Assembly (NCBI RefSeq): GCF_000427825.1
Contig: NZ_KE386593.1
Location: 281,253 to 345,252 of the forward strand
From: Thermocrispum municipale DSM 44069
Lineage (GTDB): Bacteria; Actinomycetota; Actinomycetes; Mycobacteriales; Pseudonocardiaceae
Length of the DNA stretch: 64,000 nt
Direction: 5' to 3'
Under the pieces are notes generated by a model, which worked only from the letters and a program-made list of their open reading frames with translations, searched no databases and was not told where the DNA came from. Positions 1 through 64,000 of this stretch are shown here, piece by piece (the first letter of the stretch is position 1; every line of letters starts with the position of its first letter). A program made the position numbers and the translations under genes.

Positions 1-143
1 ACGTCGTTGAACGGCAGCATCGGTTCCAGCCACGGGAAGACCACCAGCATCAGCAGGGCGACGACGGCGGCGATCAGCAGGACGGCCAGCAGGACCCGCA
101 CGGCGAGCGGGCCGGGCAGGTGGCGCCAGATCCAGCCGTACAT
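1..143 (-). CDS. small membrane protein, 3' end outside the window
   Basis: Partial gene; only the first 47 codons lie in the window. The ATG at 141-143 directly follows the TGA of the sortase gene (stop and start are adjacent), so the two are probably translated together. The N-terminus reads MYGWIWRHLPGPLAVRVLL and continues into one strong hydrophobic segment (about residues 14-36), followed by an aromatic-proline stretch. I infer an integral membrane protein whose short cytoplasmic head starts with aromatic residues. Short proteins of this kind accompany the sortase/crgA locus in related actinobacteria; no function is claimed. Confidence 0.7.
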   Translation of the reverse strand, partial: MYGWIWRHLPGPLAVRVLLAVLLIAAVVALLMLVVFPWLEPMLPFND

Positions 144-947
144 TCACCGCCCTCCGATCTGCCGCAACAACGTCGGGTAGCCCGCCTTGCCGCGCTTGCC
201 GACCTGGTCGGTCAGCACCGCGTGGATGATCATCCGCTGGCTGTTGCCGTACTCGGGGTGGCTGGTCGTCAAGGTCAACAACGCGTTCTGCTGGGCGATC
301 GGCAGTGCCGATTTCGGCTGGTACGGCACCGCGGCCACAGCGTCGGCGCGGTCCGGCTCCACGATCTTGCGTCCGACGACCTGCCGGTACTCACCGCTCA
401 GCACCGGGACACGGGCGCATCGTGGGTCCTTACGTTGATGAGCCTCCCAGGTGGCGCGTTCGTCGGCCATCGGCAGCACGCGGTAGACCAGGAAATCGCT
501 GTTGGTCTCCACCACGATCGCGTCGCACGAGCGCAGTTCGTCCACCCTCCGGAACGGTGCGCCCTTGCCGACCCGGTGACCGGCCACCGCGAAGTTGCCC
601 GGCTCCCCTGGCCGCGCCGAGTGCGGGTAGTGTCCCGGCCCGGTCGCGAGCTGCTCCCGGTCGACGCCTTCGACAACGGCGAACTGGTAGTCCTGGCCGA
701 AAGCGGGGACATACAGCCGCGCGAACGGCTTCCCGACGGTCAGTTGCGGGCGCCGGCGTTCCATCGGAGAGGCGGAAAACGCCTGGTCAAGCTCGTTATT
801 GGCGCTGCGCTGGCGGTTCGCTGCGGTCAGGTCGGTGACGTAGAGCGCGTACCCCACGAAGAGCAGTACGACGATGCCTGCGGTGACCAGCAGCTCGCCG
901 ACGGTGCGCAGGACGACGTAGGCCGTCCCGGCCGAAGGCTTGCCCAC
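144..947 (-). CDS. class E sortase-like protein with catalytic Cys replaced by Ser
   Basis: 267 aa. One N-terminal membrane segment (about residues 15-37) precedes an extracytoplasmic sortase beta-barrel. The family's catalytic His sits in FAVAGHRVG (H124) and the Arg in NSQRMIIHA (R238). In place of the TLTTC signature the sequence reads LTLTTSHPEYG, so the nucleophile position is Ser229 (codon AGC at 261-263) rather than Cys. Sortases join surface proteins to cell-wall precursors by a Cys thioester, so this copy is expected to be impaired or to have another role. It is divergent from crgA and overlaps nothing. GTG or ATG choice at the 5' end is not in doubt because the membrane segment starts soon after. 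A single-base sequencing error (AGC for TGC) remains possible. Confidence 0.85.
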   Translation of the reverse strand: MGKPSAGTAYVVLRTVGELLVTAGIVVLLFVGYALYVTDLTAANRQRSANNELDQAFSASPMERRRPQLTVGKPFARLYVPAFGQDYQFAVVEGVDREQLATGPGHYPHSARPGEPGNFAVAGHRVGKGAPFRRVDELRSCDAIVVETNSDFLVYRVLPMADERATWEAHQRKDPRCARVPVLSGEYRQVVGRKIVEPDRADAVAAVPYQPKSALPIAQQNALLTLTTSHPEYGNSQRMIIHAVLTDQVGKRGKAGYPTLLRQIGGR

Positions 948-1082
948 CTGGCACCCCCGGGATCCGGTTCATCATCAGCAGTCGTTACGTTAACGTGGGG
1001 ATAGACGGCAAGTGACGGCTGCGGCCTGCACGGATGCCGATCCGAGACCAGCGACAGCGCATGTGGTGAGAGGGTCCCAACC

Positions 1083-1349
1083 ATGCCGAAATCTAAGGTG
1101 CGCAAGAAGACCGCGTACACGCCGCCGAAGAACCGGACCACCCCGGTCAAGGTCAAGGCGCAGGGGCCGTCCCACCCGCTGTACAAGGCCGTCATGTTCG
1201 GCCTGATGCTGCTGGGCCTCGCCTGGCTGGTGGTGAACTACCTGGCGGGCGACAAGATCTCGTTCATGGCCGAGCTCGGCAACTGGAACTTCGCCATCGG
1301 CTTCGCCCTGCTGGTCGCCGGGCTGTTGATGACCATGCGCTGGCGGTGA
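1083..1349 (+). CDS. crgA: cell division protein CrgA
   Basis: 88 aa, the usual CrgA length. A basic N-terminal tail (MPKSKVRKK) is followed by two membrane segments (about residues 33-52 and 66-84), the second preceded by the conserved NWN region. CrgA is a small actinobacterial divisome protein that interacts with FtsZ, FtsI/PBP proteins and CwsA and helps to recruit septal peptidoglycan enzymes. Position beside a class E sortase and close to the origin is the conserved actinobacterial location (Rv0011c in M. tuberculosis). The 135-bp divergent spacer from the sortase gene must hold both promoters. Confidence 0.95.
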   Translation: MPKSKVRKKTAYTPPKNRTTPVKVKAQGPSHPLYKAVMFGLMLLGLAWLVVNYLAGDKISFMAELGNWNFAIGFALLVAGLLMTMRWR

Positions 1350-1390
1350 CCGGACGCCGGAATTACACCCTTGTAACCGATCCCCATTGG

Positions 1391-1440
1391 GGATAACTGT
1401 TGTGGATAACCTGTCAACGAATGGCCAGCCTGTGGACAAC
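1391..1440. promoter_or_regulatory. DnaA-box-like cluster upstream of the PH-domain gene
   Basis: TTGTGGATAA at 1400-1409 is a perfect reverse-complement DnaA box (TTATCCACAA). GGGATAACT just before it and TGTGGACAA at 1431-1439 are near matches. The cluster is in the crgA/PH-protein intergenic space if the latter starts at 1447. DnaA binding here is inference. Confidence 0.45.
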
Positions 1441-1446
1441 CTGGGG

Positions 1447-1869
1447 ATGACCTGGGGTCCGCGACGGGCGGTCATCGCCGCGACAGGAGTGCTCGCGATC
1501 GCCGGCGCGGTCGGCGCGACACTCTACGGACGCGAGGGCGACAGGATCGGCGCGCTGCTGCTGTGGCTAGTTGCTCTGCTGTTCGTCGCGCTCACCGCCT
1601 ACGCTTCGCTGCTCAACCCGCGGTTGTTCGCCAACCAGTACGGCGTAGCCGTCCGCACGCTCAAGGGCACGCGGGAAGTCGACTGGCAGTACGTGGAAGT
1701 CCGGGTCAAGACGACCCGGCGGCTCGGCAGGGACACCCGCACGCTCGAGCTCGAACTGGCATCGCAGGACGGCGGCGCGGCGGACAGCGAGCTGGTGGTG
1801 CTCGGTCAGTTCGAACTCGGCGCCGAGCCGGACGACGTGCTCGAGGACCTCAACCGGCTGCGGGGGTGA
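1447..1869 (+). CDS. PH domain-containing membrane protein (Rv0010c-like)
   Basis: 140 aa from the ATG at 1447. The start was chosen because MTWGPRR aligns in phase with the start region of mycobacterial Rv0010c (WAPR) and because upstream codons overlap DnaA-box-like DNA; TTG 1387 and GTG 1402 are the in-frame alternatives. Two hydrophobic segments (about residues 8-25 and 33-50) are followed by a cytoplasmic bacterial PH-like domain ending in ALEDLNRL-type helix (DDVLEDLNRLRG). This family sits beside crgA and ppiA in many actinobacteria; its biochemical role is not known, but PH-like folds usually mediate protein or lipid contacts at the membrane. Confidence 0.8.
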   Translation: MTWGPRRAVIAATGVLAIAGAVGATLYGREGDRIGALLLWLVALLFVALTAYASLLNPRLFANQYGVAVRTLKGTREVDWQYVEVRVKTTRRLGRDTRTLELELASQDGGAADSELVVLGQFELGAEPDDVLEDLNRLRG

Positions 1870-1884
1870 GCGCCCACCCGCGAA

Positions 1885-2799
1885 TCAGACCGGAATGCCG
1901 AACTGCTCGATCAACTGCGCGTCACGCACCAGAAACATCGCGATGAGCGCCGCCACCACCAGCGCGATCGTGCCGACCTGCACCGGGGTGCGGATCCGCG
2001 CGGGGGCGTAGACCAGCGCGACCGTCACCAGCGTGCCGACGGCGAAGCCGCCGAGGTGGCCGAGCCATGAGATGCCCTCGACCCGGAAGCTGATCACCAG
2101 GTTGATCCCGATGATCACCACGATGAACGTCAGGTCCAGCCGCAACCGGATCGCGGCGACCAGGATCGCGCCGAGCAGGCCGTAGATCGCGCCGGACGCG
2201 CCCGCCGTCCAGCGCTGGACGTCCTCGAACAGGTACACCGCCACGCCGCCACCGAGCAGCGAGACCCCGTACAGCGCGAGGAAGCGGGCTTTGCCGAGCA
2301 GCTGCTCGAGATCCCTGCCGAGGAACCACAGCGCGAGCATGTTCATCAGCAGGTGGAACGGCCCGATGTGCAAGAACGCCGACGTGATCAGCCGCCACCA
2401 CTCGCCGGCAGCGACCAGTGGCGACCACAGCGCGCCCTGCAGGAAAAGCGTGGACGACTGGTTGTCCATCACGCTGCCCGCTTCGGCCGCGGTGGCGACG
2501 AAGATCAGCCCGTTGAGCACGATGAGCAGCGGCGTGACGACGACCTGATCGGTGACCCGGGCCCCGGCCACCGTGCGCGCCCCGAAGCCTCGGCCGCGCG
2601 TCACCGCTGAGCGCGCCTTCTCCTCGCGCCGGGCCGCCGCCACGCAGTCGATGCACTGATAGCCGACGGCCGCTTCGCGGAGGCAGTCCGGGCACGCCCA
2701 GCGCTCACACCGGGTGCAACGCAAGCCCGTCTGCCGGTCCGGGTGCCACCAGCAGGTCGTGGGCGCCTGCTGCGGCTCGGGTTGCGCTTCGCTCACCAC
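1885..2799 (-). CDS. rhomboid family intramembrane serine protease with N-terminal zinc ribbon
   Basis: 304 aa from GTG 2799 (a second GTG follows at 2796); AGAGGGA lies seven bases upstream. An N-terminal zinc-binding module carries C16, H19, C28, C31, C36, C39, C49 and C52. Six or seven membrane helices follow. The catalytic dyad is visible: Ser202 in GASGAIYG and His248 in GHLGG, plus the conserved L1 loop region WWRLITSAFLHIGPFHLLMN. Rhomboids cut transmembrane substrates within the bilayer; the substrate here is unknown. The gene follows the cyclophilin gene by 19 bp on the same strand, so co-transcription is likely. Confidence 0.92.
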   Translation of the reverse strand: MVSEAQPEPQQAPTTCWWHPDRQTGLRCTRCERWACPDCLREAAVGYQCIDCVAAARREEKARSAVTRGRGFGARTVAGARVTDQVVVTPLLIVLNGLIFVATAAEAGSVMDNQSSTLFLQGALWSPLVAAGEWWRLITSAFLHIGPFHLLMNMLALWFLGRDLEQLLGKARFLALYGVSLLGGGVAVYLFEDVQRWTAGASGAIYGLLGAILVAAIRLRLDLTFIVVIIGINLVISFRVEGISWLGHLGGFAVGTLVTVALVYAPARIRTPVQVGTIALVVAALIAMFLVRDAQLIEQFGIPV

Positions 2800-2818
2800 A
2801 TTCCCTCTTGGCGGGCTC

Positions 2819-3361
2819 TCACTCCACCGTGACCCGCTCGATGACCACGTCTTCGATCGGCCGGTCGGCGGGCGGACGGGTCGGCACAGCACCGATCTTG
2901 TCCACGACTTCGCGGGACTCGGCGTCGGCGACCTCGCCGAAGATGGTGTGCCTGCGGTTCAGGTGAGGCTGCGGGCCGAGCGTGATGAAGAACTGCGAGC
3001 CGTTGGTGTTCGGGCCCGCGTTGGCCATACCGACCAGGTACGGCCGGTTGTAGTTGTTCTCCACGTGGATCTCGTCCGGGAACTCGTAGCCCGGGCCGCC
3101 GCGACCGGTGCCGGTGGGGTCCCCGCCCTGGATCATGAAGCCGTTGATGACCCGGTGGAACAGCGAGCCGTCGTAGAACGGTCCGGACACCGAGCCCTTG
3201 GCGTTCGGCCGGGTGTACTGCTTGGTTCCTTGGGCGAGTCCGACGAAGTTGGCCACCGTCTTCGGGGCCAGGTTCGGCCACAGCGTGATCCGAATGTCCC
3301 CGAAGTTGGTGTGCAAGGTCGCACTCGAGGGGGTACTTATGCTGTCAGTCACCCGATACAT
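2819..3361 (-). CDS. ppiA: peptidyl-prolyl cis-trans isomerase, cyclophilin type
   Basis: 180 aa from ATG 3361; GTG 3352 is a close alternative and neither has a strong ribosome site. Cyclophilin motifs are intact: FHRVINGFMIQGGD (residues 69-81), MANAGPNTNGSQFFIT (112-127) and HLNRRHTIFGEV (133-144). It accelerates prolyl isomerization during protein folding, probably in the cytosol since no signal peptide is seen. It is the orthologue by position of M. tuberculosis Rv0009. It is the first gene of a probable operon with the rhomboid gene downstream. Confidence 0.93.
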   Translation of the reverse strand: MYRVTDSISTPSSATLHTNFGDIRITLWPNLAPKTVANFVGLAQGTKQYTRPNAKGSVSGPFYDGSLFHRVINGFMIQGGDPTGTGRGGPGYEFPDEIHVENNYNRPYLVGMANAGPNTNGSQFFITLGPQPHLNRRHTIFGEVADAESREVVDKIGAVPTRPPADRPIEDVVIERVTVE

Positions 3362-3453
3362 CGTGCCATCACGAGCGAAGTAGATAAGCAAGGGGCAGGA
3401 TGGGTGATGAGAGCCCACGCAACGCGAGCTATCGAAATGACGAGGTGAAGGCC

Positions 3454-4254
3454 ATGACGACGGCCACAGACAAACTGGCCGACACGCTCTCCAGCGGCGC
3501 AGAGGAAGTTGCCAAGCGCGGCAAGCGCGCCAGGAAGAAGGCCGAACGCAGTGCCAAGAAGGCACGCAAGGACATCGCCCGCGGTGCCAAGGCAGGCCGG
3601 AAGGCAGCCAAGAAGGAAGTGGCTCGTCGTCGGGAGGAATTCCGCAACACGGTGGCGCAGACCAGGGAACAGCTGAACACCATGGAAGCCGGGCGCAAAG
3701 AGCGCAAGGCGGCCAAGAAGGAAGCCAAGGACACCATCCGCCAGGCCGCCGAGGAGTTCAAGTCGGCCGCCAAGGCCTCCAAGAAGGCGAAGAGCGCCGC
3801 GAAGTCGGCGGGCAAGGAGACCAAGGCGGCGGCCCGCGCAGCGGCGCCGGACAAGAAGAAGAAGCGTCGTTGGCCGAAGCTGCTGGGCATCGGCATGATC
3901 GTCGGCGCGGTGGCTTACGCGATGCGGTCCAAGCAGGAGCAGTCCGCGTCGGCCACCACGCCACCGCCGCCGCCCGCGCCCAAGCCGACCACGCAGGCCA
4001 AGCCGGCGGAGAGCGCGAAGCCTGCGGAGAACGCGAAGCCTGCGGAGAACGCGAAGGCGGACACCGACAAGGCGGCGGACGCCGCACAGGACGCTCCGCC
4101 GACCGCGGAGCCGTCCGGGTCCACCGGTGGCAAGGACACCAGCGGGTCCTCCGGTGGCAAGGACACCAGCGGGTCCTCGAGCAGTAACTCCGCCAAGTCC
4201 AAGTCCGGCTCGGGCAAGGACGCAGGCAAGCAGGCCGGCTCCTCCGGCACGTGA
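3454..4254 (+). CDS. Lys/Ala-rich membrane-anchored protein with low-complexity tail
   Basis: 266 aa from ATG 3454, preceded by GAGGTGA at good spacing (upstream ATG 3400 has none). Residues 1-140 are a highly basic Lys/Ala/Glu-rich helix resembling the histone H1-like tails of actinobacterial Hup/Hns-type proteins; KKKKRRWPK then leads into a single membrane segment (about residues 146-163). The C-terminal part is Pro/Ala/Ser-rich with AKPAE(S/N) repeated three times and STGGKDTSGS-type units twice. By topology the basic half should be cytoplasmic and the tail outside. No named family is recognised. It could tether DNA or RNA to the membrane, but that is only a suggestion from charge and topology. 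Confidence 0.8.
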   Translation: MTTATDKLADTLSSGAEEVAKRGKRARKKAERSAKKARKDIARGAKAGRKAAKKEVARRREEFRNTVAQTREQLNTMEAGRKERKAAKKEAKDTIRQAAEEFKSAAKASKKAKSAAKSAGKETKAAARAAAPDKKKKRRWPKLLGIGMIVGAVAYAMRSKQEQSASATTPPPPPAPKPTTQAKPAESAKPAENAKPAENAKADTDKAADAAQDAPPTAEPSGSTGGKDTSGSSGGKDTSGSSSSNSAKSKSGSGKDAGKQAGSSGT

Positions 4255-4265
4255 TGGGCACAGCG

Positions 4266-4302
4266 AAACGGCCCGTCGAGCACATCGCTCGGCGGGCCGT
4301 TT
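4266..4302. terminator. bidirectional intrinsic terminator between convergent genes
   Basis: AAACGGCCCGTCGAGC pairs with GCTCGGCGGGCCGTTT (one mismatch) around a five-base loop. The arms end in A and T runs, so the hairpin can serve the Lys-rich protein gene on one side and the gene at 4323-4754 on the other. Confidence 0.85.
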
Positions 4303-4322
4303 GCTATGCCGTCAAGGCCTGA

Positions 4323-4754
4323 TCAGCCGGTGTACTTCTGGAGCACACCGCCCAGCGCGGGCAGCGCCTCCTCCACGTTCTTCTTCCCTTGCGGGCGCAG
4401 CTTGTTGTACACCTTCTTGATCGTCTCGCGCTGCGAGCGCTCGGCCCGCTCGTCGGTCACCGCGAGCATCGCGTCGGACACCTCGTCGGACCGGCCGGCC
4501 AGGTAGTCACCGAACGAGCCACCACCCGACTGCGCGAAGTCGGCGTAGAACGGCTCGAGCCGCTGCACGAAGTCGTCCAGCAGGGAGTCGATGGCGGCTT
4601 CGATGATGCCCGGCTTGATCTTCTTGACCAGCCCGTAACCGCTCTTGACGGCGATGCCCTTCTTGCTGACCTCGGCGTCGACCAGCTCGTTCAGGTCGGA
4701 CACCACGGACGGGCGAGCGGAGGAGTCAAGCAGTGCGGACTTCAAAGACGTCAC
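4323..4754 (-). CDS. conserved actinobacterial protein, DUF6918-like
   Basis: 143 aa from GTG 4754 with AAAGG about nine bases upstream. The protein is mostly helical and soluble, with the features I associate with the DUF6918 family: LLDxSxRPxVVxDLxxLVDAEV at the start, a central KxGxxxVKKxKPGII helix, DDFVxRLEPFYADF, and GDYLAGRSDEVSDAMLAVTDERA. The function of the family is unknown; the helical bundle carries charged faces and no catalytic motif. It is alone between the terminator and the secreted protein gene upstream. Confidence 0.8.
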   Translation of the reverse strand: MTSLKSALLDSSARPSVVSDLNELVDAEVSKKGIAVKSGYGLVKKIKPGIIEAAIDSLLDDFVQRLEPFYADFAQSGGGSFGDYLAGRSDEVSDAMLAVTDERAERSQRETIKKVYNKLRPQGKKNVEEALPALGGVLQKYTG

Positions 4755-4874
4755 AGGTACTTGCCTTTCACGAAGAGTGCTTGGGGGTGATCAAGACGCG
4801 CAAAACGGTAATGCACGCTCGGTGAGCCTTGAGTTCGGGGTTGTAACCGTGCCACGCCCTCATCGCATGAAGCA

Positions 4875-6002
4875 TCAGACCAGGCGGCGGCCGTCGACCA
4901 ACTCGGTGTAGTCCGCCGCCATCGGCAGCTCACCCACGTGCTGCTGCGCGGCCAGCAGGTCCTCCAGCGGCAGGTTCCCGCTCAGCGAGCCGGTGTGCGG
5001 CAGGTTGGGCACACCCGCGCCCTGGAAGGCACCCACGACTTCCTCGACACCGGGCAGCATGCCGAACTCGGTGGTCGGCAGGTCCCGGTCCATCGGAGCG
5101 GTCACCGTGTCGAGCTGCGGCACCTGCAGGTTGTCCCGGAACGCCTCGGCGGCGTCGGTGACACCCGGGATGCGGTCGAACTCGGTGGTCGGCAGGTCGC
5201 GCTCCATCGGGACCGCGGACAGCTGTGCGGCCTCGACGGGAACCTCCGGCAGCTGCGCGTGGGCCTGGACCGCCTCGACCGCGTCACTCAGTCCCGGGAT
5301 CCGGTGGAGTTCCGTGGTGGGCAGGTCGGCCTCCGGCAGACCGGCTTCGGGCAGCTCAGCTTCCGGCAAGGACGCGAGATCCAGCTGCCCGACGCTGGGC
5401 AGCATCACGGTGTCCTGCAGCAGGTCGAGCTCCGGCATGTCCGACCGCGGAGCCACCGTCGGGAAGGTGTTCGCGGTGGGCAGGGCGGGCACCGCGGTGG
5501 CGGGCAGCAAGTGCTCGGAGGCGTCCAGCGCCAGCGGCTCGATGTCCTCGGGTGCGACGGCGTTGCCCGCGGAGAGCAGCGCGTCCAGCGGCCCGACGAA
5601 CGGGATGATGTGGTTGTCGGCGCTCCGCGGGGCGGCCTGGGCGAGGTGCTCGGTGGCCCGGGTGACCCGGCCGGCCGCTTGCTCCAGGTGCTCACGCGCG
5701 GGCAGCTGGTCGGCCACGGCCGACGGGTCCAGCTCCGGAAGGTCCGGCAGCCCGGCTTCCGCGAGATCCTTGGGTGGTTCGAGGCCGTCCGAAAGCTCGC
5801 GCGGAAGGGTGGCTTTCACGTCTGTGTCCTCGCTGTCGGTCAACGTCGGGAGTGTGGCTTCGTCCACGGCGGAGGACGCCAGGTCGTCGACGGCCGGCAG
5901 CGTCACGTCCGGCTCCTCGGCCGACGCAAGGCCGGTACCCAGCATCCACAGACCACCGGTGACGAGCGCGGCCTGCACGCCGCGCTGAGCCCACTGCTGC
6001 AT
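4875..6002 (-). CDS. secreted repeat protein, Leu/Pro/Asp/Glu-rich
   Basis: 375 aa from the second ATG (6002), chosen because AAGGAG lies 8-9 bases upstream and because a clean signal peptide follows (MQQWAQRGVQAALV... ending GLASA-EE, cleavage about residue 28). The mature chain is acidic and rich in Leu, Pro and Ala. Its C-terminal half carries three degenerate repeats starting DLPTTEL/F-x-x-(I/L)PGV with spacing of about 38-45 residues. No enzymatic domain or cell-wall sorting motif is visible. I infer an exported structural or cell-surface protein. The neighbour at 6123-6914 is also exported and low-complexity, separated by a hairpin, so each is probably its own unit. Confidence 0.75.
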   Translation of the reverse strand: MQQWAQRGVQAALVTGGLWMLGTGLASAEEPDVTLPAVDDLASSAVDEATLPTLTDSEDTDVKATLPRELSDGLEPPKDLAEAGLPDLPELDPSAVADQLPAREHLEQAAGRVTRATEHLAQAAPRSADNHIIPFVGPLDALLSAGNAVAPEDIEPLALDASEHLLPATAVPALPTANTFPTVAPRSDMPELDLLQDTVMLPSVGQLDLASLPEAELPEAGLPEADLPTTELHRIPGLSDAVEAVQAHAQLPEVPVEAAQLSAVPMERDLPTTEFDRIPGVTDAAEAFRDNLQVPQLDTVTAPMDRDLPTTEFGMLPGVEEVVGAFQGAGVPNLPHTGSLSGNLPLEDLLAAQQHVGELPMAADYTELVDGRRLV

Positions 6003-6065
6003 GGTGATGTTGCTCCTTAGATCAAAAAGATACGAACTGACGGGAAGTGACATGCACAGGCCAAC

Positions 6066-6113
6066 GGCCCACCGTCCGCGGCATGGGCATGCCGGGATGC
6101 GGACGCGTGGGCC
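6066..6113 (-). terminator. hairpin downstream of the secreted Ala/Gln-rich protein gene
   Basis: GGCCCACCGTCCGC pairs with GCGGACGCGTGGGCC (one bulged base), with an inner GGCATGGGCATGCC element. It lies just 3' of the gene ending at 6123. No clear U tract follows, so the assignment rests on position and stem strength. Confidence 0.55.
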
Positions 6114-6122
6114 GGAGACGTG

Positions 6123-6914
6123 CTAGTCGGGAGAAGTGCCGGGCTGATCGCCCGTGCTGACGGGACGGCCGACGAAGGCGACCGTCACCGCCGGTCCCCG
6201 GCCGCCGTCGGCAACGGCGGACTGCGGGAAGACGCCGACGAAGGCAGGCATCAGCGAGGATCCGGCCGAGCAGCCGCTCGCGGCGGCCGCCGGACAGGTG
6301 GGTGCGGGTGCGGACGCGGGGTCATGCGCGCCTGGCGCATCGTCCGCACTGCCGGCTGACCCGTCGGAACCGGATGTGGTTCGTAACGACCACGCGTCGG
6401 ATTCCTCTTCCGAAGCGTCCTGCGTGGTCGTCGCGACCTCGGCACTGTCGTTGAGGTCGGCACGTGTGCGTGGGGCACGATCCGGCTGCCGATCACTCGC
6501 CTGCTGGCGATCATCGGCCTGCTGCCGGGGTTGGGGTGCCTGCGGCTCGACCGGTGAGACCTTGACGGGCTGCTGAGCCGCTCGCACCTCCTCCTCGACG
6601 GCCTGGTGCGCCTCGGTCAAGCCGCGGTTGGTGCGGCTGGCCGCAGCGGTCACGACGTCGCGTCCGGCCTCGACCACTTCGTTGACCGCATCGGACACCC
6701 GCAACGGAGTTCGATCCAGCTGCTCGTCGGCGGACGCGGAACCGGACGCGATCGCCCAGGCCACCGCCGAGGTGGCGATCGTGCCCCCGAGCACGGCGCA
6801 GGCGCGGGCCAGCGTGCGGCGCCAACCGCCGCTGCTGTCCGCAGAACGCCGAGCTTCGGGTCTCACAGCGCCGGATACTGCCGGTAGGGCCAGGGGCGTG
6901 GAAACGTCCGACAC
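6123..6914 (-). CDS. exported Ala/Ser/Gln-rich protein of unknown function
   Basis: 263 aa from GTG 6914. A basic N-terminus (RRTLARACAVL) precedes a hydrophobic segment (about residues 36-60) ending in ASGSASADE, consistent with a long signal peptide or anchor. Then come a helical segment, a Gln/Arg/Asp-rich linker and an acidic Ser/Gly/Ala stretch. The C-terminus contains a Cys pair (CPAAAASGC) and a hydrophobic patch with MPAFVGVF. No family is recognised. The composition and signal resemble the protein at 4875-6002, and both may be surface-associated. Confidence 0.65.
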   Translation of the reverse strand: MSDVSTPLALPAVSGAVRPEARRSADSSGGWRRTLARACAVLGGTIATSAVAWAIASGSASADEQLDRTPLRVSDAVNEVVEAGRDVVTAAASRTNRGLTEAHQAVEEEVRAAQQPVKVSPVEPQAPQPRQQADDRQQASDRQPDRAPRTRADLNDSAEVATTTQDASEEESDAWSLRTTSGSDGSAGSADDAPGAHDPASAPAPTCPAAAASGCSAGSSLMPAFVGVFPQSAVADGGRGPAVTVAFVGRPVSTGDQPGTSPD

Positions 6915-6994
6915 GAGGAGTTGACCTGGAAGTGTGACGCCGGCGCCCGCTCATCGACGGAGACCGACCGTTGATCGCAACGGCCCGCGGTGAC

Positions 6995-7229
6995 CCGGTG
7001 AGGAGTCTGCATGGTGCATCGGCGCGCAGCGACACCATCTGGAGGTCGCATGGCGGCGCGTGGCGACATCAGCGGACCTTTGTTCGGTGAGCCGGCACCC
7101 CGGCATCACCATCGGACCTGCGCATGGTGCGCCGGCACGCGGCAACACGACCGGACCTGCGCATGGTGCGCCGGCGCGCAGCAACACGACCGGACCTGCG
7201 CATGGTGGGCGGCACCCGGCGACACCATC
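6995..7229. repeat. 39-bp tandem minisatellite in an intergenic region
   Basis: Three clean units of 39 bp start at 7113, 7152 and 7191 (each opening CGGACCTGCGCATGGTG). More degenerate copies can be traced at about 7073 (40 bp), 7034 and 6995. The unit length is a multiple of three and both strands stay open through the array, but no start signal or protein family supports translation. The whole intergenic space 6915-7374 otherwise holds only a GC-rich tail. Confidence 0.8.
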
Positions 7230-7374
7230 CGACGTCCGCGTGTGCCTCGCGTCCGGCGGGCGGGCCGTTCCCCGGCGCGCCGCGCGCCCGGCGGGCTCCC
7301 GCAGCGCTGCGCGGGCCCTCGCCCCAGCCCGGCTGTGCCGTCGCGGCGGCACTTAGAGTCGACAACGCTCGGAG

Positions 7375-8304
7375 ATGACGAGGTGGACATCGAATGAGGG
7401 TTTTCTCACCGGCGGGACCGGAGCGATCGGCAGGCACTTGGTGCCGAAGCTGGTCGCCGAGGGACACAAGGTCACGGCGCTGGTTCGCAGCGCGGAGAAG
7501 GCGGCGCAGGTGGAGCGGCAAGGCGCCGTGCCGGCCGAGGTGTCGCTGTTCGACGCGGACGGGCTCGCTACCGCCTTCGAGGGTCATGACGCCGTGATCA
7601 ACCTGGCCACGGCCATCCCGTCGACGTCACGCTACTTCTTGCCCGGCGCGTGGAAGTCGAACTTCCGAATCCGCACGGAAGGCTCCGCTGCGGTGGCGAA
7701 AGCCGCCCGGTCGGCGGGCGTGGGCCGGCTTCTTCAGGAGTCGGTCGTGTTTGTGTACCCGGACAGCGGTGACAAGTGGATCGACGAATCCGCGGAGCTC
7801 GACGTGGTTCCGAGCTCGGAGCCGAACGTGGCGGCGGAGGAGAACGCGCGCCGGTTCGCCGAGCAGGGCGGCGTGGGTGTCGTGCTGCGATTCGGCTACT
7901 TCTACGGGCCGGGGGGGGCGATCCACACCGAGGAGATCCTGAAGTTCGCGCGGCTGCGGTTCGCGATGCAGCTGGGCGGCCGGAACGCCTACCAGGCGGC
8001 GATACACCTCGAGGACGCCGCGTCCGCCGTCGTGGCTGCGTTGGAGATCCCGTCCGGCACGTACAACGTGTGCGACGACGAGCCGCTGACCGCACGGGAG
8101 TTCACCGACGCCATGATTGCCGCGGTCGGACGGCGTCCGCTGCTGCGCGGGCCCGGCAGATTGTTGGCCCTGGGCGGTAACAAGACTGCGGCTCTGACCA
8201 GATCGCAGCGGGTCTCCAACCAACGGTTCAAGGACGCCGCCAACTGGTCGCCGCACTACCCGAGCGCTCGTGAGGGGTGGGCCGCCACCGTGGCGGCTGG
8301 GTGA
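7375..8304 (+). CDS. NAD(P)-binding SDR/epimerase-like protein with disrupted original start
   Basis: 309 aa if started at ATG 7375. The Rossmann glycine motif FLTGGTGAIGRHL (about residues 10-22) identifies an extended SDR/NAD-epimerase relative; FGYFYGPGG and AYQAAIHLEDAA are typical downstream elements. The usual YxxxK catalytic pair is not evident. The canonical start would be ATG 7394 (MRVF, with GAGGTGG upstream), but one base is missing after GTTTTC so that start runs out of frame into the rest of the gene. The in-frame ATG 7375 restores a protein with an altered N-terminus. The TetR gene at 8348 follows closely on the same strand. Substrate unknown. Confidence 0.75.
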   Translation: MTRWTSNEGFLTGGTGAIGRHLVPKLVAEGHKVTALVRSAEKAAQVERQGAVPAEVSLFDADGLATAFEGHDAVINLATAIPSTSRYFLPGAWKSNFRIRTEGSAAVAKAARSAGVGRLLQESVVFVYPDSGDKWIDESAELDVVPSSEPNVAAEENARRFAEQGGVGVVLRFGYFYGPGGAIHTEEILKFARLRFAMQLGGRNAYQAAIHLEDAASAVVAALEIPSGTYNVCDDEPLTAREFTDAMIAAVGRRPLLRGPGRLLALGGNKTAALTRSQRVSNQRFKDAANWSPHYPSAREGWAATVAAG

Positions 8305-8347
8305 GCCCGGACGATCACTCGTCGGGCGACTGCCATACCGTGACGAC

Positions 8348-8977
8348 ATGTCGTCGATCCCGGGGCGTCTCCCACACGGCAGGCACGGCCTGACGCGCGA
8401 GGAGGTCGAGCGGTCACAGCGGGACCGGCTGCTGCTCGCCGCGGCGGCCGCGATGTCCGAGAAGGGCTACGCGCGCACCGTCGTCGAGGACATCGTCAAG
8501 CGCGCCGGTGTTTCCCGTGAAACCTTCTACCGGCTGTTCGGCTCGAAGCTGGACTGCTTCATGGCCGCGTTCCAGCGCGCCGGTGAGCTGCTGATCAGCC
8601 ACATCACGGCAAGCGGGGACAGTGAACGGGCGAGCACCGACCCGGTGGAGCGGTTCGCGGTGTTCTTCCAGTCGTACTTGGAGGGCCTGGCCGCCAACCC
8701 CACGTTCGCGCGTCTGTTCCTGGTGGAAGTGCACGCCGCCGGGCCGGAAGCCATCGAAGCGCGGCTGACGCAGCAAACGTGGTTCGTCAACGCCGTCGCG
8801 GACCTGTTCGGCGTGCAGACCGAACAGGGCCGGTTCGCCTGCCAGATGGTGGTGGCAGCGACCAGCGCGATGTTGACCGGCCCCCTGGTGTCGGAGGACA
8901 TGGAGGCGCTCCGGGCGCTCGGCCCGCGGATCACCAATCACGTCCGGGAGCTGTACCGGGCCGGGCTGCTCACCTGA
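8348..8977 (+). CDS. TetR family transcriptional regulator
   Basis: 209 aa from ATG 8348. The N-terminal HTH is clear: EKGYARTVVEDIVKRAGVSRETFYRLFGSK spans about residues 36-65, followed by helical ligand-binding domain. The recognition-helix codons for VSRET contain a 14/16 match to parS (8509-8524). The gene follows the SDR gene by 43 bp and is likely co-transcribed, so it may control that enzyme or an unlinked target. No operator-like palindrome was found in the short spacer. Confidence 0.88.
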   Translation: MSSIPGRLPHGRHGLTREEVERSQRDRLLLAAAAAMSEKGYARTVVEDIVKRAGVSRETFYRLFGSKLDCFMAAFQRAGELLISHITASGDSERASTDPVERFAVFFQSYLEGLAANPTFARLFLVEVHAAGPEAIEARLTQQTWFVNAVADLFGVQTEQGRFACQMVVAATSAMLTGPLVSEDMEALRALGPRITNHVRELYRAGLLT

Positions 8978-9045
8978 CCGCGCGGCACAACCGCGATGAC
9001 GCGCGCTGCACCAGGCGCGAACCCTGGCCGGATTGCGTGGCACCC

Positions 9046-9510
9046 TCACTCACTCAGTGCCGCAGTCGCCTCGCGTCCTGCCTCGGACATCCGGCGGAGG
9101 AAGCCTGCGATCAATTCGAGCTCGTCGGCGGTGTAGTCGGCACACAGCTGGTCCATCGCTGCATTCAATCCGCCAAGCACGTCGACAAGCTCCCGGTTCC
9201 GTGTCGGCAGCGCGGTCACCACGACGCCACGACGGTCCTTGCCGTCCCGCTTCCGGGCCACCCACCCACCGCGTTCCAGGCGATCGAGAATGCCGGTCAC
9301 CGTGGCCGGGTGCAGGCCGGCGCGGCGGGCGAGGCCACCGGGGCTGATCGGACCGGTCCTGCTGATGAGGTCGAGACAGTCCACGTCGAGGCTCTTGAGC
9401 CCGACTCTGCCCGCCATGCGATGGGTGAACAACGACAGTTGGTTGGCCAGCTCGCGCAGGGCACGTTTGACCGCTACCGTCTGCCTCCGGCGAGATATTT
9501 TGTGATTCAT
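9046..9510 (-). CDS. MarR family transcriptional regulator
   Basis: 154 aa from ATG 9510, with GGGGAAG about eight bases upstream. A winged HTH is evident: GPISPGGLARRAGLHPATVTGILDRLERGGWVARKRDGKDRRGVVV (about residues 54-98), including the DxRx wing. It is divergent from a thiol-peroxidase-like gene with only 48 bp between the starts. One Cys (about position 45) could act as a redox sensor as in OhrR-like proteins, but it is not at the usual N-terminal position. I infer that it represses itself and the neighbour through the AT-rich palindrome in the spacer. Confidence 0.9.
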   Translation of the reverse strand: MNHKISRRRQTVAVKRALRELANQLSLFTHRMAGRVGLKSLDVDCLDLISRTGPISPGGLARRAGLHPATVTGILDRLERGGWVARKRDGKDRRGVVVTALPTRNRELVDVLGGLNAAMDQLCADYTADELELIAGFLRRMSEAGREATAALSE

Positions 9511-9535
9511 ATGATATCTTCCCCGTAATATTGAG
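9492..9535. promoter_or_regulatory. AT-rich divergent operator/promoter of the marR-peroxiredoxin pair
   Basis: AGATAT and ATATCT arms (9494-9499 and 9513-9518) form an interrupted palindrome across the MarR start codon, in a stretch of markedly lower GC than its surroundings; AATATT follows at 9527-9532. MarR proteins usually bind such symmetric AT-rich sites. Binding is inferred. Confidence 0.5.
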
Positions 9536-9558
9536 CGCATCCTACCCTGGGAGGGCCC

Positions 9559-10146
9559 ATGCGCCCGACATCTCGCAGTCGCACCGGCACCCGCTGCACC
9601 CCGGGTACACGCGTCCCGGCACTGGAGCTGACCACCATCCGCGCCGACCGGCTGCGAGTTCCCGACCCGGACCGGCTCACCCACCTGGTCTTTCGCCGCT
9701 TCGCCGCCTGTCCGATCTGCAACGTCCATCTGCACTCGGTGGCGCGCAGACACAGCGAGATCGTGGCCGCTGGGGTACGGGAGATCGTCGTCTTTCACTC
9801 ATCGGTGGACGCGATGGTGCCGCACCAGGGGTCGCTTCCCTTCGATGCGGTCGCCGACCCGGACCGACAGCTGTATCGCCAGTTCGGTGTGGAGTCCTCG
9901 ATGAGGTCGGTGCTCGATCCGCGCGCATGGACCGCGTGGATCAAACCGGAGGCGTGGCGCGTCGGTCTGCGGGAACTGCGGAGTGGGGCCAGGCAGCGCC
10001 TTCGGGACACCAACGTCTTGGGCATGCCCGCCGAGCTACTCATCGCGCCGAGCGGCACGGTGCTGGCCGCCAAGTACGGTTCGCACGCCAACGACCAGTG
10101 GAGCGTCGACGAACTCTTGCGCCTTGCCGCGACATGCCGGCGATGA
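9559..10146 (+). CDS. peroxiredoxin-like (AhpC/TSA-type) protein
   Basis: 195 aa from ATG 9559 with GGAGGG upstream. A thioredoxin-fold beta strand (THLVFRRFAACPICNVHL, about residues 41-58) carries a CPIC motif, in the style of the actinobacterial peroxiredoxin-like family. The C-terminal half contains the PAELLIAPSGTVLAAKYG strand-turn and ends in a helix. It should reduce peroxides or act as a thiol oxidoreductase in the cytoplasm. It is divergent from the MarR regulator, which suggests induction by oxidants or electrophiles. Confidence 0.8.
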   Translation: MRPTSRSRTGTRCTPGTRVPALELTTIRADRLRVPDPDRLTHLVFRRFAACPICNVHLHSVARRHSEIVAAGVREIVVFHSSVDAMVPHQGSLPFDAVADPDRQLYRQFGVESSMRSVLDPRAWTAWIKPEAWRVGLRELRSGARQRLRDTNVLGMPAELLIAPSGTVLAAKYGSHANDQWSVDELLRLAATCRR

Positions 10147-10186
10147 GGCGCGCGCTCTGCTGGCAGCACCCCCGTGGCAGCGCCGC

Positions 10187-10963
10187 TCAGGAGAAGCTGC
10201 CGTGCCTGCCGTGCCCGGCGGTGAACCTGGCAGCGCCCTCGGCCGCGTCGGTGTGCAGCGACTGGATCCCGATGCTGGTTTCGAACTGCAGCGCCTGCTG
10301 TTCCGACAACCCCTCCTGCTGGTAGACCGACCACCGGTCGTTACGCATGCAGGTTTGCGGGAAGGCACTGAGCTGGCGCGCCAGCTCCTCGGCCTCTACC
10401 CGGGCCGTCCCCGGGTCGACCACCCGGTTGGCCAGGCCGAACGACAGTGCTTCGGTCGCTCCCACCGGCCGCCCGGTGAGGATCATGTCCAGCGCCCGGC
10501 TCATCCCGATCAGCCTGGGCAACCGCACCGTCCCGCCGTCGATGAGCGGCACACCCCACCGCCGGCAGAACACGCCGAACGTCGCGTCGGACGCCGCCAC
10601 CCGCAGGTCGCACCACAGGGCCAGCTCCAGGCCGCCGGCCACCGCATAACCCTCCACGGCCGCGATCACCGGTTTGCTCAGCATCAGGCGAGTCGGTCCC
10701 ATCGGGCCGTCACCGCTCTGCGCCACCGTGTTGCCGCGCTCGGTCCCGATCGCCTTCAGATCGGCGCCCGCGCAGAACGTGCCGCCGTCGCCCCACAACA
10801 CGGCGACGTCCGAACCGTCGTCGGCGTCGAACGCGCGGAAGGCCTCGGCCAGCTCGCGGGCCATCGGGCCGTCCACCGCGTTGCGTCGCTCCGGCCGGTC
10901 AAGGATGACGGTGGTCACGCGATCGCTCTTCTCCACCCGGATCGACTCGTACTGGTCTGCCAT
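10187..10963 (-). CDS. enoyl-CoA hydratase/isomerase family protein (crotonase)
   Basis: 258 aa from ATG 10963; AGAGGGA precedes the start. Crotonase landmarks: LDRPERRNAVDG (20-31), the oxyanion-hole segments FCAGADLKAI (about 63-72) and AAVEGYAVAGGLELAL (about 100-115), then GVPLIDGG and the GxALSFGLANRVV region. The hydratase acid/base Glu pair is not fully conserved: the second position lies in RWGVPLIDGGTVRL, so isomerase or hydrolase activity cannot be excluded. It likely takes part in fatty-acid or amino-acid CoA catabolism. It ends about 40 bp from the convergent peroxiredoxin gene. Confidence 0.88.
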   Translation of the reverse strand: MADQYESIRVEKSDRVTTVILDRPERRNAVDGPMARELAEAFRAFDADDGSDVAVLWGDGGTFCAGADLKAIGTERGNTVAQSGDGPMGPTRLMLSKPVIAAVEGYAVAGGLELALWCDLRVAASDATFGVFCRRWGVPLIDGGTVRLPRLIGMSRALDMILTGRPVGATEALSFGLANRVVDPGTARVEAEELARQLSAFPQTCMRNDRWSVYQQEGLSEQQALQFETSIGIQSLHTDAAEGAARFTAGHGRHGSFS

Positions 10964-11030
10964 TCGTCCCTCTCTCCCCGGTCCACGCCCCGGTTCAACG
11001 ATTGGCGCGAAACCAGGGTGACACAGCGGA

Positions 11031-11069
11031 GGACCGGGCCTGGCGGAATCATGACGCCAGGCCCGGTCC
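11031..11069 (-). terminator. strong hairpin downstream of the secreted hydrolase gene
   Basis: GGACCGGGCCTGGCG pairs perfectly with CGCCAGGCCCGGTCC (15 bp, nine-base loop), 24 bp past the hydrolase stop. There is no U tract, as is common in high-GC actinobacteria. Confidence 0.75.
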
Positions 11070-11092
11070 GAAATCGTGATAGTGAATCCCGC

Positions 11093-12163
11093 CTAACTGC
11101 CCACGTGCCGATCGGCGAAATCGATCATCCGGTCGTAGGCCTTCGGCGCCGTCTTTTCCAGGTTGATGTCGTGCCCACCGTCGGGAATCACCATGGCCTC
11201 GACCTTCGCCTTGGGTCCGTAGAACGGGCGCTCGAATTCGGCCAGTGCTTCGTCCGACGAGCAGTCCGCCGCCAACGTGCCGCAGAAGAACGTGTCCGCA
11301 TCACCGTTGACCGTCAACACCGGGATATTCGTCGTCTTCGACACGTTGTTCAGCAGGTACACCGCCGCGGTCGGGATCTCCAACACGCCTGCCGTCTGCT
11401 TGAGCTTCTCGTCGACCTCGATGACCTTCGGGTCCGCGTTGTCGGTGTTGTAGAACAGGCCGCGCGCACCCTTCCGCGTCGTGACGTAGAGCGGGTCGTA
11501 GCCGGACTTGGCGAATTTCGGGTCGAGCACCGCAGGCGGCGACTGGGCGACCAGCCGGGCGGTGAGATCGGCCAGGTTCACCCGGTGTGCGATGCCGGTG
11601 ACGATCATCGCGTCGACGTCGTGGTAGCGCCCGGCCACCAGGTAACTGGTCACCGATCCGTAGCTGTGCCCCACCAGGATGACCTTGTCGAACGACTGGC
11701 CGAGGCTGCCGTCGCGCAGCGCTGTCACGACTTGCTGCACCGTCCGCGCCGCCGTGTCCCAGGTCAGCGTGGCGCCCGGCGGGTGGGTCGACTCACCGTC
11801 GCCGATCCGGTCGATGGCCAGCGTGGCGTATCCGGCTTCGTTTGCGCGGCGCGCGTACGAATACGTTTCCGGTTCGTACGGGAAATCCCAGTAATAGCGC
11901 GCGTAACTGTAGCCGTGCACCAGCAGCTGCACCGTTTTGGCGCCGGGCGGGACACACAGCGTTCCGGCAATGTGGCCCGACCCACCGGTGAATTTCACCG
12001 GCGTGCGCACGTCCCGGCATTCCGTCTTGCCACCGGCTGGTTCTGCCGCACCCGCCGGTGCAGCCACGGACAGTCCCAGGGCAACCACAGCCAAGCCGGT
12101 GGCCACTCGGCGCACCAGTGACCGAGTCCGCTTCTTTGCGGAATGTGTCAATGAAATTGTCAC
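11093..12163 (-). CDS. secreted alpha/beta-hydrolase
   Basis: 356 aa from GTG 12163, which overlaps the acyl-CoA ligase stop as GTGA (coupled translation); TTG 12151 is an alternative with better ribosome-site spacing. A signal peptide is clear: basic KKRTRSLVRR, hydrophobic core, then AAPAGAAEP. The hydrolase fold shows LLVHGYSYARYYW (oxyanion strand), the nucleophile elbow VILVGHSYGSVTS, an acid in NGDADTFFCG and a C-terminal His in VIPDGGHDINLEK. It presumably cleaves an ester, lipid or amide outside the cell. Two Cys near the acid may form a disulfide. Coupling with the ligase upstream suggests that the released acid is activated to its CoA ester. Confidence 0.85.
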   Translation of the reverse strand: MTISLTHSAKKRTRSLVRRVATGLAVVALGLSVAAPAGAAEPAGGKTECRDVRTPVKFTGGSGHIAGTLCVPPGAKTVQLLVHGYSYARYYWDFPYEPETYSYARRANEAGYATLAIDRIGDGESTHPPGATLTWDTAARTVQQVVTALRDGSLGQSFDKVILVGHSYGSVTSYLVAGRYHDVDAMIVTGIAHRVNLADLTARLVAQSPPAVLDPKFAKSGYDPLYVTTRKGARGLFYNTDNADPKVIEVDEKLKQTAGVLEIPTAAVYLLNNVSKTTNIPVLTVNGDADTFFCGTLAADCSSDEALAEFERPFYGPKAKVEAMVIPDGGHDINLEKTAPKAYDRMIDFADRHVGS

Positions 12164-13686
12164 CTTTCCCACAATGGATCGCGCAGTTTTCGCCGCAGAA
12201 TCTTTCCGACCGGGGATTTCGGAATCGAATCCACCAGCACGACTTTTTTCGGCACCTTGTAACCGGCCAACCGGCCACGTACGAATTCCCGCAGTTCGTC
12301 GGTGTGCACGGTGGCGTCGGGACGGACGACGACGAAGGCCGTCACCGCTTCGACCCACTTCGGATCAGGGGCGCCGACCACCGCACACTCGGCCACCGAC
12401 GGGTGCGCGAGCAGGGCATCCTCGACTTCTCGCGGATAGACGTTGTATCCGCCGGTGATGATCATGTCGCTGGCCCGGTCGACCAGGTACAGGTAACCGC
12501 GCTCGTCGGCACGCGCCATGTCCCTGGTGCGCACCCACCCGTCGGCGGTCATGGTCTTGGCGTTGAGCTCGTCCGCGTTGAAGTAGCCGGCCATGGTGAA
12601 CGGCGCGCGCACCCGGATCTCGCCGATCTCGCCCTGCTCGACCGGGTTGCCGTCCTCGTCGGTGAGCGCGATCTCCGCGTCCACCGACGGGAAGCCGCAC
12701 GAACCCAGCAGGTCACCGCCTTCGGCGTGGTCCTCCTTGGTGAGCACCGTCTGACACAGCGGAGCCTCGGTCTGTCCGTAGTACTGAACGAACTTGTTGC
12801 CGAACGTCGCCATGCCCTGTTCCAGCAGCGGACGTGGCATCGGGCTGGCGCCGTAGATGATCGTGTCCAAGCTGCTGGTGTCGGCGCGCTGCACCGCGTC
12901 GCCGGCCAGCAACATGCCGAGCATGGTCGGCACCAGGTTGATGGCGGTGGCGCGCTCCCGCTCGATGGTGGCCAGGAATTGCTCCGGGTCGAAACCGGGC
13001 AGGATGATCGAGCGGGCGCCGGCGAGCCAGTACGGCAACACGAACGTCCCACTGGCGTGAATGAGCGAGGCGGCGTGCACCATCGCGTCATCGCGCTTGG
13101 GCGAGATCAGGTTGGTGAGGATGTTGCGCGCGATCGCCGCCCAGCTGGCTTGCGTGTGCTGCGCGGCCTTGAGTGTGCCCGTGGTGCCCGACGTGTAGAG
13201 CACGAGCATGACGTCGTCCGGCTCGACCGGCACGAGTGGGTCCGTCGGACGCGCACGCTCCGCCTCGGTGAACAGATTGCGGTCTTGTGCGCGCTGCGGT
13301 TCCCCAAGGCCGAGCAGGGTCAACCCGTCGAGCTCATCGGCCAGCGCCAATGCGCGTTCGGTCAAGTCAGCGCCGTGAATGAGCAGCCGGACACCGGTCT
13401 CCGTCAGCATCTTGGCCTGTTCGGCCTGGGAGAGCCGGGAGTTCAACGGCACCCGCGCCACACCCGACTTCAAACACGCGAAGTCGATCGGCAACGACCA
13501 GATCTCGTTGTTGAGCAACAGCCCGATGCGGGAGCCACGGCTGTAGCCCATGCCCACCAGCACGTTGGCAATTCGATTGGCCATGACGTCGACCTCGCGG
13601 TACGTCATGGACTGCTCACCCGCTACGACAGCGATCCTGTCGCGGTGCCGCCGTGCACCGCGTCGCACCAAATCCACGCCACGCAT
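12160..13686 (-). CDS. AMP-dependent fatty-acyl-CoA synthetase/ligase
   Basis: 508 aa from ATG 13686; TTG 13722 and GTG 13695 are upstream alternatives, but the TTG region looks like promoter/operator DNA. ANL-superfamily motifs are intact: the P-loop LVLYTSGTTGTLK, YYGQTEAPL (A5), GWVRTRDMARADERGYLYLVDRASDMIITGGYNVYP (A7-A8) and PKSPVGKILRRKLR with the catalytic Lys. It should activate a carboxylic acid to its CoA thioester through an acyl-adenylate. It overlaps the secreted hydrolase gene and is divergent from a TetR gene, so a small regulated lipid-degradation unit is likely. Confidence 0.9.
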   Translation of the reverse strand: MRGVDLVRRGARRHRDRIAVVAGEQSMTYREVDVMANRIANVLVGMGYSRGSRIGLLLNNEIWSLPIDFACLKSGVARVPLNSRLSQAEQAKMLTETGVRLLIHGADLTERALALADELDGLTLLGLGEPQRAQDRNLFTEAERARPTDPLVPVEPDDVMLVLYTSGTTGTLKAAQHTQASWAAIARNILTNLISPKRDDAMVHAASLIHASGTFVLPYWLAGARSIILPGFDPEQFLATIERERATAINLVPTMLGMLLAGDAVQRADTSSLDTIIYGASPMPRPLLEQGMATFGNKFVQYYGQTEAPLCQTVLTKEDHAEGGDLLGSCGFPSVDAEIALTDEDGNPVEQGEIGEIRVRAPFTMAGYFNADELNAKTMTADGWVRTRDMARADERGYLYLVDRASDMIITGGYNVYPREVEDALLAHPSVAECAVVGAPDPKWVEAVTAFVVVRPDATVHTDELREFVRGRLAGYKVPKKVVLVDSIPKSPVGKILRRKLRDPLWER

Positions 13687-13692
13687 GGCAGG

Positions 13693-13728
13693 CACATTTT
13701 CACAGACCGTCTGGACTGTCAATATGTG
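13693..13728. promoter_or_regulatory. palindromic operator between ligase and TetR genes
   Basis: CAGACcGTCTG (13703-13713) is an 11-bp palindrome, nested in wider CACAT...ATGTG symmetry (13693-13728). It lies in the 79-bp space between the divergent ligase (ATG 13686) and TetR (GTG 13766) genes. A site for the adjacent TetR protein is inferred. Confidence 0.5.
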
Positions 13729-13765
13729 TGGCGGTGCTTCCCCACGGACCGATTAGGCTGGTCCC

Positions 13766-14365
13766 GTGCCACCCACGACCAGACAGCAGCAACGCGACCA
13801 GACGAGAAAGCATCTGCTCGACACCACCGTCGCCTGTCTCGTCGAGTACGGCTACGCAGGCACCACGACGCAGCGCATCCAAGATCACGCCGGGGTCTCC
13901 CGCGGGGCGTTACTGCACCATTTCGGGTCGAAAGAGCAGCTGTTCGTCGCCGCGATCGGGCACATCGCCGAGCTGCACCTGGAACAGATCAAGGCCGCGG
14001 CGAAGCAGATGACGCCGGGCAAGCACGCCGTGCCCGGGATGGTCGAGGCGCTGCGTAAGGCCATGTCGGGGTCGAATTTCCTGGCCGGGTTGGAACTGTG
14101 GATGGCGGCCAGGACGGATTCTGCGGTGCGGTCGGCGCTGGCGCCCTCCGAACGACAGCTCGGCAAGGAGTTGTGGACGGTTTTCAGTCAGACGCTGGGC
14201 ACGGACAGCCCGCGGGTACGGATGGCGTACGAAGCGCTGCTGATCACGCTGCGCGGGCTCGCGCTGACCGGCCTGCTGCGGGAGAACGATCAGCGAGCCG
14301 ACGAGATCATCCGGGCCCGCCTGCACGAGTTGCTCACCGCGGTGGACGACGCCGAATCGTCGTAA
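13766..14365 (+). CDS. TetR family transcriptional regulator (fatty-acid ligase locus)
   Basis: 199 aa from GTG 13766. HTH at about residues 26-58: VEYGYAGTTTQRIQDHAGVSRGALLHHFGSKEQLF. The C-terminal domain resembles actinobacterial TetR proteins that respond to acyl-CoA or hydrophobic ligands, but ligand assignment is not possible from sequence. Divergent from the acyl-CoA ligase gene, with a palindrome between them, so it probably represses the ligase-hydrolase unit. The start lies very close to any possible transcription start, so a short or absent leader is possible. Confidence 0.88.
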   Translation: MPPTTRQQQRDQTRKHLLDTTVACLVEYGYAGTTTQRIQDHAGVSRGALLHHFGSKEQLFVAAIGHIAELHLEQIKAAAKQMTPGKHAVPGMVEALRKAMSGSNFLAGLELWMAARTDSAVRSALAPSERQLGKELWTVFSQTLGTDSPRVRMAYEALLITLRGLALTGLLRENDQRADEIIRARLHELLTAVDDAESS

Positions 14366-14396
14366 ATGATCTACCTTGACGCGGACGGACAGGCTA

Positions 14397-14819
14397 ATGT
14401 GCGTTCACATGAGCTTGCCGACCGACAACCTCGCCCAGCTGGTGGCGACCATGCCGTTCGCGACGAAGTTGGGCATCGCAATCACTGAAGCGTCACCGGC
14501 CGAGGTTCGCGCGAAGCTCGCGTGGGACGACCAGAACTGCACCCTGGGCGGCATCCTGCACGGCGGCGCGCTGATGGGTTTCGCGGACACCGTTGGCGCG
14601 GTTTGTGCGTTCTTGAACCTGCCCGAGGGTGCCTCGACCGCCACCCTGGAGTCGAAGACGAATCTGTTCCGCGCAGTGAAGAACTCGGCGGTGCTGGCGG
14701 TCAGCAAGCCGCTGCACGTGGGTAAGACGACCATCGTGACCCAGACCGACCTGTTCGACGAGCAGGAGCGGCGAGTGGCGCAGGTGACGCAGACGCAGGC
14801 CGTTCTACCTCCGCGCTGA
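14397..14819 (+). CDS. PaaI-family hotdog thioesterase
   Basis: 140 aa from ATG 14397; ATG 14409 is equally credible and would remove four residues. The hotdog signature is GGILHGGALMGFADTVGAVCAFL (about residues 48-70), with the active-site His-Gly-Gly and the following helix; the beta-strand AVKNSAVLAVSKPLHVGKTTIVTQTDLFDE follows. Such enzymes hydrolyse acyl-CoA thioesters. It follows the TetR gene on the same strand by about 30 bp and may belong to the same lipid-handling module. The 3' end overlaps the convergent methyltransferase gene by 15 bp. Confidence 0.87.
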   Translation: MCVHMSLPTDNLAQLVATMPFATKLGIAITEASPAEVRAKLAWDDQNCTLGGILHGGALMGFADTVGAVCAFLNLPEGASTATLESKTNLFRAVKNSAVLAVSKPLHVGKTTIVTQTDLFDEQERRVAQVTQTQAVLPPR

Positions 14820-15569
14820 CTGGCGCGTTCCGATCACGACGGTCGAGTCTCCGTCGGTGACGGATCTGGCTCGCAGGCCGCCGGAGGCGAGGACCGAGAC
14901 AGCTGTGGCGGCTTGATGTTCGGCGACTTCGGACAACATGCTGCCGCCGTCGGTCAGCCACGCCGACGCTTCCCCGGCCACCCGGCGGAGCCGGTCCAGG
15001 CCGTCGCTGCCGCCATCCAGTGCGAAGCGCGGTTCATGCCGACGCGCCTCGACCGGCATCAGGTCGAGTTCGTCCGAGGGCACATAGGGAACGTTGACCG
15101 TCAGCACGTGAACCCTGCCGCGCAGGTTTGCCGGCAGCGGCCGGAACAGGTCCCCCTGGTAGACCTGACCGCGGTCGCCGAGGTTGACACGCGCGCACCG
15201 AACCGCCGTCAAGTCGACGTCCGCCGCGTGCACCTCGGCATTCGGCAAGCGGTATGCCAGGACGGCGCCGATGGCACCGGACCCGCAGCACAGGTCGACG
15301 ATGACCGCGGATTCCGGCGCCAGGACGAGCGCTTGTGCCACCAGGAACTCCGTGCGCCGCCGCGGCACGAAAACCCCGGGTGCCACGGTGATCCGCCGCT
15401 CGCAGAACTGCGCCCAGCCGACGACGTGCTCCAACGGTTCACCGGCCACCCGGCGGGCGACCATGGCCTCCAGCTCCTGGGGGCCGGCGGCCGACTCGTG
15501 CAGGATGTGCGCCTCTTCCTCGGCGAACACGCAGCCCGCGGCGCGCAGTCGCTCGGTGATGTCAGGCAT
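14805..15569 (-). CDS. PrmC-related protein N5-glutamine methyltransferase-like
   Basis: 254 aa. The N-terminal helical domain (about 1-75) and the SAM-binding domain are as in PrmC/HemK: VFVPRRRTEFLV, then motif I VDLCCGSGAIGAVLA (about residues 90-104), ADVD, and the catalytic tetrapeptide. The tetrapeptide reads NVPY instead of NPPY, which is characteristic of the PrmC-related actinobacterial subfamily (TIGR03704 type) rather than of the release-factor enzyme. The substrate is therefore uncertain. Ending antiparallel to the thioesterase gene, it is likely transcribed alone. Confidence 0.82.
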   Translation of the reverse strand: MPDITERLRAAGCVFAEEEAHILHESAAGPQELEAMVARRVAGEPLEHVVGWAQFCERRITVAPGVFVPRRRTEFLVAQALVLAPESAVIVDLCCGSGAIGAVLAYRLPNAEVHAADVDLTAVRCARVNLGDRGQVYQGDLFRPLPANLRGRVHVLTVNVPYVPSDELDLMPVEARRHEPRFALDGGSDGLDRLRRVAGEASAWLTDGGSMLSEVAEHQAATAVSVLASGGLRARSVTDGDSTVVIGTRQSARR

Positions 15570-15738
15570 CGCGGGCCGCTCGCTGGGTCACGTGGCGATG
15601 GTAGATCCAGGGCAGGCCGCCCGACAGGAGTTGGCCGGACGTGCACCAGTTGGCCGCCCACGGCGACTACCCGGCCGACGGTTACCCGGACCCACGGGGA
15701 CTACCCGCGCCGGCGGCAGCTACCCGACCCCGCGGCAC

Positions 15739-16257
15739 CTACCCGGCCGGGCAATCCTTCAACCGGTCGCCGGTGTACCCGATCCGCGCGCAGTACTCGG
15801 CCTTCGTTTCGCCGTTGACGTCGCGGGTGTCCGAGCTCGGAGGTTCCTGCGTCTGCGGCGAATCGGCGCACCGTTGCCGGTCGATGTCCCATGTTCTGCC
15901 GTTCGCCAGGCAGTTCACGTACTCCCGGTGAGAGCGCTCCTTGGCCGCGTTGATCTCCGGGCAGTCCTTGTTGGTGATGATGTGCGGGCTGTTCGGGTCG
16001 TCGAACTTCGCGGGAGCGTCGGGCTCACACGAGTACCGGGGCTGTTCGGGCGTTTGCTTCACCGGCTCCACCATCGACGCCTCGGCTGAGCCTGTCGCCG
16101 TCTTCGTCGGTTTCGCGGTGGTCGTCGTCGGCGCAGCGGGCGTGGTGGTGGGCGCGCTCGTAGCTTGCTTGGTCGGTTCTTGCGGTGGCGGCGACGTGGT
16201 GCACGCGGCCAACACGAGGACGACCAGCAACACCGGCACGAACAGGATCGTTCTCAT
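15739..16257 (-). CDS. putative lipoprotein
   Basis: 172 aa. The N-terminus is a lipoprotein signal peptide: MRTILFVPVLLVVLVLAAC, with lipobox LAAC and Cys19 as the lipidation site. A Thr/Pro/Ala-rich linker (about 20-65) leads to a small domain with CEPDAP, DCPEINAAK, VNCLANGRTWD, RCADS, YCARIGY and DCPAG, i.e. six Cys that may form three disulfides. It is expected on the outer face of the membrane. No family function is known to me. The 169 bp downstream (15570-15738) contain only short repeated CTACCCG-type words. Confidence 0.8.
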   Translation of the reverse strand: MRTILFVPVLLVVLVLAACTTSPPPQEPTKQATSAPTTTPAAPTTTTAKPTKTATGSAEASMVEPVKQTPEQPRYSCEPDAPAKFDDPNSPHIITNKDCPEINAAKERSHREYVNCLANGRTWDIDRQRCADSPQTQEPPSSDTRDVNGETKAEYCARIGYTGDRLKDCPAG

Positions 16258-16302
16258 CGCCGAGTAGTCGCCACCCAGCTCCGTGCGTTACGCGTTGTCG
16301 CG

Positions 16303-17196
16303 TCACGGCACCCAACGACTGATCGCGAACCGGCTCCCGTCGCGCCGGATCTCCACCGCCCCTGGGCCAGCGAAGTGCGCGGGAACGACCAGCTCCTTGT
16401 TGTCAGCGGCGCGTTCCAACAGGCGCTGACGTGTTTCCGCAGCCTGCTGCGGATGCTCGCAGAAGCAGCTGTTGTAGTGCGGTTCGAGGATTTGCACCGG
16501 GCTGTGCAGAACATCGCCGACGAAGACGGCGCGGTCCTGACCGGACTCGAGGCGAACGACCGACGAACCGGGTGTGTGGCCGGGCGCAGGCTCCAGGCTG
16601 AGGTTGCCGTCGATGCGGTAGCTGTCCTCCCACAGCACGGCACGCCCGAGTACCGGCGCGACGCTGTCGGCGTACATGAGGTTGCTGCCTTCCCGCCGCA
16701 GCTGCGGCACGGGACGACGATGCGCATTGCGCGGGTCGAAGTACACCTGGTCGGGGCGCGGGATCAGGTACGTGGCGTTCGGGAACGTCGGGATCCACTC
16801 GCCGTTGCCGGACCGAGTGTTCCAGCCGACGTGGTCGTTGTGGATGTGGGTGTTGACGACGATGTCCACGTCCTCCGGTCGGACGCCTGCCTGAGCGAGC
16901 CGGTCCAGGAAGTCCGTGTGCAGGTGATCGAACAACGGCATGTGCGGCCGCTCGCGGTCGTTACCGACGCCGGTGTCGATGAGGATGGTCTTGCCCTCGC
17001 TGCGCAGCACCCAGGTCTGGATGGCGGCGAGGCAGCCGTCGCTGTCCGGATGCCAGTGGTCCGGGACGAGCCACGAGGCGTTGTCGCGCCAGATCTCCGG
17101 TGTGCTGTCCGGGATGGCCACTCGCGCGGGCGCGAATTCGCCCTGCCACTCGACCACCTTCGTCACTTCGACGTCACCGAGTTTGAAACTGTCCAC
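16303..17196 (-). CDS. MBL-fold metallo-hydrolase
   Basis: 297 aa. The metallo-beta-lactamase signature THIHNDHVG (about residues 115-123) supplies HxHxDH; further metal ligands are in PGHTPGS (about 211-217), VFVGDVLHS (about 228-236) and PAHF near the C-terminus. The overall order fits the AHL-lactonase/AttM-like or alkylsulfatase-unrelated MBL hydrolases that act on lactones or esters. The true substrate cannot be told. It is divergent from the AraC-type gene, which is its probable regulator. Confidence 0.88.
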   Translation of the reverse strand: MDSFKLGDVEVTKVVEWQGEFAPARVAIPDSTPEIWRDNASWLVPDHWHPDSDGCLAAIQTWVLRSEGKTILIDTGVGNDRERPHMPLFDHLHTDFLDRLAQAGVRPEDVDIVVNTHIHNDHVGWNTRSGNGEWIPTFPNATYLIPRPDQVYFDPRNAHRRPVPQLRREGSNLMYADSVAPVLGRAVLWEDSYRIDGNLSLEPAPGHTPGSSVVRLESGQDRAVFVGDVLHSPVQILEPHYNSCFCEHPQQAAETRQRLLERAADNKELVVPAHFAGPGAVEIRRDGSRFAISRWVP

Positions 17197-17279
17197 ACGT
17201 CCACGCTATGGCGCATTCTTGAGCGTTCCAATACCTGAAGAGCTCATATTCATATGTGATCGTCTCGTACTATGAGCCT

Positions 17280-18176
17280 GTGGACGTGCTGAGTGACGCG
17301 ATCGCCGCGATGCGCACCGGGCGGCCGTCGTCCAATCGGCTGCGCGTGAGGTCGCCGTGGTGCTACCGGTTCGACCCGTACGACGGCGCCGGCTTCCACG
17401 TGCTGGTGCGCGGCACGGGCTGGGTCATCCCGGAGCGCGGCGAGGCGATCCCTCTGGCGAGCGGTGATGTGGTGCTGCTGCCGCGGGGAAGCGCACACAT
17501 CTTGTCCGATTCGCCGCGCGCGAACCACGCGGTTCCGTTCGACACCTCGATCAAGGACGATCCGGACGGCCAGGTCGACGTGCTGTGCGGCAAGTACCGG
17601 GTGGACCGTACGCGCATGCATCCCGTCCTCGCGGAGCTGCCCGACATCGTCCACCTGCCTGCCAGGGTCGGGCACCATCGCGAGCTGCGTTCGGCCATCG
17701 ACTTGCTCGCCACCGAGGTGACCGGCGAGCGACCAGGGCGGGAAGCCGTGATCAGCGGTCTGCTCGACCTGCTGCTGACCTACTTCGTCCGTGCGTGGCT
17801 TGCGGAGAACGACCGGGCCGGGTGGCCCCGGGCGCTGCGCGATCGAGAAGTCGCCGCCGCACTGGAAGCACTGCACGCCGAACCGGCCGCGCCCTGGCGG
17901 GTCGAGGACCTGGCCGCTCAGGTCGGACTCTCCCGCGCCACGTTGGCCCGGCGATTCACCGCTCTCACCGGGCACCCACCGATGGCGTATTTGACCTGGT
18001 GGCGAATGACGATCGCGGCGCAATTGCTCCGGACGACGGATCAACCCCTGCCGGCCATCGCCCGACAAGTCGGGTACGGCTCACCGTTCGCGTTCTCACA
18101 TGCCTTCAAGCGCCAGTTCGGTGTGACGCCTGGCCGTTATCGCGCACAAGAAGACGCTCACGCGTCAGCCGGATGA
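17280..18176 (+). CDS. AraC family transcriptional regulator (cupin_6 type)
   Basis: 298 aa from GTG 17280, chosen because homologous proteins of this type start M-D-V-L-S-D; GTG 17256 is the upstream alternative. The N-terminal cupin-like sensing domain (about 1-170) contains GTGWVIP, LASGDVVLLPRGSAH and ends in GRHRELR-type text. The C-terminal AraC domain has two HTHs: WRVEDLAAQVGLSRATLARRFTALTGHPP and LPAIARQVGYGSPFAFSHAFKRQFGVTPGRYR. Divergent from the MBL hydrolase, it likely activates or represses it. Its last 12 bp overlap the convergent TetR gene. Confidence 0.9.
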   Translation: MDVLSDAIAAMRTGRPSSNRLRVRSPWCYRFDPYDGAGFHVLVRGTGWVIPERGEAIPLASGDVVLLPRGSAHILSDSPRANHAVPFDTSIKDDPDGQVDVLCGKYRVDRTRMHPVLAELPDIVHLPARVGHHRELRSAIDLLATEVTGERPGREAVISGLLDLLLTYFVRAWLAENDRAGWPRALRDREVAAALEALHAEPAAPWRVEDLAAQVGLSRATLARRFTALTGHPPMAYLTWWRMTIAAQLLRTTDQPLPAIARQVGYGSPFAFSHAFKRQFGVTPGRYRAQEDAHASAG

Positions 18177-18779
18177 TCCGAAGAGGCGGTCGACGTGGTA
18201 TCGCAGTACGGCCTCCGCTTCCTCCGCGGTGCGCTGCCCGACCAGTACTGATGTACCGATGCCGTGGTTGATCGCGATCAACCGGGCCGCTTCACGTGAA
18301 ACGTCCAGCTCGACAGGGAGGTCCCCTTCGGCCTGAGCCGCGCGCAGGGCGTCGGCCAACTGGGACTCGAGGTGGTTCAATCCTGCGACGAAAGGCTGCT
18401 CGGCGAGGTCCGGATCGGTCATGGCCAAGACGGCGTACGACGCCCCCAGCAGGTGGAATGCCCGGCTGACCTCGTCACTGGGCAAGGCCTCGGCCAGGAA
18501 GGCCTCCACCACAGCGCGGCCCGAGTATGGGCGCGGCAGCTCGGCCAAGCGAGCCGACCACCGTTCCCGGCTTTGCTGTTCCAGGTGACGCAGCGTCCCG
18601 TGCAGGAGCTCGGCTTTGCTCCGGAAGTAGTACTGCACCTGCCGCAGGGAGACGTCCGCTTCGGCCGCCACCGACCGCATCGTCACGGCATGCAGGCCGT
18701 CGCGGGCGGCAACCCGCACTACGGCATCGGCGAGCTGAGCGCGACGCACCTCGTGGTCCACCGTCTTCGGCACCGGCAC
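18165..18779 (-). CDS. TetR family regulator of the adjacent MFS exporter
   Basis: 204 aa. HTH: HAVTMRSVAAEADVSLRQVQYYFRSKAEL (about residues 30-58). The protein lies divergently from an MFS efflux gene, and two perfect 14-bp palindromes occupy the 103-bp spacer. This is the usual arrangement for a drug-responsive repressor that controls itself and the pump. The codons for DVSREA contain a 13/16 parS match (18288-18303). Confidence 0.9.
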   Translation of the reverse strand: MPVPKTVDHEVRRAQLADAVVRVAARDGLHAVTMRSVAAEADVSLRQVQYYFRSKAELLHGTLRHLEQQSRERWSARLAELPRPYSGRAVVEAFLAEALPSDEVSRAFHLLGASYAVLAMTDPDLAEQPFVAGLNHLESQLADALRAAQAEGDLPVELDVSREAARLIAINHGIGTSVLVGQRTAEEAEAVLRYHVDRLFGSSG

Positions 18780-18803
18780 CTCCCGTGCAGGCTCCTCGTT
18801 TAT

Positions 18804-18832
18804 GATACAAGTGTATCTGATACAGGTGTATC
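18804..18832. promoter_or_regulatory. tandem TetR operators GATACA-NN-TGTATC
   Basis: GATACAAGTGTATC (18804-18817) and GATACAGGTGTATC (18819-18832) are two perfect 6+6 palindromes with a 15-bp centre-to-centre distance, between the divergent TetR and MFS genes. Cooperative binding of two repressor dimers is inferred. Confidence 0.8.
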
Positions 18833-18882
18833 ACAATCGCCGCCCGCGACCGCCGGGCGACGGAGATCCGCCAGGAGCAAGC

Positions 18883-20280
18883 ATGGGCCGTTCGACCCGC
18901 GAGCAGCCGGTTCACCCGGAGCGCTCCGGGGCACCGACGTTGATCTTGGCCTTGGCCTGTGCGGCCCAGCTGATGGTCGTGCTGGACGTGTCCGTCATCA
19001 ATGTCGCCTTGCCTGCCATCCACACCGACCTGACCGTCACCCCGGAGAGCGTGCAGTGGGTCTCGGTCGCCTACCTGCTGTCGTTCGGCGGGTTTCTGCT
19101 GTTGGGCGGTCGCCTGGCCGACGTCTACGGACAACGGTCGGTCTTCCTGGCCGGCCTGGTGGTATTCGTCCTGGCCAGCCTCACCGGGGGTTCGGCGACG
19201 AATCTGGTTTGGCTGATCGCCGCACGCTTCGGCCAAGGATTCGGTGCCGCGATCCTCGCTCCGACCACGCTGACCCTCCTGACCACGACGTTCGACGAAG
19301 GACCGCGGCGCACCCGGGCACTAGCTGCGTGGACCGCGGTCAGCGTGGCAGGCGGCGCGGTCGGCAATCTGCTCGGTGGAGCGCTGACCGAGTACCTGTC
19401 CTGGCGTGCGACGCTGCTGATCAACGTGCCGATCGGTGGTGCCGCGATGTGGGTGGCTTGGCTCGCGCTGGCGCGAGACGATGCCGAGCGACGAGGTCGG
19501 CTCGACATCCCCGGCGGCGTGTTGGCCACACTCGGCCTGGCCGCGGTGACGTACGCGATCAGCCGCGTCGAGTTCGATGGTTGGAAGGGTTCGACCGTCG
19601 TCCCGCTTGCCGCCGGAGTGGTCCTTCTCGCGGCGTTCATCCTGGTAGAACGCCGGACATCTACTCGTGCACTTCTTCCGCTGGGGCTGTTCCGGATTCG
19701 CAACGTCGCCGTGGGCAACGCGGTCATGCTGCTGATTGGAGCCTGTTTCCAAGCGCCGATGTGGTACTTCCTGACCTTCTACATGCAGGACGTCCTGGAG
19801 TACGGCGCTGCGCAAACGGGTCTCGGATTCCTACCGCACACCCTGACCACGGTCGCGGTCGGATGGTGGATGACGCCCTGGCTCATGCGCCACGCGCCGG
19901 CCAGAGTTCTGGTCATCACGGGCGCGCTCGTAGCCGCGGGCGGATTCGTGTGGCAGAGCACCATCACACCGAACAGCAGCTATCTGATCGGCATCGTCGG
20001 CCCCGGTCTCGTCTTCTCGTTCGGCGTCGGAGTGCTCAACACCCCACTGACCACGATCGTCACGTCCGGGATCCCCGCACACGAGGCCGGTGCCGCTTCC
20101 GGGCTGATGAACACGACAAAGCAAGTCGGAGGAGCGCTCGGCCTCTCCGCGCTCGTCACGGTCGCGTCGGGTGGGCCGGAGGGCTTCGACTACCGCACCG
20201 CTTTTCTGGTCACCGCTGCGATACTGCTCGTCGCCGCGGCAGCCGCAACGCTGCTCCCGCGAGGCGCTCGGGAACGGTGA
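18883..20280 (+). CDS. MFS drug:H+ antiporter, DHA2-type (14 TMS)
   Basis: 465 aa from ATG 18883 with AGGAG at good spacing. The DHA2 family features are motif C-like stretches and an N-terminal LDVSVINVALPAI (TM1), motif A GGRLADVYGQRS, LIAARFGQGFGAAILAPTTLTLL, and AASGLMNTTKQVGGALGLS in the second half. About fourteen membrane helices can be counted. It should export hydrophobic toxic compounds in exchange for protons. Expression is presumably controlled by the divergent TetR through the twin operators. The next feature on the right is the left border of the integrated element. Confidence 0.9.
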   Translation: MGRSTREQPVHPERSGAPTLILALACAAQLMVVLDVSVINVALPAIHTDLTVTPESVQWVSVAYLLSFGGFLLLGGRLADVYGQRSVFLAGLVVFVLASLTGGSATNLVWLIAARFGQGFGAAILAPTTLTLLTTTFDEGPRRTRALAAWTAVSVAGGAVGNLLGGALTEYLSWRATLLINVPIGGAAMWVAWLALARDDAERRGRLDIPGGVLATLGLAAVTYAISRVEFDGWKGSTVVPLAAGVVLLAAFILVERRTSTRALLPLGLFRIRNVAVGNAVMLLIGACFQAPMWYFLTFYMQDVLEYGAAQTGLGFLPHTLTTVAVGWWMTPWLMRHAPARVLVITGALVAAGGFVWQSTITPNSSYLIGIVGPGLVFSFGVGVLNTPLTTIVTSGIPAHEAGAASGLMNTTKQVGGALGLSALVTVASGGPEGFDYRTAFLVTAAILLVAAAAATLLPRGARER

Positions 20281-20387
20281 GGATTACGAGCCGACGAGAG
20301 TCGTTGGCACCGAGGACCTGCATACATGGCGGCGGTCAAAAGGCCGCCCGACGAAGTTGATGACCCGCGTTTCCGCTGGTCAGTGTG

Positions 20388-20430
20388 GTGGAGCCGAGGG
20401 GAATCGAACCCCTGACCTCTGCCTTGCAAA
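20388..20430. repeat. attL: 43-bp copy of the tRNA-Ala 3' half
   Basis: Identical to 35288-35330, covering from the anticodon loop to the 3' end of tRNA-Ala. Outside the core, GCTGGTCAG also occurs at both ends (20375-20383 and 35274-35282) with a small length difference, which suggests an older, longer identity. Left of it is host DNA. Confidence 0.93.
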
Positions 20431-20525
20431 TGCGCCGTAGTCGATCAGCTCGGCCGCATACCGCAGGTCAGCGTGTTCACTCCGCTGCCTGGACTGGCTG
20501 TCATGTATCCGGATTACTGCGTTTC

Positions 20526-20545
20526 GCACCCACCGTGGGTCCCAT
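20526..20545. repeat. 20-bp subterminal direct repeat (left copy)
   Basis: GCACCCACCGTGGGTCCCAT, exact copy at 35218-35237 in the same orientation. It contains the palindrome ACCCACcGTGGGT-like core. It lies 95 bp inside the left core repeat. Arm-type integrase or excisionase site is a plausible role. Confidence 0.7.
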
Positions 20546-20574
20546 TTCAGCACCCAGGTATACGCCGCCCCGCA

Positions 20575-20955
20575 CTACGACAAGCACATGCCAGCGGCCC
20601 GGTAAGCCTGAAAGGGCGTGACGCACGTGACCCCAATGGCCTGGCAAGCGTCGGGGATCTTAACCTTCTTCGTCGATCGGGGCGCTGCAACTTCACGAGG
20701 TGCAACCGCAGCACCAATAGCCTTTGCGAGTGCGATGAGTCGCAGGTCCGCCGACCGGAGGAACTCTTCAACGGCTGCGTCAGTGTACGGGCGGCCGTCC
20801 TCGCGTGCCCACATCACAAGATCAGTCATGTGCTGCACCGACTCCGCGCTATCGTCGAACCAGAAAGACCCTGGCAACCGTTTTGCCCAGTCAACAAGAT
20901 CGCCCTCGCCAGCAAGAATCTCGTGGCAAGTCCGGCCGTATGAGTGCCTGGGCAC
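20575..20955 (-). CDS. hypothetical protein of the integrated element
   Basis: 126 aa from GTG 20955, located after a terminator hairpin so it needs its own promoter. The N-terminal half is a plausible helical protein (LAGEGDLVDWAKRLPG, then MTDLVMWAREDGRPYTDAA and LRLIALAKAIG). Base composition is lower in GC at third positions than neighbouring genes. No family recognised. The last 25 residues lie close to the 20-bp subterminal repeat and look less constrained. Reality of the gene is moderately supported only. Confidence 0.45.
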   Translation of the reverse strand: MPRHSYGRTCHEILAGEGDLVDWAKRLPGSFWFDDSAESVQHMTDLVMWAREDGRPYTDAAVEEFLRSADLRLIALAKAIGAAVAPREVAAPRSTKKVKIPDACQAIGVTCVTPFQAYRAAGMCLS

Positions 20956-20972
20956 GTGTCTACAGTGCAGCA

Positions 20973-21003
20973 GGGCGGGGCCAGCTAGCTCCTGGCCCCG
21001 CCC
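20973..21003 (-). terminator. intrinsic terminator of the small-protein operon
   Basis: GGGCGGGGCCAG pairs perfectly with CTGGCCCCGCCC (12 bp, seven-base loop), nine bases past the stop of the 24-aa gene. Confidence 0.8.
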
Positions 21004-21011
21004 CAGCGTCG

Positions 21012-21086
21012 CTACATTCCGCACTTGCAGCACACCCACTTGCCGGTGGCCTTGTCGTAGTGCTTGTAGCAGCCCTCGGGGCACAT
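21012..21086 (-). CDS. 24-residue Cys-rich peptide
   Basis: A very short gene with strong signals: GGGAGGTGA lies five bases before ATG 21086, stop TAG at 21012-21014, and a terminator follows. The peptide has Cys at 2, 6, 19, 20 and 22 plus a His at 9, arranged CxxxC ... CCxC, around a KHYDKATGKWV core. This looks like a miniature zinc knuckle or a disulfide-bonded peptide. The ribosome site overlaps the stop of the preceding gene, so it is translationally linked. I know no named family for it. Too short for ordinary annotation cut-offs. Confidence 0.7.
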   Translation of the reverse strand: MCPEGCYKHYDKATGKWVCCKCGM

Positions 21087-21091
21087 GGCGT

Positions 21092-21331
21092 TCACCTCCC
21101 TTCGTCCGGTTGCTGGTGACTTCGGTCAGTCCTCGCCGCGCCGTACTCGGGGTCGTCGATCACCGCGTCGTCGTCGCCTCCGGTCCGCCGCTCCGCGCCC
21201 GGCCGGAACCAGGACGCGTACTGCAAGGCGGCCGCCTCGGCCTTGGCCAACTCGTGCAGCGCTCGCGCCAGACGAACCCGCACCGACTACTCGGCCTGCT
21301 CGGCCAACGCTTGCTCAGCCCACACGTTCAT
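21092..21331 (-). pseudogene. small helical protein gene split by an in-frame TAG
   Basis: From ATG 21331 (GAGGAG upstream) the reading frame gives 14 residues (MNVWAEQALAEQAE), then TAG at 21287-21289, and continues in the same frame as SVRVRLARALHELAKAEA... to TGA at 21092. Ignoring the TAG the product would be 79 aa with a continuous amphipathic helix, so a Tyr codon TAC to TAG change is the simple explanation. Reinitiation at GTG 21283 would give a 63-aa protein. It sits between the 60-aa gene and the Cys-rich peptide gene in one operon. Function unknown. Confidence 0.6.
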
Positions 21332-21342
21332 TCCCGTGCTCC

Positions 21343-21525
21343 TCACTGCTCGGCGGCCGGCCGACGGTCGGCCCGCAGGTCTTGCCGTGTCCACAGCTCG
21401 GCCTGGTCCTTGCAGCGCCAGGTCTTCAACTTCGCGTCGACGCCCGGCTCGCTGCGCTGCCCGCGCGTCAAGGCGTTCCGGGCCTGCTGCCGGTCTTTCG
21501 CGCTCACTTCGTTCTTCTCGGCCAT
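21343..21525 (-). CDS. small hydrophilic protein of the element
   Basis: 60 aa from ATG 21525, with GGAGGTGA nine bases upstream. Highly charged, Lys/Arg/Gln-rich (MAEKNEVSAKDRQQARNAL), one Cys (WRCKDQAELW), no hydrophobic segment. First gene of a compact three-gene unit ending at the terminator at 20973-21003. Family not recognised; small basic proteins in this position of actinobacterial elements are common but uncharacterised. Confidence 0.65.
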   Translation of the reverse strand: MAEKNEVSAKDRQQARNALTRGQRSEPGVDAKLKTWRCKDQAELWTRQDLRADRRPAAEQ

Positions 21526-21641
21526 TCCGGTCACCTCCGATGTGGACGGTGTGAGAGACCGGCGGTCCGGCCGGCCCCGTCTCCGTGGGTGGCGGGCTCC
21601 CCCGCCACCGCATGAGCGCCGCTGCACGGCTGTGGAGGCTC

Positions 21642-21732
21642 GCCGTCAAGGGGCCTTGAGGCCGAAAAGTTTTGGACCGAGCGCAGCGGTCCGAAGGACG
21701 GGCCAATAGTTTTCGGCCGTACCCTTGACGGT
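21642..21732. other. nested stem-loop, candidate transfer or replication origin
   Basis: Three nested inverted repeats share one axis: CCGTCAAGGG/CCCTTGACGG (21643-21652 and 21722-21731), GGCCGAAAA/TTTTCGGCC (21660-21668 and 21710-21718) and GGACC/GGTCC (21674-21678 and 21688-21692). This is a 90-bp cruciform-capable structure in a gene-free stretch (21526-21899) beside small genes and 0.6 kb from the relaxase stop. A role as oriT/nic region for the MobF relaxase is inferred. Confidence 0.45.
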
Positions 21733-21899
21733 GAGTCGGCCGTGCCAAGCTCAGGGGCCGGCGGGACCGCGCCGCCGGAGGCGGCTCCACCTATTCCCTT
21801 GGCCCGCGCGGCCTTGAGCGCAGACCTGTCACCGCTGGAACCGGCAGTCGCGAGCGCAAGCTCTAGAAACTGTCGGTCCGGCGTGTCACCCTCGATTCC

Positions 21900-22304
21900 A
21901 TGCAGGTCACCGCGGCGGCCGTCGCCCGGCTCCCGCGTCAGAACGTGCGGGTTCCGGCGGACGAGTTCGCCCACGTGTGGGCCGACGCCGAACGTCTCGC
22001 CGAGCGTGACTGGTACGCCGCAGGCGTCGCCATGACCTGCCGTTGGCTCGCCGCTGCTGTCGTCGACTGGCCCGACGGCCATCGTGAGACGGCGCGTGCG
22101 CCGGTCAGTCAACGAGCCGGCAAGGCGTATCCGGAGCTGATCCAGGCCGAGTACGCGGCCGCCGAGCGGCTGGACATGCAGCGTCCCCGGCCGTCCTGGC
22201 TGGACGCCCGGCCCGGCTGGAGCGAGGCGGTGTGCGCCACCTTCCGGTGGGCGTGGCGCCGCACCGGTCCCGCTCCCCTCTTGCGGCCGGACGTCCGGCC
22301 TTAG
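21900..22304 (+). CDS. hypothetical protein of the element
   Basis: 134 aa, convergent with the relaxase gene and on the opposite strand from all other element genes. N-terminal part reads as a real folded protein (VARLPRQNVRVPADEFAHVW, AERDWYAAGVAMTCRWLA), with a WPDGHRETARAPV segment and a C-terminal WLDARPGWSEAV. No ribosome site precedes ATG 21900, so leaderless translation or a different start is possible. Function unknown. Confidence 0.55.
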   Translation: MQVTAAAVARLPRQNVRVPADEFAHVWADAERLAERDWYAAGVAMTCRWLAAAVVDWPDGHRETARAPVSQRAGKAYPELIQAEYAAAERLDMQRPRPSWLDARPGWSEAVCATFRWAWRRTGPAPLLRPDVRP

Positions 22305-22315
22305 TCGCGCGGTCA

Positions 22316-25300
22316 TCACGCACCTGCCGAGTCGAACTCGAGCGCGTCGGCGCGTTCTGCGGCTTCCTCGGCAGCCACATCCTCGGCGTGCCACCGGGCG
22401 AGTTGCGCGGCTCGGGCCTCCTCGGCCTCGCGGGCTGCGTCCGCCGCTGCGCGCTGGGCGATCTCGGCGAGTGCCCGCTGCGCGCACTGCACTGCCTCGG
22501 CGGTCTCGTCCGCCGTCGGCACGCGCACGCCTTCGGTGACCTCGGTCGACTCCTCTTCGGCCGTGACCTCGCGAATGTCGGGCACGTTCGTCTCGGGTGC
22601 CTCGTCGATGTCGGGCTCGCCGGTGACCGCCTCGACGTCGGCGGCGCGCTCGCGGGCCACGTCGTCGAGCTCGTGCTCGGCGGTGATCTCGCGGTGCGGG
22701 TCCTCGGCCGCGTCCGCCTCGCGGTGCGCGGCGAGCCACTCCTCGGCGGTGACCGTCTCCTCGGCTGCCGGGTCCTCGTCGGCGTGCCGGGCAGTGAGCT
22801 CGGCGAGCGCCCGGTCGGCCGCCGCACGGGTGGCCGCGGTGTGCGCGAGCCATTCGCCGCGCGCCTGGTCGACGGCGCGTAGCTCCTCGGCGCGGGCCTC
22901 GAGCGTCTCGGCCAATGCGACCGACTCGGCGGCTTCCTGCTCCAGCCGCTGCCGCGCCTCGACGTCACTCGCCGCCGCTGCCTCGGCCGCGCGCAGCGTC
23001 GCGGCGCGACGGTGCTTCTCGGCGGCCTGAATCGTGCCGGCCAACTCGTCAGCGACGTACGGCGGTGCCCATGCGGCCTCGCGTTCCGCCGCGCGGACGC
23101 GGACGCGAAGCTGACCGTCGCTCATCTCGAGCTCGTCGCGGTGCGCCTCAGGCCTACCGAGCGCACGCCACGCGGTCAGCCACGACGCGTACGCCTCGAC
23201 CTGCCCCGGCTTCGGTGCCGGTCCGAGCGGCTCGGTCGCGTCGTCGTAGCCGATCAGTTCGCGGTGTGCCGCGACCGCACCGGCTCGGCGGCACCATTCG
23301 ACGATCGCATCCGGCTCCGCCGGCACCGGGCCGAAAGCCTCGATCGCCCACGGCGGCGGCTCCTCGGCGAGCTGCTGACCGAGCTCGTGCCGACGGGTGT
23401 CGGCCGACTCGGCGAGGCCGTTCAGGTACCGCTGCCACTCGGGGTCCCCGACCTGCGGCACCCGATCGGCGTAGCTGTCGCCCGTCGGGTCAAGGCGGTA
23501 GCTATTGGTGATGCGGTGGTAGATGACGTTGGTCAGCTGGCGTGCGCCACTGAGCGGCCGCTCGGTGATCGCGTCGGCGAGCACCTGCCGCGGGTCGTGC
23601 CCGGCGAGCTCGGCTCGCCGGAGAATGCGGGACAGCGTGGCGCCGCCGTCCTCGGCGGCGATCCGGGCACGCTGGTCAGCGGTGAGATCACCGGCGTCGA
23701 CCAGTTCGTCGAGCCACCTCGACGTGCGGCCGGCCGTGGCGAGCTCGACCGCGTCGGCGAGTAGCTCGGCAGGGGTGCGGATCGACTCCATCTCCTCGGC
23801 CGACTGGGTGGCCGTGGCGAGAGCGGAACGGGTGGGGTCCGCTCCCTCCAGGGCGTTCGCCAGGACGGCGGCCGGGTCACGGTGGACGGCCTCGGCGACT
23901 GTGCCGGTCGGCGCGTCCTCCGGGACCGCGAGCGTGGTGACGTGCGCGGTGTTGTTGTCGCGGCCGCGGGTCATGCCGACGTACAGCGCCTCGGCGCCGG
24001 TGTGCGGCGTGACGACGGTGTGGCTGGTGTCCACGGTCAGGCCCTGGGCGGCGTGCACGGTGGTCGCGTAGCCGAGCGTCACGTGTTTGGCCACGTAGGA
24101 CGCTGGCAGGGTCATCCGGTCGCCGAGCTGCTCGCCGTTCGGCGTGCGGCCCACGATCGGCGCGACGACCAGGCTGCCGTCCTCGCCGGTGGCGAGGACT
24201 CGGTACTGCTCGCGGTTGATCGGTCCGCGCCGGTTGCCCTGGTAACCGGCGAGGTTCCAGCCGTTCAACCGCGCCTGCACGAGATCGCCGACGCCGGCGT
24301 AGGTGCCCTGCCTGCCGAGCGCGACGCCGTGCTCGGCGACCTTGCCGAGCCTGACCAGCTCGGCGCGTAGCTGCGCGGACAGGCGAGCGGCCTGCTCGTT
24401 GGTGTCCACCAGGAGCAGCGAACGCCGCCCGGCGAGCACGTCGCCGAGCCAGGCGCGCACGGCCGACTCCTCGGCCTGCTCGCGAGCGCCGCCGTCAAGA
24501 ACGCGGCCGTTCTTGTGGTACTCGCCGAGCACGGTCTCGTCTCCGGCACGCAGGCGCAGCGACGCGGCGCGCTCCCACTCGTGGGTGAACCGCCGTGCCT
24601 CGGCGAGTTCGTAGCTGGCGCCGGTCTCGGCGAGCATCTCCATCGCGCCGCCCGCGCCGACGGCCGCCAACTGCCGGTGGTCACCGACCAGGAGCAACTT
24701 CGCACCGGCGTCCCGTACATGCTCGTGAATCGCGGCGAGGTCGGCGGTGTCGGTCATCGCGGACTCGTCGACGACCACCAAGTCGCCCGCGCGTAGCGAC
24801 CACTCCCGGTCCTCGTCGACGGCTCGGCCGTCGGCAAGGCGCTGCTGGGTCGCCAACCAGCGGGCGACGTTGCGCGCGTTCAGCCCTTCCCCAGCGAGCA
24901 CCTCGGTCGCGATCTGGCTGGTCGCCAGGCCGAATACCTTGCGGCGCTCGCCGTCCCACAGGTCCGGGTCCTGCCACGCCTTGGCGAGCGCGCCGACCAC
25001 AAAGGACTTTCCGGTACCAGCGGGTCCAACGAGGGACTCGATCCGGGCGCCGGACGTGAGCACGCCGCGTACGGCGGCGGCCTGGTCGGCGCCGAGCTCG
25101 ATCCCGCCCTCGGCGAGCTGCTCGAGGAACTCGGCCGCGCGTACCGACGGCATCGCCGCGGCGCCGCCCTGGACGGTGCTCGACGTAAGCGCGCGCTCGG
25201 TCCGCACGTGGTCCGGCGTCGCGTACAAGCGTCCGCCGGGTGCCTCGTACGCGGACCGTCCATTCGCGACACGCAAGTCGTCCGGAAGGTCGGCGTCGCC

Positions 25301-26695
25301 AGGCCGGTCGGCGTCGAGCGGCACGGCAAGCTCGAGCGCGGTGTCGGTGAGCGTGTCGAGCAGGCGCGCCATCTGTGCGCCGTCGGCAACGCCGACGTGA
25401 TCCGGCAGTGCGTCGCTGATCGCGCGCGTGAGGTCCGGCCGCGTCCAGGCGGCCTTGCGCGACTGGACGTCCGCGAGCGCAGTCTCGATCACCGCACGCG
25501 GCGACCACTCCGCGGCGGCCGGCTCTTGGCCGGCCAACTCCAGCACGCAGCGAGCGACGCCCGCCAGGCCGTCAGCCACCTCGGCGCGTAGCTCGCGGTC
25601 CCACCGTTCGAGGCGCTGCTCGACGGTCTCGCCGTCGTGGCTCTTGGCGCGGCGGGTGGCGAACGTCGCCTGGCGCTGCAGCCGGTCCAGCTCCAGCGAG
25701 TTCGGCTCGCGGCCGAACTTCGTCTCGAACGCGGCGACCAGTTCCCGCGTCCGCTTGGTGATCGCGCGGCGTCGCGAGCTGAACAGCTCCATGACCTCGG
25801 GCGGCACGCCGACGACTTCGCGCGCCTTGCCGTCCGGCCTGGTCGCGAACCGCACGCCGAGCGCGCGGGTGAGATGCTCCTCCATCGTGCGCTCGCCGAC
25901 CGCGGCGGCCGCGCCGCGGAACTTGTGGATCGCGCGTGAGTCCAGCGTGCGCCACTGCCCGTCCTCGCCCTGAACGCGATTCAAGATCGCGTTGTGGATG
26001 TGCAACTGCGGGTCGTGGTCGCGGTTGTCGTGCTGGAAGAAACTTGCGACGGTCCAGTCGTGCGCGTCGGTGTAGCGGCCGGCGGCGCCGCCGTGGTGAC
26101 CGACGCGCGAGTACCCGGCGTGCTCGGCAAGGTAGTCGATAGCCGCACGGTTCCCTGCCCAGATGGCGTCCTCGACGGCCTGGCGGTGCGCCGCCCACGC
26201 GGCGGCCGCCTCCTCGTCGCCGGCGTTCCGGGCGCGGACCTCCTGTGCCTCGAACGCGGTGTGCAGGACGGTGACCGACTTCTGGACGCTGAACGTCGCG
26301 TCCAGGAATGCGACGTTGCGGCGGGCACGCTTCCCGGCGTCCAACCGGAGCTCGGCGCGACGCTCCGGTGAGGCGTCCGGCTCAGCCTTCAGCGCGGCCT
26401 CGTACAACTCCTGTTCAGTCAGGTAGCGCCGTCCGGTGTGGCCGAGAGTGGACGCCTCGGCCCACTTGGACGGGTCCCTAAACGCCGGGTCGCGCGGATC
26501 GACGTAGTGCTCGTAGAGCGCCGTCATGTCCTGCGCGTCGACCAGCCCGCTCAGCCCGAGCGCCTCGGCGCCCCGGCCATACCACCGGCCCGGCGGCTCG
26601 CCGGCCGCCACGGCGCCGGTGTAGTAGTTCTCCCGGCCCGTAGCGACGGCGTTGATCAGGTAGTCGGCGCCGTGTCCCGTGGAGATCGTCAGCAT
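22316..26695 (-). CDS. MobF (TrwC/TraI-type) conjugative relaxase-helicase
   Basis: 1459 aa from ATG 26695 (MLTISTGHGA). The relaxase domain has the tandem catalytic tyrosines in RENYYTG (Y24, Y25) and the three-His metal site in HDNRDHDPQLHIH (H222, H232, H234). A SF1 helicase follows: Walker A GPAGTGKS (557-564), Walker B VVDESAM (641-647), then QGNRRGP, GYATTVHAAQGLTV and YVGMTRGRDNN motifs. The C-terminal 350 residues are Ala/Glu/Arg-rich coiled coil. It should nick one strand at oriT, remain bound and unwind the DNA for transfer. It is the last gene of the coupled transfer operon; the start follows the 61-aa gene stop with a short overlap. Confidence 0.95.
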   Translation of the reverse strand: MLTISTGHGADYLINAVATGRENYYTGAVAAGEPPGRWYGRGAEALGLSGLVDAQDMTALYEHYVDPRDPAFRDPSKWAEASTLGHTGRRYLTEQELYEAALKAEPDASPERRAELRLDAGKRARRNVAFLDATFSVQKSVTVLHTAFEAQEVRARNAGDEEAAAAWAAHRQAVEDAIWAGNRAAIDYLAEHAGYSRVGHHGGAAGRYTDAHDWTVASFFQHDNRDHDPQLHIHNAILNRVQGEDGQWRTLDSRAIHKFRGAAAAVGERTMEEHLTRALGVRFATRPDGKAREVVGVPPEVMELFSSRRRAITKRTRELVAAFETKFGREPNSLELDRLQRQATFATRRAKSHDGETVEQRLERWDRELRAEVADGLAGVARCVLELAGQEPAAAEWSPRAVIETALADVQSRKAAWTRPDLTRAISDALPDHVGVADGAQMARLLDTLTDTALELAVPLDADRPGDADLPDDLRVANGRSAYEAPGGRLYATPDHVRTERALTSSTVQGGAAAMPSVRAAEFLEQLAEGGIELGADQAAAVRGVLTSGARIESLVGPAGTGKSFVVGALAKAWQDPDLWDGERRKVFGLATSQIATEVLAGEGLNARNVARWLATQQRLADGRAVDEDREWSLRAGDLVVVDESAMTDTADLAAIHEHVRDAGAKLLLVGDHRQLAAVGAGGAMEMLAETGASYELAEARRFTHEWERAASLRLRAGDETVLGEYHKNGRVLDGGAREQAEESAVRAWLGDVLAGRRSLLLVDTNEQAARLSAQLRAELVRLGKVAEHGVALGRQGTYAGVGDLVQARLNGWNLAGYQGNRRGPINREQYRVLATGEDGSLVVAPIVGRTPNGEQLGDRMTLPASYVAKHVTLGYATTVHAAQGLTVDTSHTVVTPHTGAEALYVGMTRGRDNNTAHVTTLAVPEDAPTGTVAEAVHRDPAAVLANALEGADPTRSALATATQSAEEMESIRTPAELLADAVELATAGRTSRWLDELVDAGDLTADQRARIAAEDGGATLSRILRRAELAGHDPRQVLADAITERPLSGARQLTNVIYHRITNSYRLDPTGDSYADRVPQVGDPEWQRYLNGLAESADTRRHELGQQLAEEPPPWAIEAFGPVPAEPDAIVEWCRRAGAVAAHRELIGYDDATEPLGPAPKPGQVEAYASWLTAWRALGRPEAHRDELEMSDGQLRVRVRAAEREAAWAPPYVADELAGTIQAAEKHRRAATLRAAEAAAASDVEARQRLEQEAAESVALAETLEARAEELRAVDQARGEWLAHTAATRAAADRALAELTARHADEDPAAEETVTAEEWLAAHREADAAEDPHREITAEHELDDVARERAADVEAVTGEPDIDEAPETNVPDIREVTAEEESTEVTEGVRVPTADETAEAVQCAQRALAEIAQRAAADAAREAEEARAAQLARWHAEDVAAEEAAERADALEFDSAGA

Positions 26696-26874
26696 CCCGA
26701 CCACCGGCCGGAGCTCAGCGACCGGCGGCCGGTGGTCGCGAACGCGGCCACCGGAACCGACCGCAAGATCGTGATGCCTAGGTGTGTCCTTCCTTCATTG
26801 ATCTCAAGCTGTTGGGATCGGTAGCTGAGAGTGGTGCTGGTGATGCTGGATGCGGGGTAGCTGAGGCTGGTCAT
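26689..26874 (-). CDS. 61-aa protein between DUF2637 and relaxase genes
   Basis: 61 aa. The ATG overlaps the DUF2637 stop as ATGA, and its own TGA (26689-26691) overlaps the relaxase start. Such double coupling supports a real gene. The product is Ser/Thr-rich (MTSLSYPASSITSTTLSYRS), then LEINEGRTHLGITILR and a basic Gly/Ser tail. No family or motif recognised. It may instead serve only to carry ribosomes to the relaxase start. Confidence 0.55.
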   Translation of the reverse strand: MTSLSYPASSITSTTLSYRSQQLEINEGRTHLGITILRSVPVAAFATTGRRSLSSGRWSGC

Positions 26875-27692
26875 GGCTGCGCCTTGGGCTGGTCGTGATC
26901 AGAGACGAGGTGTAGCGGGGTGGGCTGGCTGCGCAGGGCCTTGAGCACTTCTCCTGCGGTGCCTCGGGACACGTCGGCAAGGGACATGAGCTGGCTGACG
27001 GTCGGCAGGCTGCTGTGCTGGGCGGCGTACTTCCTGGCGGCACGGTCGGCGCGGTCACGCGCCGGGGACTCCACCTGCCGAGCGGACGGCAACGCCGGTC
27101 GCTGCTGAACACGCGCCGCTGAACGCTGCCCGGCCTCCTCTGCCGGACGTGCCTCCGGCTGTACGGGCGCGGGCTGTTCAGCAGGACGCTGTACAGGCTC
27201 GCGCTGAACGGCGTCGGACGGCTGAACAGTCGCGGACGGCTGGACGTCCGGACGGCCGGTGCTCGGCTCCGCCGGTGGCTGGTCGGCCGCGATCAGGTAG
27301 AGCAGGTGCGCCACGATGGCGGCCGCCAGCGCGGGCCACGCCCCGATCCCGAACCGCAACCAGGGCGGCGCGGACGCCATACCCTCGGCGAGGTAACTCG
27401 CCTGCGCGAGCCCGGACAGACCGGCGGCGAGCACCACCACTGCCCAGGCGTAGCGCCGAGCACTGCCAGTGAGCCGGGCCGTGGCCGCGTAGGCCACCAG
27501 GGCGAGGCCGTCGGTGATCAGCGGGTAGAGCGCGGCGATCACGGACGGCACGGCGGCCGCGCGGGCGACCTCGTACAGGCCGTGCGCGGTGGCGACTGCC
27601 GCGCCGACGGCCACCAGCAGGCCGGGTAGCCAGAGTGCGCGGCGAGACGCCTGCGGCCGCTCGCCGGACGTGGGAGACGGACGGTGCATCAT
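26871..27692 (-). CDS. DUF2637 membrane protein with C-terminal helix-turn-helix-like segment
   Basis: 273 aa from ATG 27692 (TGATG overlap with the GGDEF-like gene; GTG 27695 also possible; GGGGAGG upstream). Four hydrophobic segments in residues 18-135 match the DUF2637 family, which is common in actinobacterial plasmids and includes Spd-like proteins thought to help intramycelial spread. A long Pro/Gln/Glu-rich linker (about 140-200) follows. The C-terminus has a winged-helix-like stretch LPTVSQLMSLADVSRGTAGEVLKALR, as in DNA-binding or replication proteins. I infer a membrane-DNA link in transfer. Confidence 0.85.
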   Translation of the reverse strand: MMHRPSPTSGERPQASRRALWLPGLLVAVGAAVATAHGLYEVARAAAVPSVIAALYPLITDGLALVAYAATARLTGSARRYAWAVVVLAAGLSGLAQASYLAEGMASAPPWLRFGIGAWPALAAAIVAHLLYLIAADQPPAEPSTGRPDVQPSATVQPSDAVQREPVQRPAEQPAPVQPEARPAEEAGQRSAARVQQRPALPSARQVESPARDRADRAARKYAAQHSSLPTVSQLMSLADVSRGTAGEVLKALRSQPTPLHLVSDHDQPKAQP

Positions 27693-27979
27693 CACGCGAC
27701 CTCCCCTCGCTGGTCACGCAAGCGACCGGCGGGCGTGGCGGCTGCGATGCGGCTGAGCCGGTGCCCGAACGTGTCGTTGACCTGCTTGAACCCGTCGAGG
27801 TCGAGCAGCAGCACACCGACGGAGGCACGCCAGCAGGCGCGGCGGGCTCGAGCCTCGAGCAGCTCACGACCCGGCAGGCCGGTGAGGCGGTCGTGCGATG
27901 CGCGCCACCACCAGTACCGAGCCGTGGCGCTGGCGGCGGGCCATGCGATGGCGAGGGTGATCGTGAGGACCGTGGTCAT
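27692..27979 (-). CDS. truncated GGDEF-domain protein
   Basis: 95 aa, with ATGA overlap from the DUF4913 gene and an overlap onto the next start. After a short hydrophobic N-terminus comes a recognisable GGDEF beginning: HDRLTGLPGRELLEARARR, then VLLLDLDGFKQVNDTFGHRL. It stops before the GG(D/E)EF catalytic loop, so it cannot make cyclic-di-GMP, although the nucleotide/metal-binding Asp of DLDGF is present. No frameshift that would restore the remainder was seen in the overlapping downstream gene. It could bind a nucleotide or act as a dimerization module. Confidence 0.75.
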   Translation of the reverse strand: MTTVLTITLAIAWPAASATARYWWWRASHDRLTGLPGRELLEARARRACWRASVGVLLLDLDGFKQVNDTFGHRLSRIAAATPAGRLRDQRGEVA

Positions 27980-28629
27980 CGCCGGACACCACCCAGGCGA
28001 CGGCGCGGCGTCGCGGCCGCGAACTGCTCATCGGTGGGCTCCGGGGCCGGGGCCTCACGGTCGCCCGCCCACCACGCGACGATGGGGTCAACGCTGTCCG
28101 CCAGTGGCACCGTGGTCGCCGCCCGCGGCGGGGTGTGGTTCTCCAGCGAGCAGTTACCCGCGCTGGCCTTGATCCGCCGGACCACGCCGGGCCGGTACCG
28201 GTCGTGCCAGTCACCGACCAGCGCGGCCGACGCGGCCTCGCCCTGGTAGGCGACGAGCCACGCCTCCATCAGCCAGAGCAGTTCCTCGATCACGTCGGGG
28301 TGCCATGCCCAGCAGTCCGGGAGGGCGGCGGCCGCGTCGGCGTACCGGAGAAAGATCGCGTCCATCCAGGCGACGAGCTCGTCCAGCACGCCCCGGACGT
28401 GCTCGGCGTCCTTCGGCGCCTGCAGCCAGGACGGCACGGCGGGCGTGTCCGGGTTCTTCCGCAGGTTGGCGAGTTCCTCGGCCAACGTGGCGACCTGACC
28501 GGCCAACTTGGCCAGTTGACCGGGCACCTTGTGCACCGGCTCGATCCGGCGGCGGAGCGCATCGACCTCGGCGGCGAGCCCGGCCACCGCTGCGACGGTC
28601 GCGTACGTCTCCTTCTCGTCGTGGCTCAT
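27976..28629 (-). CDS. DUF4913 domain protein
   Basis: 217 aa. ATGA overlaps both at its start (with the coupling protein gene) and its end. The N-terminal part (about 1-70) is coiled coil (VDALRRRIEPV, LAKLAGQVATLAEELANL). The DUF4913 core is at about 90-175: LDELVAWMDAIFLRYADAAAALPDCWAWHPDVIEELLWLMEAWLVAYQG with conserved Trp/His. The tail is Pro/Ala-rich and disordered. The family is found in actinobacterial mobile elements; the role is unknown, perhaps a transfer accessory factor. Confidence 0.82.
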   Translation of the reverse strand: MSHDEKETYATVAAVAGLAAEVDALRRRIEPVHKVPGQLAKLAGQVATLAEELANLRKNPDTPAVPSWLQAPKDAEHVRGVLDELVAWMDAIFLRYADAAAALPDCWAWHPDVIEELLWLMEAWLVAYQGEAASAALVGDWHDRYRPGVVRRIKASAGNCSLENHTPPRAATTVPLADSVDPIVAWWAGDREAPAPEPTDEQFAAATPRRRLGGVRR

Positions 28630-30416
28630 CGGGTGGCCTCCTCAGCGGTGCGGGTGCGGCGCACGGCCGCGTGGGCCGCGCGGACCTGCGCGGGCAGGGA
28701 TGCGAACCGCGGGTGTGCCTCGGCGAGACGGTCGGCGGCGCGCTCGACCAGGCGGTGCCGGGTGCGCTGCCAGCGCTCGAGGCGCTCGGCCCACCGGCGG
28801 GCGCGCGCCAGTGCGCGGACGTCCCGGCGCTTCCAGGCCATCTGCACGCGGCCGACGGCGGCAGGCATGTTGCGGCGGATGATCAGCACCCGGCGGGGTG
28901 GCAGCTGCGCGATCTGCGCGGGCGTCAGGACGGGCACGCGGTGCGTGCTGACCGAGTGCAGGTCGCCGTCCTCATCCCAGGTCGGCACCTCCTCGTACCG
29001 CTCGCCGGTCAGCGAGGAGTACGCGGCGAGGTCGTCCGGGTCGCGCGTGGCGCCGAAGATCATCAGCGTCGCGGCGTTGTTCAGGATCGTCCCGACGCCG
29101 GTGTCGCCCCAACGCTGCTTTAGCTGCGAGCGCGACTGCGCGGCGATGTGGATGGTCACGCCCCGGCCGCCCATGTCGGAGGTCCAGTTGTCCAGCGGGA
29201 CCGGGCAGATCAGCGCGGCCTCGTCGAGCGCGAGGGTCAAGGGCGGGTCCAACCGGCCGCCGGGCATGTGCGCGGCGAGCCTGCGCGCCTCGCGGGCGAT
29301 GTGGCCAGTTAGCGCGGTCACCAGCGGCGCGACCTGCGAGTCCTCGGCGCCGAGCATGTAGACGGTGCCGCGGCGCTCGATCAGCTCCTCGACGTCGAAC
29401 GTGCCACCTGTCGCGGCCGCTGCGGCCGTCGAGTCGGTGAGCCAGCCGAGCGCGGGCATGATCGTCGCGCAGATCGACGAGCGGGTCCGCTCGTTGGTGT
29501 TCAGGAACTGCAAGGCGTCCTGCTCGTACGCCGGTTCGGCCGACCGGCGCAAGAACCGCTGCACCTCGGCGGCCGCACCGTCCGGGTCGGCAACCCACGC
29601 CAGCACGTCACGCATCGAGCCCTCGCCGAGCGCGGCGGCGTGCAGCAGCGACGCGAGCACGCGCCGGGCCTGCCCCGACCAGAACTCCATGTCGCCGCCC
29701 TTGCCGGGCGCGGATACCCCGGACAGCAGGTCGGCGGCACGCGCGGCGGCGGTCGCGGGCTCCGTGCAACCCGACAGCGGGTCGAACGTCACGGTCGAGT
29801 CGATCCCGCCGAGCCCGCTCGGGTTGAACACCCCGACCGGTCCCCGCTCGGCGCGGCACGGCCCGGTGAGCTCGAGCAGGTCGGTACGCGTGCTGGTGGC
29901 GATCACCGCACCGGGGGCGTCCAGGATGCGGCCCGCGAGTTCGCCGGTCTTGCCGGTGCGCGGTCCACCGATGCGCAGGGTCACGTCCTCGACCGGCGAC
30001 CAGATGCGGAACAGGCCGACGCGGGCGAGTGGGGTCGCGAGCTCGCGGATCGGCACGCGCAGCCGCTGCCACCACGGCAGGTCACGCACGCTCGGCCGCA
30101 GCACGGCGGCCTTTCGGCGCACCGCCAGGCCGGATGCGACACGCAGGATCGTCCACTGTGACGCGACGCCGTCGTTCCGGCGAACGCGGCGCGACCAGCG
30201 GTTCACCGTGCCTGCCGAGCCGGTGCGGCGACGCGCGACGGCAAGCAGCGGACCGACGACCAGCAGGACGCCCACGATCATCAGCCAGGGCCAGTACACC
30301 CGGCCCGGCGTCTCCGCTGGCATCCGGTGCATCAACCAGCCGAGCCCGGCAACGCCGAGACCGACGAGCACGGTCTTGCGCACAACGCGCGACTTCTTGT
30401 TCCGGGAGGTGTTCAT
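28626..30416 (-). CDS. VirD4/TraG-type coupling protein
   Basis: 596 aa from ATG 30416, overlapping the HTH gene stop as ATGA. Two N-terminal membrane segments (about 13-29 and 42-60) precede an ATPase domain with Walker A GPRTGKT (151-157), Walker B LTLALDEAAL (about 365-375) and the TraM-recognition-like helical region. The typical hexameric coupling ATPase brings the relaxase-DNA complex to a secretion channel. No other type IV secretion gene is nearby, so it may use a resident machine or function as a minimal channel. Position between the HTH and DUF4913 genes supports one transfer operon. Confidence 0.9.
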   Translation of the reverse strand: MNTSRNKKSRVVRKTVLVGLGVAGLGWLMHRMPAETPGRVYWPWLMIVGVLLVVGPLLAVARRRTGSAGTVNRWSRRVRRNDGVASQWTILRVASGLAVRRKAAVLRPSVRDLPWWQRLRVPIRELATPLARVGLFRIWSPVEDVTLRIGGPRTGKTGELAGRILDAPGAVIATSTRTDLLELTGPCRAERGPVGVFNPSGLGGIDSTVTFDPLSGCTEPATAAARAADLLSGVSAPGKGGDMEFWSGQARRVLASLLHAAALGEGSMRDVLAWVADPDGAAAEVQRFLRRSAEPAYEQDALQFLNTNERTRSSICATIMPALGWLTDSTAAAAATGGTFDVEELIERRGTVYMLGAEDSQVAPLVTALTGHIAREARRLAAHMPGGRLDPPLTLALDEAALICPVPLDNWTSDMGGRGVTIHIAAQSRSQLKQRWGDTGVGTILNNAATLMIFGATRDPDDLAAYSSLTGERYEEVPTWDEDGDLHSVSTHRVPVLTPAQIAQLPPRRVLIIRRNMPAAVGRVQMAWKRRDVRALARARRWAERLERWQRTRHRLVERAADRLAEAHPRFASLPAQVRAAHAAVRRTRTAEEATR

Positions 30417-30784
30417 GCCGCACCCCCGGACAGCGCGGCCCGCTCGGTCCACTCGGCGAGGTCGAGGCTGTTCGCCGCGGCCGCGGCATCGTCGAGTAGC
30501 CGCTCGACCACCTTCGCGGGCACGACGTACCGGCCCTGCGCGCGACCGATCCGCATACGGACGGCCGGGAACGAGTCGGCCTGGATTAGCCGGTAGAGGT
30601 ACTCCTGCGAGATGCTCAGCAGCGCGGCCGCCTCGGGCACCGTGTAGGTCGGCACTCCCTCGGCACGCTTCCGGATCGCGTTCCGCAGCGCGGCGTCACG
30701 CATGATCTCGCGGGTCTGCCGGCCTCCGACGCGAGCCGAGCGCTCGGCGTCCACTTCGGCCGGTTCGGTGATGTTGGTACGCAT
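30413..30784 (-). CDS. MerR-like/HTH_17 DNA-binding protein, first gene of transfer operon
   Basis: 123 aa from ATG 30784 with GGAG upstream. A helix-turn-helix of the excisionase/MerR-like type is at about residues 45-90: YTVPEAAALLSISQEYLYRLIQADSFPAVRMRIGRAQGRYVVP. N-terminal part is charged, C-terminal ends in a helical Asp/Ala-rich tail. It overlaps the coupling protein gene. A structured leader and a palindromic operator lie upstream (30800-31020). I infer control of the transfer operon, perhaps with excision. Confidence 0.82.
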   Translation of the reverse strand: MRTNITEPAEVDAERSARVGGRQTREIMRDAALRNAIRKRAEGVPTYTVPEAAALLSISQEYLYRLIQADSFPAVRMRIGRAQGRYVVPAKVVERLLDDAAAAANSLDLAEWTERAALSGGAA

Positions 30785-30832
30785 CTGGGACTCCACTCCG
30801 CAATCTGTTGCGCGCCAAGGGATGCAGCCCTT
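30781..30832 (-). promoter_or_regulatory. structured leader of the transfer operon (copy 1)
   Basis: The transcript should contain a hairpin (AAGGGCTGCATCCCTT, 30817-30832), then the ribosome-site segment GTGGAGTCCCAGATGC that contains the start codon. The same loop and the same 16-base segment recur at 33645-33703, with a longer stem. Translational control is inferred. Confidence 0.55.
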
Positions 30833-30897
30833 ACCGCGCATCGGTCAGGTCAACCGTGGTGCGGACGTCGTGTCCTTTTCAGACAGTCAGTCCGTGG

Positions 30898-31022
30898 CTG
30901 ACAACTCCAAGACTCCAGCCAGCGGAGGCACTGTCGGGGGACAATCCGTCACACCCACACAATACAAAGTGAGTTTGTATTGTGCCAGTCGCTGGCGAAG
31001 TGTCGAGGTGAGGAGTTGTCAG
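30898..31022. promoter_or_regulatory. nested inverted repeats, operator region between xis and transfer operon
   Basis: CACAATACAAA pairs perfectly with TTTGTATTGTG (30958-30984, five-base spacer). It lies inside a second inverted repeat CTGACAACTCC/GGAGTTGTCAG (30898-30908 and 31012-31022). AT content is higher than nearby. Expected targets are the element's HTH proteins (XRE-Nudix-like, excisionase or the HTH at 30413). Confidence 0.7.
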
Positions 31023-31231
31023 CGCCAGTAGCCGCTACCGGGCCTGCGCTCGTGCCACGCGATGATGGTCTGCGGCCGCCACAGCTGCGTTCGGCCGATC
31101 TTGTGGTCGGGTGCCGGCATCTGACCGCGGTTGCGGTACGCGCTGATCGTCGCGACACGAACTCCCAGGTAGGCCGCTACGTCGGACGTCGTCCACCACT
31201 CGGCGTCGGGGCTGGGCTTCGTCGCGGTCAT
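31019..31231 (-). CDS. excisionase-like HTH protein
   Basis: 70 aa from ATG 31231 with GGAGCG upstream, overlapping the epimerase stop as ATGA. HTH_17 fold: EWWTTSDVAAYLGVRVATISAYRNRGQMPAPDHKIGRTQLWRPQTIIAWHERRPG. Small proteins of this kind bend DNA at att sites and steer Tyr integrases to excision. Last gene of the XRE-Nudix-epimerase-excisionase operon, so excision would be tied to that regulator. Confidence 0.85.
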   Translation of the reverse strand: MTATKPSPDAEWWTTSDVAAYLGVRVATISAYRNRGQMPAPDHKIGRTQLWRPQTIIAWHERRPGSGYWR

Positions 31232-32136
31232 GCTCGCTCCAGCGCCGACCAGGCGTCCGCGACTATCTGCTCTAGCGACGAGCGGGTCGGCTTCCAGCCG
31301 AGTTCCGCGATCGCGCGAGACGGGTCGGCAATCAGCGCGGGGGGTTCGGCCGCGGCCGGCCGGTGCTCGACCTCGATGTGACGTCCTGTCACACGCTCGG
31401 CGGCGGCCACGACGTCGAGCACGCTGGAGCCTCGGCCGCTGCCGACGTTGAACCGCCTCCACGTGCCCGGCGGTGGGGTGTGCGCGCAGGCGGCCGCGAA
31501 CGCGGCGGCGGCATCGTCCACATGCAGGAGATCACGGACGGCGGACCCGTCGCCGTTGACCGGGAAGCGCGGCGCCTGTCCAGCCGCGGCGGCAAGTGCG
31601 CGCGGGACCATCCGGGTCTCGTCGGGGTCGTGGCCGCCTGCCACGTTGAACAGGCGGATGATGGCCGCGCCGATCTTCCCCGCGTCGGCGTGCGACTCGA
31701 TGGCGAGCTCGGCCGCCCTCTTGCTCGCTGCGTACGGGTGCGGGATGTCGTCGGGCAGGTCCTCGTGCATCGGCTGCTCGGGCGGCGAGCCGTAGATCGC
31801 GCCCGTCGACGCGAACACGATGCGGCGGACGTCGGCGCGGAGCATGGCGGCGAGGAGGTTCAGCGTGCCGCAGACGTTGACCTGGAAGTACCGCTCCAGC
31901 TGCTCCCACGACTCGCGAGCGCGGGTCAGCCCGGCAAGGTGACACACGACGTCGATGCCGCGCAGCGGCTCGGCGAGTGTCGCGGGCTCGGTGAGGTCGC
32001 CGACGTACGTCGCGGTGTCCTCGAGCTCGGCTGCCTGGCTGTGCAGCAGGGCCACCGGCGTGTGCCCGGCGGCGCGCAGGGCGGCGACCGTCGCGCGGCC
32101 GAGATAGCCGCCGGCACCGGTGACGAGAACATTCAC
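31228..32136 (-). CDS. NAD-dependent sugar epimerase/dehydratase-like SDR
   Basis: 302 aa. Extended SDR with the Rossmann motif MNVLVTGAGGYLGRATV (1-17), the FASTGAIYG strand, catalytic YAASK (in HPYAASKRAAE, about residues 135-145), and GNGxAVRDLLHVDDAA-like sugar-binding segment. GalE/UDP-glucose-4-epimerase relatives act on nucleotide sugars. It is the middle gene of a three-gene operon with a regulator and excisionase, which is unusual for a sugar enzyme; possible roles are surface modification (exclusion) or making or removing a signalling nucleotide. Confidence 0.88.
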   Translation of the reverse strand: MNVLVTGAGGYLGRATVAALRAAGHTPVALLHSQAAELEDTATYVGDLTEPATLAEPLRGIDVVCHLAGLTRARESWEQLERYFQVNVCGTLNLLAAMLRADVRRIVFASTGAIYGSPPEQPMHEDLPDDIPHPYAASKRAAELAIESHADAGKIGAAIIRLFNVAGGHDPDETRMVPRALAAAAGQAPRFPVNGDGSAVRDLLHVDDAAAAFAAACAHTPPPGTWRRFNVGSGRGSSVLDVVAAAERVTGRHIEVEHRPAAAEPPALIADPSRAIAELGWKPTRSSLEQIVADAWSALERA

Positions 32137-32151
32137 GACCGTCGCTCCTAC

Positions 32152-33549
32152 TCACCCGAGAATGAGATCGCGGTACTTCCACGTGAGTGCGATACACGCG
32201 GCCGCCGCGCTGGCGAGCGGCTCCTCGGTCTGAGCCTTGCGCACGTTGCGTGCATTCCACGCGATGCCGACCGAACCGTCCTCGGACGGGTACAGGTCGC
32301 CCTCGGCGTTGCGGGCCACCATGCGGCCGAAAGCCGCGTCGAACACGTCGGCGTCGATCACGTTGACCGTAAGAATCTCACCGGCCGGAACGAGCGGGTC
32401 GATCCCGACCCCGAGACACCACGGGCGCACTTTGCCGTGGCGGCGGCCCTCGTTGAGGGTGCGGAACGGCTCCTCGGTGCCGTAGTCGATCGGCGCGCCG
32501 CTGCTGCCGTCGTGCTCCGGGTTCCCGAGCATCTCCTCGGAGTACTCGCGCAGGATGCTCCGCCAGAGGTCGAAGTCGCCGGCCATGTTCCACGGCGCGA
32601 TGCCGGACGGCTGGAACACGCCGGCCGGGATGACGTGCGAGGTTCCGCCCGCGACGGCGACGTGGGCCTTGCCTCGCCGGTGCAGGAAGAACGAATCGCC
32701 TTCCGGGCCGCGGCGGATGGTCAGCGTGTTGATGCTGGGCAGCACGGTCCGGCGTGCGAGGTTGAACAGGTCGCCGACGTGCTGGCGGAACGGTAGGTCG
32801 TCGAGCGTCACCTTGTCGCCGTCGGCGTTCATCCACGCGTCGGCGAGCTCGTGCGCCATCACCTCGCACACGTCGATCATGTCGAAGTACGTGGTGTAGC
32901 CGAACCGCATTCGGCCGCCGGCCGAGTCCCACTGCAGGTCAAGTAGGCGGTAGGAGCCGCGGTTGTCGAACAGCGTCGGCCGCGCGAGCGCCCGGATCGC
33001 CTGGCTGTAGCGGTTGTACGGCCGCCCGTCGACGGCCTGGCCGCGGTAGGGCGCCGCCTCCGGGTCGGTCGCGGTGATCGGCGGCGGTGCGGTCTCGCCC
33101 GCCCAAGAGAGCTCGATCGCGCTCAGGTCGACCGGCTCGGCCGGCATCCACTCCGGCACGGTGATGCAGGTAGTGCCCTCGATACGGATGGGGTCCCAGT
33201 ACAGGTCCGCGGCGACCTTCGACAGGGCGTGCCGATTCTTGTTCAGCGTCTGCCGGACGGCCTTCCAGCGCTCGTTCTTTTCGCTCGACGCGCCTTCGTC
33301 GGCCGCGGCCTCGTCGGGCTCGTCCATGAGGCCGAACCGCGAGGGCGGCACGTCCATCGCCGCGGCGAACCGCCGCAGCTGCGTGACGTCGTGGCACCGG
33401 CGAGCGCCAGAGATGTACTTCGACACGAGCGTCCGGTCGATACCCAGGATCGACGCCATCTCGGCGTGCGTGGACACACCGTGCGCGCGCATATAGGTCT
33501 GGATCACGCTGCCCAGGTTCGAACCGTCCCGCGGACGCTCAGTGGCCAT
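32152..33549 (-). CDS. XRE-type regulator fused to a Nudix-like domain
   Basis: 465 aa from ATG 33549 with GGGAGGAGC upstream. N-terminal XRE HTH at about 11-72 (YMRAHGVSTHAEMASILGIDRTLVSKYISGARR). The large C-terminal part contains a degenerate Nudix-like box: HVIPAGVFQPSG then LWRSILREYSEEMLGN (REYSEEMLG at 334-342); the upstream Gly/Glu of the classical box are missing. Trp/Tyr-rich segments before it may bind ligand. The pSAM2 immunity factor Pif also has a Nudix motif, but this HTH fusion is a different arrangement. I infer a ligand-responsive switch of integration and transfer. Confidence 0.78.
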   Translation of the reverse strand: MATERPRDGSNLGSVIQTYMRAHGVSTHAEMASILGIDRTLVSKYISGARRCHDVTQLRRFAAAMDVPPSRFGLMDEPDEAAADEGASSEKNERWKAVRQTLNKNRHALSKVAADLYWDPIRIEGTTCITVPEWMPAEPVDLSAIELSWAGETAPPPITATDPEAAPYRGQAVDGRPYNRYSQAIRALARPTLFDNRGSYRLLDLQWDSAGGRMRFGYTTYFDMIDVCEVMAHELADAWMNADGDKVTLDDLPFRQHVGDLFNLARRTVLPSINTLTIRRGPEGDSFFLHRRGKAHVAVAGGTSHVIPAGVFQPSGIAPWNMAGDFDLWRSILREYSEEMLGNPEHDGSSGAPIDYGTEEPFRTLNEGRRHGKVRPWCLGVGIDPLVPAGEILTVNVIDADVFDAAFGRMVARNAEGDLYPSEDGSVGIAWNARNVRKAQTEEPLASAAAACIALTWKYRDLILG

Positions 33550-33597
33550 GCGCTCCTCCCGTGTCGATCAGCTACGAGGGTACGGGGACGGCCACAC

Positions 33598-33648
33598 TCA
33601 GGGCGACCAGTGCGCCCGGTCCGTCGGCGGCATACGCTGAGATCGCAT
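33598..33648 (-). CDS. 16-residue leader ORF upstream of the XRE-Nudix gene
   Basis: ATG 33648 follows the shared GTGGAGTCCCAG ribosome-site segment and opens a 16-codon frame (MRSQRMPPTDRAHWSP) that stops 48 bp before the regulator start. It has the same start context as the first gene of the transfer operon. A regulatory leader peptide is inferred; the peptide itself has no similarity I recognise. Confidence 0.4.
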   Translation of the reverse strand: MRSQRMPPTDRAHWSP

Positions 33649-33703
33649 CTGGGACTCCACCTGATGCACCCGCCCAGGACGGGGATGCAGCCCCGTCCTG
33701 GGC
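33645..33703 (-). promoter_or_regulatory. structured leader of the XRE-Nudix operon (copy 2)
   Basis: A perfect 13-bp stem GCCCAGGACGGGG/CCCCGTCCTGGGC (33672-33703) with the same CTGCAT loop (transcript sense) as copy 1, followed by GTGGAGTCCCAGATGC. The 308-bp space 33550-33857 also contains this leader peptide and no other gene. Confidence 0.6.
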
Positions 33704-33857
33704 CACTTCACCCGAAGAGGAAAAACCTACGGTCATCCCTCGACGCTGGACAACGACGTCAGAGTCGTTCTTGCGGTCGGGGTTTTGTCACTAACCTGAG
33801 ATGTTCCTCAATCAATGTGTCTTCCTGACATGCCCCAGCTGTGATCATCCGTCCGTG

Positions 33858-35201
33858 TTAGCACTCGTCGCTCACTGCCCTCGGAGGCCGCTGCATGCGG
33901 CTGCCGAGGATGTCGGCGGCGCGGCGGTCGGCTTCGCCGACCCAGGCGGCGTAGACGCGGAGAGTGGTGGCGCCTCCGCCGGCGTGGCCGAGACGGCCGG
34001 CCACCGTGCGGAGGTCGACGCCGGCGGTGAGCAGCTCGGTCGCGGCGTAGTGCCGTAAGGCGTGTAGGTGGGTGTCGATGCCCAGCTCGGCGCACATACG
34101 GGCGTAGCGGTGTGTGACACCACTTGGATCACACGGCCGGTCGTACGTCGGCTGGTAGGAGAACATAAACGCCTCGTCGCTCGGCTCAACGCCGAGCTGC
34201 TGCACCGCGTCCTCGTATCGCGCGCGGTGCTCCTGCAGAACCTCGACGGTCGCCGGGTCGAGCGACACTCGGCGCATACGGTGCGTCTTGGTGTCCTTCT
34301 CGAACGATCGACCGGCGGCGCGAACATAGTTGCGGCGCACGGTGATGTACCCGGCGGCGAGGTCCACGTCGCTCCAGCGCAGCGCGAGCACCTCGGCGCG
34401 CCTCATGCCGGTCACCATGACCAGCCAAACCAGCGTTCCCCACGCCTCGTCCTGACCCCACGCCGCGTCGATGATCCGGGCTGCCTGCTCGACTGTCGGC
34501 GGGGTCGGCTGCGGCGCTGGCTGCCGCGGCTTGCGCGCTACCTCGGCCGGGTTCGAATCGATCCACTCCCACCGGACCGCGGCCGCGAACGTGCCGCTGA
34601 GCATGAAGTGAATCTTCGAGATCGTCGCGTTGCCCAGTGGCCTGCACTCGTGCGGACGGCACTCCAAGACCTTGCAGCCGGCCTCGGCACAGTCGTGCGG
34701 CGGATAGCCACCAGCGGGCGGTCGGCCTGGCGGTCGGCGGTGCCGGACCTCGCGGCACTCGTGCTCGCCGTCGACGCGGTGCTCGATGAACGGCCTACCG
34801 TCGCACCGCGCCCGGCACCGGCGAAGCTCGGCGTAGAACTGCTCGAGCACGCGGGCTGAGACCTTGCCCACCCGCTCCTTGCCGAGCGCTGGCTTGATGT
34901 ACCGGCGGGCGTACATCTCGTACGCCTCGCGGGTCGACTCCTCGACCTCCAGCGTCCTGAGCCACTCATCTACGGCGACGCTCAGCGTCGCGTTCGTCTT
35001 GGCGTGCCGCTCGGCGTCCACCTGCGCGAGCAGCCGCGTGAGGATGCGCTCGGCCTCCTTCTCGTCGGTCGTCGACTCGCGGAGGTACAGCCTCTTACCG
35101 GTCAGCGGATCGGTGCCGGCGTAGACCTTCACGCGCAGGGAGTTGCCACGGCGCTCGATCGTGCCGCGGTTACGGGACCGTCCCTGGGTGCGTCTTGCCA
35201 C
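33858..35201 (-). CDS. tyrosine recombinase/integrase with Cys-rich insertion
   Basis: 447 aa from GTG 35201. N-terminal arm-binding part (about 8-55: TIERRGNSLRVKVYAGTDPLTGKRLYL), core-binding domain from 70, and catalytic domain with R267 (GMRRAE), H380xxR383 (HLHALRHYAATEL), H406 (GHAGGG) and nucleophile Y417 (LRVYAAW). Between about 129 and 187 the core-binding domain has an insertion with seven Cys and several His, which may bind zinc. It integrates the element into tRNA-Ala; its start is 87 bp from the attR core and it faces inward. Confidence 0.93.
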   Translation of the reverse strand: MARRTQGRSRNRGTIERRGNSLRVKVYAGTDPLTGKRLYLRESTTDEKEAERILTRLLAQVDAERHAKTNATLSVAVDEWLRTLEVEESTREAYEMYARRYIKPALGKERVGKVSARVLEQFYAELRRCRARCDGRPFIEHRVDGEHECREVRHRRPPGRPPAGGYPPHDCAEAGCKVLECRPHECRPLGNATISKIHFMLSGTFAAAVRWEWIDSNPAEVARKPRQPAPQPTPPTVEQAARIIDAAWGQDEAWGTLVWLVMVTGMRRAEVLALRWSDVDLAAGYITVRRNYVRAAGRSFEKDTKTHRMRRVSLDPATVEVLQEHRARYEDAVQQLGVEPSDEAFMFSYQPTYDRPCDPSGVTHRYARMCAELGIDTHLHALRHYAATELLTAGVDLRTVAGRLGHAGGGATTLRVYAAWVGEADRRAADILGSRMQRPPRAVSDEC

Positions 35202-35217
35202 GGCTAACAGGATACCC

Positions 35218-35237
35218 GCACCCACCGTGGGTCCCAT
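35218..35237. repeat. 20-bp subterminal direct repeat (right copy)
   Basis: GCACCCACCGTGGGTCCCAT, identical to 20526-20545, 50 bp from the right core repeat, just upstream of the integrase start. Also a hairpin ACCAGC/GCTGGT at 35262-35279 adjoins the core. Role at att inferred. Confidence 0.7.
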
Positions 35238-35287
35238 CACGTCGAGCCTGGGGACTCGTGCACCAGCATTTGCGCTGGTCAGAACTT

Positions 35288-35330
35288 GTGGAGCCGAGGG
35301 GAATCGAACCCCTGACCTCTGCCTTGCAAA
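35288..35330. repeat. attR: 43-bp core within the tRNA-Ala gene
   Basis: Exact copy of 20388-20430. The tRNA 5' half (35331-35361) is host DNA, so integration has preserved a complete tRNA gene. Confidence 0.93.
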
Positions 35331-35361
35331 AGCAGCGCTCTACCAATTGAGCTACGGCCCC
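35289..35361 (-). tRNA. alaT: tRNA-Ala (anticodon TGC)
   Basis: 73 nt. Acceptor stem GGGGCCG pairs with CGGCTCC, discriminator A; D-arm GCTCAATTGGTAGAGC; anticodon loop CTTTTGCAAG gives TGC; T-arm GGGGTTCGATTCCCCT. CCA is not encoded. Follows tRNA-Ile and DLW-39 as in related genomes; it carries the integration site. Confidence 0.97.
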
Positions 35362-35390
35362 GAAACGCGGGCTCGAGACCCGCGTGGAAG

Positions 35391-35579
35391 TCAGTTCTGG
35401 CTGGCCGAACCGTGCCGGGTCGTCGCGGCCGGCGTCGAGCCGTTGGAGCTGTTCGCCCCGGGGGTGGTGGACGGCGCGGTGGCCTCACGCCACAGGTCTG
35501 CGTCGGCCTTGGCGTCCTTGCTCCGCTTGATAGCGAACAACACGCCAACCACGGCGGCGATGGCCAAAAGCTTCTTCAT
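35391..35579 (-). CDS. DLW-39 family small protein
   Basis: 62 aa from ATG 35579 (GAGGAGG nine bases upstream); an in-frame ATG seven codons earlier has no ribosome site. A hydrophobic N-terminal helix (MKKLLAIAAVVGVLFAIKR), basic stop-transfer, then the diagnostic DADLWREAT motif of the DLW-39 family. The extra Ser/Pro/Asn-rich tail (about 27 aa) is longer than in the 39-residue prototypes. The family sits between tRNA-Ile and tRNA-Ala near gyrA in many actinobacteria. Single-pass membrane peptide of unknown function. Confidence 0.85.
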   Translation of the reverse strand: MKKLLAIAAVVGVLFAIKRSKDAKADADLWREATAPSTTPGANSSNGSTPAATTRHGSASQN

Positions 35580-35712
35580 CCCCGTTTGCCTCCTCAACGC
35601 CTCACCAACGTGACGATGCTACCTGTACCGCGAACGGCGTCGGGCAACAACCCCGTTTGCTGTGCGTGAACCGCGTCGGGCCATGCGACCGGCACTGCCG
35701 AGTCGCACGAAG

Positions 35713-35743
35713 AAACCCCCTGACACCACTCGTCAGGGGGTTC
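35713..35743 (-). terminator. intrinsic terminator after tRNA-Ile
   Basis: AACCCCCTGAC pairs perfectly with GTCAGGGGGTT around a seven-base loop, followed in transcript sense by TTTCTTC. It lies 13 bp past the tRNA-Ile 3' end. Confidence 0.88.
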
Positions 35744-35755
35744 GTCGTCTCGGGG

Positions 35756-35829
35756 TGGGCCTACCTGGACTTGAACCAGGGACCTCTTCGTTATCAGCGA
35801 AGCGCTCTAACCGCCTGAGCTATAGGCCC
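35756..35829 (-). tRNA. ileT: tRNA-Ile (anticodon GAT)
   Basis: 74 nt. Acceptor GGGCCTA pairs with TAGGCCC, discriminator A; anticodon loop CTGATAA gives GAT; T-arm CTGGTTCAAGTCCAG. Downstream of gyrA and the DUF3566 gene as in mycobacteria. Confidence 0.97.
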
Positions 35830-35899
35830 TTGCGACATTTGTGAGAGTACCGCACCGGCTGAGGCCGCCCGCGCCCGGGGGCCCGCTCACGCCCGCCGC

Positions 35900-36625
35900 T
35901 CACTCACGCTCGGACAGGGTGATCTCCAAGCCGCCGGCCAGGTCGGCCGACACGTTGTAGATGAACGCCGACACCGTGGCCAACGCCGACAGCAACACGA
36001 TGTTCACCATGCCGATGATGGCGGCGACACCGAACACCCGGCCCGCGCTGATCAGCGGCTCGGCCACCGCGTCCGCACTCTCGCCGGACACCAGTGAGGT
36101 GTAGGTGCCGTTCAGCTTGTCCCACACGCCCATGCCGTCCAGCACGATGTAGAGCAGGCCGACCGCGGCCATCCACACCAGGAACATGGCCACGCCGAGC
36201 ACCAGGCTCAACTTCAACACCGACCACGGGTCGATGCGCTTGACCATCAGGCTGGCGCGCCGCGGCCCGCGCCCCGGCCTTCGCAGTGCCGACGGGGCCG
36301 AACGCCCCTTGGTGCCCAGGCTGACCGCCTCCACCTTGCGTGGCCCCTTCTCTGTGTTCGGCTGCTCCAAGTAGTCCGTGCGCTGGTCGGCGTTGGCAAC
36401 CGTCGCGCCGTCGAACATGCCTTGGGCCGCCGGCCCGTTCACGGTCGGTATCTCCCCAGTGTGCGTCGTGACGTCGCCGGCGTCATATCCGGACGACCCA
36501 CCATCCCGGGAAACCCGCTGCCACGGGGGAGCACCGGGCCCGTTGCCCGCGGCCCCGTCACCGCCGGCAGGTGTCTCCGATTGGTGGGTGGGAGCTCCTC
36601 CGCTGGGATTCTCCGGGCCTGTCAT
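35900..36625 (-). CDS. DUF3566 transmembrane protein (Rv0007-like)
   Basis: 241 aa; ATG overlaps the gyrA stop as ATGA. A long disordered Gly/Pro/Ser-rich N-terminus (about 1-125) precedes the DUF3566 domain with [45 protein letters not shown] and a second membrane segment around [28 protein letters not shown], ending [11 protein letters not shown]. The gyrA-linked family is probably involved in cell-envelope or division processes; its exact role is unknown. Co-expressed with gyrase by overlap. Confidence 0.92.
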
Positions 36626-39126
36626 GCTTCTCCGTTAGTCGCGTCCGTCGCTTCCGCGGGTTCGCCCTGCCCATTGGGCTCGTCAGCGTTGCGAGCCACT
36701 GCCAGCAGTGTCGTTCCCTCGTCGAGGTTCATCAACCGCACGCCCTTGGTCTGCCTGCCCGCCTTGCGGACCTGCTTGGCGGCCGTGCGGATGACACCGC
36801 CGCTGGACGTGATGGCGAACAACTCGTCCTCGGCGTCCACGATAAGCGCTGCGACCAGCTTTCCGCGACGCTCGTCGTACTGCAACGTGAGCACGCCCTT
36901 GCCGCCGCGGCCCTGCACCGGGTAATCCTCGATCGCGGTCCGCTTCGCGTAGCCGCCTGCGGTGGCCACCAACAGATAGGTGCCAGGCCGCACCACGGTC
37001 ATGGACAACAGCTCGTCGCCGTCGTTGAACCGCATGCCCAGCACACCGGACGTTGCCCGGCCCATCGGGCGCAACACCTCGTCGTTGGCGTGGAACCGGA
37101 TCGACTGACCGTTGGCCGACACCAACAGCAGGTCGTCCTCCGCGGAGGCCAGCTGCGCGCCCACCAGTTCGTCGCCCTCGCGCAGGTTGATGGCGATCAG
37201 GCCACCGGAGCGGTTGGAGTCGAAGTCGCTCAGCCGGGACTTCTTCACCAGGCCGCCCTTGGTCGCCAGCACCAGATACGGCGCGACCTCGTAATTCGGG
37301 ATCTGGATGACCTGGGCGATCTCCTCGTCCGGCTGGAACGCCAGCAGGTTCGCCACATGCTGGCCGCGTGCCGCGCGATTGGCTTCCGGCAGCTCGTAGG
37401 CCTTCGCCCGGTAGACCCGGCCCTTGTTGGTGAAGAACAGGATCCAGTCGTGCGTCGAGCAGACGAAGAAGTGCTGGACGATGTCGTCCTGCTTCAACGC
37501 CGCGCCCTGCACGCCCTTGCCGCCACGCTTCTGCGCCCGGTACAGGTCGGTCTTGGTGCGCTTGGCGTATCCGGTGCGGGTGATGGTGACGACCACGTCC
37601 TCGACGGCGATCAGGTCCTCGATCGACACGTCGCCGTCGAACGGGATGATCTGCGACCGGCGGTCGTCGCCGTGCTTGTCGACGATCTCCCGCAGCTCGT
37701 CACCGACGATGGAGCGCTGCCGCTCCGGCCGGGCCAGGATGTCCTCGAGGTCAGCGATGGTGCGCTCGATCTCGGCCAGCTCGTCGATGATCTTCTGCCG
37801 CTCCAACGCCGACAGCCTGCGCAGCTGCATGTCCAGGATCGCGGTCGCCTGGATCTCGTCGACATCCAGCAACGCCATCAGGCCGGACCGCGCCTCTTCG
37901 GTGTTCGGCGAGCGCCGGATCAGCGCGATGACCTCGTCCAGCATGTCCAGCGCCTTGACCAGACCACGCAGGATGTGCGCCCGCTCCTCGGCCTTGCGCA
38001 ACCGGTAGCGGGTGCGCCGGACGATGACGTCGACCTGGTGCTTGACGTAATGCCGGATGATCTGGTCCAGCCGCAGGGTGCGGGGCACGCCGTCGACGAT
38101 CGCCAGCATGTTGACGCCGAAGTTGTGCTGCAGCTGGGTGTGCTTGTACAGGTTGTTCAGCACGACCTTCGGCACCGCGTCGCGCTTGAGCGTGATCACG
38201 ATGCGCATGCCGCTGCGCTTGTTCGACTCGTCGGCGATGTCGGCGATGCCGCTGATCTTGCCTTCGCGCACCAGCGTCGCGATGTTCTCGATGAGGTTGT
38301 CCGGGTTGACCTGGTACGGCAGCTCGGAGACCACCAGGGCGACGCGGCCCTTGGAGTCCTCCTCCACCTCGACGACCGCCCGCATCCGGATCGAGCCGCG
38401 GCCGGTGCGGTAGGCGTCCTCGATGCCCGACGTGCCGAGGATCAACGCCTTGGTCGGGAAGTCCGGCCCCTTGATGCGCTGCATCACCGCGGCCAGCGTC
38501 TCGTCCTCCGAGGCCTCCCAGTTGTCCAGCGCCCAGTAGACCGCCTCGGCGACCTCGCGCAGGTTGTGCGGCGGGATGTTGGTCGCCATCCCCACCGCGA
38601 TGCCGGAACCGCCGTTGACCAGCAGGTTCGGGATCCGCGACGGGAGCACGGTGGGCTCGAGGGTCTTGCCGTCGTAGTTGTCGACGAAGTCGACGGTGTC
38701 TTCCTCGATGTCCCGCAGCATCTCCATGGCCAGCGGGGTGAGCTTGGCCTCGGTGTACCGCATGGCGGCCGCGGGGTCGTTGCCCGGCGAACCGAAGTTG
38801 CCCTGCCCGTCGACCAGCGGGTACCGCATCGACCACGGCTGCGCGAGCCGGACCAACGTGTCGTAGATCGCCGAGTCGCCGTGCGGGTGGTAGTTACCCA
38901 TGACGTCGCCGACGATGCGTGAGCACTTGGTGTAGCTGCGCTCCGGCCGCAGGCCGCTGTCGTACATCGAGTACAGCACCCGGCGGTGGACCGGCTTGAG
39001 GCCGTCGCGGACATCCGGCAGAGCTCGCGACACGATGACACTCATCGCGTAGTTGATGTAGGAGCTCTGCATCTCCTGCTGGATGTCAACAGGTTCGATG
39101 CGGCTGCGTTCCGGCGTCTCAGTCAC
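36622..39126 (-). CDS. gyrA: DNA gyrase subunit A
   Basis: 834 aa from GTG 39126. Winged-helix/tower catalytic domain with the QRDR reading [19 protein letters not shown] (like E. coli with Ser at the quinolone position), active-site Tyr in [14 protein letters not shown], and a C-terminal beta-pinwheel with GyrA-box QRGGKGV (reads [11 protein letters not shown]). Introduces negative supercoils with GyrB by strand passage. No intein. Lies 47 bp past gyrB and overlaps the DUF3566 gene. Confidence 0.98.
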
Positions 39127-39173
39127 GAAAGCGTTCCTTTATATCCAGTGATGCGCACGTTCCAGGCGGCGGA

Positions 39174-41171
<1,998 letters not shown>

Positions 41172-41435
41172 TCACGCGGCGAGATGTTCACGGGCGCGGG
41201 TCATGTCCGGTCAGCGCCCGACGCACTACCTCAAGTCTACTTGCCCACCTTTGCGAACGGGCGGCAAGGACACCCCTAACAGCGCCACAGAGCGCCGAAT
41301 TCGACCAAGCACGGTAGGGAACCCGCACCCCTGGCTCCACTCGCGGCACACGAGGCGCTGGCCGACGTTCGGTGATCGTCGCCCGAAGGACACTCCCCGG
41401 TAATACAACGAACGGCGCGGGACCATTCGTTCCTT

Positions 41436-42173
41436 TTATCCGTACGTGTCGCGCGGGCCACGCCCGGCGATGTGCCGGGGACCGTGCCGCCAGCTCGGCC
41501 GGGTGGGTCCGTTGATCTTGATGCGCTTCACCACGCCCGGTCCGATCCCGGCGGCGATCTTGTTGATGAGCTGGCCCTGGAGCAGCCGCAGCTGAGTGGC
41601 CCACGCCGTCGAGTCGGCCTGCACGGTGAGCTCGCCGTTCTTCAGTGCGACGGGCTGGGCGTGTTCGGCGACCTCGGCGCCGACCAACTGGGCCCATTCC
41701 CCGAAGACCGACCCGTTCGCCAGGTGTGCTCGCCATTTGCGCTCACGGGTGAGCCGCTCCAGCACGCGACCCACCGGCTGTGGATCGCGGTCGTCCGGGC
41801 CGGGACCGGACCACCGGCGTCGACGACTGCGCAATTCGCGGGGACTCACACCCTTGAATCCGCGATTGGTCCGCTGGTTGCGCCGCTGTGTGGATGCCTC
41901 CCGGGCGGCCTGCAGCGCGGCGAACGCGAGATCGCGCCCGGACCCGTCCTCCGAAGGGCGTTCTACCTTGGGTTTTCCTGCGGTGGCCGGTTCACCCTCG
42001 GTGGGGTGATGCGGTGGCCCTTCGTGTCCGTGATTCGCCGACGGTGACGACTCATACCCTGGGTTATCCACACTATCCACAGCTTTATCCCCAGCCGGGT
42101 GACCCGCGGGCTCGGAGGATGTCACCCGCGGTAGACCTGTCTGTCTCGGTGATCGGTCCCGCTCATGTTTCAC
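41436..42173 (-). CDS. DUF721/DciA-like protein
   Basis: 245 aa from GTG 42173; the ATG 42182 directly abuts GGGA so spacing is poor, and GTG 42125 is a third choice. A long disordered N-terminus precedes the DUF721 domain (about 130-225): [72 protein letters not shown]. DciA-type proteins help to load the replicative helicase, consistent with a recF-gyrB location (Rv0004). A parS-like 16-mer (42166-42181) and a perfect DnaA box TTATCCACA (42064-42072) lie in the 5' coding part. Confidence 0.88.
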
Positions 42174-43338
42174 GCGAAACATTCCCTTCGCTGACTCGGT
42201 AGCGGGTGCCGGTCAGTTCACTCGGCACATCCTCGTCGACCGCGGCGGTGACGAGCACCTGTTCCGCGTCGGCAGCGACCTCTGCGAGCCGGGCACGACG
42301 GTCGCGGTCGAGTTCAGCGAAGACGTCGTCGAGCATCAGCACGGGGTCGCCCGCATCGTCCCGCAGCAGCTCGTACGACCCGAGCCGCAGGGCCAGTGCG
42401 AACGACCACGACTCACCGTGGCTGGCGTACCCGCGCGCCGGCGATTCACCGAGCCGCAAGTCCAGCTCGTCGCGGTGGGGACCAACGGTACTGACTCCGC
42501 GTTCCAGGTCCGTGTCGCGCGCCCGCTGGAGCGCCGACAGGAGCACGTCTCGCAGTTCGGCCACTCCTTCCTCGGCCCGCTTGCCGTCCGGAACGCCGTA
42601 TCCCTCAGGCAGCGCATCACCCAGGCTGGATCGGTAGGTCAACGACGCCTCGCGTCCCACCGCGGCCGACCCCGCTACACCGGAATACGCGGCCGCGGCA
42701 TGCGGGGTGAGGTCGGCGACGAGGTCCAACCGGCCGGCGAGCAGCTGCGCCCCCGCCTCCGCGAGCTGGCCGTCCCACACGTCCAGGGTGCTCAGCGCGT
42801 ACGGATCGTCCCGGCCGCTGCGCCCGCGCTTGCCCGCCGTCTTCAGCAGCGCATTTCGTTGCCGTAGCGCCTTGTCGTAGTCCGCTCGCACACCGGCGTA
42901 CCTGGGCGCGCGCTGCACCAGGAGATCGTCGAGGAACCTGCGGCGCTCCGCCGGGTCGCCTTTGACCAGGGCCAGGTCCTCGGGTGCGAACAACACCGTG
43001 CGCAGAATGCCCAGCACCGATCGCGGCGGACCGGGCTGGCCGCGGTTGACTCGCGCGCGGTTGGCTCGTCCGGCGTTGATCTCCAGCTCGACGGTCAGCT
43101 CGCGATCGCCGTTGACGACCGCGGCGCGCACGATCGCGCGGTCGCAGCCGTGCCTGATCAGCGGAGCGTCCGTGGCCACCCGGTGCGAGCCCAACGTGGC
43201 CAGGTAGCCGACCGCTTCCAGCAGGTTGGTCTTGCCGCGACCGTTGAGTCCGACCAGCACCGTGGCGCCCGGCTCGAGGGCCAGGTCGGCGTGTTTCCAG
43301 GACCGGAAGTCCTCGACCTGCAGGTGTCTCAGATACAT
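42163..43338 (-). CDS. recF: DNA replication/repair protein RecF
   Basis: 391 aa from ATG 43338. SMC-like ATPase: [21 protein letters not shown], Walker [15 protein letters not shown] (about 32-45), signature [30 protein letters not shown], Walker [14 protein letters not shown]. Binds ssDNA gaps and loads RecA with RecOR. Position dnaA-dnaN-gnd-recF is typical for actinobacteria. Its last codons (VSRET) form part of the parS-like site and overlap the following gene. Confidence 0.97.
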
Positions 43339-43371
43339 CGGCTCAGCAGGTTCCGTGCACCGCGGGTGGCG

Positions 43372-44262
43372 TCACTCTCCTGCTTTGCTGACGGCGTGTC
43401 CGCCGAACTGGTTACGCAGCGCGGCGACCGCCTTCATGGCCGGGGAGTCCTCCTGCCGCGAGGCGAACCGGGCGAACAGCGCGGCCGAGATGACCGGCGC
43501 CGGCACCGCGTGGTTGATCGCTTCCTCGACCGTCCAGCGGCCCTCGCCGGAGTCGTTGACGTAACCGCGGAGCTGGCTCAGTTCCGGGTCCTCCTCCAGC
43601 GCCCTGACCAGCAGGTCCAGCAGCCACGAGCGCACGACCGTGCCGCGCGTCCACGCCTTGAGCACCGCGGGCACGTCGGTGACCTGCTCGGACGCGGCCA
43701 ACAACTCGTAGCCCTCGGCGTAAGCCTGCATCAGCCCGTACTCGATGCCGTTGTGCACCATCTTGGCGAAGTGCCCGGCGCCGACACCTCCCGCGTGCGC
43801 GAACCCTTCCTCGCGCGGGCCTTCCGGGCGGAGCGCGTCGAAGATCGGCATCGCGCGTTCCACGTCCTCGGGCAGGCCGCCGACCATGAGGCCGAAGCCG
43901 TTGTCCTTGCCCCAGACGCCACCGGAGACGCCTGCGTCGATGTACCCGACGCCCTTCGTGGCGAGCTTCTCGGCGTTGGCCGCGTCGTCGGTGAAGCGGG
44001 AGTTGCCGCCTTCGATGACCAGGTCGCCTTCGTCGAGCAAGTCGGCCAGCTCGGCGATCGTCTGCCGGGTCGCGTCACCGGCGGGCACCATGACCCAGAC
44101 CATGCGTGGGCGGTCCAGCGACGCCACCAGGTCTGCCAGCGACGAGGTGTCGGAGACGTCCTGATTGCGGTCGAAGCCCACCACCTGGTGGCCGGCGGCT
44201 TCCAGCCGCGCGCGCATTCCCGAACCCATCTTGCCGAGGCCGATCAAGCCCAGCTGCACCAT
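43372..44262 (-). CDS. gnd: 6-phosphogluconate dehydrogenase, decarboxylating, NAD-type short form
   Basis: 296 aa from ATG 44262 (GGAGG upstream); the shorter class of the enzyme. Motifs: MVQLGLIGLGKMGSGM (NADP/NAD Rossmann), EGGNSRFTDD, DAGVSGGVWG, GHFAKMVHNGIEYGLMQAYAEGYEL. Converts 6-phosphogluconate to ribulose-5-phosphate with CO2 loss. Located between dnaN and recF as in other actinobacteria. Confidence 0.95.
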   Translation of the reverse strand: MVQLGLIGLGKMGSGMRARLEAAGHQVVGFDRNQDVSDTSSLADLVASLDRPRMVWVMVPAGDATRQTIAELADLLDEGDLVIEGGNSRFTDDAANAEKLATKGVGYIDAGVSGGVWGKDNGFGLMVGGLPEDVERAMPIFDALRPEGPREEGFAHAGGVGAGHFAKMVHNGIEYGLMQAYAEGYELLAASEQVTDVPAVLKAWTRGTVVRSWLLDLLVRALEEDPELSQLRGYVNDSGEGRWTVEEAINHAVPAPVISAALFARFASRQEDSPAMKAVAALRNQFGGHAVSKAGE

Positions 44263-44322
44263 GTGAACCCTCCGTTCGTGGCCGGTCAGCCCCGACACTA
44301 ATGCGGCCGCGGTGGGCGGCGA

Positions 44323-45447
44323 TCAGCCCGGCAGGCGAACCGGCATCAACAGGTAGAGATACCCGGCCGCCACCTTGCCCTCGTCGTCGAGGGGCTTGAT
44401 CAACGCGGGCCGGTTCGGCGTGGTGAAGGTCAGCTCGGCCCGGTCGCTCGGCAGCGCGGAGAGCCCGTCGAGCAGGTAGCCGGGGTTGAACGCGATGATC
44501 ACCGGCTCACCTTCGTAAGCCACCGGCAGCTCTTCCTCGGCCGAGCCTTCGTCGTCCCCGCCCGCGGCCAGCTTCAGCGACCCTTCGGAGAACTCCAGCC
44601 TGACCTGCGTACCGCGCTCGGCGACCAGCGAGACGCGCTTGATCGCCTCGGTCAGCGCCGGCACCTCCAGTTCGGCGCGGGAGGTGTACTGGGAGGGAAG
44701 CAGCTTGCGGTACGGCGGGAACTCCGCGTCGAGCAACCGGGTCGTGGTGTGCCGGTCCGCCCTGGCAAGGCCGAGCATCCCTTCGCCGCTGGACAGCCCG
44801 AGGCGCACGGTCGTGCCGGCGGAGCCCAGCGAGCGGGCCGCCTCGGAGAGCGTTTTGGCAGGCACCAGCACGGCGGCGTCGGTGACACCGTCGGCCGGCT
44901 TCCAGGTGAACTCCTTCATGGCCAACCGGAACCGGTCGGTGGCCACCATGGTCAGCGTCTCGCCGGAGATCTCCAGCCGCATGCCGGTCAGCATCGGCAG
45001 GGTGTCGTCCTTGCCGGACGCGACGGCGACTTGCGAGACCGCTTCGCCGAATGCCTGGCCGTCCAGCTCGCCGACGAACTGGGGTTGGGCGGGCAGCTGT
45101 GGGTAGTCCTCGACCGGCATGGTCGGCAGGCTGAACCGCGCGCTGCCGCAGCTGATCCCGACACGGGATCCGTCCACCGCGATGTCCACCGGCTGGGCGG
45201 GTAACGCTTTGGTGATGTCGGCCAGTAATCGGCCGGAGACCAGCACTTTTCCTTCTTCGGCGATCGTGGCCGCGACGCTGACCGTCGCGGAGACTTCGTA
45301 GTCGAAACCGGAGACGGTCAGGGCGTCGTCCCCACCAGCGTCGAGCAACACTCCGCCAAGCACCGGCACGGATGGTCGAGCGGGCAGGCTCTTGGCGACC
45401 CAGGCAACGGCATCGGCGAGGTTGTCACGCTCGACGCGGATCTTCAT
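44323..45447 (-). CDS. dnaN: DNA polymerase III beta sliding clamp
   Basis: 374 aa from ATG 45447, with GGAAAGGGTGA upstream. The three clamp domains are present ([25 protein letters not shown]..., [20 protein letters not shown]) and the C-terminus ends [12 protein letters not shown] as in clamp proteins. Holds Pol III on DNA. It is the first gene downstream of the dnaA-dnaN origin interval. Confidence 0.98.
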
Positions 45448-45900
45448 GCGTCACCCTTTCCCGACAGCCGAGGCATCTCGGCGCAGCAGACGTCTTGCAC
45501 GACAGGTGGCTCCCCAGCGATCGACCCACCTTCCGTGCGGACTTCCAACGGTAGAACGTCCGGTGCCGTGCCGTCATCTCGGCCCTGGCGGTCGGTGGGC
45601 GGGGTTGGCGGCGAGTTGTCCCCAGAAAAGCGCGAACGTTGCCGAATTTGGGATTTTTTGTGAATGAGAAAGAAATACCGCCGTAGTAGTAGGGGGTGTG
45701 AGTTCTGTGGAGAACTACCCCTTGGCGCACGTGAGAGCGTGTCGGCGGCTGTGCATAGGTAGCCGAACGGTTGGGTGGACAGCGCGCCGCGGCGGTGGAG
45801 AACTCGCCGGCGGTCGGAGATGTCCACCGTCGGTCCACCGGTTCTCCACAGTTATCCACAGAGTTGTCCCCAGTTGTGGGGTACTGGCCTGTTGACGGCG
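45448..45900. other. oriC core: DnaA boxes and AT-rich segment
   Basis: Located next to dnaN in the dnaA-dnaN interval. TTCTCCACA (45842-45850), TTATCCACA (45852-45860) and TTGTCCCCA (45864-45872) are closely spaced boxes; further weaker ones are TTGTCCCCA near 45615, TCTGTGGAG near 45704 and TGTGCATAG near 45751. An AT-rich stretch (about 45643-45678, with a T6 run) is the likely unwinding element. Function is inferred from position and box density. Confidence 0.75.
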
Positions 45901-46833
45901 GCGGGTCAAGGGACGAGATGGAAATCCCCCTCTCAGGTGATGTTGGCGTTCTTTCGGCGTGTCGACTTGATCACGGGCCGCTGAGCGCTTCCAAAACGCC
46001 GTGTTTTCCCTGCTCCAGAGGCGTGTCGGCGCCTGCAGGCGTTGGGTATGCGGCGCGGTGTGGCTCGCGATGGGTTTCCCAACGGCGTCGGGCCGCGGCG
46101 TGATCGGGTTCGCGTGGCAGTCGCTGTGGATGAACCGACCCTGCGGGGTGTGCTGAGCCGTCCGGACGGGTTGATTCCGGCGGCCCTCAGGAGCGGAGCC
46201 GCGGTCTCCGCGTCCCGTGCGCACCGCCGAGCGAGCGCACTGCGGGTGGCTGTTGCTGAATCTCGTGCGGGTCGCATCCGCGTTGGCCAAGGTTCCGGTG
46301 ACGATCCGTCGACCGAGCCCCGCCGGTCTGAAGCCGCGCTTGGCGAGTAGCCCGCGAGCCGGCTCGGGGTGACCACTGGGGCGGTGGCCGCGAATTCGTC
46401 GTTCCGGATCGTCCGGGCCGCGAGCTTGCGGAGCGGGAATTCCTCGACCTGCACCGCCCCGCTCGGAAGCACGCGAGTTGAACGTCCCCGGCTCGGCACC
46501 TCCCGGCGGGACACCGCTCCGGTCACCGTCGGCTTGGCACGGCCCAGCCGGCCGCCGCGTCCGAGGTGAACTTGCCGCCCGGCATCTCCCTGGCGGCCGC
46601 CGCGTCGGACGTGGATCTCCCGGCCGGTGTCTTGCTGCCGGATGTCGCAACAGGGGTGAATGTCCCGCCCGGCATCGCTTGCCCCGCCACCGCACCGGTC
46701 GGGACGTTCCCGTCCCGCTGCGCGGTCGCCTGTCCTCCCGTGTTCCCACTCCCCGTCCCGAGCCGTCCGTGGGCGGCGAACTCGCTCGCGACGGCTGACC
46801 GCACCTACACTCCTCGCGTAACTGGTTAAACCG
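45901..46833. other. long non-coding part of the dnaA-dnaN interval
   Basis: No convincing gene on either strand: the open frames are Arg/Ala/Pro-rich and lack family features or start signals. It contains the 45-bp repeat array at 46563-46742 listed separately. Possibly decayed coding DNA or an extended origin. Confidence 0.6.
46563..46742. repeat. 45-bp degenerate tandem repeats
   Basis: Units start at 46563, 46608, 46653 and (partial) 46698; in the + frame each begins V-N/D-L/V-P-P/A-G. Length is a multiple of three but no start site with ribosome signal was found. Confidence 0.6.
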
Positions 46834-46858
46834 GTGTCAGAAACCGAATATAGTGGTT
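46821..46858 (+). promoter_or_regulatory. paired inverted repeats upstream of the CGNR gene
   Basis: ACTGGTTAAACCGGT (46821-46835) and AACCGAATATAGTGGTT (46842-46858) both have AACC/GGTT half-sites and lie directly before ATG 46861. Autoregulation by the CGNR protein is inferred. Confidence 0.55.
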
Positions 46859-46860
46859 AC

Positions 46861-47469
46861 ATGAATGCCGGCACAAGGATGGTCACCGGTGCGGATGGCC
46901 AGCGGTGGCTGTTCGATCCCGGCAGCTTGTGTTTGGAGCTGTTGTTGACCGGCGGCCCGGCTGAGTCCGGTCGGCCGGAGCTGCTGCGCACCCCCGCGGA
47001 TCTCGTCGGATGGCTGACCGAGTCGCGGCTGGCGCGGACCGCGGAGGTTCACCGGCGCCAGGTCGATGTGCGGCCGTCGGAGCTACGGCGGATCAAGGAG
47101 CTGCGAGACATCGCGTGGCGCGTCATGACGACGCTCGCGCGTGGCGGCGACCCGGCGCCGGAGCAGCTGGAGGCGATCAACGACTACGCACAGGACTCGA
47201 TTCACCCCGAACTCGAGCCGTCGACCCGAACGGTGCGATGGGCGCCGATGACCGGTGAGCAAGTGCTCGGCACCATCGCGCGCGATGCGATCGACGTGAT
47301 CGGCGGAAGCGTGAGCCGGCTTCGGGAGTGTGCGGGTGAGGATTGTTCGCTGTTGTTCCTCGACACCTCGCGGCCGGGCAATCGGCGATGGTGCTCGATG
47401 CGGCGGTGTGGCAACAGAGAGAAGGTGCGAGCTTTCCGCTCGCGTACGCGGAATGACGATCCGCGTTGA
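46861..47469 (+). CDS. CGNR zinc-finger (ABATE-type) protein
   Basis: 202 aa from ATG 46861; GTG 46834 would add nine residues but lies in the operator-like DNA. N-terminal ABATE/DUF1470 stress-like domain and C-terminal CGNR zinc finger with CAGEDCSLLFLDTSRPGNRRWCSMRRCGNREK (Cys positions typical). Putative regulators of stress or ligand response; function unknown. It is antisense to dnaA/dnaN and lies inside the origin interval, unusual for this locus. Its stop TGA is the first bases of the 19-bp inverted repeat. Confidence 0.88.
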   Translation: MNAGTRMVTGADGQRWLFDPGSLCLELLLTGGPAESGRPELLRTPADLVGWLTESRLARTAEVHRRQVDVRPSELRRIKELRDIAWRVMTTLARGGDPAPEQLEAINDYAQDSIHPELEPSTRTVRWAPMTGEQVLGTIARDAIDVIGGSVSRLRECAGEDCSLLFLDTSRPGNRRWCSMRRCGNREKVRAFRSRTRNDDPR

Positions 47470-47548
47470 CAGTATCTATATAGGGGTTCCGTACGAGCCC
47501 TATATAGATACTGTCAGGCGTACGTCGGTGACAGTACTTATATAGGGG
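47467..47548. repeat. 19-bp perfect inverted repeat with a third copy, at the dnaA 3' end
   Basis: TGACAGTATCTATATAGGG (47467-47485) and its exact complement (47498-47516) enclose a 12-base loop; a third copy with one-base differences, TGACAGTACTTATATAGGGG, is at 47529-47548 in direct orientation. It sits between two convergent genes, CGNR and dnaA, and may act as terminator, protein-binding site or origin element. Confidence 0.85.
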
Positions 47549-47571
47549 TGTCTGCGACGCGAACTCGACGT

Positions 47572-49122
47572 CTACTGGCGCGCGCGTTGCTTGATGCGAC
47601 TGGTGAGTTCCTGGACCTGGTCGTAGATCCGGCGCCGCTCGGCCATCTCCTTACGGATCTTCTTGTCCGCGTACATGACCGTGGTGTGGTCGCGGCCGCC
47701 GAAAGCCTGACCGATCCGCGGCAGCGACATGTCGGTCAGCTCGCGGCACAGGTACATGGAGATCTGCCGGGCGGTGGCCAGTGCCTTGGTCTTGCCCGGG
47801 CCGCACAGGTCGTCGATGCTGACGTCGAAGTACTCCGCGGTGACGCCCATGATCGTCGACGCGGTGATCTCCGGCGCTTGCGAATCCGGGATCAGATCGC
47901 GCAGCACGATCTCCGCCAGGCCGACGTCGACCGGCTGCTGGTTCAGCGACGCGAACGCGGTCACCCTGATCAGCGCACCCTCGAGCTCACGAATATTGGC
48001 TTCGATGCGGGCGGCGATGAACTCCAGCACCTCGCCGGGCACGTCCAACCGATCCTGTGCGGCCTTCTTGCGCAGGATGGCGATCCGGGTCTCCAGCTCC
48101 GGCGGCTGAATGTCGGTGATCAGACCCCACTCGAACCGGGTGCGCAGCCGGTCCTCCAGGGTCTCCAACCGCTTCGGCGGCCGGTCGGAGGAGACCACGA
48201 TCTGCTTGTTCGCGTTGTGCAGCGTGTTGAAGGTGTGGAAGAACTCCTCCTGGGTACCTTCCTTGCCCTCCAGGAATTGAATGTCGTCGACCAGCAGGAT
48301 GTCGATGTCGCGGTAGCGGCGTTGGAACGCGACCTTGCGGTCGTCCCGCAGCGAGTTGATGAAGTCGTTGGTGAATTCCTCGGTCGACACGTACCGCACC
48401 CGCATTCCCGGGAACAGTCGCTGTGCGTAGTGCCCGACCGCGTGCAGCAGGTGCGTCTTGCCGAGACCGGACTCACCCCACACGAACAACGGGTTGTAGG
48501 CCCGCGACGGCGCTTCGGCCACCGCCACCGCCGCCGCGTGCGCGAACCGGTTCGACGCGCCGATGACGAAGGTGTCGAACGTGTACTTCTCGTTCAGCCG
48601 AGTCTTGGAGGTCTGTGGCTGCGCCGGAGCGGTGTAGGGCTGACCGGCCACCGGGCGACCGGAGAACGTCGGCCACATCTCGTGCACCGCGGCGAGTGCC
48701 TCGCCTTCTTCGTCGACCTCGGCTCCGTCGCCGTCGGCGTCCGACTCGGCAGGCACGGCACCGACCGCATCGGCCGCCGGGTCACGGTAGGCGCGCGCAC
48801 CGTTCCCGGGCGCCTGCGCCTCGGACACCGTGGACATGGCGGGAAGCCCCTCCCCGGCTTCCACCGTGTCGACCTTCACCGCAAGAGAGACCGGCCTGCC
48901 CAGCCTGCGCGACAGTGCGTCGGTGATCGGTTCGCGCAAGGCGCGCTCGATGGCTTCCTTGGCGAATTCGCTCGGTGCGGCGAGCAACGCGGTCCCATCG
49001 AGGAGACCGATCGGCCGGGTCACCCGCATCCACGCGCGCTGCTGTGGGGACAGCGTCCCGGCGGACAGCTCCCGAACGACCTGCTCCCAGACGACGCCCA
49101 GGTTGACCTGGTGCTCCGACAC
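47572..49122 (-). CDS. dnaA: chromosomal replication initiator DnaA
   Basis: 516 aa from GTG 49122 (GGGAG eight bases upstream; ATG 49137 and 49155 are alternatives). Domain I (1-90), variable acidic linker (about 90-170), AAA+ domain with Walker A GESGLGKT (216-223) and Walker B LLVDDIQF (276-283), and domain IV with [26 protein letters not shown] and [16 protein letters not shown]. Binds DnaA boxes and opens oriC. Boxes at 49213-49233 in its promoter suggest autoregulation. Confidence 0.98.
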
Positions 49123-49212
49123 CTGTTCCGCTCCCATCCCCCGCCACGGCCGCATCGCGTGACCACGCTGCGGTCGGCTACGCTCTCCGCCGTGCTTCCA
49201 CCCGATGGGCGG

Positions 49213-49233
49213 GTATCCACACGGTTATCCACA
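49213..49233. promoter_or_regulatory. two DnaA boxes in the dnaA-rpmH spacer
   Basis: GTATCCACA (49213-49221) and TTATCCACA (49225-49233) lie about 90 bp upstream of dnaA. The 490-bp divergent region to rpmH (49123-49612) holds no gene and should carry the dnaA and rpmH promoters. Confidence 0.75.
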
Positions 49234-49612
49234 TCTGTGCACTAACGTACGACGGCCCGCAGCAGGCCGTGCCGCCGCCCCGACCTCAGCGTGTCCCGCG
49301 AAACGCTGCCCCGGGCGGTCCCCCGTTTCGAGCGCTAGGAGGGGCACGCTAACAAGGTCGAGCCGATGCCACAAGGCTCCCATAGGGGCAAGGATTTCAT
49401 CCTATTCGGCGTGTCGCGATTTGACTTCGGAACGTTGCACCTGGAGCGGTTAAGTGGGGGCGGTTGGCTGCACCGACAAGGCACTGCCGTACCCTCGTAA
49501 CGTCTCCCGTCGGCATCGGGCGGTGTTCGCGTGCCCGGTTTACCGCCACAGAAGCGGTTCGCGTCGCCGGTTGGAGACAACACAGACTGACGACGATGCG
49601 GGAGAGACTGTC

Positions 49613-49756
49613 GTGGCCAAGGGTAAGCGCACCTTCCAGCCGAACAACCGTCGGCGCGCACGTAAGCACGGGTTCCGCCTGCGGATGCGCACGCGCGCGG
49701 GTCGGGCCATTATTTCCGCCCGTCGCCGCAAGGGTCGCGAGCGGCTGACGGCCTGA
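49613..49756 (+). CDS. rpmH: 50S ribosomal protein L34
   Basis: 47 aa from GTG 49613 with GGGAGAG upstream. The sequence [20 protein letters not shown] and following Arg-rich text is the L34 pattern throughout. Head of the rpmH-rnpA-yidD-yidC-jag cluster; the next gene starts 17 bp downstream. Confidence 0.97.
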
Positions 49757-49772
49757 CGGCCGCCGGCATGCC

Positions 49773-50126
49773 GTGCTACCCCGGTCAGCGCGGGTCCGGC
49801 GCAGCGCGGACTTTCGGATGATCCTGCGCCGCGGCAGCAAGGCCGGACGGCGACGGCTTGTGGTGCACGCCGTGACGGACCTGCCGGACGAGCAGCCCAG
49901 GGCGGGTTTCGTGGTCAGCAAAGCGGTGGGCAACTCGGTGGTGCGACACCGGGTGGTCCGCCGCTTGCGGCATATCGTCGCGGCGCGCCTGGGAACGTTG
50001 CCGCCCGGTTGCGCGTTGGTCGTGCGAGCACTGCCCCCAGCTTCCTCGGCCACGAGTGCCGAACTGGCGTCGGATTTCGACGCCGCTTTGCGCAAGCTTC
50101 GCCTGGTTCAGGGCGAGCGGAGATGA
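49773..50126 (+). CDS. rnpA: ribonuclease P protein component
   Basis: 117 aa from GTG 49773. Starts [21 protein letters not shown] and contains the RNase P protein motif [25 protein letters not shown] with conserved basic residues. Binds RNase P RNA and precursor tRNA 5' ends. Stop overlaps the yidD ATG (ATGA). Confidence 0.96.
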
Positions 50127-50500
50127 CGGCGACGATGCAGGAATCGGATGTGGCGACCACTGAGCGTTCGCCATTGCCACGTCCGGGTCCGCTGGCGTTC
50201 GTCCTGTTGTTACCGATCCACCTGTACCGCAAGACAATCGGTCCGCTTCTGCCGCCGAGCTGCCGCTTCTACCCAACATGCAGCACCTATGCGGTGGAGG
50301 CCATCACGCGTCATGGCGCGTTCGGCGGCTTGTACCTGACGGTGCGCAGGCTGCTTCGCTGCGGCCCATGGCATCCGGGCGGGATCGACGAAGTCCCGGA
50401 GCGGTTCCGGTGGCGGGCACCTCGACCTGACAGTGATAGGCCTGGAGAGTCAGCCGAGCCTGGCCGACCACTCCGCCGCGACCGTACGACCCAGGAGTAA
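50123..50500 (+). CDS. yidD: membrane protein insertion efficiency factor YidD
   Basis: 125 aa from ATG 50123 (overlap with rnpA); ATG 50135 is an alternative. The YidD signature is [33 protein letters not shown] with three Cys, followed by [19 protein letters not shown]. Small amphipathic membrane-associated protein that aids YidC. Ends five bases before yidC. Confidence 0.95.
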
Positions 50501-50505
50501 CCGCA

Positions 50506-51588
50506 GTGTTCGACTATCTCCTTTATTACCCGGTCACCTTCATCCTGTTCATCTGGCACAAGGTGTTCGGGATGATCTTCGGCGAGGCCCAGGCAATCTC
50601 CTGGGTGCTGGGCATCGTCTTCCTGACGTTCACCGTGCGGGCCATCCTGTACAAGCCCTTCGTCAGCCAGGTGCGGTCGATGAAGAAGATGCAGGAGTTC
50701 GCGCCGGAGATCAAGAAGATCCAGAAGCGCTACGCCAACGATCGCCAGCGTCAGGCCATGGCGATGCAGAAGCTGCAGCGCGAACACGGCGTCAACCCGC
50801 TCGGCGGCTGCCTGCCGATCCTGCTGCAGGTGCCGGTCTTCATCGGTCTGAACCACGTGCTGCGTGCGTTCGCGGTGCACGCGGAGAAGGGCTGGGGCAA
50901 CTACACGTTCGGTCCCGAGGCCACGCAGCAGTACATGGATGCGAACCTGTTCGGTTCGAACCTTGGCCAGGCGATCTACAACACCGGCGTGATGGGGGTC
51001 AGTGGCGACGGGTTCCACTCGCCGGCCGTCCCGGTCGCGATCCCGTTGATGATCCTGGCGAGTGCGTTGACGCACTTGACGGCGCGGCACTCGGTCGCCC
51101 GGCAGAACCCGGCCAACTCCACGCAGCAGACGGCGATCATGAACAAGCTGTCGTTGTACGTGTTCCCGATCGGCCTGCTGGCCTTCGGTGCGTTCATTCC
51201 GATCGGCTTGCTCATCTACTTCCTGTCGAACAACGCGTGGACGCTGATGCAGCAGCGCGTGGTGTACCGCCGCATCGACCGTGAGGAAGAAGAGAAGAAG
51301 AAGGCGGCGGTGGAGAAGCGCAGCGCGCTCGCGCCGAAGCCGGGTCAGCGGCCTGCCCAGTCGAAGAAGAAGCCTGCGGGCCAGGCGAACCGCAAGAGCG
51401 GTCAGACCAGTGGCACGCAGAGCCCGGCGAACAAGACTCCGAAGCCGGGACAGAAGCCCGCGCAGAAACCCAAGTCGAGTGGGCAAGGCGGATCCGCGAA
51501 CGGCAAGGCAACGCCGAACAAGACGCCTGCCGCCTCTGGTGGCGCGGCCGCGCCGGGCAAGAAGAAGTCCGGTCGCAAGAAGCGTTGA
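50506..51588 (+). CDS. yidC: membrane protein insertase YidC
   Basis: 360 aa from GTG 50506 (AGGAG upstream). Five membrane regions with the Oxa1/YidC core: ISWVLGIVFLTFTVRAILYKPF, the hydrophilic-groove loop with KMQEFAPEIKKIQKRY, GCLPILLQVPVFIGLNHVLR, and AFIPIGLLIYFLSNNAWTLMQQ. The Lys/Pro/Gly-rich C-terminal tail (about 275-360) is typical of actinobacterial YidC and probably binds ribosomes. Inserts membrane proteins alone or with Sec. Confidence 0.96.
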   Translation: MFDYLLYYPVTFILFIWHKVFGMIFGEAQAISWVLGIVFLTFTVRAILYKPFVSQVRSMKKMQEFAPEIKKIQKRYANDRQRQAMAMQKLQREHGVNPLGGCLPILLQVPVFIGLNHVLRAFAVHAEKGWGNYTFGPEATQQYMDANLFGSNLGQAIYNTGVMGVSGDGFHSPAVPVAIPLMILASALTHLTARHSVARQNPANSTQQTAIMNKLSLYVFPIGLLAFGAFIPIGLLIYFLSNNAWTLMQQRVVYRRIDREEEEKKKAAVEKRSALAPKPGQRPAQSKKKPAGQANRKSGQTSGTQSPANKTPKPGQKPAQKPKSSGQGGSANGKATPNKTPAASGGAAAPGKKKSGRKKR

Positions 51589-51644
51589 TCCGCACCCCAG
51601 GCATCGGCGCGCGTTGAGCGCGCAGGCAACAGAAGGAGACTCAC

Positions 51645-52214
51645 ATGTCTGAGACGGCGCAGCACCCCGTGGGTTCGCAAGAGGCGTCACCGGCCGACAC
51701 CGGGTACGACACGACGGAAGCGGTGGACGAGGAGTACGAGATCGACGCCGAGGACCCGTTGGTGCGCGAGGGCGACATCGCGGGTGACTACCTGGAGCGG
51801 CTCCTCGATCTGTTGGACTACGACGGCGACATCGACTTGGACGTGGAAGCCGGCCGGGCGGTCGTCAGCATCGACGGCGGAAAGGATCTCGGGAAGCTGG
51901 TGGGCTCCCGCGGTCAGGTGCTCGAGGCGTTGCAGGAACTGACCCGCTTGGCGGTCCAGCAGGAGACCGGGGTGCGCAGCCGGCTGATGCTGGACATCGC
52001 GGGATGGCGCGCGAACCGGCGCCGCGAATTGCGAGAGCTGGGGACGTCGGCGGCGGAGCGCGTGGCCAAGTCCGGCAAGCCGGTGCGGCTGCAACCGATG
52101 ACGCCGTTCGAGCGCAAGGTGGTGCACGACGCGGTCGCGGCCATCGAAGGTGTGACGAGCGAGAGCGAGGGCGAGGAGCCACGTCGCCGGGTCGTGGTGA
52201 TCCCCGAGGAGTGA
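51645..52214 (+). CDS. Jag/KhpB-like RNA-binding protein
   Basis: 189 aa from ATG 51645 with AAGGAG upstream. Acidic N-terminus, KH domain (GRAVVSIDGGKDLGKLVGSRGQVLEALQELTRLAVQ, with GxxG as GSRG) and R3H domain (MTPFERKVVHDAVAAIEGV). KhpB/Jag proteins bind RNA and affect cell elongation. Last gene of the yidC cluster; followed by a terminator. Confidence 0.94.
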   Translation: MSETAQHPVGSQEASPADTGYDTTEAVDEEYEIDAEDPLVREGDIAGDYLERLLDLLDYDGDIDLDVEAGRAVVSIDGGKDLGKLVGSRGQVLEALQELTRLAVQQETGVRSRLMLDIAGWRANRRRELRELGTSAAERVAKSGKPVRLQPMTPFERKVVHDAVAAIEGVTSESEGEEPRRRVVVIPEE

Positions 52215-52231
52215 ACAACACCGAGGCATCG

Positions 52232-52275
52232 GAAGGGTGCGATCGCGATAGGCGCGGTCGCACCCTTCTTGTTTG
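52232..52275 (+). terminator. intrinsic terminator after jag
   Basis: GAAGGGTGCGA (52232-52242) pairs with TCGCACCCTTC (52258-52268), followed by TTGTTTG. Confidence 0.88.
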
Positions 52276-52282
52276 TCGGTGT

Positions 52283-52298
52283 CGTTTCACGTGAAACG
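52283..52298. promoter_or_regulatory. parS site 1
   Basis: CGTTTCACGTGAAACG, 14/16 match to TGTTTCACGTGAAACA, a perfect palindrome extended by GT/AC on both sides. Confidence 0.85.
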
Positions 52299-52928
52299 AC
52301 ACGCGGGTCGCTCGGCGAATCCGATGGGTTGGGCAGCCCACGTACAGGACGCGCGCAAGCACCGCGAGAGTGCGAACCTTGGCCGGGCCGTTCGATCAGA
52401 GCGACACCTGGCCGCTTCGGGCCCACTCGGTCCAAGGCTCAGCGATAGCCGGTCTCGAGAGAACAAGCTCGGTGTTGGCATGGAAGGTGAATTCGCCGTA
52501 GCCGATCCGACATCTCATTGCACCGCGTTGTGAGGAGGGAGCCGCGGGGCCGAGAGCTGGTAGGTCGTCGACCCACGGGACGCGAGCGCGCCGGAGGGGC
52601 CGCGACAACGACGGATCGGCGAACTGCCGCGGACTCAGACTCTGGTGCGCCACGCGGTCTCGTTGTGGCGACCGCTGGCGTCGGCGCGGTTGGCGTGGTG
52701 CGTCGCCGGCCGCCGGTGGCCGGTTGTCGGATCCTGGCGTCGACGGATGTCCTGACCCGCCTGCACTCCGGTGTGTTCCGGTAGTGGGTGCCCCCTCGCC
52801 GCGGGGTTGCCGGCCTCATCAACGTCAGTTCGTTCGTGCCGAGAAGACCTCGTGCGCCGATTGCCAAGGCTCCGGCAGCATGTCCGGCGCTGCATGAAAC
52901 AGTGGTGACTGAGCTTGTGCCTTTCCAG

Positions 52929-52944
52929 GTTTCACGTGAAACGA
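52929..52944. promoter_or_regulatory. parS site 2
   Basis: GGTTTCACGTGAAACG, 14/16 match to the parS consensus. Confidence 0.82.
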
Positions 52945-53009
52945 GCGTGGACGCGCGGATCGCCGTCGGCGTCCTTGGCCACCGCCCAGGCGGGGCCGAC
53001 CCTCGGCGG

Positions 53010-53025
53010 GGTTTCACGTGAAACC
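53010..53025. promoter_or_regulatory. parS site 3
   Basis: GGTTTCACGTGAAACC, palindromic, 14/16, just upstream of rsmG. Confidence 0.82.
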
Positions 53026-53074
53026 GAGGGGTGGTGCGGGCGAAAGGACGGATGCGTGATGCGAGGAGTCGTTC

Positions 53075-53764
53075 GTGACGGATGGAGCTACTGAGCCCGG
53101 TGTCGTGCCACCCGAGGCGCAGCAACTCTTCGGCGAGAACACCGAGTCGGCTGCTCGGTTCGTTGATCTGCTCGCGGAGCGCGGCGTCGAGCGGGGTGTG
53201 ATCGGCCCGCGCGAGATCGACCGCCTGTGGGGCCGACACGTGCTCAACTCCGCAGTCCTTGCCGAGCTGATTCCGGCCGAGGCGATAGTCGTCGACGTTG
53301 GTTCGGGCGGTGGCTTTCCCGGTGTGCCGCTCGCATTGGCGCGACCCGACATCGAGGTGACCCTCCTGGAGCCCATGGCTCGGCGCATCCAGTGGCTGAC
53401 GGAGGTAGTTGACGAGCTCGGCCTGACGAATGTCGTCGTTGTGCGCGGGCGTGCCGAGGAGAAGGCGATCCGGACCCGGCTCGGCGAGGCGGACATCGTG
53501 ACTGCCCGAGCCGTTGCCCCGCTCGCTCGGCTTGCCGAGTGGTGCCTGCCTCTGGTGCGGGCCGGCGGACTGTTGTTGGCATTGAAGGGGGCCAGCGCAG
53601 CTGAAGAGGTTCAGCGCGATGCCTCCACGGTCAGGAAAGTCGGTGGAGAGAGCATCGACGTGGTGCAGTGCGGGGTTGACGTCGTCGAGACGCCAACCAC
53701 GGTTGTAGTGATCGAAGCGGGGCCCAAGCCGAAGCGGACGCGGAGTCGTCGGCGCCGCCGCTAG
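53075..53764 (+). CDS. rsmG: 16S rRNA (guanine527-N7)-methyltransferase
   Basis: 229 aa from GTG 53075 (GAGGAG upstream). SAM motif VDVGSGGGFPGVPLALARPD (about 72-91), LLEPMARRIQWL, and GRAEEKA; the C-terminus is Arg-rich. Methylates G527 of 16S rRNA. Conserved neighbour of parAB. The C-terminal basic tail is longer than usual. Confidence 0.95.
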   Translation: MTDGATEPGVVPPEAQQLFGENTESAARFVDLLAERGVERGVIGPREIDRLWGRHVLNSAVLAELIPAEAIVVDVGSGGGFPGVPLALARPDIEVTLLEPMARRIQWLTEVVDELGLTNVVVVRGRAEEKAIRTRLGEADIVTARAVAPLARLAEWCLPLVRAGGLLLALKGASAAEEVQRDASTVRKVGGESIDVVQCGVDVVETPTTVVVIEAGPKPKRTRSRRRRR

Positions 53765-54113
53765 AAGTCGCCAGGCACTCCCGTGTCGTGGTGAGCGCTG
53801 GGCGATGGTTGCTCGAGGACCGAACCGGTGGTAACCGGGCCGTCGAGGGCCGAATCCATTTGCGGCCTAAGCGTTGCTCGAGACCAATCGAAGCCGATTG
53901 GGCCTCCTGCAAGTCGTGGCCCGTCCGGCGACAACTCATATCCGGGGGTGACGAGTGGTGACGCGAGCGGCGCCGTTAGTGTCGTAATTCCCACCGTTCC
54001 CTGGGGATTCTCGTGCACACGAGGGTCAGACCGGAGCGCCGCTCAAAAATCGGCCACCTCCCATGCGACTATTGATTGCGATGGACGAGGAGCTGGGTCG
54101 AGGGAGCGATGGT
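53765..54113. other. rsmG-parA spacer
   Basis: 350 bp with no convincing gene. An 85-codon minus-strand frame (53761-54018) is open but has no family features. Upstream in-frame starts of parA (ATG 54063, ATG 54081) lie here. Confidence 0.5.
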
Positions 54114-55160
54114 GTGCCTACCCGTGACGAAGTGAGGGATGTTCCACGTGAAACCGTGCACGTACGCAGTGCGGCCGCGGTCCCGGTCCAGTCGGAGAGC
54201 CAAACCAATACAGCGAGCGCGGGAGCTATTGGTGCCGGGGAGGTGCTGCGCCCGGTGAATGGCACATTCGCCGACCACAGCGGAGACTCCCCCGCGTGGA
54301 CTCCAATCGCCGAGGAAGCGTTCACCGCAGCGCGCGTGCTGCACCCTCAAGAAGCGCTCCCTCGGCCGAGCCGCCGTCGCATCATGACGGTTGCCAACCA
54401 GAAAGGTGGCGTCGGGAAGACCACCAGCACGGTCAACCTCGCCGCTGCGCTCGCCCTGCACGGGTTGAAGGTTCTGGTCATCGATCTGGACCCGCAGGGC
54501 AATGCGAGCACCGCGCTCGGTGTCGAGCACCGGTCCGGAACTCCGTCCGTCTACGAGGTCTTGATCGGTGAGATGTCCATCCTCGACGCCACGAAGACCT
54601 CCGACCAGTCCCCCAATCTGCTCTGTGTGCCGGCGACCATCGACCTGGCCGGTGCGGAAATCGAGCTTGTCAGCATGGTGGCGCGCGAGTCTCGGCTCAA
54701 GGAAGCCCTGACCGACGAGGTGCTGAACGAACTGGGCGTCGACTACGTCTTCATCGACTGCCCCCCTTCGCTGGGTCTGCTCACGGTCAACGCTCTCGTG
54801 GGCGCGCACGAGGTGTTGATCCCGATCCAGTGCGAGTACTACGCCCTCGAAGGGCTCGGGCAGCTGCTGAGCAACATCGAGCTCGTCCAGGCACACCTCA
54901 ACCCGACCCTGTCGCTGACCACGATCTTGCTGACGATGTACGACGGCCGAACCAAACTGGCCGACCAGGTGGCCGAGGAGGTGCGGCAGCACTTTGGTGA
55001 GGTGGTTTTGCGTACGATCATCCCGCGCAGTGTCAAAGTGTCCGAAGCGCCTGGCTTCGGTCAGACGGTGCTGACGTATGACCCGGGCTCGCGTGGCTCG
55101 ATGAGTTACCTCGATGCGGCTCGTGAACTGGCCGAGCGGGGTGCGAAGGAGAGTCGATGA
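54114..55160 (+). CDS. parA: chromosome partitioning ATPase ParA
   Basis: 348 aa from GTG 54114 (GAGGGAG seven bases upstream); ATG 54063/54081 would extend it. Variable N-terminus (about 1-85) is followed by the deviant Walker [40 protein letters not shown] and ARELAERG at the end. Drives segregation of ParB-parS complexes. A parS-like site (54140-54155, TGTTCCACGTGAAACC) lies inside its 5' codons (VPRET). Confidence 0.96.
54140..54155. promoter_or_regulatory. parS-like site in parA 5' end
   Basis: TGTTCCACGTGAAACC, 14/16. Could allow autoregulation of parAB. Confidence 0.75.
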
Positions 55161-56134
55161 GCGCGGAACGCAAGGGTGGTCTGGGACGCGGCCTAGCGGC
55201 CCTCATTCCCACCGGCCCGACAGACTCGGCGAAAGACGGAGCCGCCGCGGCCAAGATCAAGCGGGACGCGGACTGGTTCAGTGCCAACGGTGCGGTGCAA
55301 GCCAAGGCCGGTGTAGCGGGCGGTGAGGTCGCCGGCGCGGTCTACCGCGAGGTACCGGTCGAGTCGGTGACCCCGAACCCGCGCCAGCCGCGGCAGGTGT
55401 TCGACGAAACAGCGCTGGCGGAGCTGGAGCATTCCATTCGCGAGTTCGGCTTGATGCAGCCGATCGTGGTGCGCCAGCTTCCCGACGACAAGTTCGAGCT
55501 CGTCATGGGCGAACGCCGGCTGCGGGCCGCACAGCGTGCGGGCCTGGAGAAGATCCCGGCGATCGTGCGGCAGACGTCCGACGACGCGATGCTGCGGGAT
55601 GCGTTGCTGGAGAACATTCACCGGGTGCAGCTGAATCCCCTCGAGGAAGCTGCCGCCTACCAGCAGCTGCTCGAAGAATTCAACGTCACGCACGACGAGC
55701 TCGCCAATCGGCTCGGTCGCAGCCGTCCGGTCATCACCAACACCATCCGGCTCCTGCGCCTTCCCTTGCCTGTGCAGCGCCGGGTCGCGGCCGGTGTGCT
55801 TTCCGCGGGCCACGCCCGTGCCCTACTGGCGCTGGATGACCCGGCGAAGCAGGAGGACTTGGCGGCGCGCATCGTGGCCGAGGGTCTCTCGGTGCGGGCG
55901 ACCGAGGAAGCGGTGACGTTGGCCCGCAGCGAGAAGCCGGCGAAGCCGAAGGCCAAGCCGCGCAAGCCACTGCATGCGCCGGGGTTGCAGGAGCTCGCTG
56001 AACGCATGTCGGACAAGTTCGACACGCGCGTGAAAGTGGATCTCGGCAAGCGCAAGGGCCGCATCGTCGTCGAGTTCGGGTCGATCGACGACCTCGAACG
56101 CATCGTCGGACTGATGAATCTCAAGGACGAATGA
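55157..56134 (+). CDS. parB: chromosome partitioning protein ParB
   Basis: 325 aa; ATG overlaps the parA stop (ATGA). N-terminal ParA-interacting peptide ([14 protein letters not shown]), CTP-binding box with [12 protein letters not shown] (GERR at about 118-121), [32 protein letters not shown], and a C-terminal dimerization domain. Binds and spreads from parS as a CTP-dependent clamp. Confidence 0.97.
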
Positions 56135-56168
56135 CACGCGTGTCATTTCGTCACGTGACGGTCGAAAA

Positions 56169-57125
56169 TCATACCTCGTTCCGGCGCTTGACGGCTCGCT
56201 CGATCAGTTCTGCGTAGATCTGACCGAGCGAGCTTCCGGCCGCCTCCACTGCCATGGGAACGGTGGACGTCTCGGTGAGGCCGGGCGAGAGGTTCACTTC
56301 GAGGAACTGCACCGTGCCGTCCTCTTGCACGACGGCATCAGTACGCGAGACGTCTCGGAGCCCGAGCCGTTGGTGGGCCGCTACGGCGAGTTCGCCGACG
56401 GCCGCGGCCGTCTCCGGGCTGAGCCGCGCGGGCGTGAAGAAGTCGGTCAGGCCTGCCGTGTAGCGGGCGGTGTAGTCGTAGATGCTGTGCTCCGGAACGA
56501 TCTCCACTGCGGGTAGGGCCTCAGGCTTTCCCTCGTGCTCCACGACGGTGACCGCCACTTCGGTGCCTTCGATGTAGCGTTCCGCCAGCACGGTCTCGCC
56601 GTAGGCGAAGCACCCGACCATCGCGGCGGGAAGCTCGGAGGCGTCGCGGACCACCTGGGCGCCGAGGGCGGAACCTCCCTGGTCCGGTTTGATGATCAAG
56701 GGCAGGCCGAGCCGGTCCACGATGGCGTCGAGTACGGCTTGCGCCCCGAGTTCGCGGAAGGTGCTGTGCGGCAGCACGACCCAGTCCGGTGTGTGATAGC
56801 CGGCCTGGCGCAGCTCTGCTTTGGCGATCGGCTTGTCCCAGGCACGTCGGCAGGCTTGTGCTGTGGTTCCTACGTAAGGCACATCGAGCAGTTCCAGAAC
56901 GGCTTGTACTGACCCGTTCTCCCCTTCTCCGCCGTGCAGGGCGACGACGACAGCGTCCGGGCGTTGTTCACGCAGACGAGAGATGAGTTCCGCGTCGGTG
57001 TCCCACTCCTCGACGTGGATGCCTTCGGCCTTCAGCGCGGCCGACAGTCGCCTGCCCGACCTGAGCGAGACGTCTCGCTCGTGCGAGAGACCCCCGGCGA
57101 GCACGGCCACAGTACGGTCAGCCAT
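56169..57125 (-). CDS. D-alanine-D-alanine ligase-like ATP-grasp protein
   Basis: 318 aa from ATG 57125. ATP-grasp fold: N-terminal MADRTVAVLAGGLSHERDVSL, LGLPLIIKPDQGGSALGAQ, TEVAVTVVE, and QFLEVNLSPGLTE with metal ligands. Ddl makes the D-Ala-D-Ala dipeptide; this is an origin-linked paralogue in actinobacteria and may have a different acceptor. Convergent with parB. Confidence 0.85.
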   Translation of the reverse strand: MADRTVAVLAGGLSHERDVSLRSGRRLSAALKAEGIHVEEWDTDAELISRLREQRPDAVVVALHGGEGENGSVQAVLELLDVPYVGTTAQACRRAWDKPIAKAELRQAGYHTPDWVVLPHSTFRELGAQAVLDAIVDRLGLPLIIKPDQGGSALGAQVVRDASELPAAMVGCFAYGETVLAERYIEGTEVAVTVVEHEGKPEALPAVEIVPEHSIYDYTARYTAGLTDFFTPARLSPETAAAVGELAVAAHQRLGLRDVSRTDAVVQEDGTVQFLEVNLSPGLTETSTVPMAVEAAGSSLGQIYAELIERAVKRRNEV

Positions 57126-57188
57126 CAGGCCAACTCCCCTCTCGTCGCAAAATGTCCACAGTGGACCAAAGATCGGTGAAGCAGCAGG

Positions 57189-58508
57189 TCAGGCGGTGTC
57201 CGGTCCGGGTGTTTGGGGTCCGGACACGGGCCGCCGCTGCACTGTGCCGAAGGTCCGGAGGAGGTCCATCTCGGACTCGAGCACTGCGGCAAGCCTACGC
57301 ACGCCTTCCTTGATGCGTTCCGGGGTCGGGTAGCAGTACGACAAGCGCATCTGCCGCGACCCGAGGCCGTCGGAGTAGAAGCCGGTGCCGGAGGCGTAGG
57401 CGACGCGGGCGGTCACCGCGCGCGGCAGCATGGCTTTCGTGTCGATCCCTTCCGGCACGGTCACCCACACGTAGAAGCCGCCGTCCGGCATGGTCCACGT
57501 GCACCCCGGCGGCATGTGCTGCTTCAGCGCCGTCAGGATCGCGTCACGGCGTTCGCGATAGCTTTCCCGGAACTTCTTGATCTGGCCCTTCCAGTCGTGC
57601 GTGGCGAGGTAGCGGCTGACGATCAGCTGGTTCAGTGTCGGCGGGCACAGCGTGGCCGACTCGGCGGCCAGTACCAGCTTTTCGCGGATCGCGTGGGGAG
57701 CCAGGACCCAGCCGACGCGCAGTCCCGAGGCGAAAGTCTTGGAGAACGAGCCGAGATAGACCACGTTGTCCGGGTCGAGCGACCGCAGTGCCGGGTAGGT
57801 CTGGCCGTCGAAGCCGAGCAGGCCGTACGGGTTGTCCTCGACGATCAGGACGCCGTGTTTGCGGCAGATCTCGACGATCCGGGATCTGCGCTCGTTCGAC
57901 AGGGTCACGCCGGCGGGGTTGTGGAAGTTCGGGATCGTGTACAGCAGCTTGGCCGGTCGTCCTTGCGAGGCCACGGACGTCAGGGCTTCTTCCAGCAGTT
58001 CGGGCACGAGGCCGTCGTCGTCCATCGCGACGTGTACGACTCGCGCCTGGTATGCGGAGAAGGAGCCGAGCGCGCCGACGTATGACGGTCCCTCGGCGAT
58101 GACCGTGTCACCGGGGTCGCAGAACAGGCGCGTGATCATGTCCAGGCCCATCTGGGAGCCGACCGTCACGACGACGTCGTCCGGGTGAGCCTTGATGCCC
58201 TCGAGGGCCATGACTTCGCAGATCTGCTCGCGCAGTTGCGGCACGCCGTGCGCCGAGCCGTACTGCAGGGCGACCAGTCCGTCCTCGGCGATCAGTTCCT
58301 GTACCTGCTTGGCCAGCGAGTCCAGCGGAAGCGCCGCGAGGTTGGGCATGCCGCCGGCGAGCGAGACCACTTCGGGTCGGCTGGCTACCGCGAACAACGC
58401 TCGAATCTCCGAGGCGGTCATGCCTTCGGTGCGCGCGGCGTACCGCGTCAGGTGCGGGTCGAGGTTGTGGCGGGCTGGATCGCCGGCCCCGGGCGGTTGC
58501 AGTGCCAT
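57189..58508 (-). CDS. PLP-dependent aminotransferase (MocR-like, 2-aminoadipate type)
   Basis: 439 aa. Fold-type I: VSLAGGMPNLAALPLD, YGSAHGVPQLREQI, VTVGSQMGLDMITRLF, PNFHNPAGVTLS, EDNPYGLLGFDG, and the PLP lysine in SFSKTFASGLRVGWVLA. Transfers amino groups between amino and keto acids; the family includes KynA/ARO8-like enzymes, specificity uncertain. 63 bp upstream of the ligase-like gene, same strand, probable operon. Confidence 0.92.
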   Translation of the reverse strand: MALQPPGAGDPARHNLDPHLTRYAARTEGMTASEIRALFAVASRPEVVSLAGGMPNLAALPLDSLAKQVQELIAEDGLVALQYGSAHGVPQLREQICEVMALEGIKAHPDDVVVTVGSQMGLDMITRLFCDPGDTVIAEGPSYVGALGSFSAYQARVVHVAMDDDGLVPELLEEALTSVASQGRPAKLLYTIPNFHNPAGVTLSNERRSRIVEICRKHGVLIVEDNPYGLLGFDGQTYPALRSLDPDNVVYLGSFSKTFASGLRVGWVLAPHAIREKLVLAAESATLCPPTLNQLIVSRYLATHDWKGQIKKFRESYRERRDAILTALKQHMPPGCTWTMPDGGFYVWVTVPEGIDTKAMLPRAVTARVAYASGTGFYSDGLGSRQMRLSYCYPTPERIKEGVRRLAAVLESEMDLLRTFGTVQRRPVSGPQTPGPDTA

Positions 58509-58705
58509 GGTCTGTCGAGTGTAAACGCCGACTTCGCAGAGCCATGACCGTTACGTCCCATGTCACATCACGGTGCGCGGGCTACCCCGGGGTGGTCAGG
58601 CTGCTCGTGGTGCGCCTATCCTCGATGTCGTTGGGCCATTCGAGCGATCTGCCCCGAGTCGGTCCGTTCTTTGCGTGGGGGTCGCACACCGTATTGGGAG
58701 GTCAC

Positions 58706-59350
58706 GTGTCGCGGCAGGTCGTAGGCGTCACGCTCGACAACCTGGAAGACCTTCCCCGGCATTGTCGGAAGTGCGTGTACTGGGAGGTCGCTCCCCACCT
58801 CCGCGGCCAGGTCGAGGAGTTCGGCGAGACCGAGCTCGAGAAGGAAGCGTGGGTGTCCAGCGTCTTGCTCGAGTGGGGGTCGTGTGGCCGGTTGCTGTAC
58901 AGCAACAAGCTGCCCGTCGGGTTTGTTCTGTATGCTCCGCCGACTGTCGTGCCACGAGCCGGCGCGTTTCCTACGTCGCCGGCAAGTCCTGACGCAGTGC
59001 TGCTGACCGCGTTTCACGTGCAACCAGAGTTCCGCGGTGGCGGTATCGGCCGGGCGTTGGTGCAAGAGGTGGCGAAGGATCTCACGCGGCGTGGGGTGCG
59101 GGCCATCGAGGCGTTCGGTGATGCGCAGCCTGAGTCGCGGGCGGAAGGTGAGCATCACTGTGTTGTTCCGGCGGGGTTCTTGACGCGGGTCGGGTTCAAG
59201 ACGGTGCGGCCGCATCCGCGGTGGCCGCGGCTTCGATTGGAGCTGCGGGCGGGGATCCTGTGGAAAGAAGATGTGGAATCCGCGTTGGAGCAGTTGCTCG
59301 GTCAGGTGTCGGTTTCCACGGCCGGGTCCAGCGGTTTTGCTCGATCTTGA
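58706..59350 (+). CDS. GNAT family N-acetyltransferase
   Basis: 214 aa from GTG 58706 (GGGAGGT nine bases upstream). Acetyl-CoA-binding motif LLTAFHVQPEFRGGGIGRALVQEVAKDL (about 100-127); EAFGDAQPESR follows, and a C-terminal DVESALEQLL helix. Long 5' extension upstream would lack a ribosome site. A parS-like 13/16 site (59010-59025) overlaps the coding of FHVQP. Known neighbour of parB in actinobacteria; substrate unknown. Confidence 0.88.
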   Translation: MSRQVVGVTLDNLEDLPRHCRKCVYWEVAPHLRGQVEEFGETELEKEAWVSSVLLEWGSCGRLLYSNKLPVGFVLYAPPTVVPRAGAFPTSPASPDAVLLTAFHVQPEFRGGGIGRALVQEVAKDLTRRGVRAIEAFGDAQPESRAEGEHHCVVPAGFLTRVGFKTVRPHPRWPRLRLELRAGILWKEDVESALEQLLGQVSVSTAGSSGFARS

Positions 59351-59400
59351 GATCTGCATCACAGCAGCTCAGCGGCTTGGACGGCGGTCCGATTCCTGAG

Positions 59401-59428
59401 TTATCCACAGCTTGGGGAGTTATCCACA
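59401..59428. promoter_or_regulatory. tandem perfect DnaA boxes away from oriC
   Basis: TTATCCACA at 59401-59409 and 59420-59428, same orientation, 19-bp spacing, in the convergent space between GNAT and amidase genes. Possible titration or regulatory site. Confidence 0.7.
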
Positions 59429-59551
59429 GATTGGTGGACTGGCCGTTTGAGGGCCATTTTCCGCGTTAGGCTCGAGACGGGGTCGCCCCCCCAGGGAGGG
59501 TGGGGGCTGCGTTGGGGGCTGCGTTGGGGGATGCACGCTGAAGTGCGCGCG

Positions 59552-60688
59552 TTACTGCTTGGTGAGCTCGTGCGCGAGTACGTCCGCGAAGGTGAACGTG
59601 CCGGTGGGCTGGTCGTTCTCCCCGAGCAAGTACAGCCGCTTCACGGCCACGAGAATGCCCTCGGCGACGATGTCCCGGAACGCAGGGTCGGACAGGCGCA
59701 GCCGATCCCTCTCGTTCGTCAGGTAGCCGATTTCGACGCGCACCGCCGGGCAGCGCGTCAGCCGCAGAATCTCCCACGTCTTCGGGTGCGCTCGGCAATC
59801 CTTGAACCCCGTGCGGGCCACCAGTTCACGCTGGATGTAGCCCGCCAGCAGCTCGCCGACCGTGGACGTCGTGCCGTTGCCGGTCCCGAAGTGGAACGTC
59901 GCCACTCCCTGGGCCTCCGGTGAGCTGTTCTTGTCGCTGTGCAACGACAGGAACAGGTCCGCCCCAGCGTCGTTGGCGAAGCGGGCGCGCTCGGCCTCCG
60001 TCGGGCTGTGGTGCGGGCCGCGAGAGATCAATGCCTCCATGCCCGTCGCCTTCATCCGGCCCTCGAGCCGACGCGCCAGATCCCACGCGATGTCGGCCTC
60101 TCGGACGCCTGCTACCTCGACGCCGGGGTCGTCGCCGCCGTGGCCGGGGTCGATGACGATGCGCTTGCCCCGCAGCCGTGGGCCGGATTGGCGCACCTTC
60201 TCCTGCTCGCGTAGCAGAACGGGACGGCCACCCCGCGCCCGCGGAGACAGCTGACTCAACGCGCGCACCGTGGCCGCGCCGCAGATGCCGTCGGGCACCA
60301 GGCCGTAGTCGCGCTGGAAGTTCCGCAGCGCCCGCTCGGTCACCTGGCCGAAGATGCCGTCCGGGCGGCCTGCGTCGTAGCCGAGCTCGGTCAGCCGCTC
60401 CTGCAGGGTGAACACGTCGTCGCCGTGTACCGGGGCCGACATCAAGTACGCCAGCGGCCTGCTGCCGAGGTGATAGCTCGCGCCGCGGAGGGTTCGATAC
60501 GTCGCCGGGCCCACCACGCCGTCGGTGATCAGCCCACGTTGCTGCTGGAACGTGCGCACCGCGTGCTCGACGGCATGATCGAAAACATCGTTCGCCGCGC
60601 CATCGTCGGCGAGCAGACCCTGCATCGACAGCAGCGATCTGACCTCAGCGACATCCGGCCCGCGATCACCGCGGCGGAGTACTCGCAT
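59552..60688 (-). CDS. N-acetylmuramoyl-L-alanine amidase-like protein (CwlM type)
   Basis: 378 aa from ATG 60688 (GAGGAG three bases upstream). Two PG-binding domains (about 3-70 and 85-150: FQQQRGLITDGVVGPATYRTL, FQRDYGLVPDGICGAATVRAL) then amidase_3 with IVIDPGHGGDDPG (H183), READIAWD (E198), LSLHSDKN (H250) and VRVEIGYLTNERD. No signal peptide, like mycobacterial CwlM, a regulator of MurA rather than a secreted hydrolase. Position next to trxA supports CwlM. Confidence 0.92.
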   Translation of the reverse strand: MRVLRRGDRGPDVAEVRSLLSMQGLLADDGAANDVFDHAVEHAVRTFQQQRGLITDGVVGPATYRTLRGASYHLGSRPLAYLMSAPVHGDDVFTLQERLTELGYDAGRPDGIFGQVTERALRNFQRDYGLVPDGICGAATVRALSQLSPRARGGRPVLLREQEKVRQSGPRLRGKRIVIDPGHGGDDPGVEVAGVREADIAWDLARRLEGRMKATGMEALISRGPHHSPTEAERARFANDAGADLFLSLHSDKNSSPEAQGVATFHFGTGNGTTSTVGELLAGYIQRELVARTGFKDCRAHPKTWEILRLTRCPAVRVEIGYLTNERDRLRLSDPAFRDIVAEGILVAVKRLYLLGENDQPTGTFTFADVLAHELTKQ

Positions 60689-60742
60689 GCACTCCTCGCA
60701 CTTGTCTCGTACTTGACTCAACCGCCAGCATCACCCGGCGCA

Positions 60743-60775
60743 GGAATCCCCGGGTGTTGATGCCCCGGGGATTCC
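60743..60775 (-). terminator. hairpin after trxA
   Basis: GGAATCCCCGGG pairs perfectly with CCCGGGGATTCC; 113 bp past the trxA stop and upstream of the amidase gene. Confidence 0.7.
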
Positions 60776-60887
60776 ATTGTGCCTTGTGAACTGTCAGTAG
60801 GCGCGGAGGGTGGGTGGAGTCGGCTCGACCTGCCGTCCTCCGCTCGGGGACTCGCAACACGCAGTGACATGGGCGAGTCCCGGTGAA

Positions 60888-61217
60888 TCAGCCGATGACG
60901 TCGGAGAGGTCCTGCAGCAGTGCCGGCTTCGGCTTCGCGCCCACGATCTGCTTCACCGGCTGCCCATCCTTGAACAGGATCAGCGTCGGGATCGACATGA
61001 CCTGGTAGTCACGCGCCGTCGACGGGTTGGCGTCGGTGTCCAGCTTCGCGATCGTCAGCTTGTCGGAGTGCTCTGCGGCGATCTCCTCCAGCACGGGCGC
61101 GATCATCTTGCACGGACCGCACCAGTCGGCCCAGAAGTCCACCAGCACGGGCTTGTCGCTGCCCAGCACCTTGTCCTTGAACGTCGCGTCGGTCACCTCG
61201 ACGGTCGATCCGGCCAT
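60888..61217 (-). CDS. trxA: thioredoxin
   Basis: 109 aa from ATG 61217. WCGPC active site (C33, C36), cis-Pro in [11 protein letters not shown]. General disulfide reductant, reduced by the adjacent TrxB. The 50-bp spacer from trxB holds a parS-like site (61232-61247). Confidence 0.97.
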
Positions 61218-61231
61218 CTCATCTCCTTGAT

Positions 61232-61247
61232 TGTTTTACGTGAAACG
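61232..61247. promoter_or_regulatory. parS-like site in the trxB-trxA spacer
   Basis: TGTTTTACGTGAAACG, 14/16, outside coding DNA. Confidence 0.7.
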
Positions 61248-61267
61248 TTGCGGCTTTGTCGGAGCGG

Positions 61268-62257
61268 TCAGGAAGTGGAGCCGTACCCACCACCGACCAG
61301 TTCCGCGGCCTGTTGTGCCGCGGCCTCCCCGTGCTCGGCCAGCCACCGCTCGGCGTCGATGGCTGCGGTGCAGCCCGACCCGGCGGCCGTGATCGCCTGC
61401 CGATACGTGTGGTCGACGAGGTCACCACACGCGAACACGCCATCGAGATTGGTGTAGCTGCTCCGACCCTTGGTCACCACGTAGCCCTGGTCGTCCAGGT
61501 CGACCTGACCGCGGACCAGCTCGCTGCGCGGGTCATGACCGATCGCGACGAAGAAGCCGGACACGTCCAGCTTCGACTCCTCGCCGGTGACCGTGTCCTT
61601 CAGCTTCAGCCCGGACACCTTGCCGTCACCCAACACCTCGGTGACCTGGGCGTTCGTCTTCCACTTGATCTTGTCGTTCGCGCGCGCCCGCTCGAGCATG
61701 ATCTTCGAGGCGCGGAACTCGTCACGGCGGTGCACGACGGTCACGCTGCGGGCGAACTTGGTGAGGAACGTCGCCTCCTCCATCGCCGAGTCGCCACCGC
61801 CGACGACCGCGATGTCCTGGTCCCGGAAGAAGAAGCCGTCACAGGTGGCACACGACGAGACGCCGCGGCCGAGCAGCTCCTGCTCACCCGGCACGTACAG
61901 ATACCGCGGAGCAGCACCCATCGCGAGAATGATCGCCTTGGCGGCGTAACGCTCGCCGTTCACCGTCGCGTACTTGATGTCGCCGGTGAGTTCGAGCTCC
62001 TCGACGTCCTCGGCCCGCAGCTCGGCACCGAACCGCTCGGCCTGCGCACGCATCTGCTGCATCAGGTCCGGACCCATGATGCCGTCGCTGAAGCCTGGGT
62101 AGTTCTCGACGTCGGTGGTGGTCATCAGGGCACCGCCGAACTGCGAACCCTCGAACACCAGGGGCTCGAGCTGCGCCCGCGCCGCGTACAAGGCGGCGGT
62201 GTACCCAGCGGGCCCCGAACCCACGATGATCAGGTTGCGAACCTGTTCCGATGCCAC
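61268..62257 (-). CDS. trxB: thioredoxin-disulfide reductase
   Basis: 329 aa from GTG 62257 (GGAGG five bases upstream). FAD site [19 protein letters not shown], redox Cys pair CATC (C136, C139), NADPH site [12 protein letters not shown], and [15 protein letters not shown] at the FAD-binding C-terminus. Reduces TrxA with NADPH. Forms an operon with trxA. Confidence 0.97.
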
Positions 62258-62733
62258 ACGAACCTCCGCTCGACCGCTCGCCGTCACGCCAGCCGGCCTG
62301 TCGTTACCTATCCACCTCAACACGATCGTAGGCGGCGGTGTTCCCGCGCCGAGGGCGGCGCGCGCCACACCCACGCCAAAGCCTCCCGTTCGCGTGGCCG
62401 GCGCGGCCACTGGTGCAAGGCGGAGTGGGAAAGCATAGTGGGGCCGCGCAGCACGAGGGCAGGGCACACGGCACGGGGAACACCTGGCGCGCAGCTGGGC
62501 GACGCAGTCTGAAGACCAGGCCGGAAACGTGGCCGGGTCGGCGCCGCACGCGGAGATACCTGGTGCGGAGCCGGCGACTCCGGGAAGACCTGGTGTGGAC
62601 CACGCGGACGTGGCGGCACGAACAGCGGAAGTGGCCGGGGAGGGATCGGGCACAACCGCACCGAAGGTGCAGACACCGACGGGGACGCAACGCACGCGGC
62701 GTCAGGGCCCGGACTGGCAGGAGCAGACCGCGA
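62258..62733. other. gene-free spacer
   Basis: 476 bp between trxB and the anti-sigma gene. Open frames on both strands have no start signals or families; short repeated Gly/Arg-rich coding-like stretches may be decayed DNA. Confidence 0.55.
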
Positions 62734-63540
62734 TCAGCGGCCGAACTCCTTGTCCAGATAGACCGTCCCCGGGTTGTCCCCGCTGCAGTCGGGCGAGACA
62801 GCCACGATCCGGTACCGCGCGAGCTCCCCGGTGGTCAGCACGACGATGACCGCATCGTTGCCCTCGACCTTGCCCGGTTTGACCCCCACGGGTTGCCCCT
62901 GCACAGGGATGTCGTTCGCCTGCAGGCACGCTTCGAGACGCTCGCGGTCCCCGAGCGGGCCGTAATCCTGCACGCCCTGGATATCACCGAACGCGGCGGC
63001 CGGATTGCCCGGATCGACCACCACACCGGGGGGCGCGGCGTCGCCGGGGGCCTCCTGTGCGGGAGGCTGCGCACCCTGGTCGGCCAGCGGCGTGCCAGGT
63101 GTCGTGGTGCCAGGACTGAGCAACGCGACCGCCGCCACCGCTGCCGCCGCGGTCAGCAAGCCGGCACTCCAGCCCATGACCCTGTTGCGTCGCCGCCGCG
63201 CCGCCGCCAGGTCCAACACCGGCGCGACGTGTTCCTGCGAGGTCGCTTCACTGCTCTGCTGAGCCCCGCCCGCACGGGCCGCTTCGGCCGACAACGCCGC
63301 GTCGATGCGGGCGGCAACCTCGGCGGGCATCGGCGGCGCGGGAGCCTGCGCCAGGCCGGCCAAGTCCTCCTTCGTCCGGTCCAGCGCGGCCAACACGGCC
63401 ATCGCCTCCGGGTCCTGGCGGACTTGTGGCCACAGCTGCTCGGCCTGCGCTTCGTCGACGGCGCCAGCGTGCAGGTCGGCTAGCAGATCGACAGACCACG
63501 GCGGACCCATCGGCCCCCCTGGCTTGCCCATCTCGGTCAT
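62734..63540 (-). CDS. membrane anti-sigma factor-like protein
   Basis: 268 aa; ATG overlaps the sigma factor stop (ATGA). N-terminal cytoplasmic anti-sigma region (DLLADLHAGAVDEAQAEQLW, about 17-36), a Pro/Ala-rich helix, one membrane segment (about 121-141), then an extracytoplasmic domain with a Cys pair (LEACLQAND, SPDCSGD). Corresponds in position to RsmA of the SigM locus. Likely inhibits the upstream sigma factor at the membrane. Confidence 0.85.
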   Translation of the reverse strand: MTEMGKPGGPMGPPWSVDLLADLHAGAVDEAQAEQLWPQVRQDPEAMAVLAALDRTKEDLAGLAQAPAPPMPAEVAARIDAALSAEAARAGGAQQSSEATSQEHVAPVLDLAAARRRRNRVMGWSAGLLTAAAAVAAVALLSPGTTTPGTPLADQGAQPPAQEAPGDAAPPGVVVDPGNPAAAFGDIQGVQDYGPLGDRERLEACLQANDIPVQGQPVGVKPGKVEGNDAVIVVLTTGELARYRIVAVSPDCSGDNPGTVYLDKEFGR

Positions 63541-64000
63541 CGTCCCTCCCTATCGCGTGGCGCGTCTGCTCGTCCGCCACGTGCAGTGCCGGACGTGGCA
63601 CCGCGATTGCTATCGGAAATTGGGACGTTCGCATTTGCATCGGGGTTCCGCAGATGCCCGAGAACCTTTGCCAGTTTCGCGCGACCTCGAGCACACCTGC
63701 TCTTCACCGTGCCTTCGGCGATACCGAGCATCGAAGCCGTCTCCGACACCGAGTAGCCCTCCACGTCGACCAACACGATCGGCGCCCGCTGCTCGTCGGG
63801 GAGCTGGCGCAGGGCTTCGTCGATCAACATCCGGGTCTCGCGCTGACCCATCGAGTCACCTGGCGCGGCAGGCTCGCGATACTCGTCCGTCTCCGGCAAC
63901 GGCACGGTAGGGCGGGCCTGACGCTTGCGGATGCGGTCCAGGCACGCGTTCACCACGATGCGGTGCAACCACGTGCTGACCTGCGACTCCGCTCGGAACT
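63537..64000 (-). CDS. sigM: ECF sigma factor (SigM-like), 5' end outside the window
   Basis: Partial: 154 codons to the stop at 63537. Region 2.4 text FRAESQVSTWLHRIVVNACLDRIRKR starts in-frame at the window edge; region 4 shows RQLPDEQRAPIVLVDVEGYSVSETASMLGIAEGTVKSRCARGRAKLAKVL. A Ser/Asn/Arg-rich tail follows. Overlaps its anti-sigma gene by ATGA. Directs RNA polymerase to stress promoters; name by synteny with the trxB-cwlM locus. Confidence 0.85.
   Translation of the reverse strand, partial: FRAESQVSTWLHRIVVNACLDRIRKRQARPTVPLPETDEYREPAAPGDSMGQRETRMLIDEALRQLPDEQRAPIVLVDVEGYSVSETASMLGIAEGTVKSRCARGRAKLAKVLGHLRNPDANANVPISDSNRGATSGTARGGRADAPRDREGR

Follow-up and report, generated by a model that had tools for sequence, protein, structure and literature searches.

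The window analysed here is a stretch of 64,000 nucleotides from Thermocrispum municipale DSM 44069 (GCF_000427825.1, contig NZ_KE386593.1, positions 281,253 to 345,252). Three genes, P0001, P0002 and P0003, touching or nearly so, occupy positions 31019–33549 on its minus strand (Table 1). P0001 is followed by P0002 after 15 nt, and P0002 and P0003 overlap by 4 nt (ATGA), a spacing that suggests co-transcription. The original prediction was an operon of an XRE-Nudix regulator, a nucleotide-sugar epimerase and an excisionase. All three genes are present and adjoin one another; the regulator is supported by profile and model for its XRE helix-turn-helix (HTH) and by structure for its Nudix part, and the nucleotide-sugar enzyme by its GalE-like sequence, whereas "excisionase" is one possible name for the third protein.

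Table 1. Features of the integrative element and of the P0001–P0003 genes, in window coordinates.
Feature	Position	Strand	Basis or remark
attR, the copy of the 46-bp direct repeat (att) at the far element end	20388..20433		98% identical to 35288-35333, spacing 14,900 bp
MobF family relaxase/helicase	22316..26704	-	NCBIfam MobF 183 bits, above cutoff
Probable membrane protein, backbone	26871..27692	-	weak DUF7937/DUF2637 matches
95-aa backbone protein, first third of a GGDEF domain	27692..27979	-	Pfam GGDEF 7.6e-11, profile positions 1-53 of 161
217-aa backbone protein, no assigned function	27976..28629	-	
VirD4/TraG-type coupling protein	28626..30416	-	
Second HTH_17 protein, backbone-conserved	30413..30796	-	Pfam HTH_17 6.5e-9; PHROG 66 1.1e-6
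Leader B: motifs of leader A, stem letters differ	30780..30840	-	upstream of the HTH_17 and coupling-protein genes
P0003: small HTH_17/MerR-like DNA-binding protein, possible excisionase	31019..31231	-	70 aa
P0002: GalE-like NDP-sugar epimerase (SDR)	31228..32136	-	302 aa, GTG start
P0001: XRE HTH and NUDT22-like Nudix-fold domain	32152..33549	-	465 aa
NUDT22-like domain of P0001	32155..33198	-	residues 118-465; VIA-align structure match
RExxEE of the Nudix helix	32533..32550	-	P0001 residues 334-339; invariant in 98/98 aligned domains
XRE helix-turn-helix of P0001	33334..33516	-	residues 12-72; profile matches to 9sf2, C.AhdI, SinR and others; helices in model
Leader A: hairpin with GGGCTGCATCCC, then GTGGAGTCCCAGATGCG	33644..33704	-	upstream of P0001
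Tyrosine integrase beside attL	33858..35240	-	Pfam Phage_integrase 1.7e-21
attL copy, 3' part of tRNA-Ala	35288..35333		
tRNA-Ala(TGC), integration target	35288..35361	-	Rfam tRNA 74 bits

The P0001–P0002 pair lies inside a 14.9-kb element inserted in tRNA-Ala, in agreement with the predicted setting. An integrase beside a tRNA gene, an att repeat and an empty site in a relative identify this element as integrative: the same-genus genome G263 lacks the element and has a single copy of the att repeat, over 43 bp, at its tRNA-Ala, and its blastn match to the 3.4 kb left flank in the window is confined to the att part. For transfer, the element has the MobF relaxase and the TraG-type coupling protein instead of the FtsK/TraB-type translocase that characterises AICEs, for which none of the nine larger element proteins qualifies (the other called ORFs are of at most 134 aa). 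The coupling protein was matched at 1e-40 in 46 of 296 genomes, its own genome counted. Two similar leaders precede P0001 and the HTH_17 and coupling-protein genes. Their exact pattern occurs in this genome alone among 298, a slightly shortened pattern was found once in a viral contig, within a called coding gene, and Rfam gave nothing at either leader. On these grounds we rejected the leader pair as a widespread control element and left it out of the mechanism.

P0001 by itself matches Pfam HTH_3 at E 0.002, under the cutoff. A profile built from 22 relatives reaches a solved XRE regulator at E 2e-6, which identifies a Cro/C1-type HTH, and P0001 matches the repressor family PHROG 2328 at 1.5e-6. 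The remainder of the protein was recognised as Nudix by structure only, with no match among the Pfam, NCBIfam and PDB sequence profiles; across 98 domain members Pfam NUDIX was matched by none, and the 98-row domain profile matched none of the PDB chains up to E 10, hence no detectable sequence homology to NUDT22. AlphaFold modelling (pLDDT 86 and 92) places proteins of the Nudix fold at the head of the structure matches to the domain. The best solved match is human NUDT22 (5lor_A; VIA-align Z 20.6 over 256 residues), followed by the next at Z 13, and the second model, of the domain alone, returned NUDT22 again at Z 20.4. The match spans residues -2 to 287 of the 290-residue chain with an rmsd of 3.3–3.4 at 15% identity, indicating similarity of the whole-chain fold. 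The domain is thus linked to NUDT22 by predicted fold only, and a common fold proves no substrate. Our literature search, by titles and abstract openings, found no report of a bacterial family with the NUDT22 fold, and the P0001 family would be such a family.

The Nudix box of P0001 is unconventional. In place of the GX5E half it has G-x14-D, and the full consensus GX5EX7REUXEEXGU is accordingly absent, with RExxEE intact. RExxEE is invariant across the aligned domains and is also kept in second NUDT22-like copies without an HTH, as judged by length. Human NUDT22 itself "lacks a conventional NUDIX box" (PMC5688067) and is described as converting UDP-glucose to glucose-1-phosphate and UMP (PMC10101856). 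The original view that the box is degenerate was therefore right about the box, but its corollary that P0001 senses rather than hydrolyses does not follow, given the conservation of RExxEE in 98 of 98 domains and the activity of NUDT22 without a conventional box. We discarded sensing of ADP-ribose or NAD on the model of NrtR, because NrtR and ADP-ribose hydrolases match at about half the Z-score of NUDT22.

P0002 matches Pfam Epimerase at 1.6e-50 (172 bits, cutoff 20.9) and belongs to the NAD-dependent epimerase/dehydratase (SDR) enzymes. Its 27 best solved relatives are all UDP-glucose or UDP-galactose 4-epimerases (8wxk, E 3e-43), which is its likeness to GalE; it falls below the cutoff of the curated GalE model TIGR01179 (193.7 against 262.3 bits) and stands on a separate branch from the GalE-like rows of other genomes. 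The NUDT22-like fold of P0001 and the GalE-like sequence of P0002 were found independently, and both lines point to UDP-hexoses. As the ligand of P0001, a UDP-hexose would be a better guess than NAD or ADP-ribose.

Many actinobacteria carry the pair. P0001 and P0002 relatives are adjacent in 43 of the best 80 loci; in 12 others a second NUDT22-like gene replaces the epimerase, and in 23 neither type of partner was called. Our simple gene caller overlooked P0001 relatives in three loci (L031, L122, L123) and the epimerase in one (L084). The gap between the two genes is -4 to 23 nt in 37 of the 44 pairs measured. Over these 44 pairs, the distances of the two proteins correlate with a Mantel r of 0.91, reached by none of 2000 permutations, and with r 0.75 for comparisons with a distance above 0.25; shared host history also enters into this correlation. 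In the epimerase tree, 45 of 46 "paired" rows fall in one group, whose support (83/99) is not high. Five changes of the "paired" label are required on this tree, and well-supported branches impose at least three of them, which means repeated gain or loss of partners. Close epimerases had no P0001 nearby in 14 of the 15 loci examined. Profile search placed an integrase upstream of the P0001 relative, at most 2 kb away and on its strand, in just 3 of the other 84 loci. For three groups of relatives we aligned the upstream sequences, with start codons uncertain, and obtained no convincing operator. We rejected a phage origin of P0001 (no match in 50,697 phage records) and a plasmid origin (matches in 3 of 72,556 plasmid records).

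In 12 Frankia/Pseudofrankia loci the pair sits at one shared chromosomal place, and marker profiles detected no transfer genes there. This shared place speaks against a role in mobility only; with the pair also fixed in Frankia chromosomes, a role in mobility is no more than plausible. A gene of NrtR type and a nicotinate phosphoribosyltransferase gene also occur near the pair in Frankia, which we take as neighbourhood only. The pair might instead be metabolic cargo, in which both enzymes remodel UDP-hexose pools or cell-surface sugars, for sugar use, for surface exclusion or to alter a phage receptor, and the XRE domain does no more than autoregulate the two genes. The Frankia loci, the two enzyme-like proteins of one pathway, the second NUDT22-like copies in 12 of 80 loci and the RExxEE kept even in those copies would all fit. 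We nevertheless consider this reading rather unlikely, since beyond AICE-type and Frankia-specific neighbours (in partly annotated clusters) the pair has no further gene family as a recurrent companion, and the corresponding place in related elements, described below, mostly holds an enzyme with a regulator.

P0003 does not share in this conservation. It is HTH_17/MerR-like by Pfam and matches PHROG 597 "DNA binding protein" at 1e-20, PHROG 66 "excisionase" at 4e-8 and the PADLOC model mad1 at 1e-7; it scores 23.6 bits of the 80 needed for NCBIfam MAD1 and 14.5 bits against a cutoff of 28.8 for the excisionase TIGR01764. A ligand-sensing regulator that controls excision through P0003 would suit these weak excisionase matches, as it would the position of P0003, overlapping P0002 on the strand of the integrase and downstream of it. 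However, P0003 relatives occurred near the pair in none of 107 loci, some of which overlap, and in none of 13 loci of the element backbone. Around 12 P0003 relatives (47–74% identical), no P0001 or P0002 relative was found, and an integrase related to that of the window appeared in two. The HTH_17 gene that is conserved in the backbone is the other one, at 30413-30796, matched in 7 of 13 loci. We hence regard the three-gene excision switch as very improbable. Given the absence from the 107 loci we rejected a three-gene unit; of the order that had been predicted to recur, the first two genes do so. By these comparisons P0001 and P0002 are a conserved module to which P0003 does not belong; P0003 is an element-specific extra. 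The first two genes are thus supported as a unit, whereas the proposed tie to excision rests on one element. From its sequence and distribution, the second HTH_17 protein would be a better candidate than P0003 for an excisionase or regulator. For its gene, an ATG start at 30784 behind GGAG is as likely as the GTG start.

The slot that the pair occupies separates the integrase from the transfer genes. This slot could be seen in 12 backbone relatives, and every one of them has there an enzyme gene that exceeds the Pfam cutoff, encoding Nudix, HAD, PP2C or other enzymes, with a canonical NUDIX hydrolase four times among the 12; the twelfth slot is the XRE-NUDT22-like pair itself. Among the 11 newly fetched loci, a regulator was above the cutoff in three, weak (E <0.001) in four, marginal in two and not found in two (L249 and L254), and a solved-structure search of three slot proteins revealed no HTH. 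The slot enzymes thus mostly seem to stand beside a regulator, firmly or weakly matching. A variable slot of this kind suggests that further metabolite-linked cassettes can be gathered.

A variable slot next to an integrase, filled by unrelated genes from one relative to the next, is also what anti-phage or anti-plasmid defence might look like. Upon infection, the hydrolase and the epimerase would deplete or alter UDP-sugars and growth would stop, all under XRE control. Such a function would accord with the resemblance of P0003 to MAD1, a small HTH protein of the MADS defence system, with a Pycsar-type effector gene about 7 kb from a P0001 relative on a Streptomyces plasmid, and with P0001 relatives on four large contigs of the viral collection (four loci with the alignment as query, none with P0001 alone). 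Yet PADLOC has no model for P0002, and its matches to P0001 (E 0.03 and 0.04) concern the HTH part only. We judge defence very unlikely.

We instead favour P0001–P0002 as a conserved UDP-hexose cassette that serves as a metabolite-tuned repressor or immunity module of the element, a reading to which we give an even chance. P0001 would bind DNA via its XRE domain, and its NUDT22-like domain would bind UDP-glucose, UDP-galactose or a closely related compound, and probably hydrolyse it. P0002 would interconvert UDP-sugars and so set the level of the ligand. The cassette would fill the slot that in related elements is taken by other enzymes, mostly with a regulator. What the data show directly is the order of the genes, their conservation, the predicted fold, the conservation of acidic residues and the slot; co-transcription, the ligand, catalysis, the DNA target and any effect on mobility or exclusion are inferred.

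Among known proteins, human NUDT22, a UDP-glucose/UDP-galactose hydrolase (5lor, 5lou, 5lf9), resembles P0001 in fold, including the region before the Nudix core, and in its unconventional Nudix box. P0001 differs in the added XRE domain, the low identity and the lack of a sequence-profile link, and its activity is putative. NrtR and AraR likewise combine a Nudix-fold sensor with a DNA-binding domain and match P0001 at Z of about 10.5. According to Pfam, however, their winged helix stands behind the Nudix domain, whereas the XRE domain of P0001 stands in front, and P0001 matches NUDT22 in fold about twice as strongly.

Pif of pSAM2, a conjugal immunity factor that prevents transfer between cells carrying the same element, is a small Nudix protein not known to have an XRE domain, unlike P0001. 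As described, it is also a Nudix protein of an actinomycete integrative element, and how Pif-type Nudix proteins give rise to conjugal immunity is stated there to be unknown (PMC3218068). The pair, with its two independent pointers to the same small molecules, provides a concrete first ligand candidate for this question. The earlier comparison with Pif and with regulator and Nudix genes of actinomycete elements was apt, as XRE and Nudix genes adjoin in the published mdp-nud-xre cluster of Frankia AICEs, Sco5349, pMEA100 and pSE211; these are described as separate genes with a metal-dependent phosphohydrolase, in contrast to the fused NUDT22-type protein and epimerase found here (PMC3218068). 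An HTH-Nudix gene on Streptomyces ICE01 was suggested to be cI-like; its description includes neither an epimerase nor NUDT22, and the word "epimerase" is absent from the main text of that paper (PMC9513070). More speculatively, and in our opinion with a low probability, actinomycete elements might share one slot by the integrase for interchangeable cassettes of regulator and enzyme, each with its own small molecule. In this element the epimerase of the cassette would set the UDP-hexose level and the XRE-NUDT22-like protein would read it to decide on excision, transfer or exclusion of the same element, and Pif would be another member.

The three genes that the original prediction placed at 31019-33549 are present there, all on the minus strand as described, with a 15-nt gap between P0001 (XRE HTH and NUDT22-like protein) and P0002 (GalE-like epimerase) and a 4-nt overlap between P0002 and P0003 (small HTH_17/MerR-like protein). 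Their reading as one operon unit survives only for the first two: P0001 and P0002 relatives are adjacent in 43 of the 80 best loci, but a P0003 relative was found in none of the 107 loci around P0001 relatives. P0003 relatives are likewise missing from all 13 backbone loci, which were fetched by their coupling protein. P0003 has a match at 1e-4 in 52 of 296 genomes of the order, and the 12 stretches around relatives 47-74% identical contain no P0001 or P0002 relatives, only two of them (L217, L219) having an integrase related to that of the window. The second HTH_17 protein recurs in seven of the 13 backbone loci at E 1e-3 and also matches an excisionase PHROG (1.1e-6). In the MADS defence system, the small HTH protein MAD1 is similar to P0003 (PADLOC 1e-7; NCBIfam far under the cutoff). 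Two leaders have GGGCTGCATCCC in common, enclosed in a hairpin with a different stem sequence in each, followed after 21-22 nt by an identical GTGGAGTCCCAGATGCG, a possible ribosome site with ATG. Hairpins A and B fold better than all but 1 and 6 of 200 shuffles, respectively, and the exact leader pattern was absent from the 297 other genomes searched.

Features of the window and gene content of the variable slot in backbone relatives
Feature	Position	Strand	Gene product or slot enzyme	Regulator or adjoining gene	Basis
P0001	32152-33549	-	XRE HTH, NUDT22-like		gene call
P0002	31228-32136	-	GalE-like epimerase		gene call
P0003	31019-31231	-	small HTH_17/MerR-like		gene call
Second HTH_17 protein	30413-30796				
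GGDEF-fragment protein	27692-27979	-	95 aa		
Direct repeat, first copy	20388-20433				
Direct repeat, second copy	35288-35333				
Leader A, with hairpin	33644-33704	-			
Leader B, with hairpin	30780-30840	-			
L244 slot			HAD enzyme	GntR, above Pfam cutoff	
L245, L246, L247 slots			PP2C	weak HTH or sigma-region-4 match, E below 0.001	
L248, L252 slots			canonical NUDIX hydrolase	marginal HTH_3 match, E about 0.02	
L249 slot			canonical NUDIX hydrolase	no HTH match, weak TPR only	
L254 slot			canonical NUDIX hydrolase	DUF5919, no HTH match	
L250 slot			APH-type phosphotransferase	HTH_26, above Pfam cutoff	
L251 slot			flavoprotein	HTH_31, above Pfam cutoff	
L253 slot			PLP-dependent enzyme	weak HTH or sigma-region-4 match, E below 0.001	
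L034 slot			epimerase	XRE-NUDT22-like protein	

Pfam detected a weak XRE HTH and nothing else in P0001, an NCBIfam search gave no match, and relatives at E 1e-5 or better occur in 32 of 298 genomes of the order. With a first model built from an alignment of 22 relatives (mean pLDDT 86), Foldseek retrieved four NUDT22 entries and no other protein from the PDB at E 0.001 or below. VIA-align matched the model to NUDT22 (5lor_A, residues -2 to 287 of the 290-residue chain) with a Z-score of 20.6 and an r.m.s.d. of 3.3 over 256 residues, the runner-up being isopentenyl-diphosphate isomerase (Z 12.7). The domain modelled alone from 98 sequences (pLDDT 92, pTM 0.92) gave Z-scores of 20.4 for NUDT22 and 13.3 for the next match. 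That alignment comprises 97 of 118 profile hits, retained after coverage, redundancy, and frame filters, and the added L031. The Nudix box had been called degenerate in the original prediction; R334, E335, E338, and E339 of its conserved half, RExxEE (residues 334-339), are invariant in 98 of 98 aligned domains, as are G310, F312, Q313, D325, W329, E345, Y356, N414, E416, and G417. The 98-row profile found no match among PDB sequences, and none of the 98 members matches Pfam NUDIX; the relation to NUDT22 is thus by fold only. The P0001 domain is predicted to adopt a Nudix fold of the NUDT22 type with its acidic residues intact. Nine Streptomyces/Kitasatospora-type relatives (L053-L057, L059, L061-L063, about 9800-11440), when read from an upstream start, have an N-terminal CxxCG...CxPC zinc-ribbon-like stretch ahead of the XRE domain.

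P0002 is an NAD-dependent epimerase by Pfam and GalE-like by NCBIfam, with a score under the GalE cutoff. Its solved relatives at E 1e-20 or better comprise 38 distinct sequences, the top 27 of which are named UDP-glucose or UDP-galactose 4-epimerases. Among the first 30 P0001 loci, drawn from the order irrespective of P0002, nine including the window have a P0002 relative (1.5-kb flanks). In the GTDB genome scan, the next gene is an epimerase in 43 loci (42 by script plus L064, mislabelled by the script owing to a truncated copy in front), a second NUDT22-like gene in 12, and neither in 23, while two loci escaped the gene caller; these counts lean to close relatives because the best 80 of 308 were kept. 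The 80 include some short contigs, and L090 and L091 overlap on a single contig. With a raw-ORF scan, L084 joins the loci with an adjacent epimerase. The gap measures -4 to 23 nt in 37 of 44 pairs and 33 to 818 nt in the remaining seven, as called by a simple gene caller. Distances of the two proteins correlate across the 44 pairs (r 0.91; reached by 0 of 2000 permutations), also over the 846 comparisons above distance 0.25 (r 0.75). A 69-member epimerase tree places 45 of 46 paired-labelled rows in one group (support 83/99), together with two unpaired rows and a long branch of seven GalE-like rows; the remaining paired row, L130_12, is a distant protein outside the group. The label requires five changes on this tree, at least three forced by well-supported branches, so that gain or loss of partners occurred repeatedly. 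The family also has P0002 relatives of 40-50% identity that are not accompanied by P0001, and 14 of 15 epimerase loci (9-13 kb fetched each) lack a NUDT22-like gene, L169 having one. Given this conservation and these epimerases found without P0001, the pair is old and mostly stable, and neither gene is exclusive to it. The same-genus genome G263 has another copy of the pair elsewhere (contig C10; L007/L036/L089), its epimerase apparently split into two overlapping frames, and the window's own genome has a second NUDT22-like gene near one end of contig C13 (L184, 502-1803) with no epimerase beside it.

The window belongs to contig C1 of the 4.5-Mb genome, and the pair is enclosed by a 46-bp direct repeat (98% identical), one copy of which falls within the 3' part of tRNA-Ala. 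In G263, tRNA-Ala is accompanied by a single copy of the att sequence, and the element is absent; the repeat pair and this site delimit an element of about 14.9 kb. The 3.4-kb left flank of the window matches the G263 region by blastn in the att part only, and a gene resembling that at 17256-18176 adjoins the G263 tRNA-Ala. The element encodes a tyrosine integrase, P0001, P0002, P0003, the second HTH_17 protein, a coupling protein of TraG/VirD4 type, a MobF relaxase, and three small backbone proteins, of which one includes a partial GGDEF domain. Because none of its proteins was recognized as an FtsK/TraB translocase, it does not count as a typical AICE and appears to be an integrative mobilizable element. 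The 95-aa GGDEF-fragment protein, between coupling protein and relaxase, has only the first third of the diguanylate cyclase domain, with relatives in 10 of the 107 loci around P0001 relatives.

The stretch between integrase and transfer genes was surveyed with the coupling protein as query in 296 genomes, to avoid selection by P0001; 46 genomes, the window's own included, matched at 1e-40. Besides the window, fourteen places had a coupling protein at least 55% identical: 12 were fetched, G188:C6 was used as L034, and G020:C84 was left out. L256 (49% identical) was fetched and excluded from the count, and L255 shows no slot, its stretch stopping at a contig end. Each of the 12 visible slots, which lie upstream of the HTH_17/coupling-protein genes, includes a gene with an enzyme match above the Pfam cutoff. 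Solved-structure searches with three of the slot proteins revealed no further HTH. L244 shares the same tRNA-Ala behind gyrA and an integrase 85% identical; extra slot genes occur, for example in L250 (TPR protein) and L248 (DUF7662 protein). An integrase lies on the far side in eight of the 11 newly fetched loci and is absent from the listed genes of L249, L251, and L254. The window's pair therefore represents one filling of a variable slot. L126 (same backbone, two NUDT22-like genes) and the Pseudonocardia L074 and L078 (backbone and pair) were left out of this evidence because they were found through P0001.

AICE or mobilization markers (TraB/FtsK, RRQRJ-type, spd-type, TraG, relaxase, or integrase; profiles made for this analysis, L064 counted by hand) occur in the stretches of 21 of the 43 paired loci and in none of the other 22 stretches. 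Twelve of these 22 are Frankia or Pseudofrankia loci with common neighbours, a pattern resembling vertical descent at a single chromosomal site. Near the pair at that site (L072-L094) lie genes for an NrtR-type Nudix regulator, nicotinate phosphoribosyltransferase, and a branched-chain amino acid transporter. By profile search, three of 84 loci (L061, L126, L131) have a same-strand integrase no more than 2 kb upstream, its end touching the P0001 relative in L126 (8202-9953) and L131 (8100-9953); in the L126 protein, the integrase domain is followed by a GntR domain. A small, divergently oriented canonical MutT/Nudix gene adjoins the P0001 relative in L074 (9442-9864) and is seen beside the pair in Pseudonocardia elements. 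Four contigs from a viral collection, 97-173 kb long (L132-L135), have NUDT22-like genes, with the epimerase in one (L135). P0001 relatives also occur on plasmids. In that of Streptomyces sp. NA02950 (L187), two regulator-type genes are adjacent and a gene for a Pycsar-type effector lies about 7 kb off; that of the alphaproteobacterium Ruegeria (L185) has a distant relative (27.5%).

The DNA-binding domain, the predicted NUDT22-type Nudix fold with intact acidic residues, the epimerase partner, the close spacing, and the slot form the observed basis for a proposed mechanism, in which P0001 would act as a metabolite-tuned repressor or immunity factor with a UDP-hexose as its ligand, which P0002 would set. 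The earlier view of the genes as a metabolite-sensing switch or an immunity system is partly supported. Second copies, lacking an HTH by their length, keep RExxEE, which suggests that the NUDT22-like domain also works as an enzyme. The ligand proposed for the pair can be tested, and the variable slot is of interest in itself.

The XRE-NUDT22-like protein is a variant of the HTH-Nudix regulators; in the literature searched, mainly titles and abstracts with few subscription papers, neither the pair nor any NUDT22-type protein from bacteria was described. AICEs often bear Nudix genes, the mechanism of Pif, the Nudix-type conjugal immunity factor of pSAM2, is stated as unknown (PMC3218068), and Streptomyces ICE01 has an HTH-Nudix gene possibly related to cI, with data not shown there (PMC9513070). 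The title of the NUDT22 structure paper names the protein a UDP-glucose/galactose hydrolase. NUDT22 is reported to have no conventional Nudix box (PMC5688067) and to yield glucose-1-phosphate and UMP from UDP-glucose (PMC10101856).
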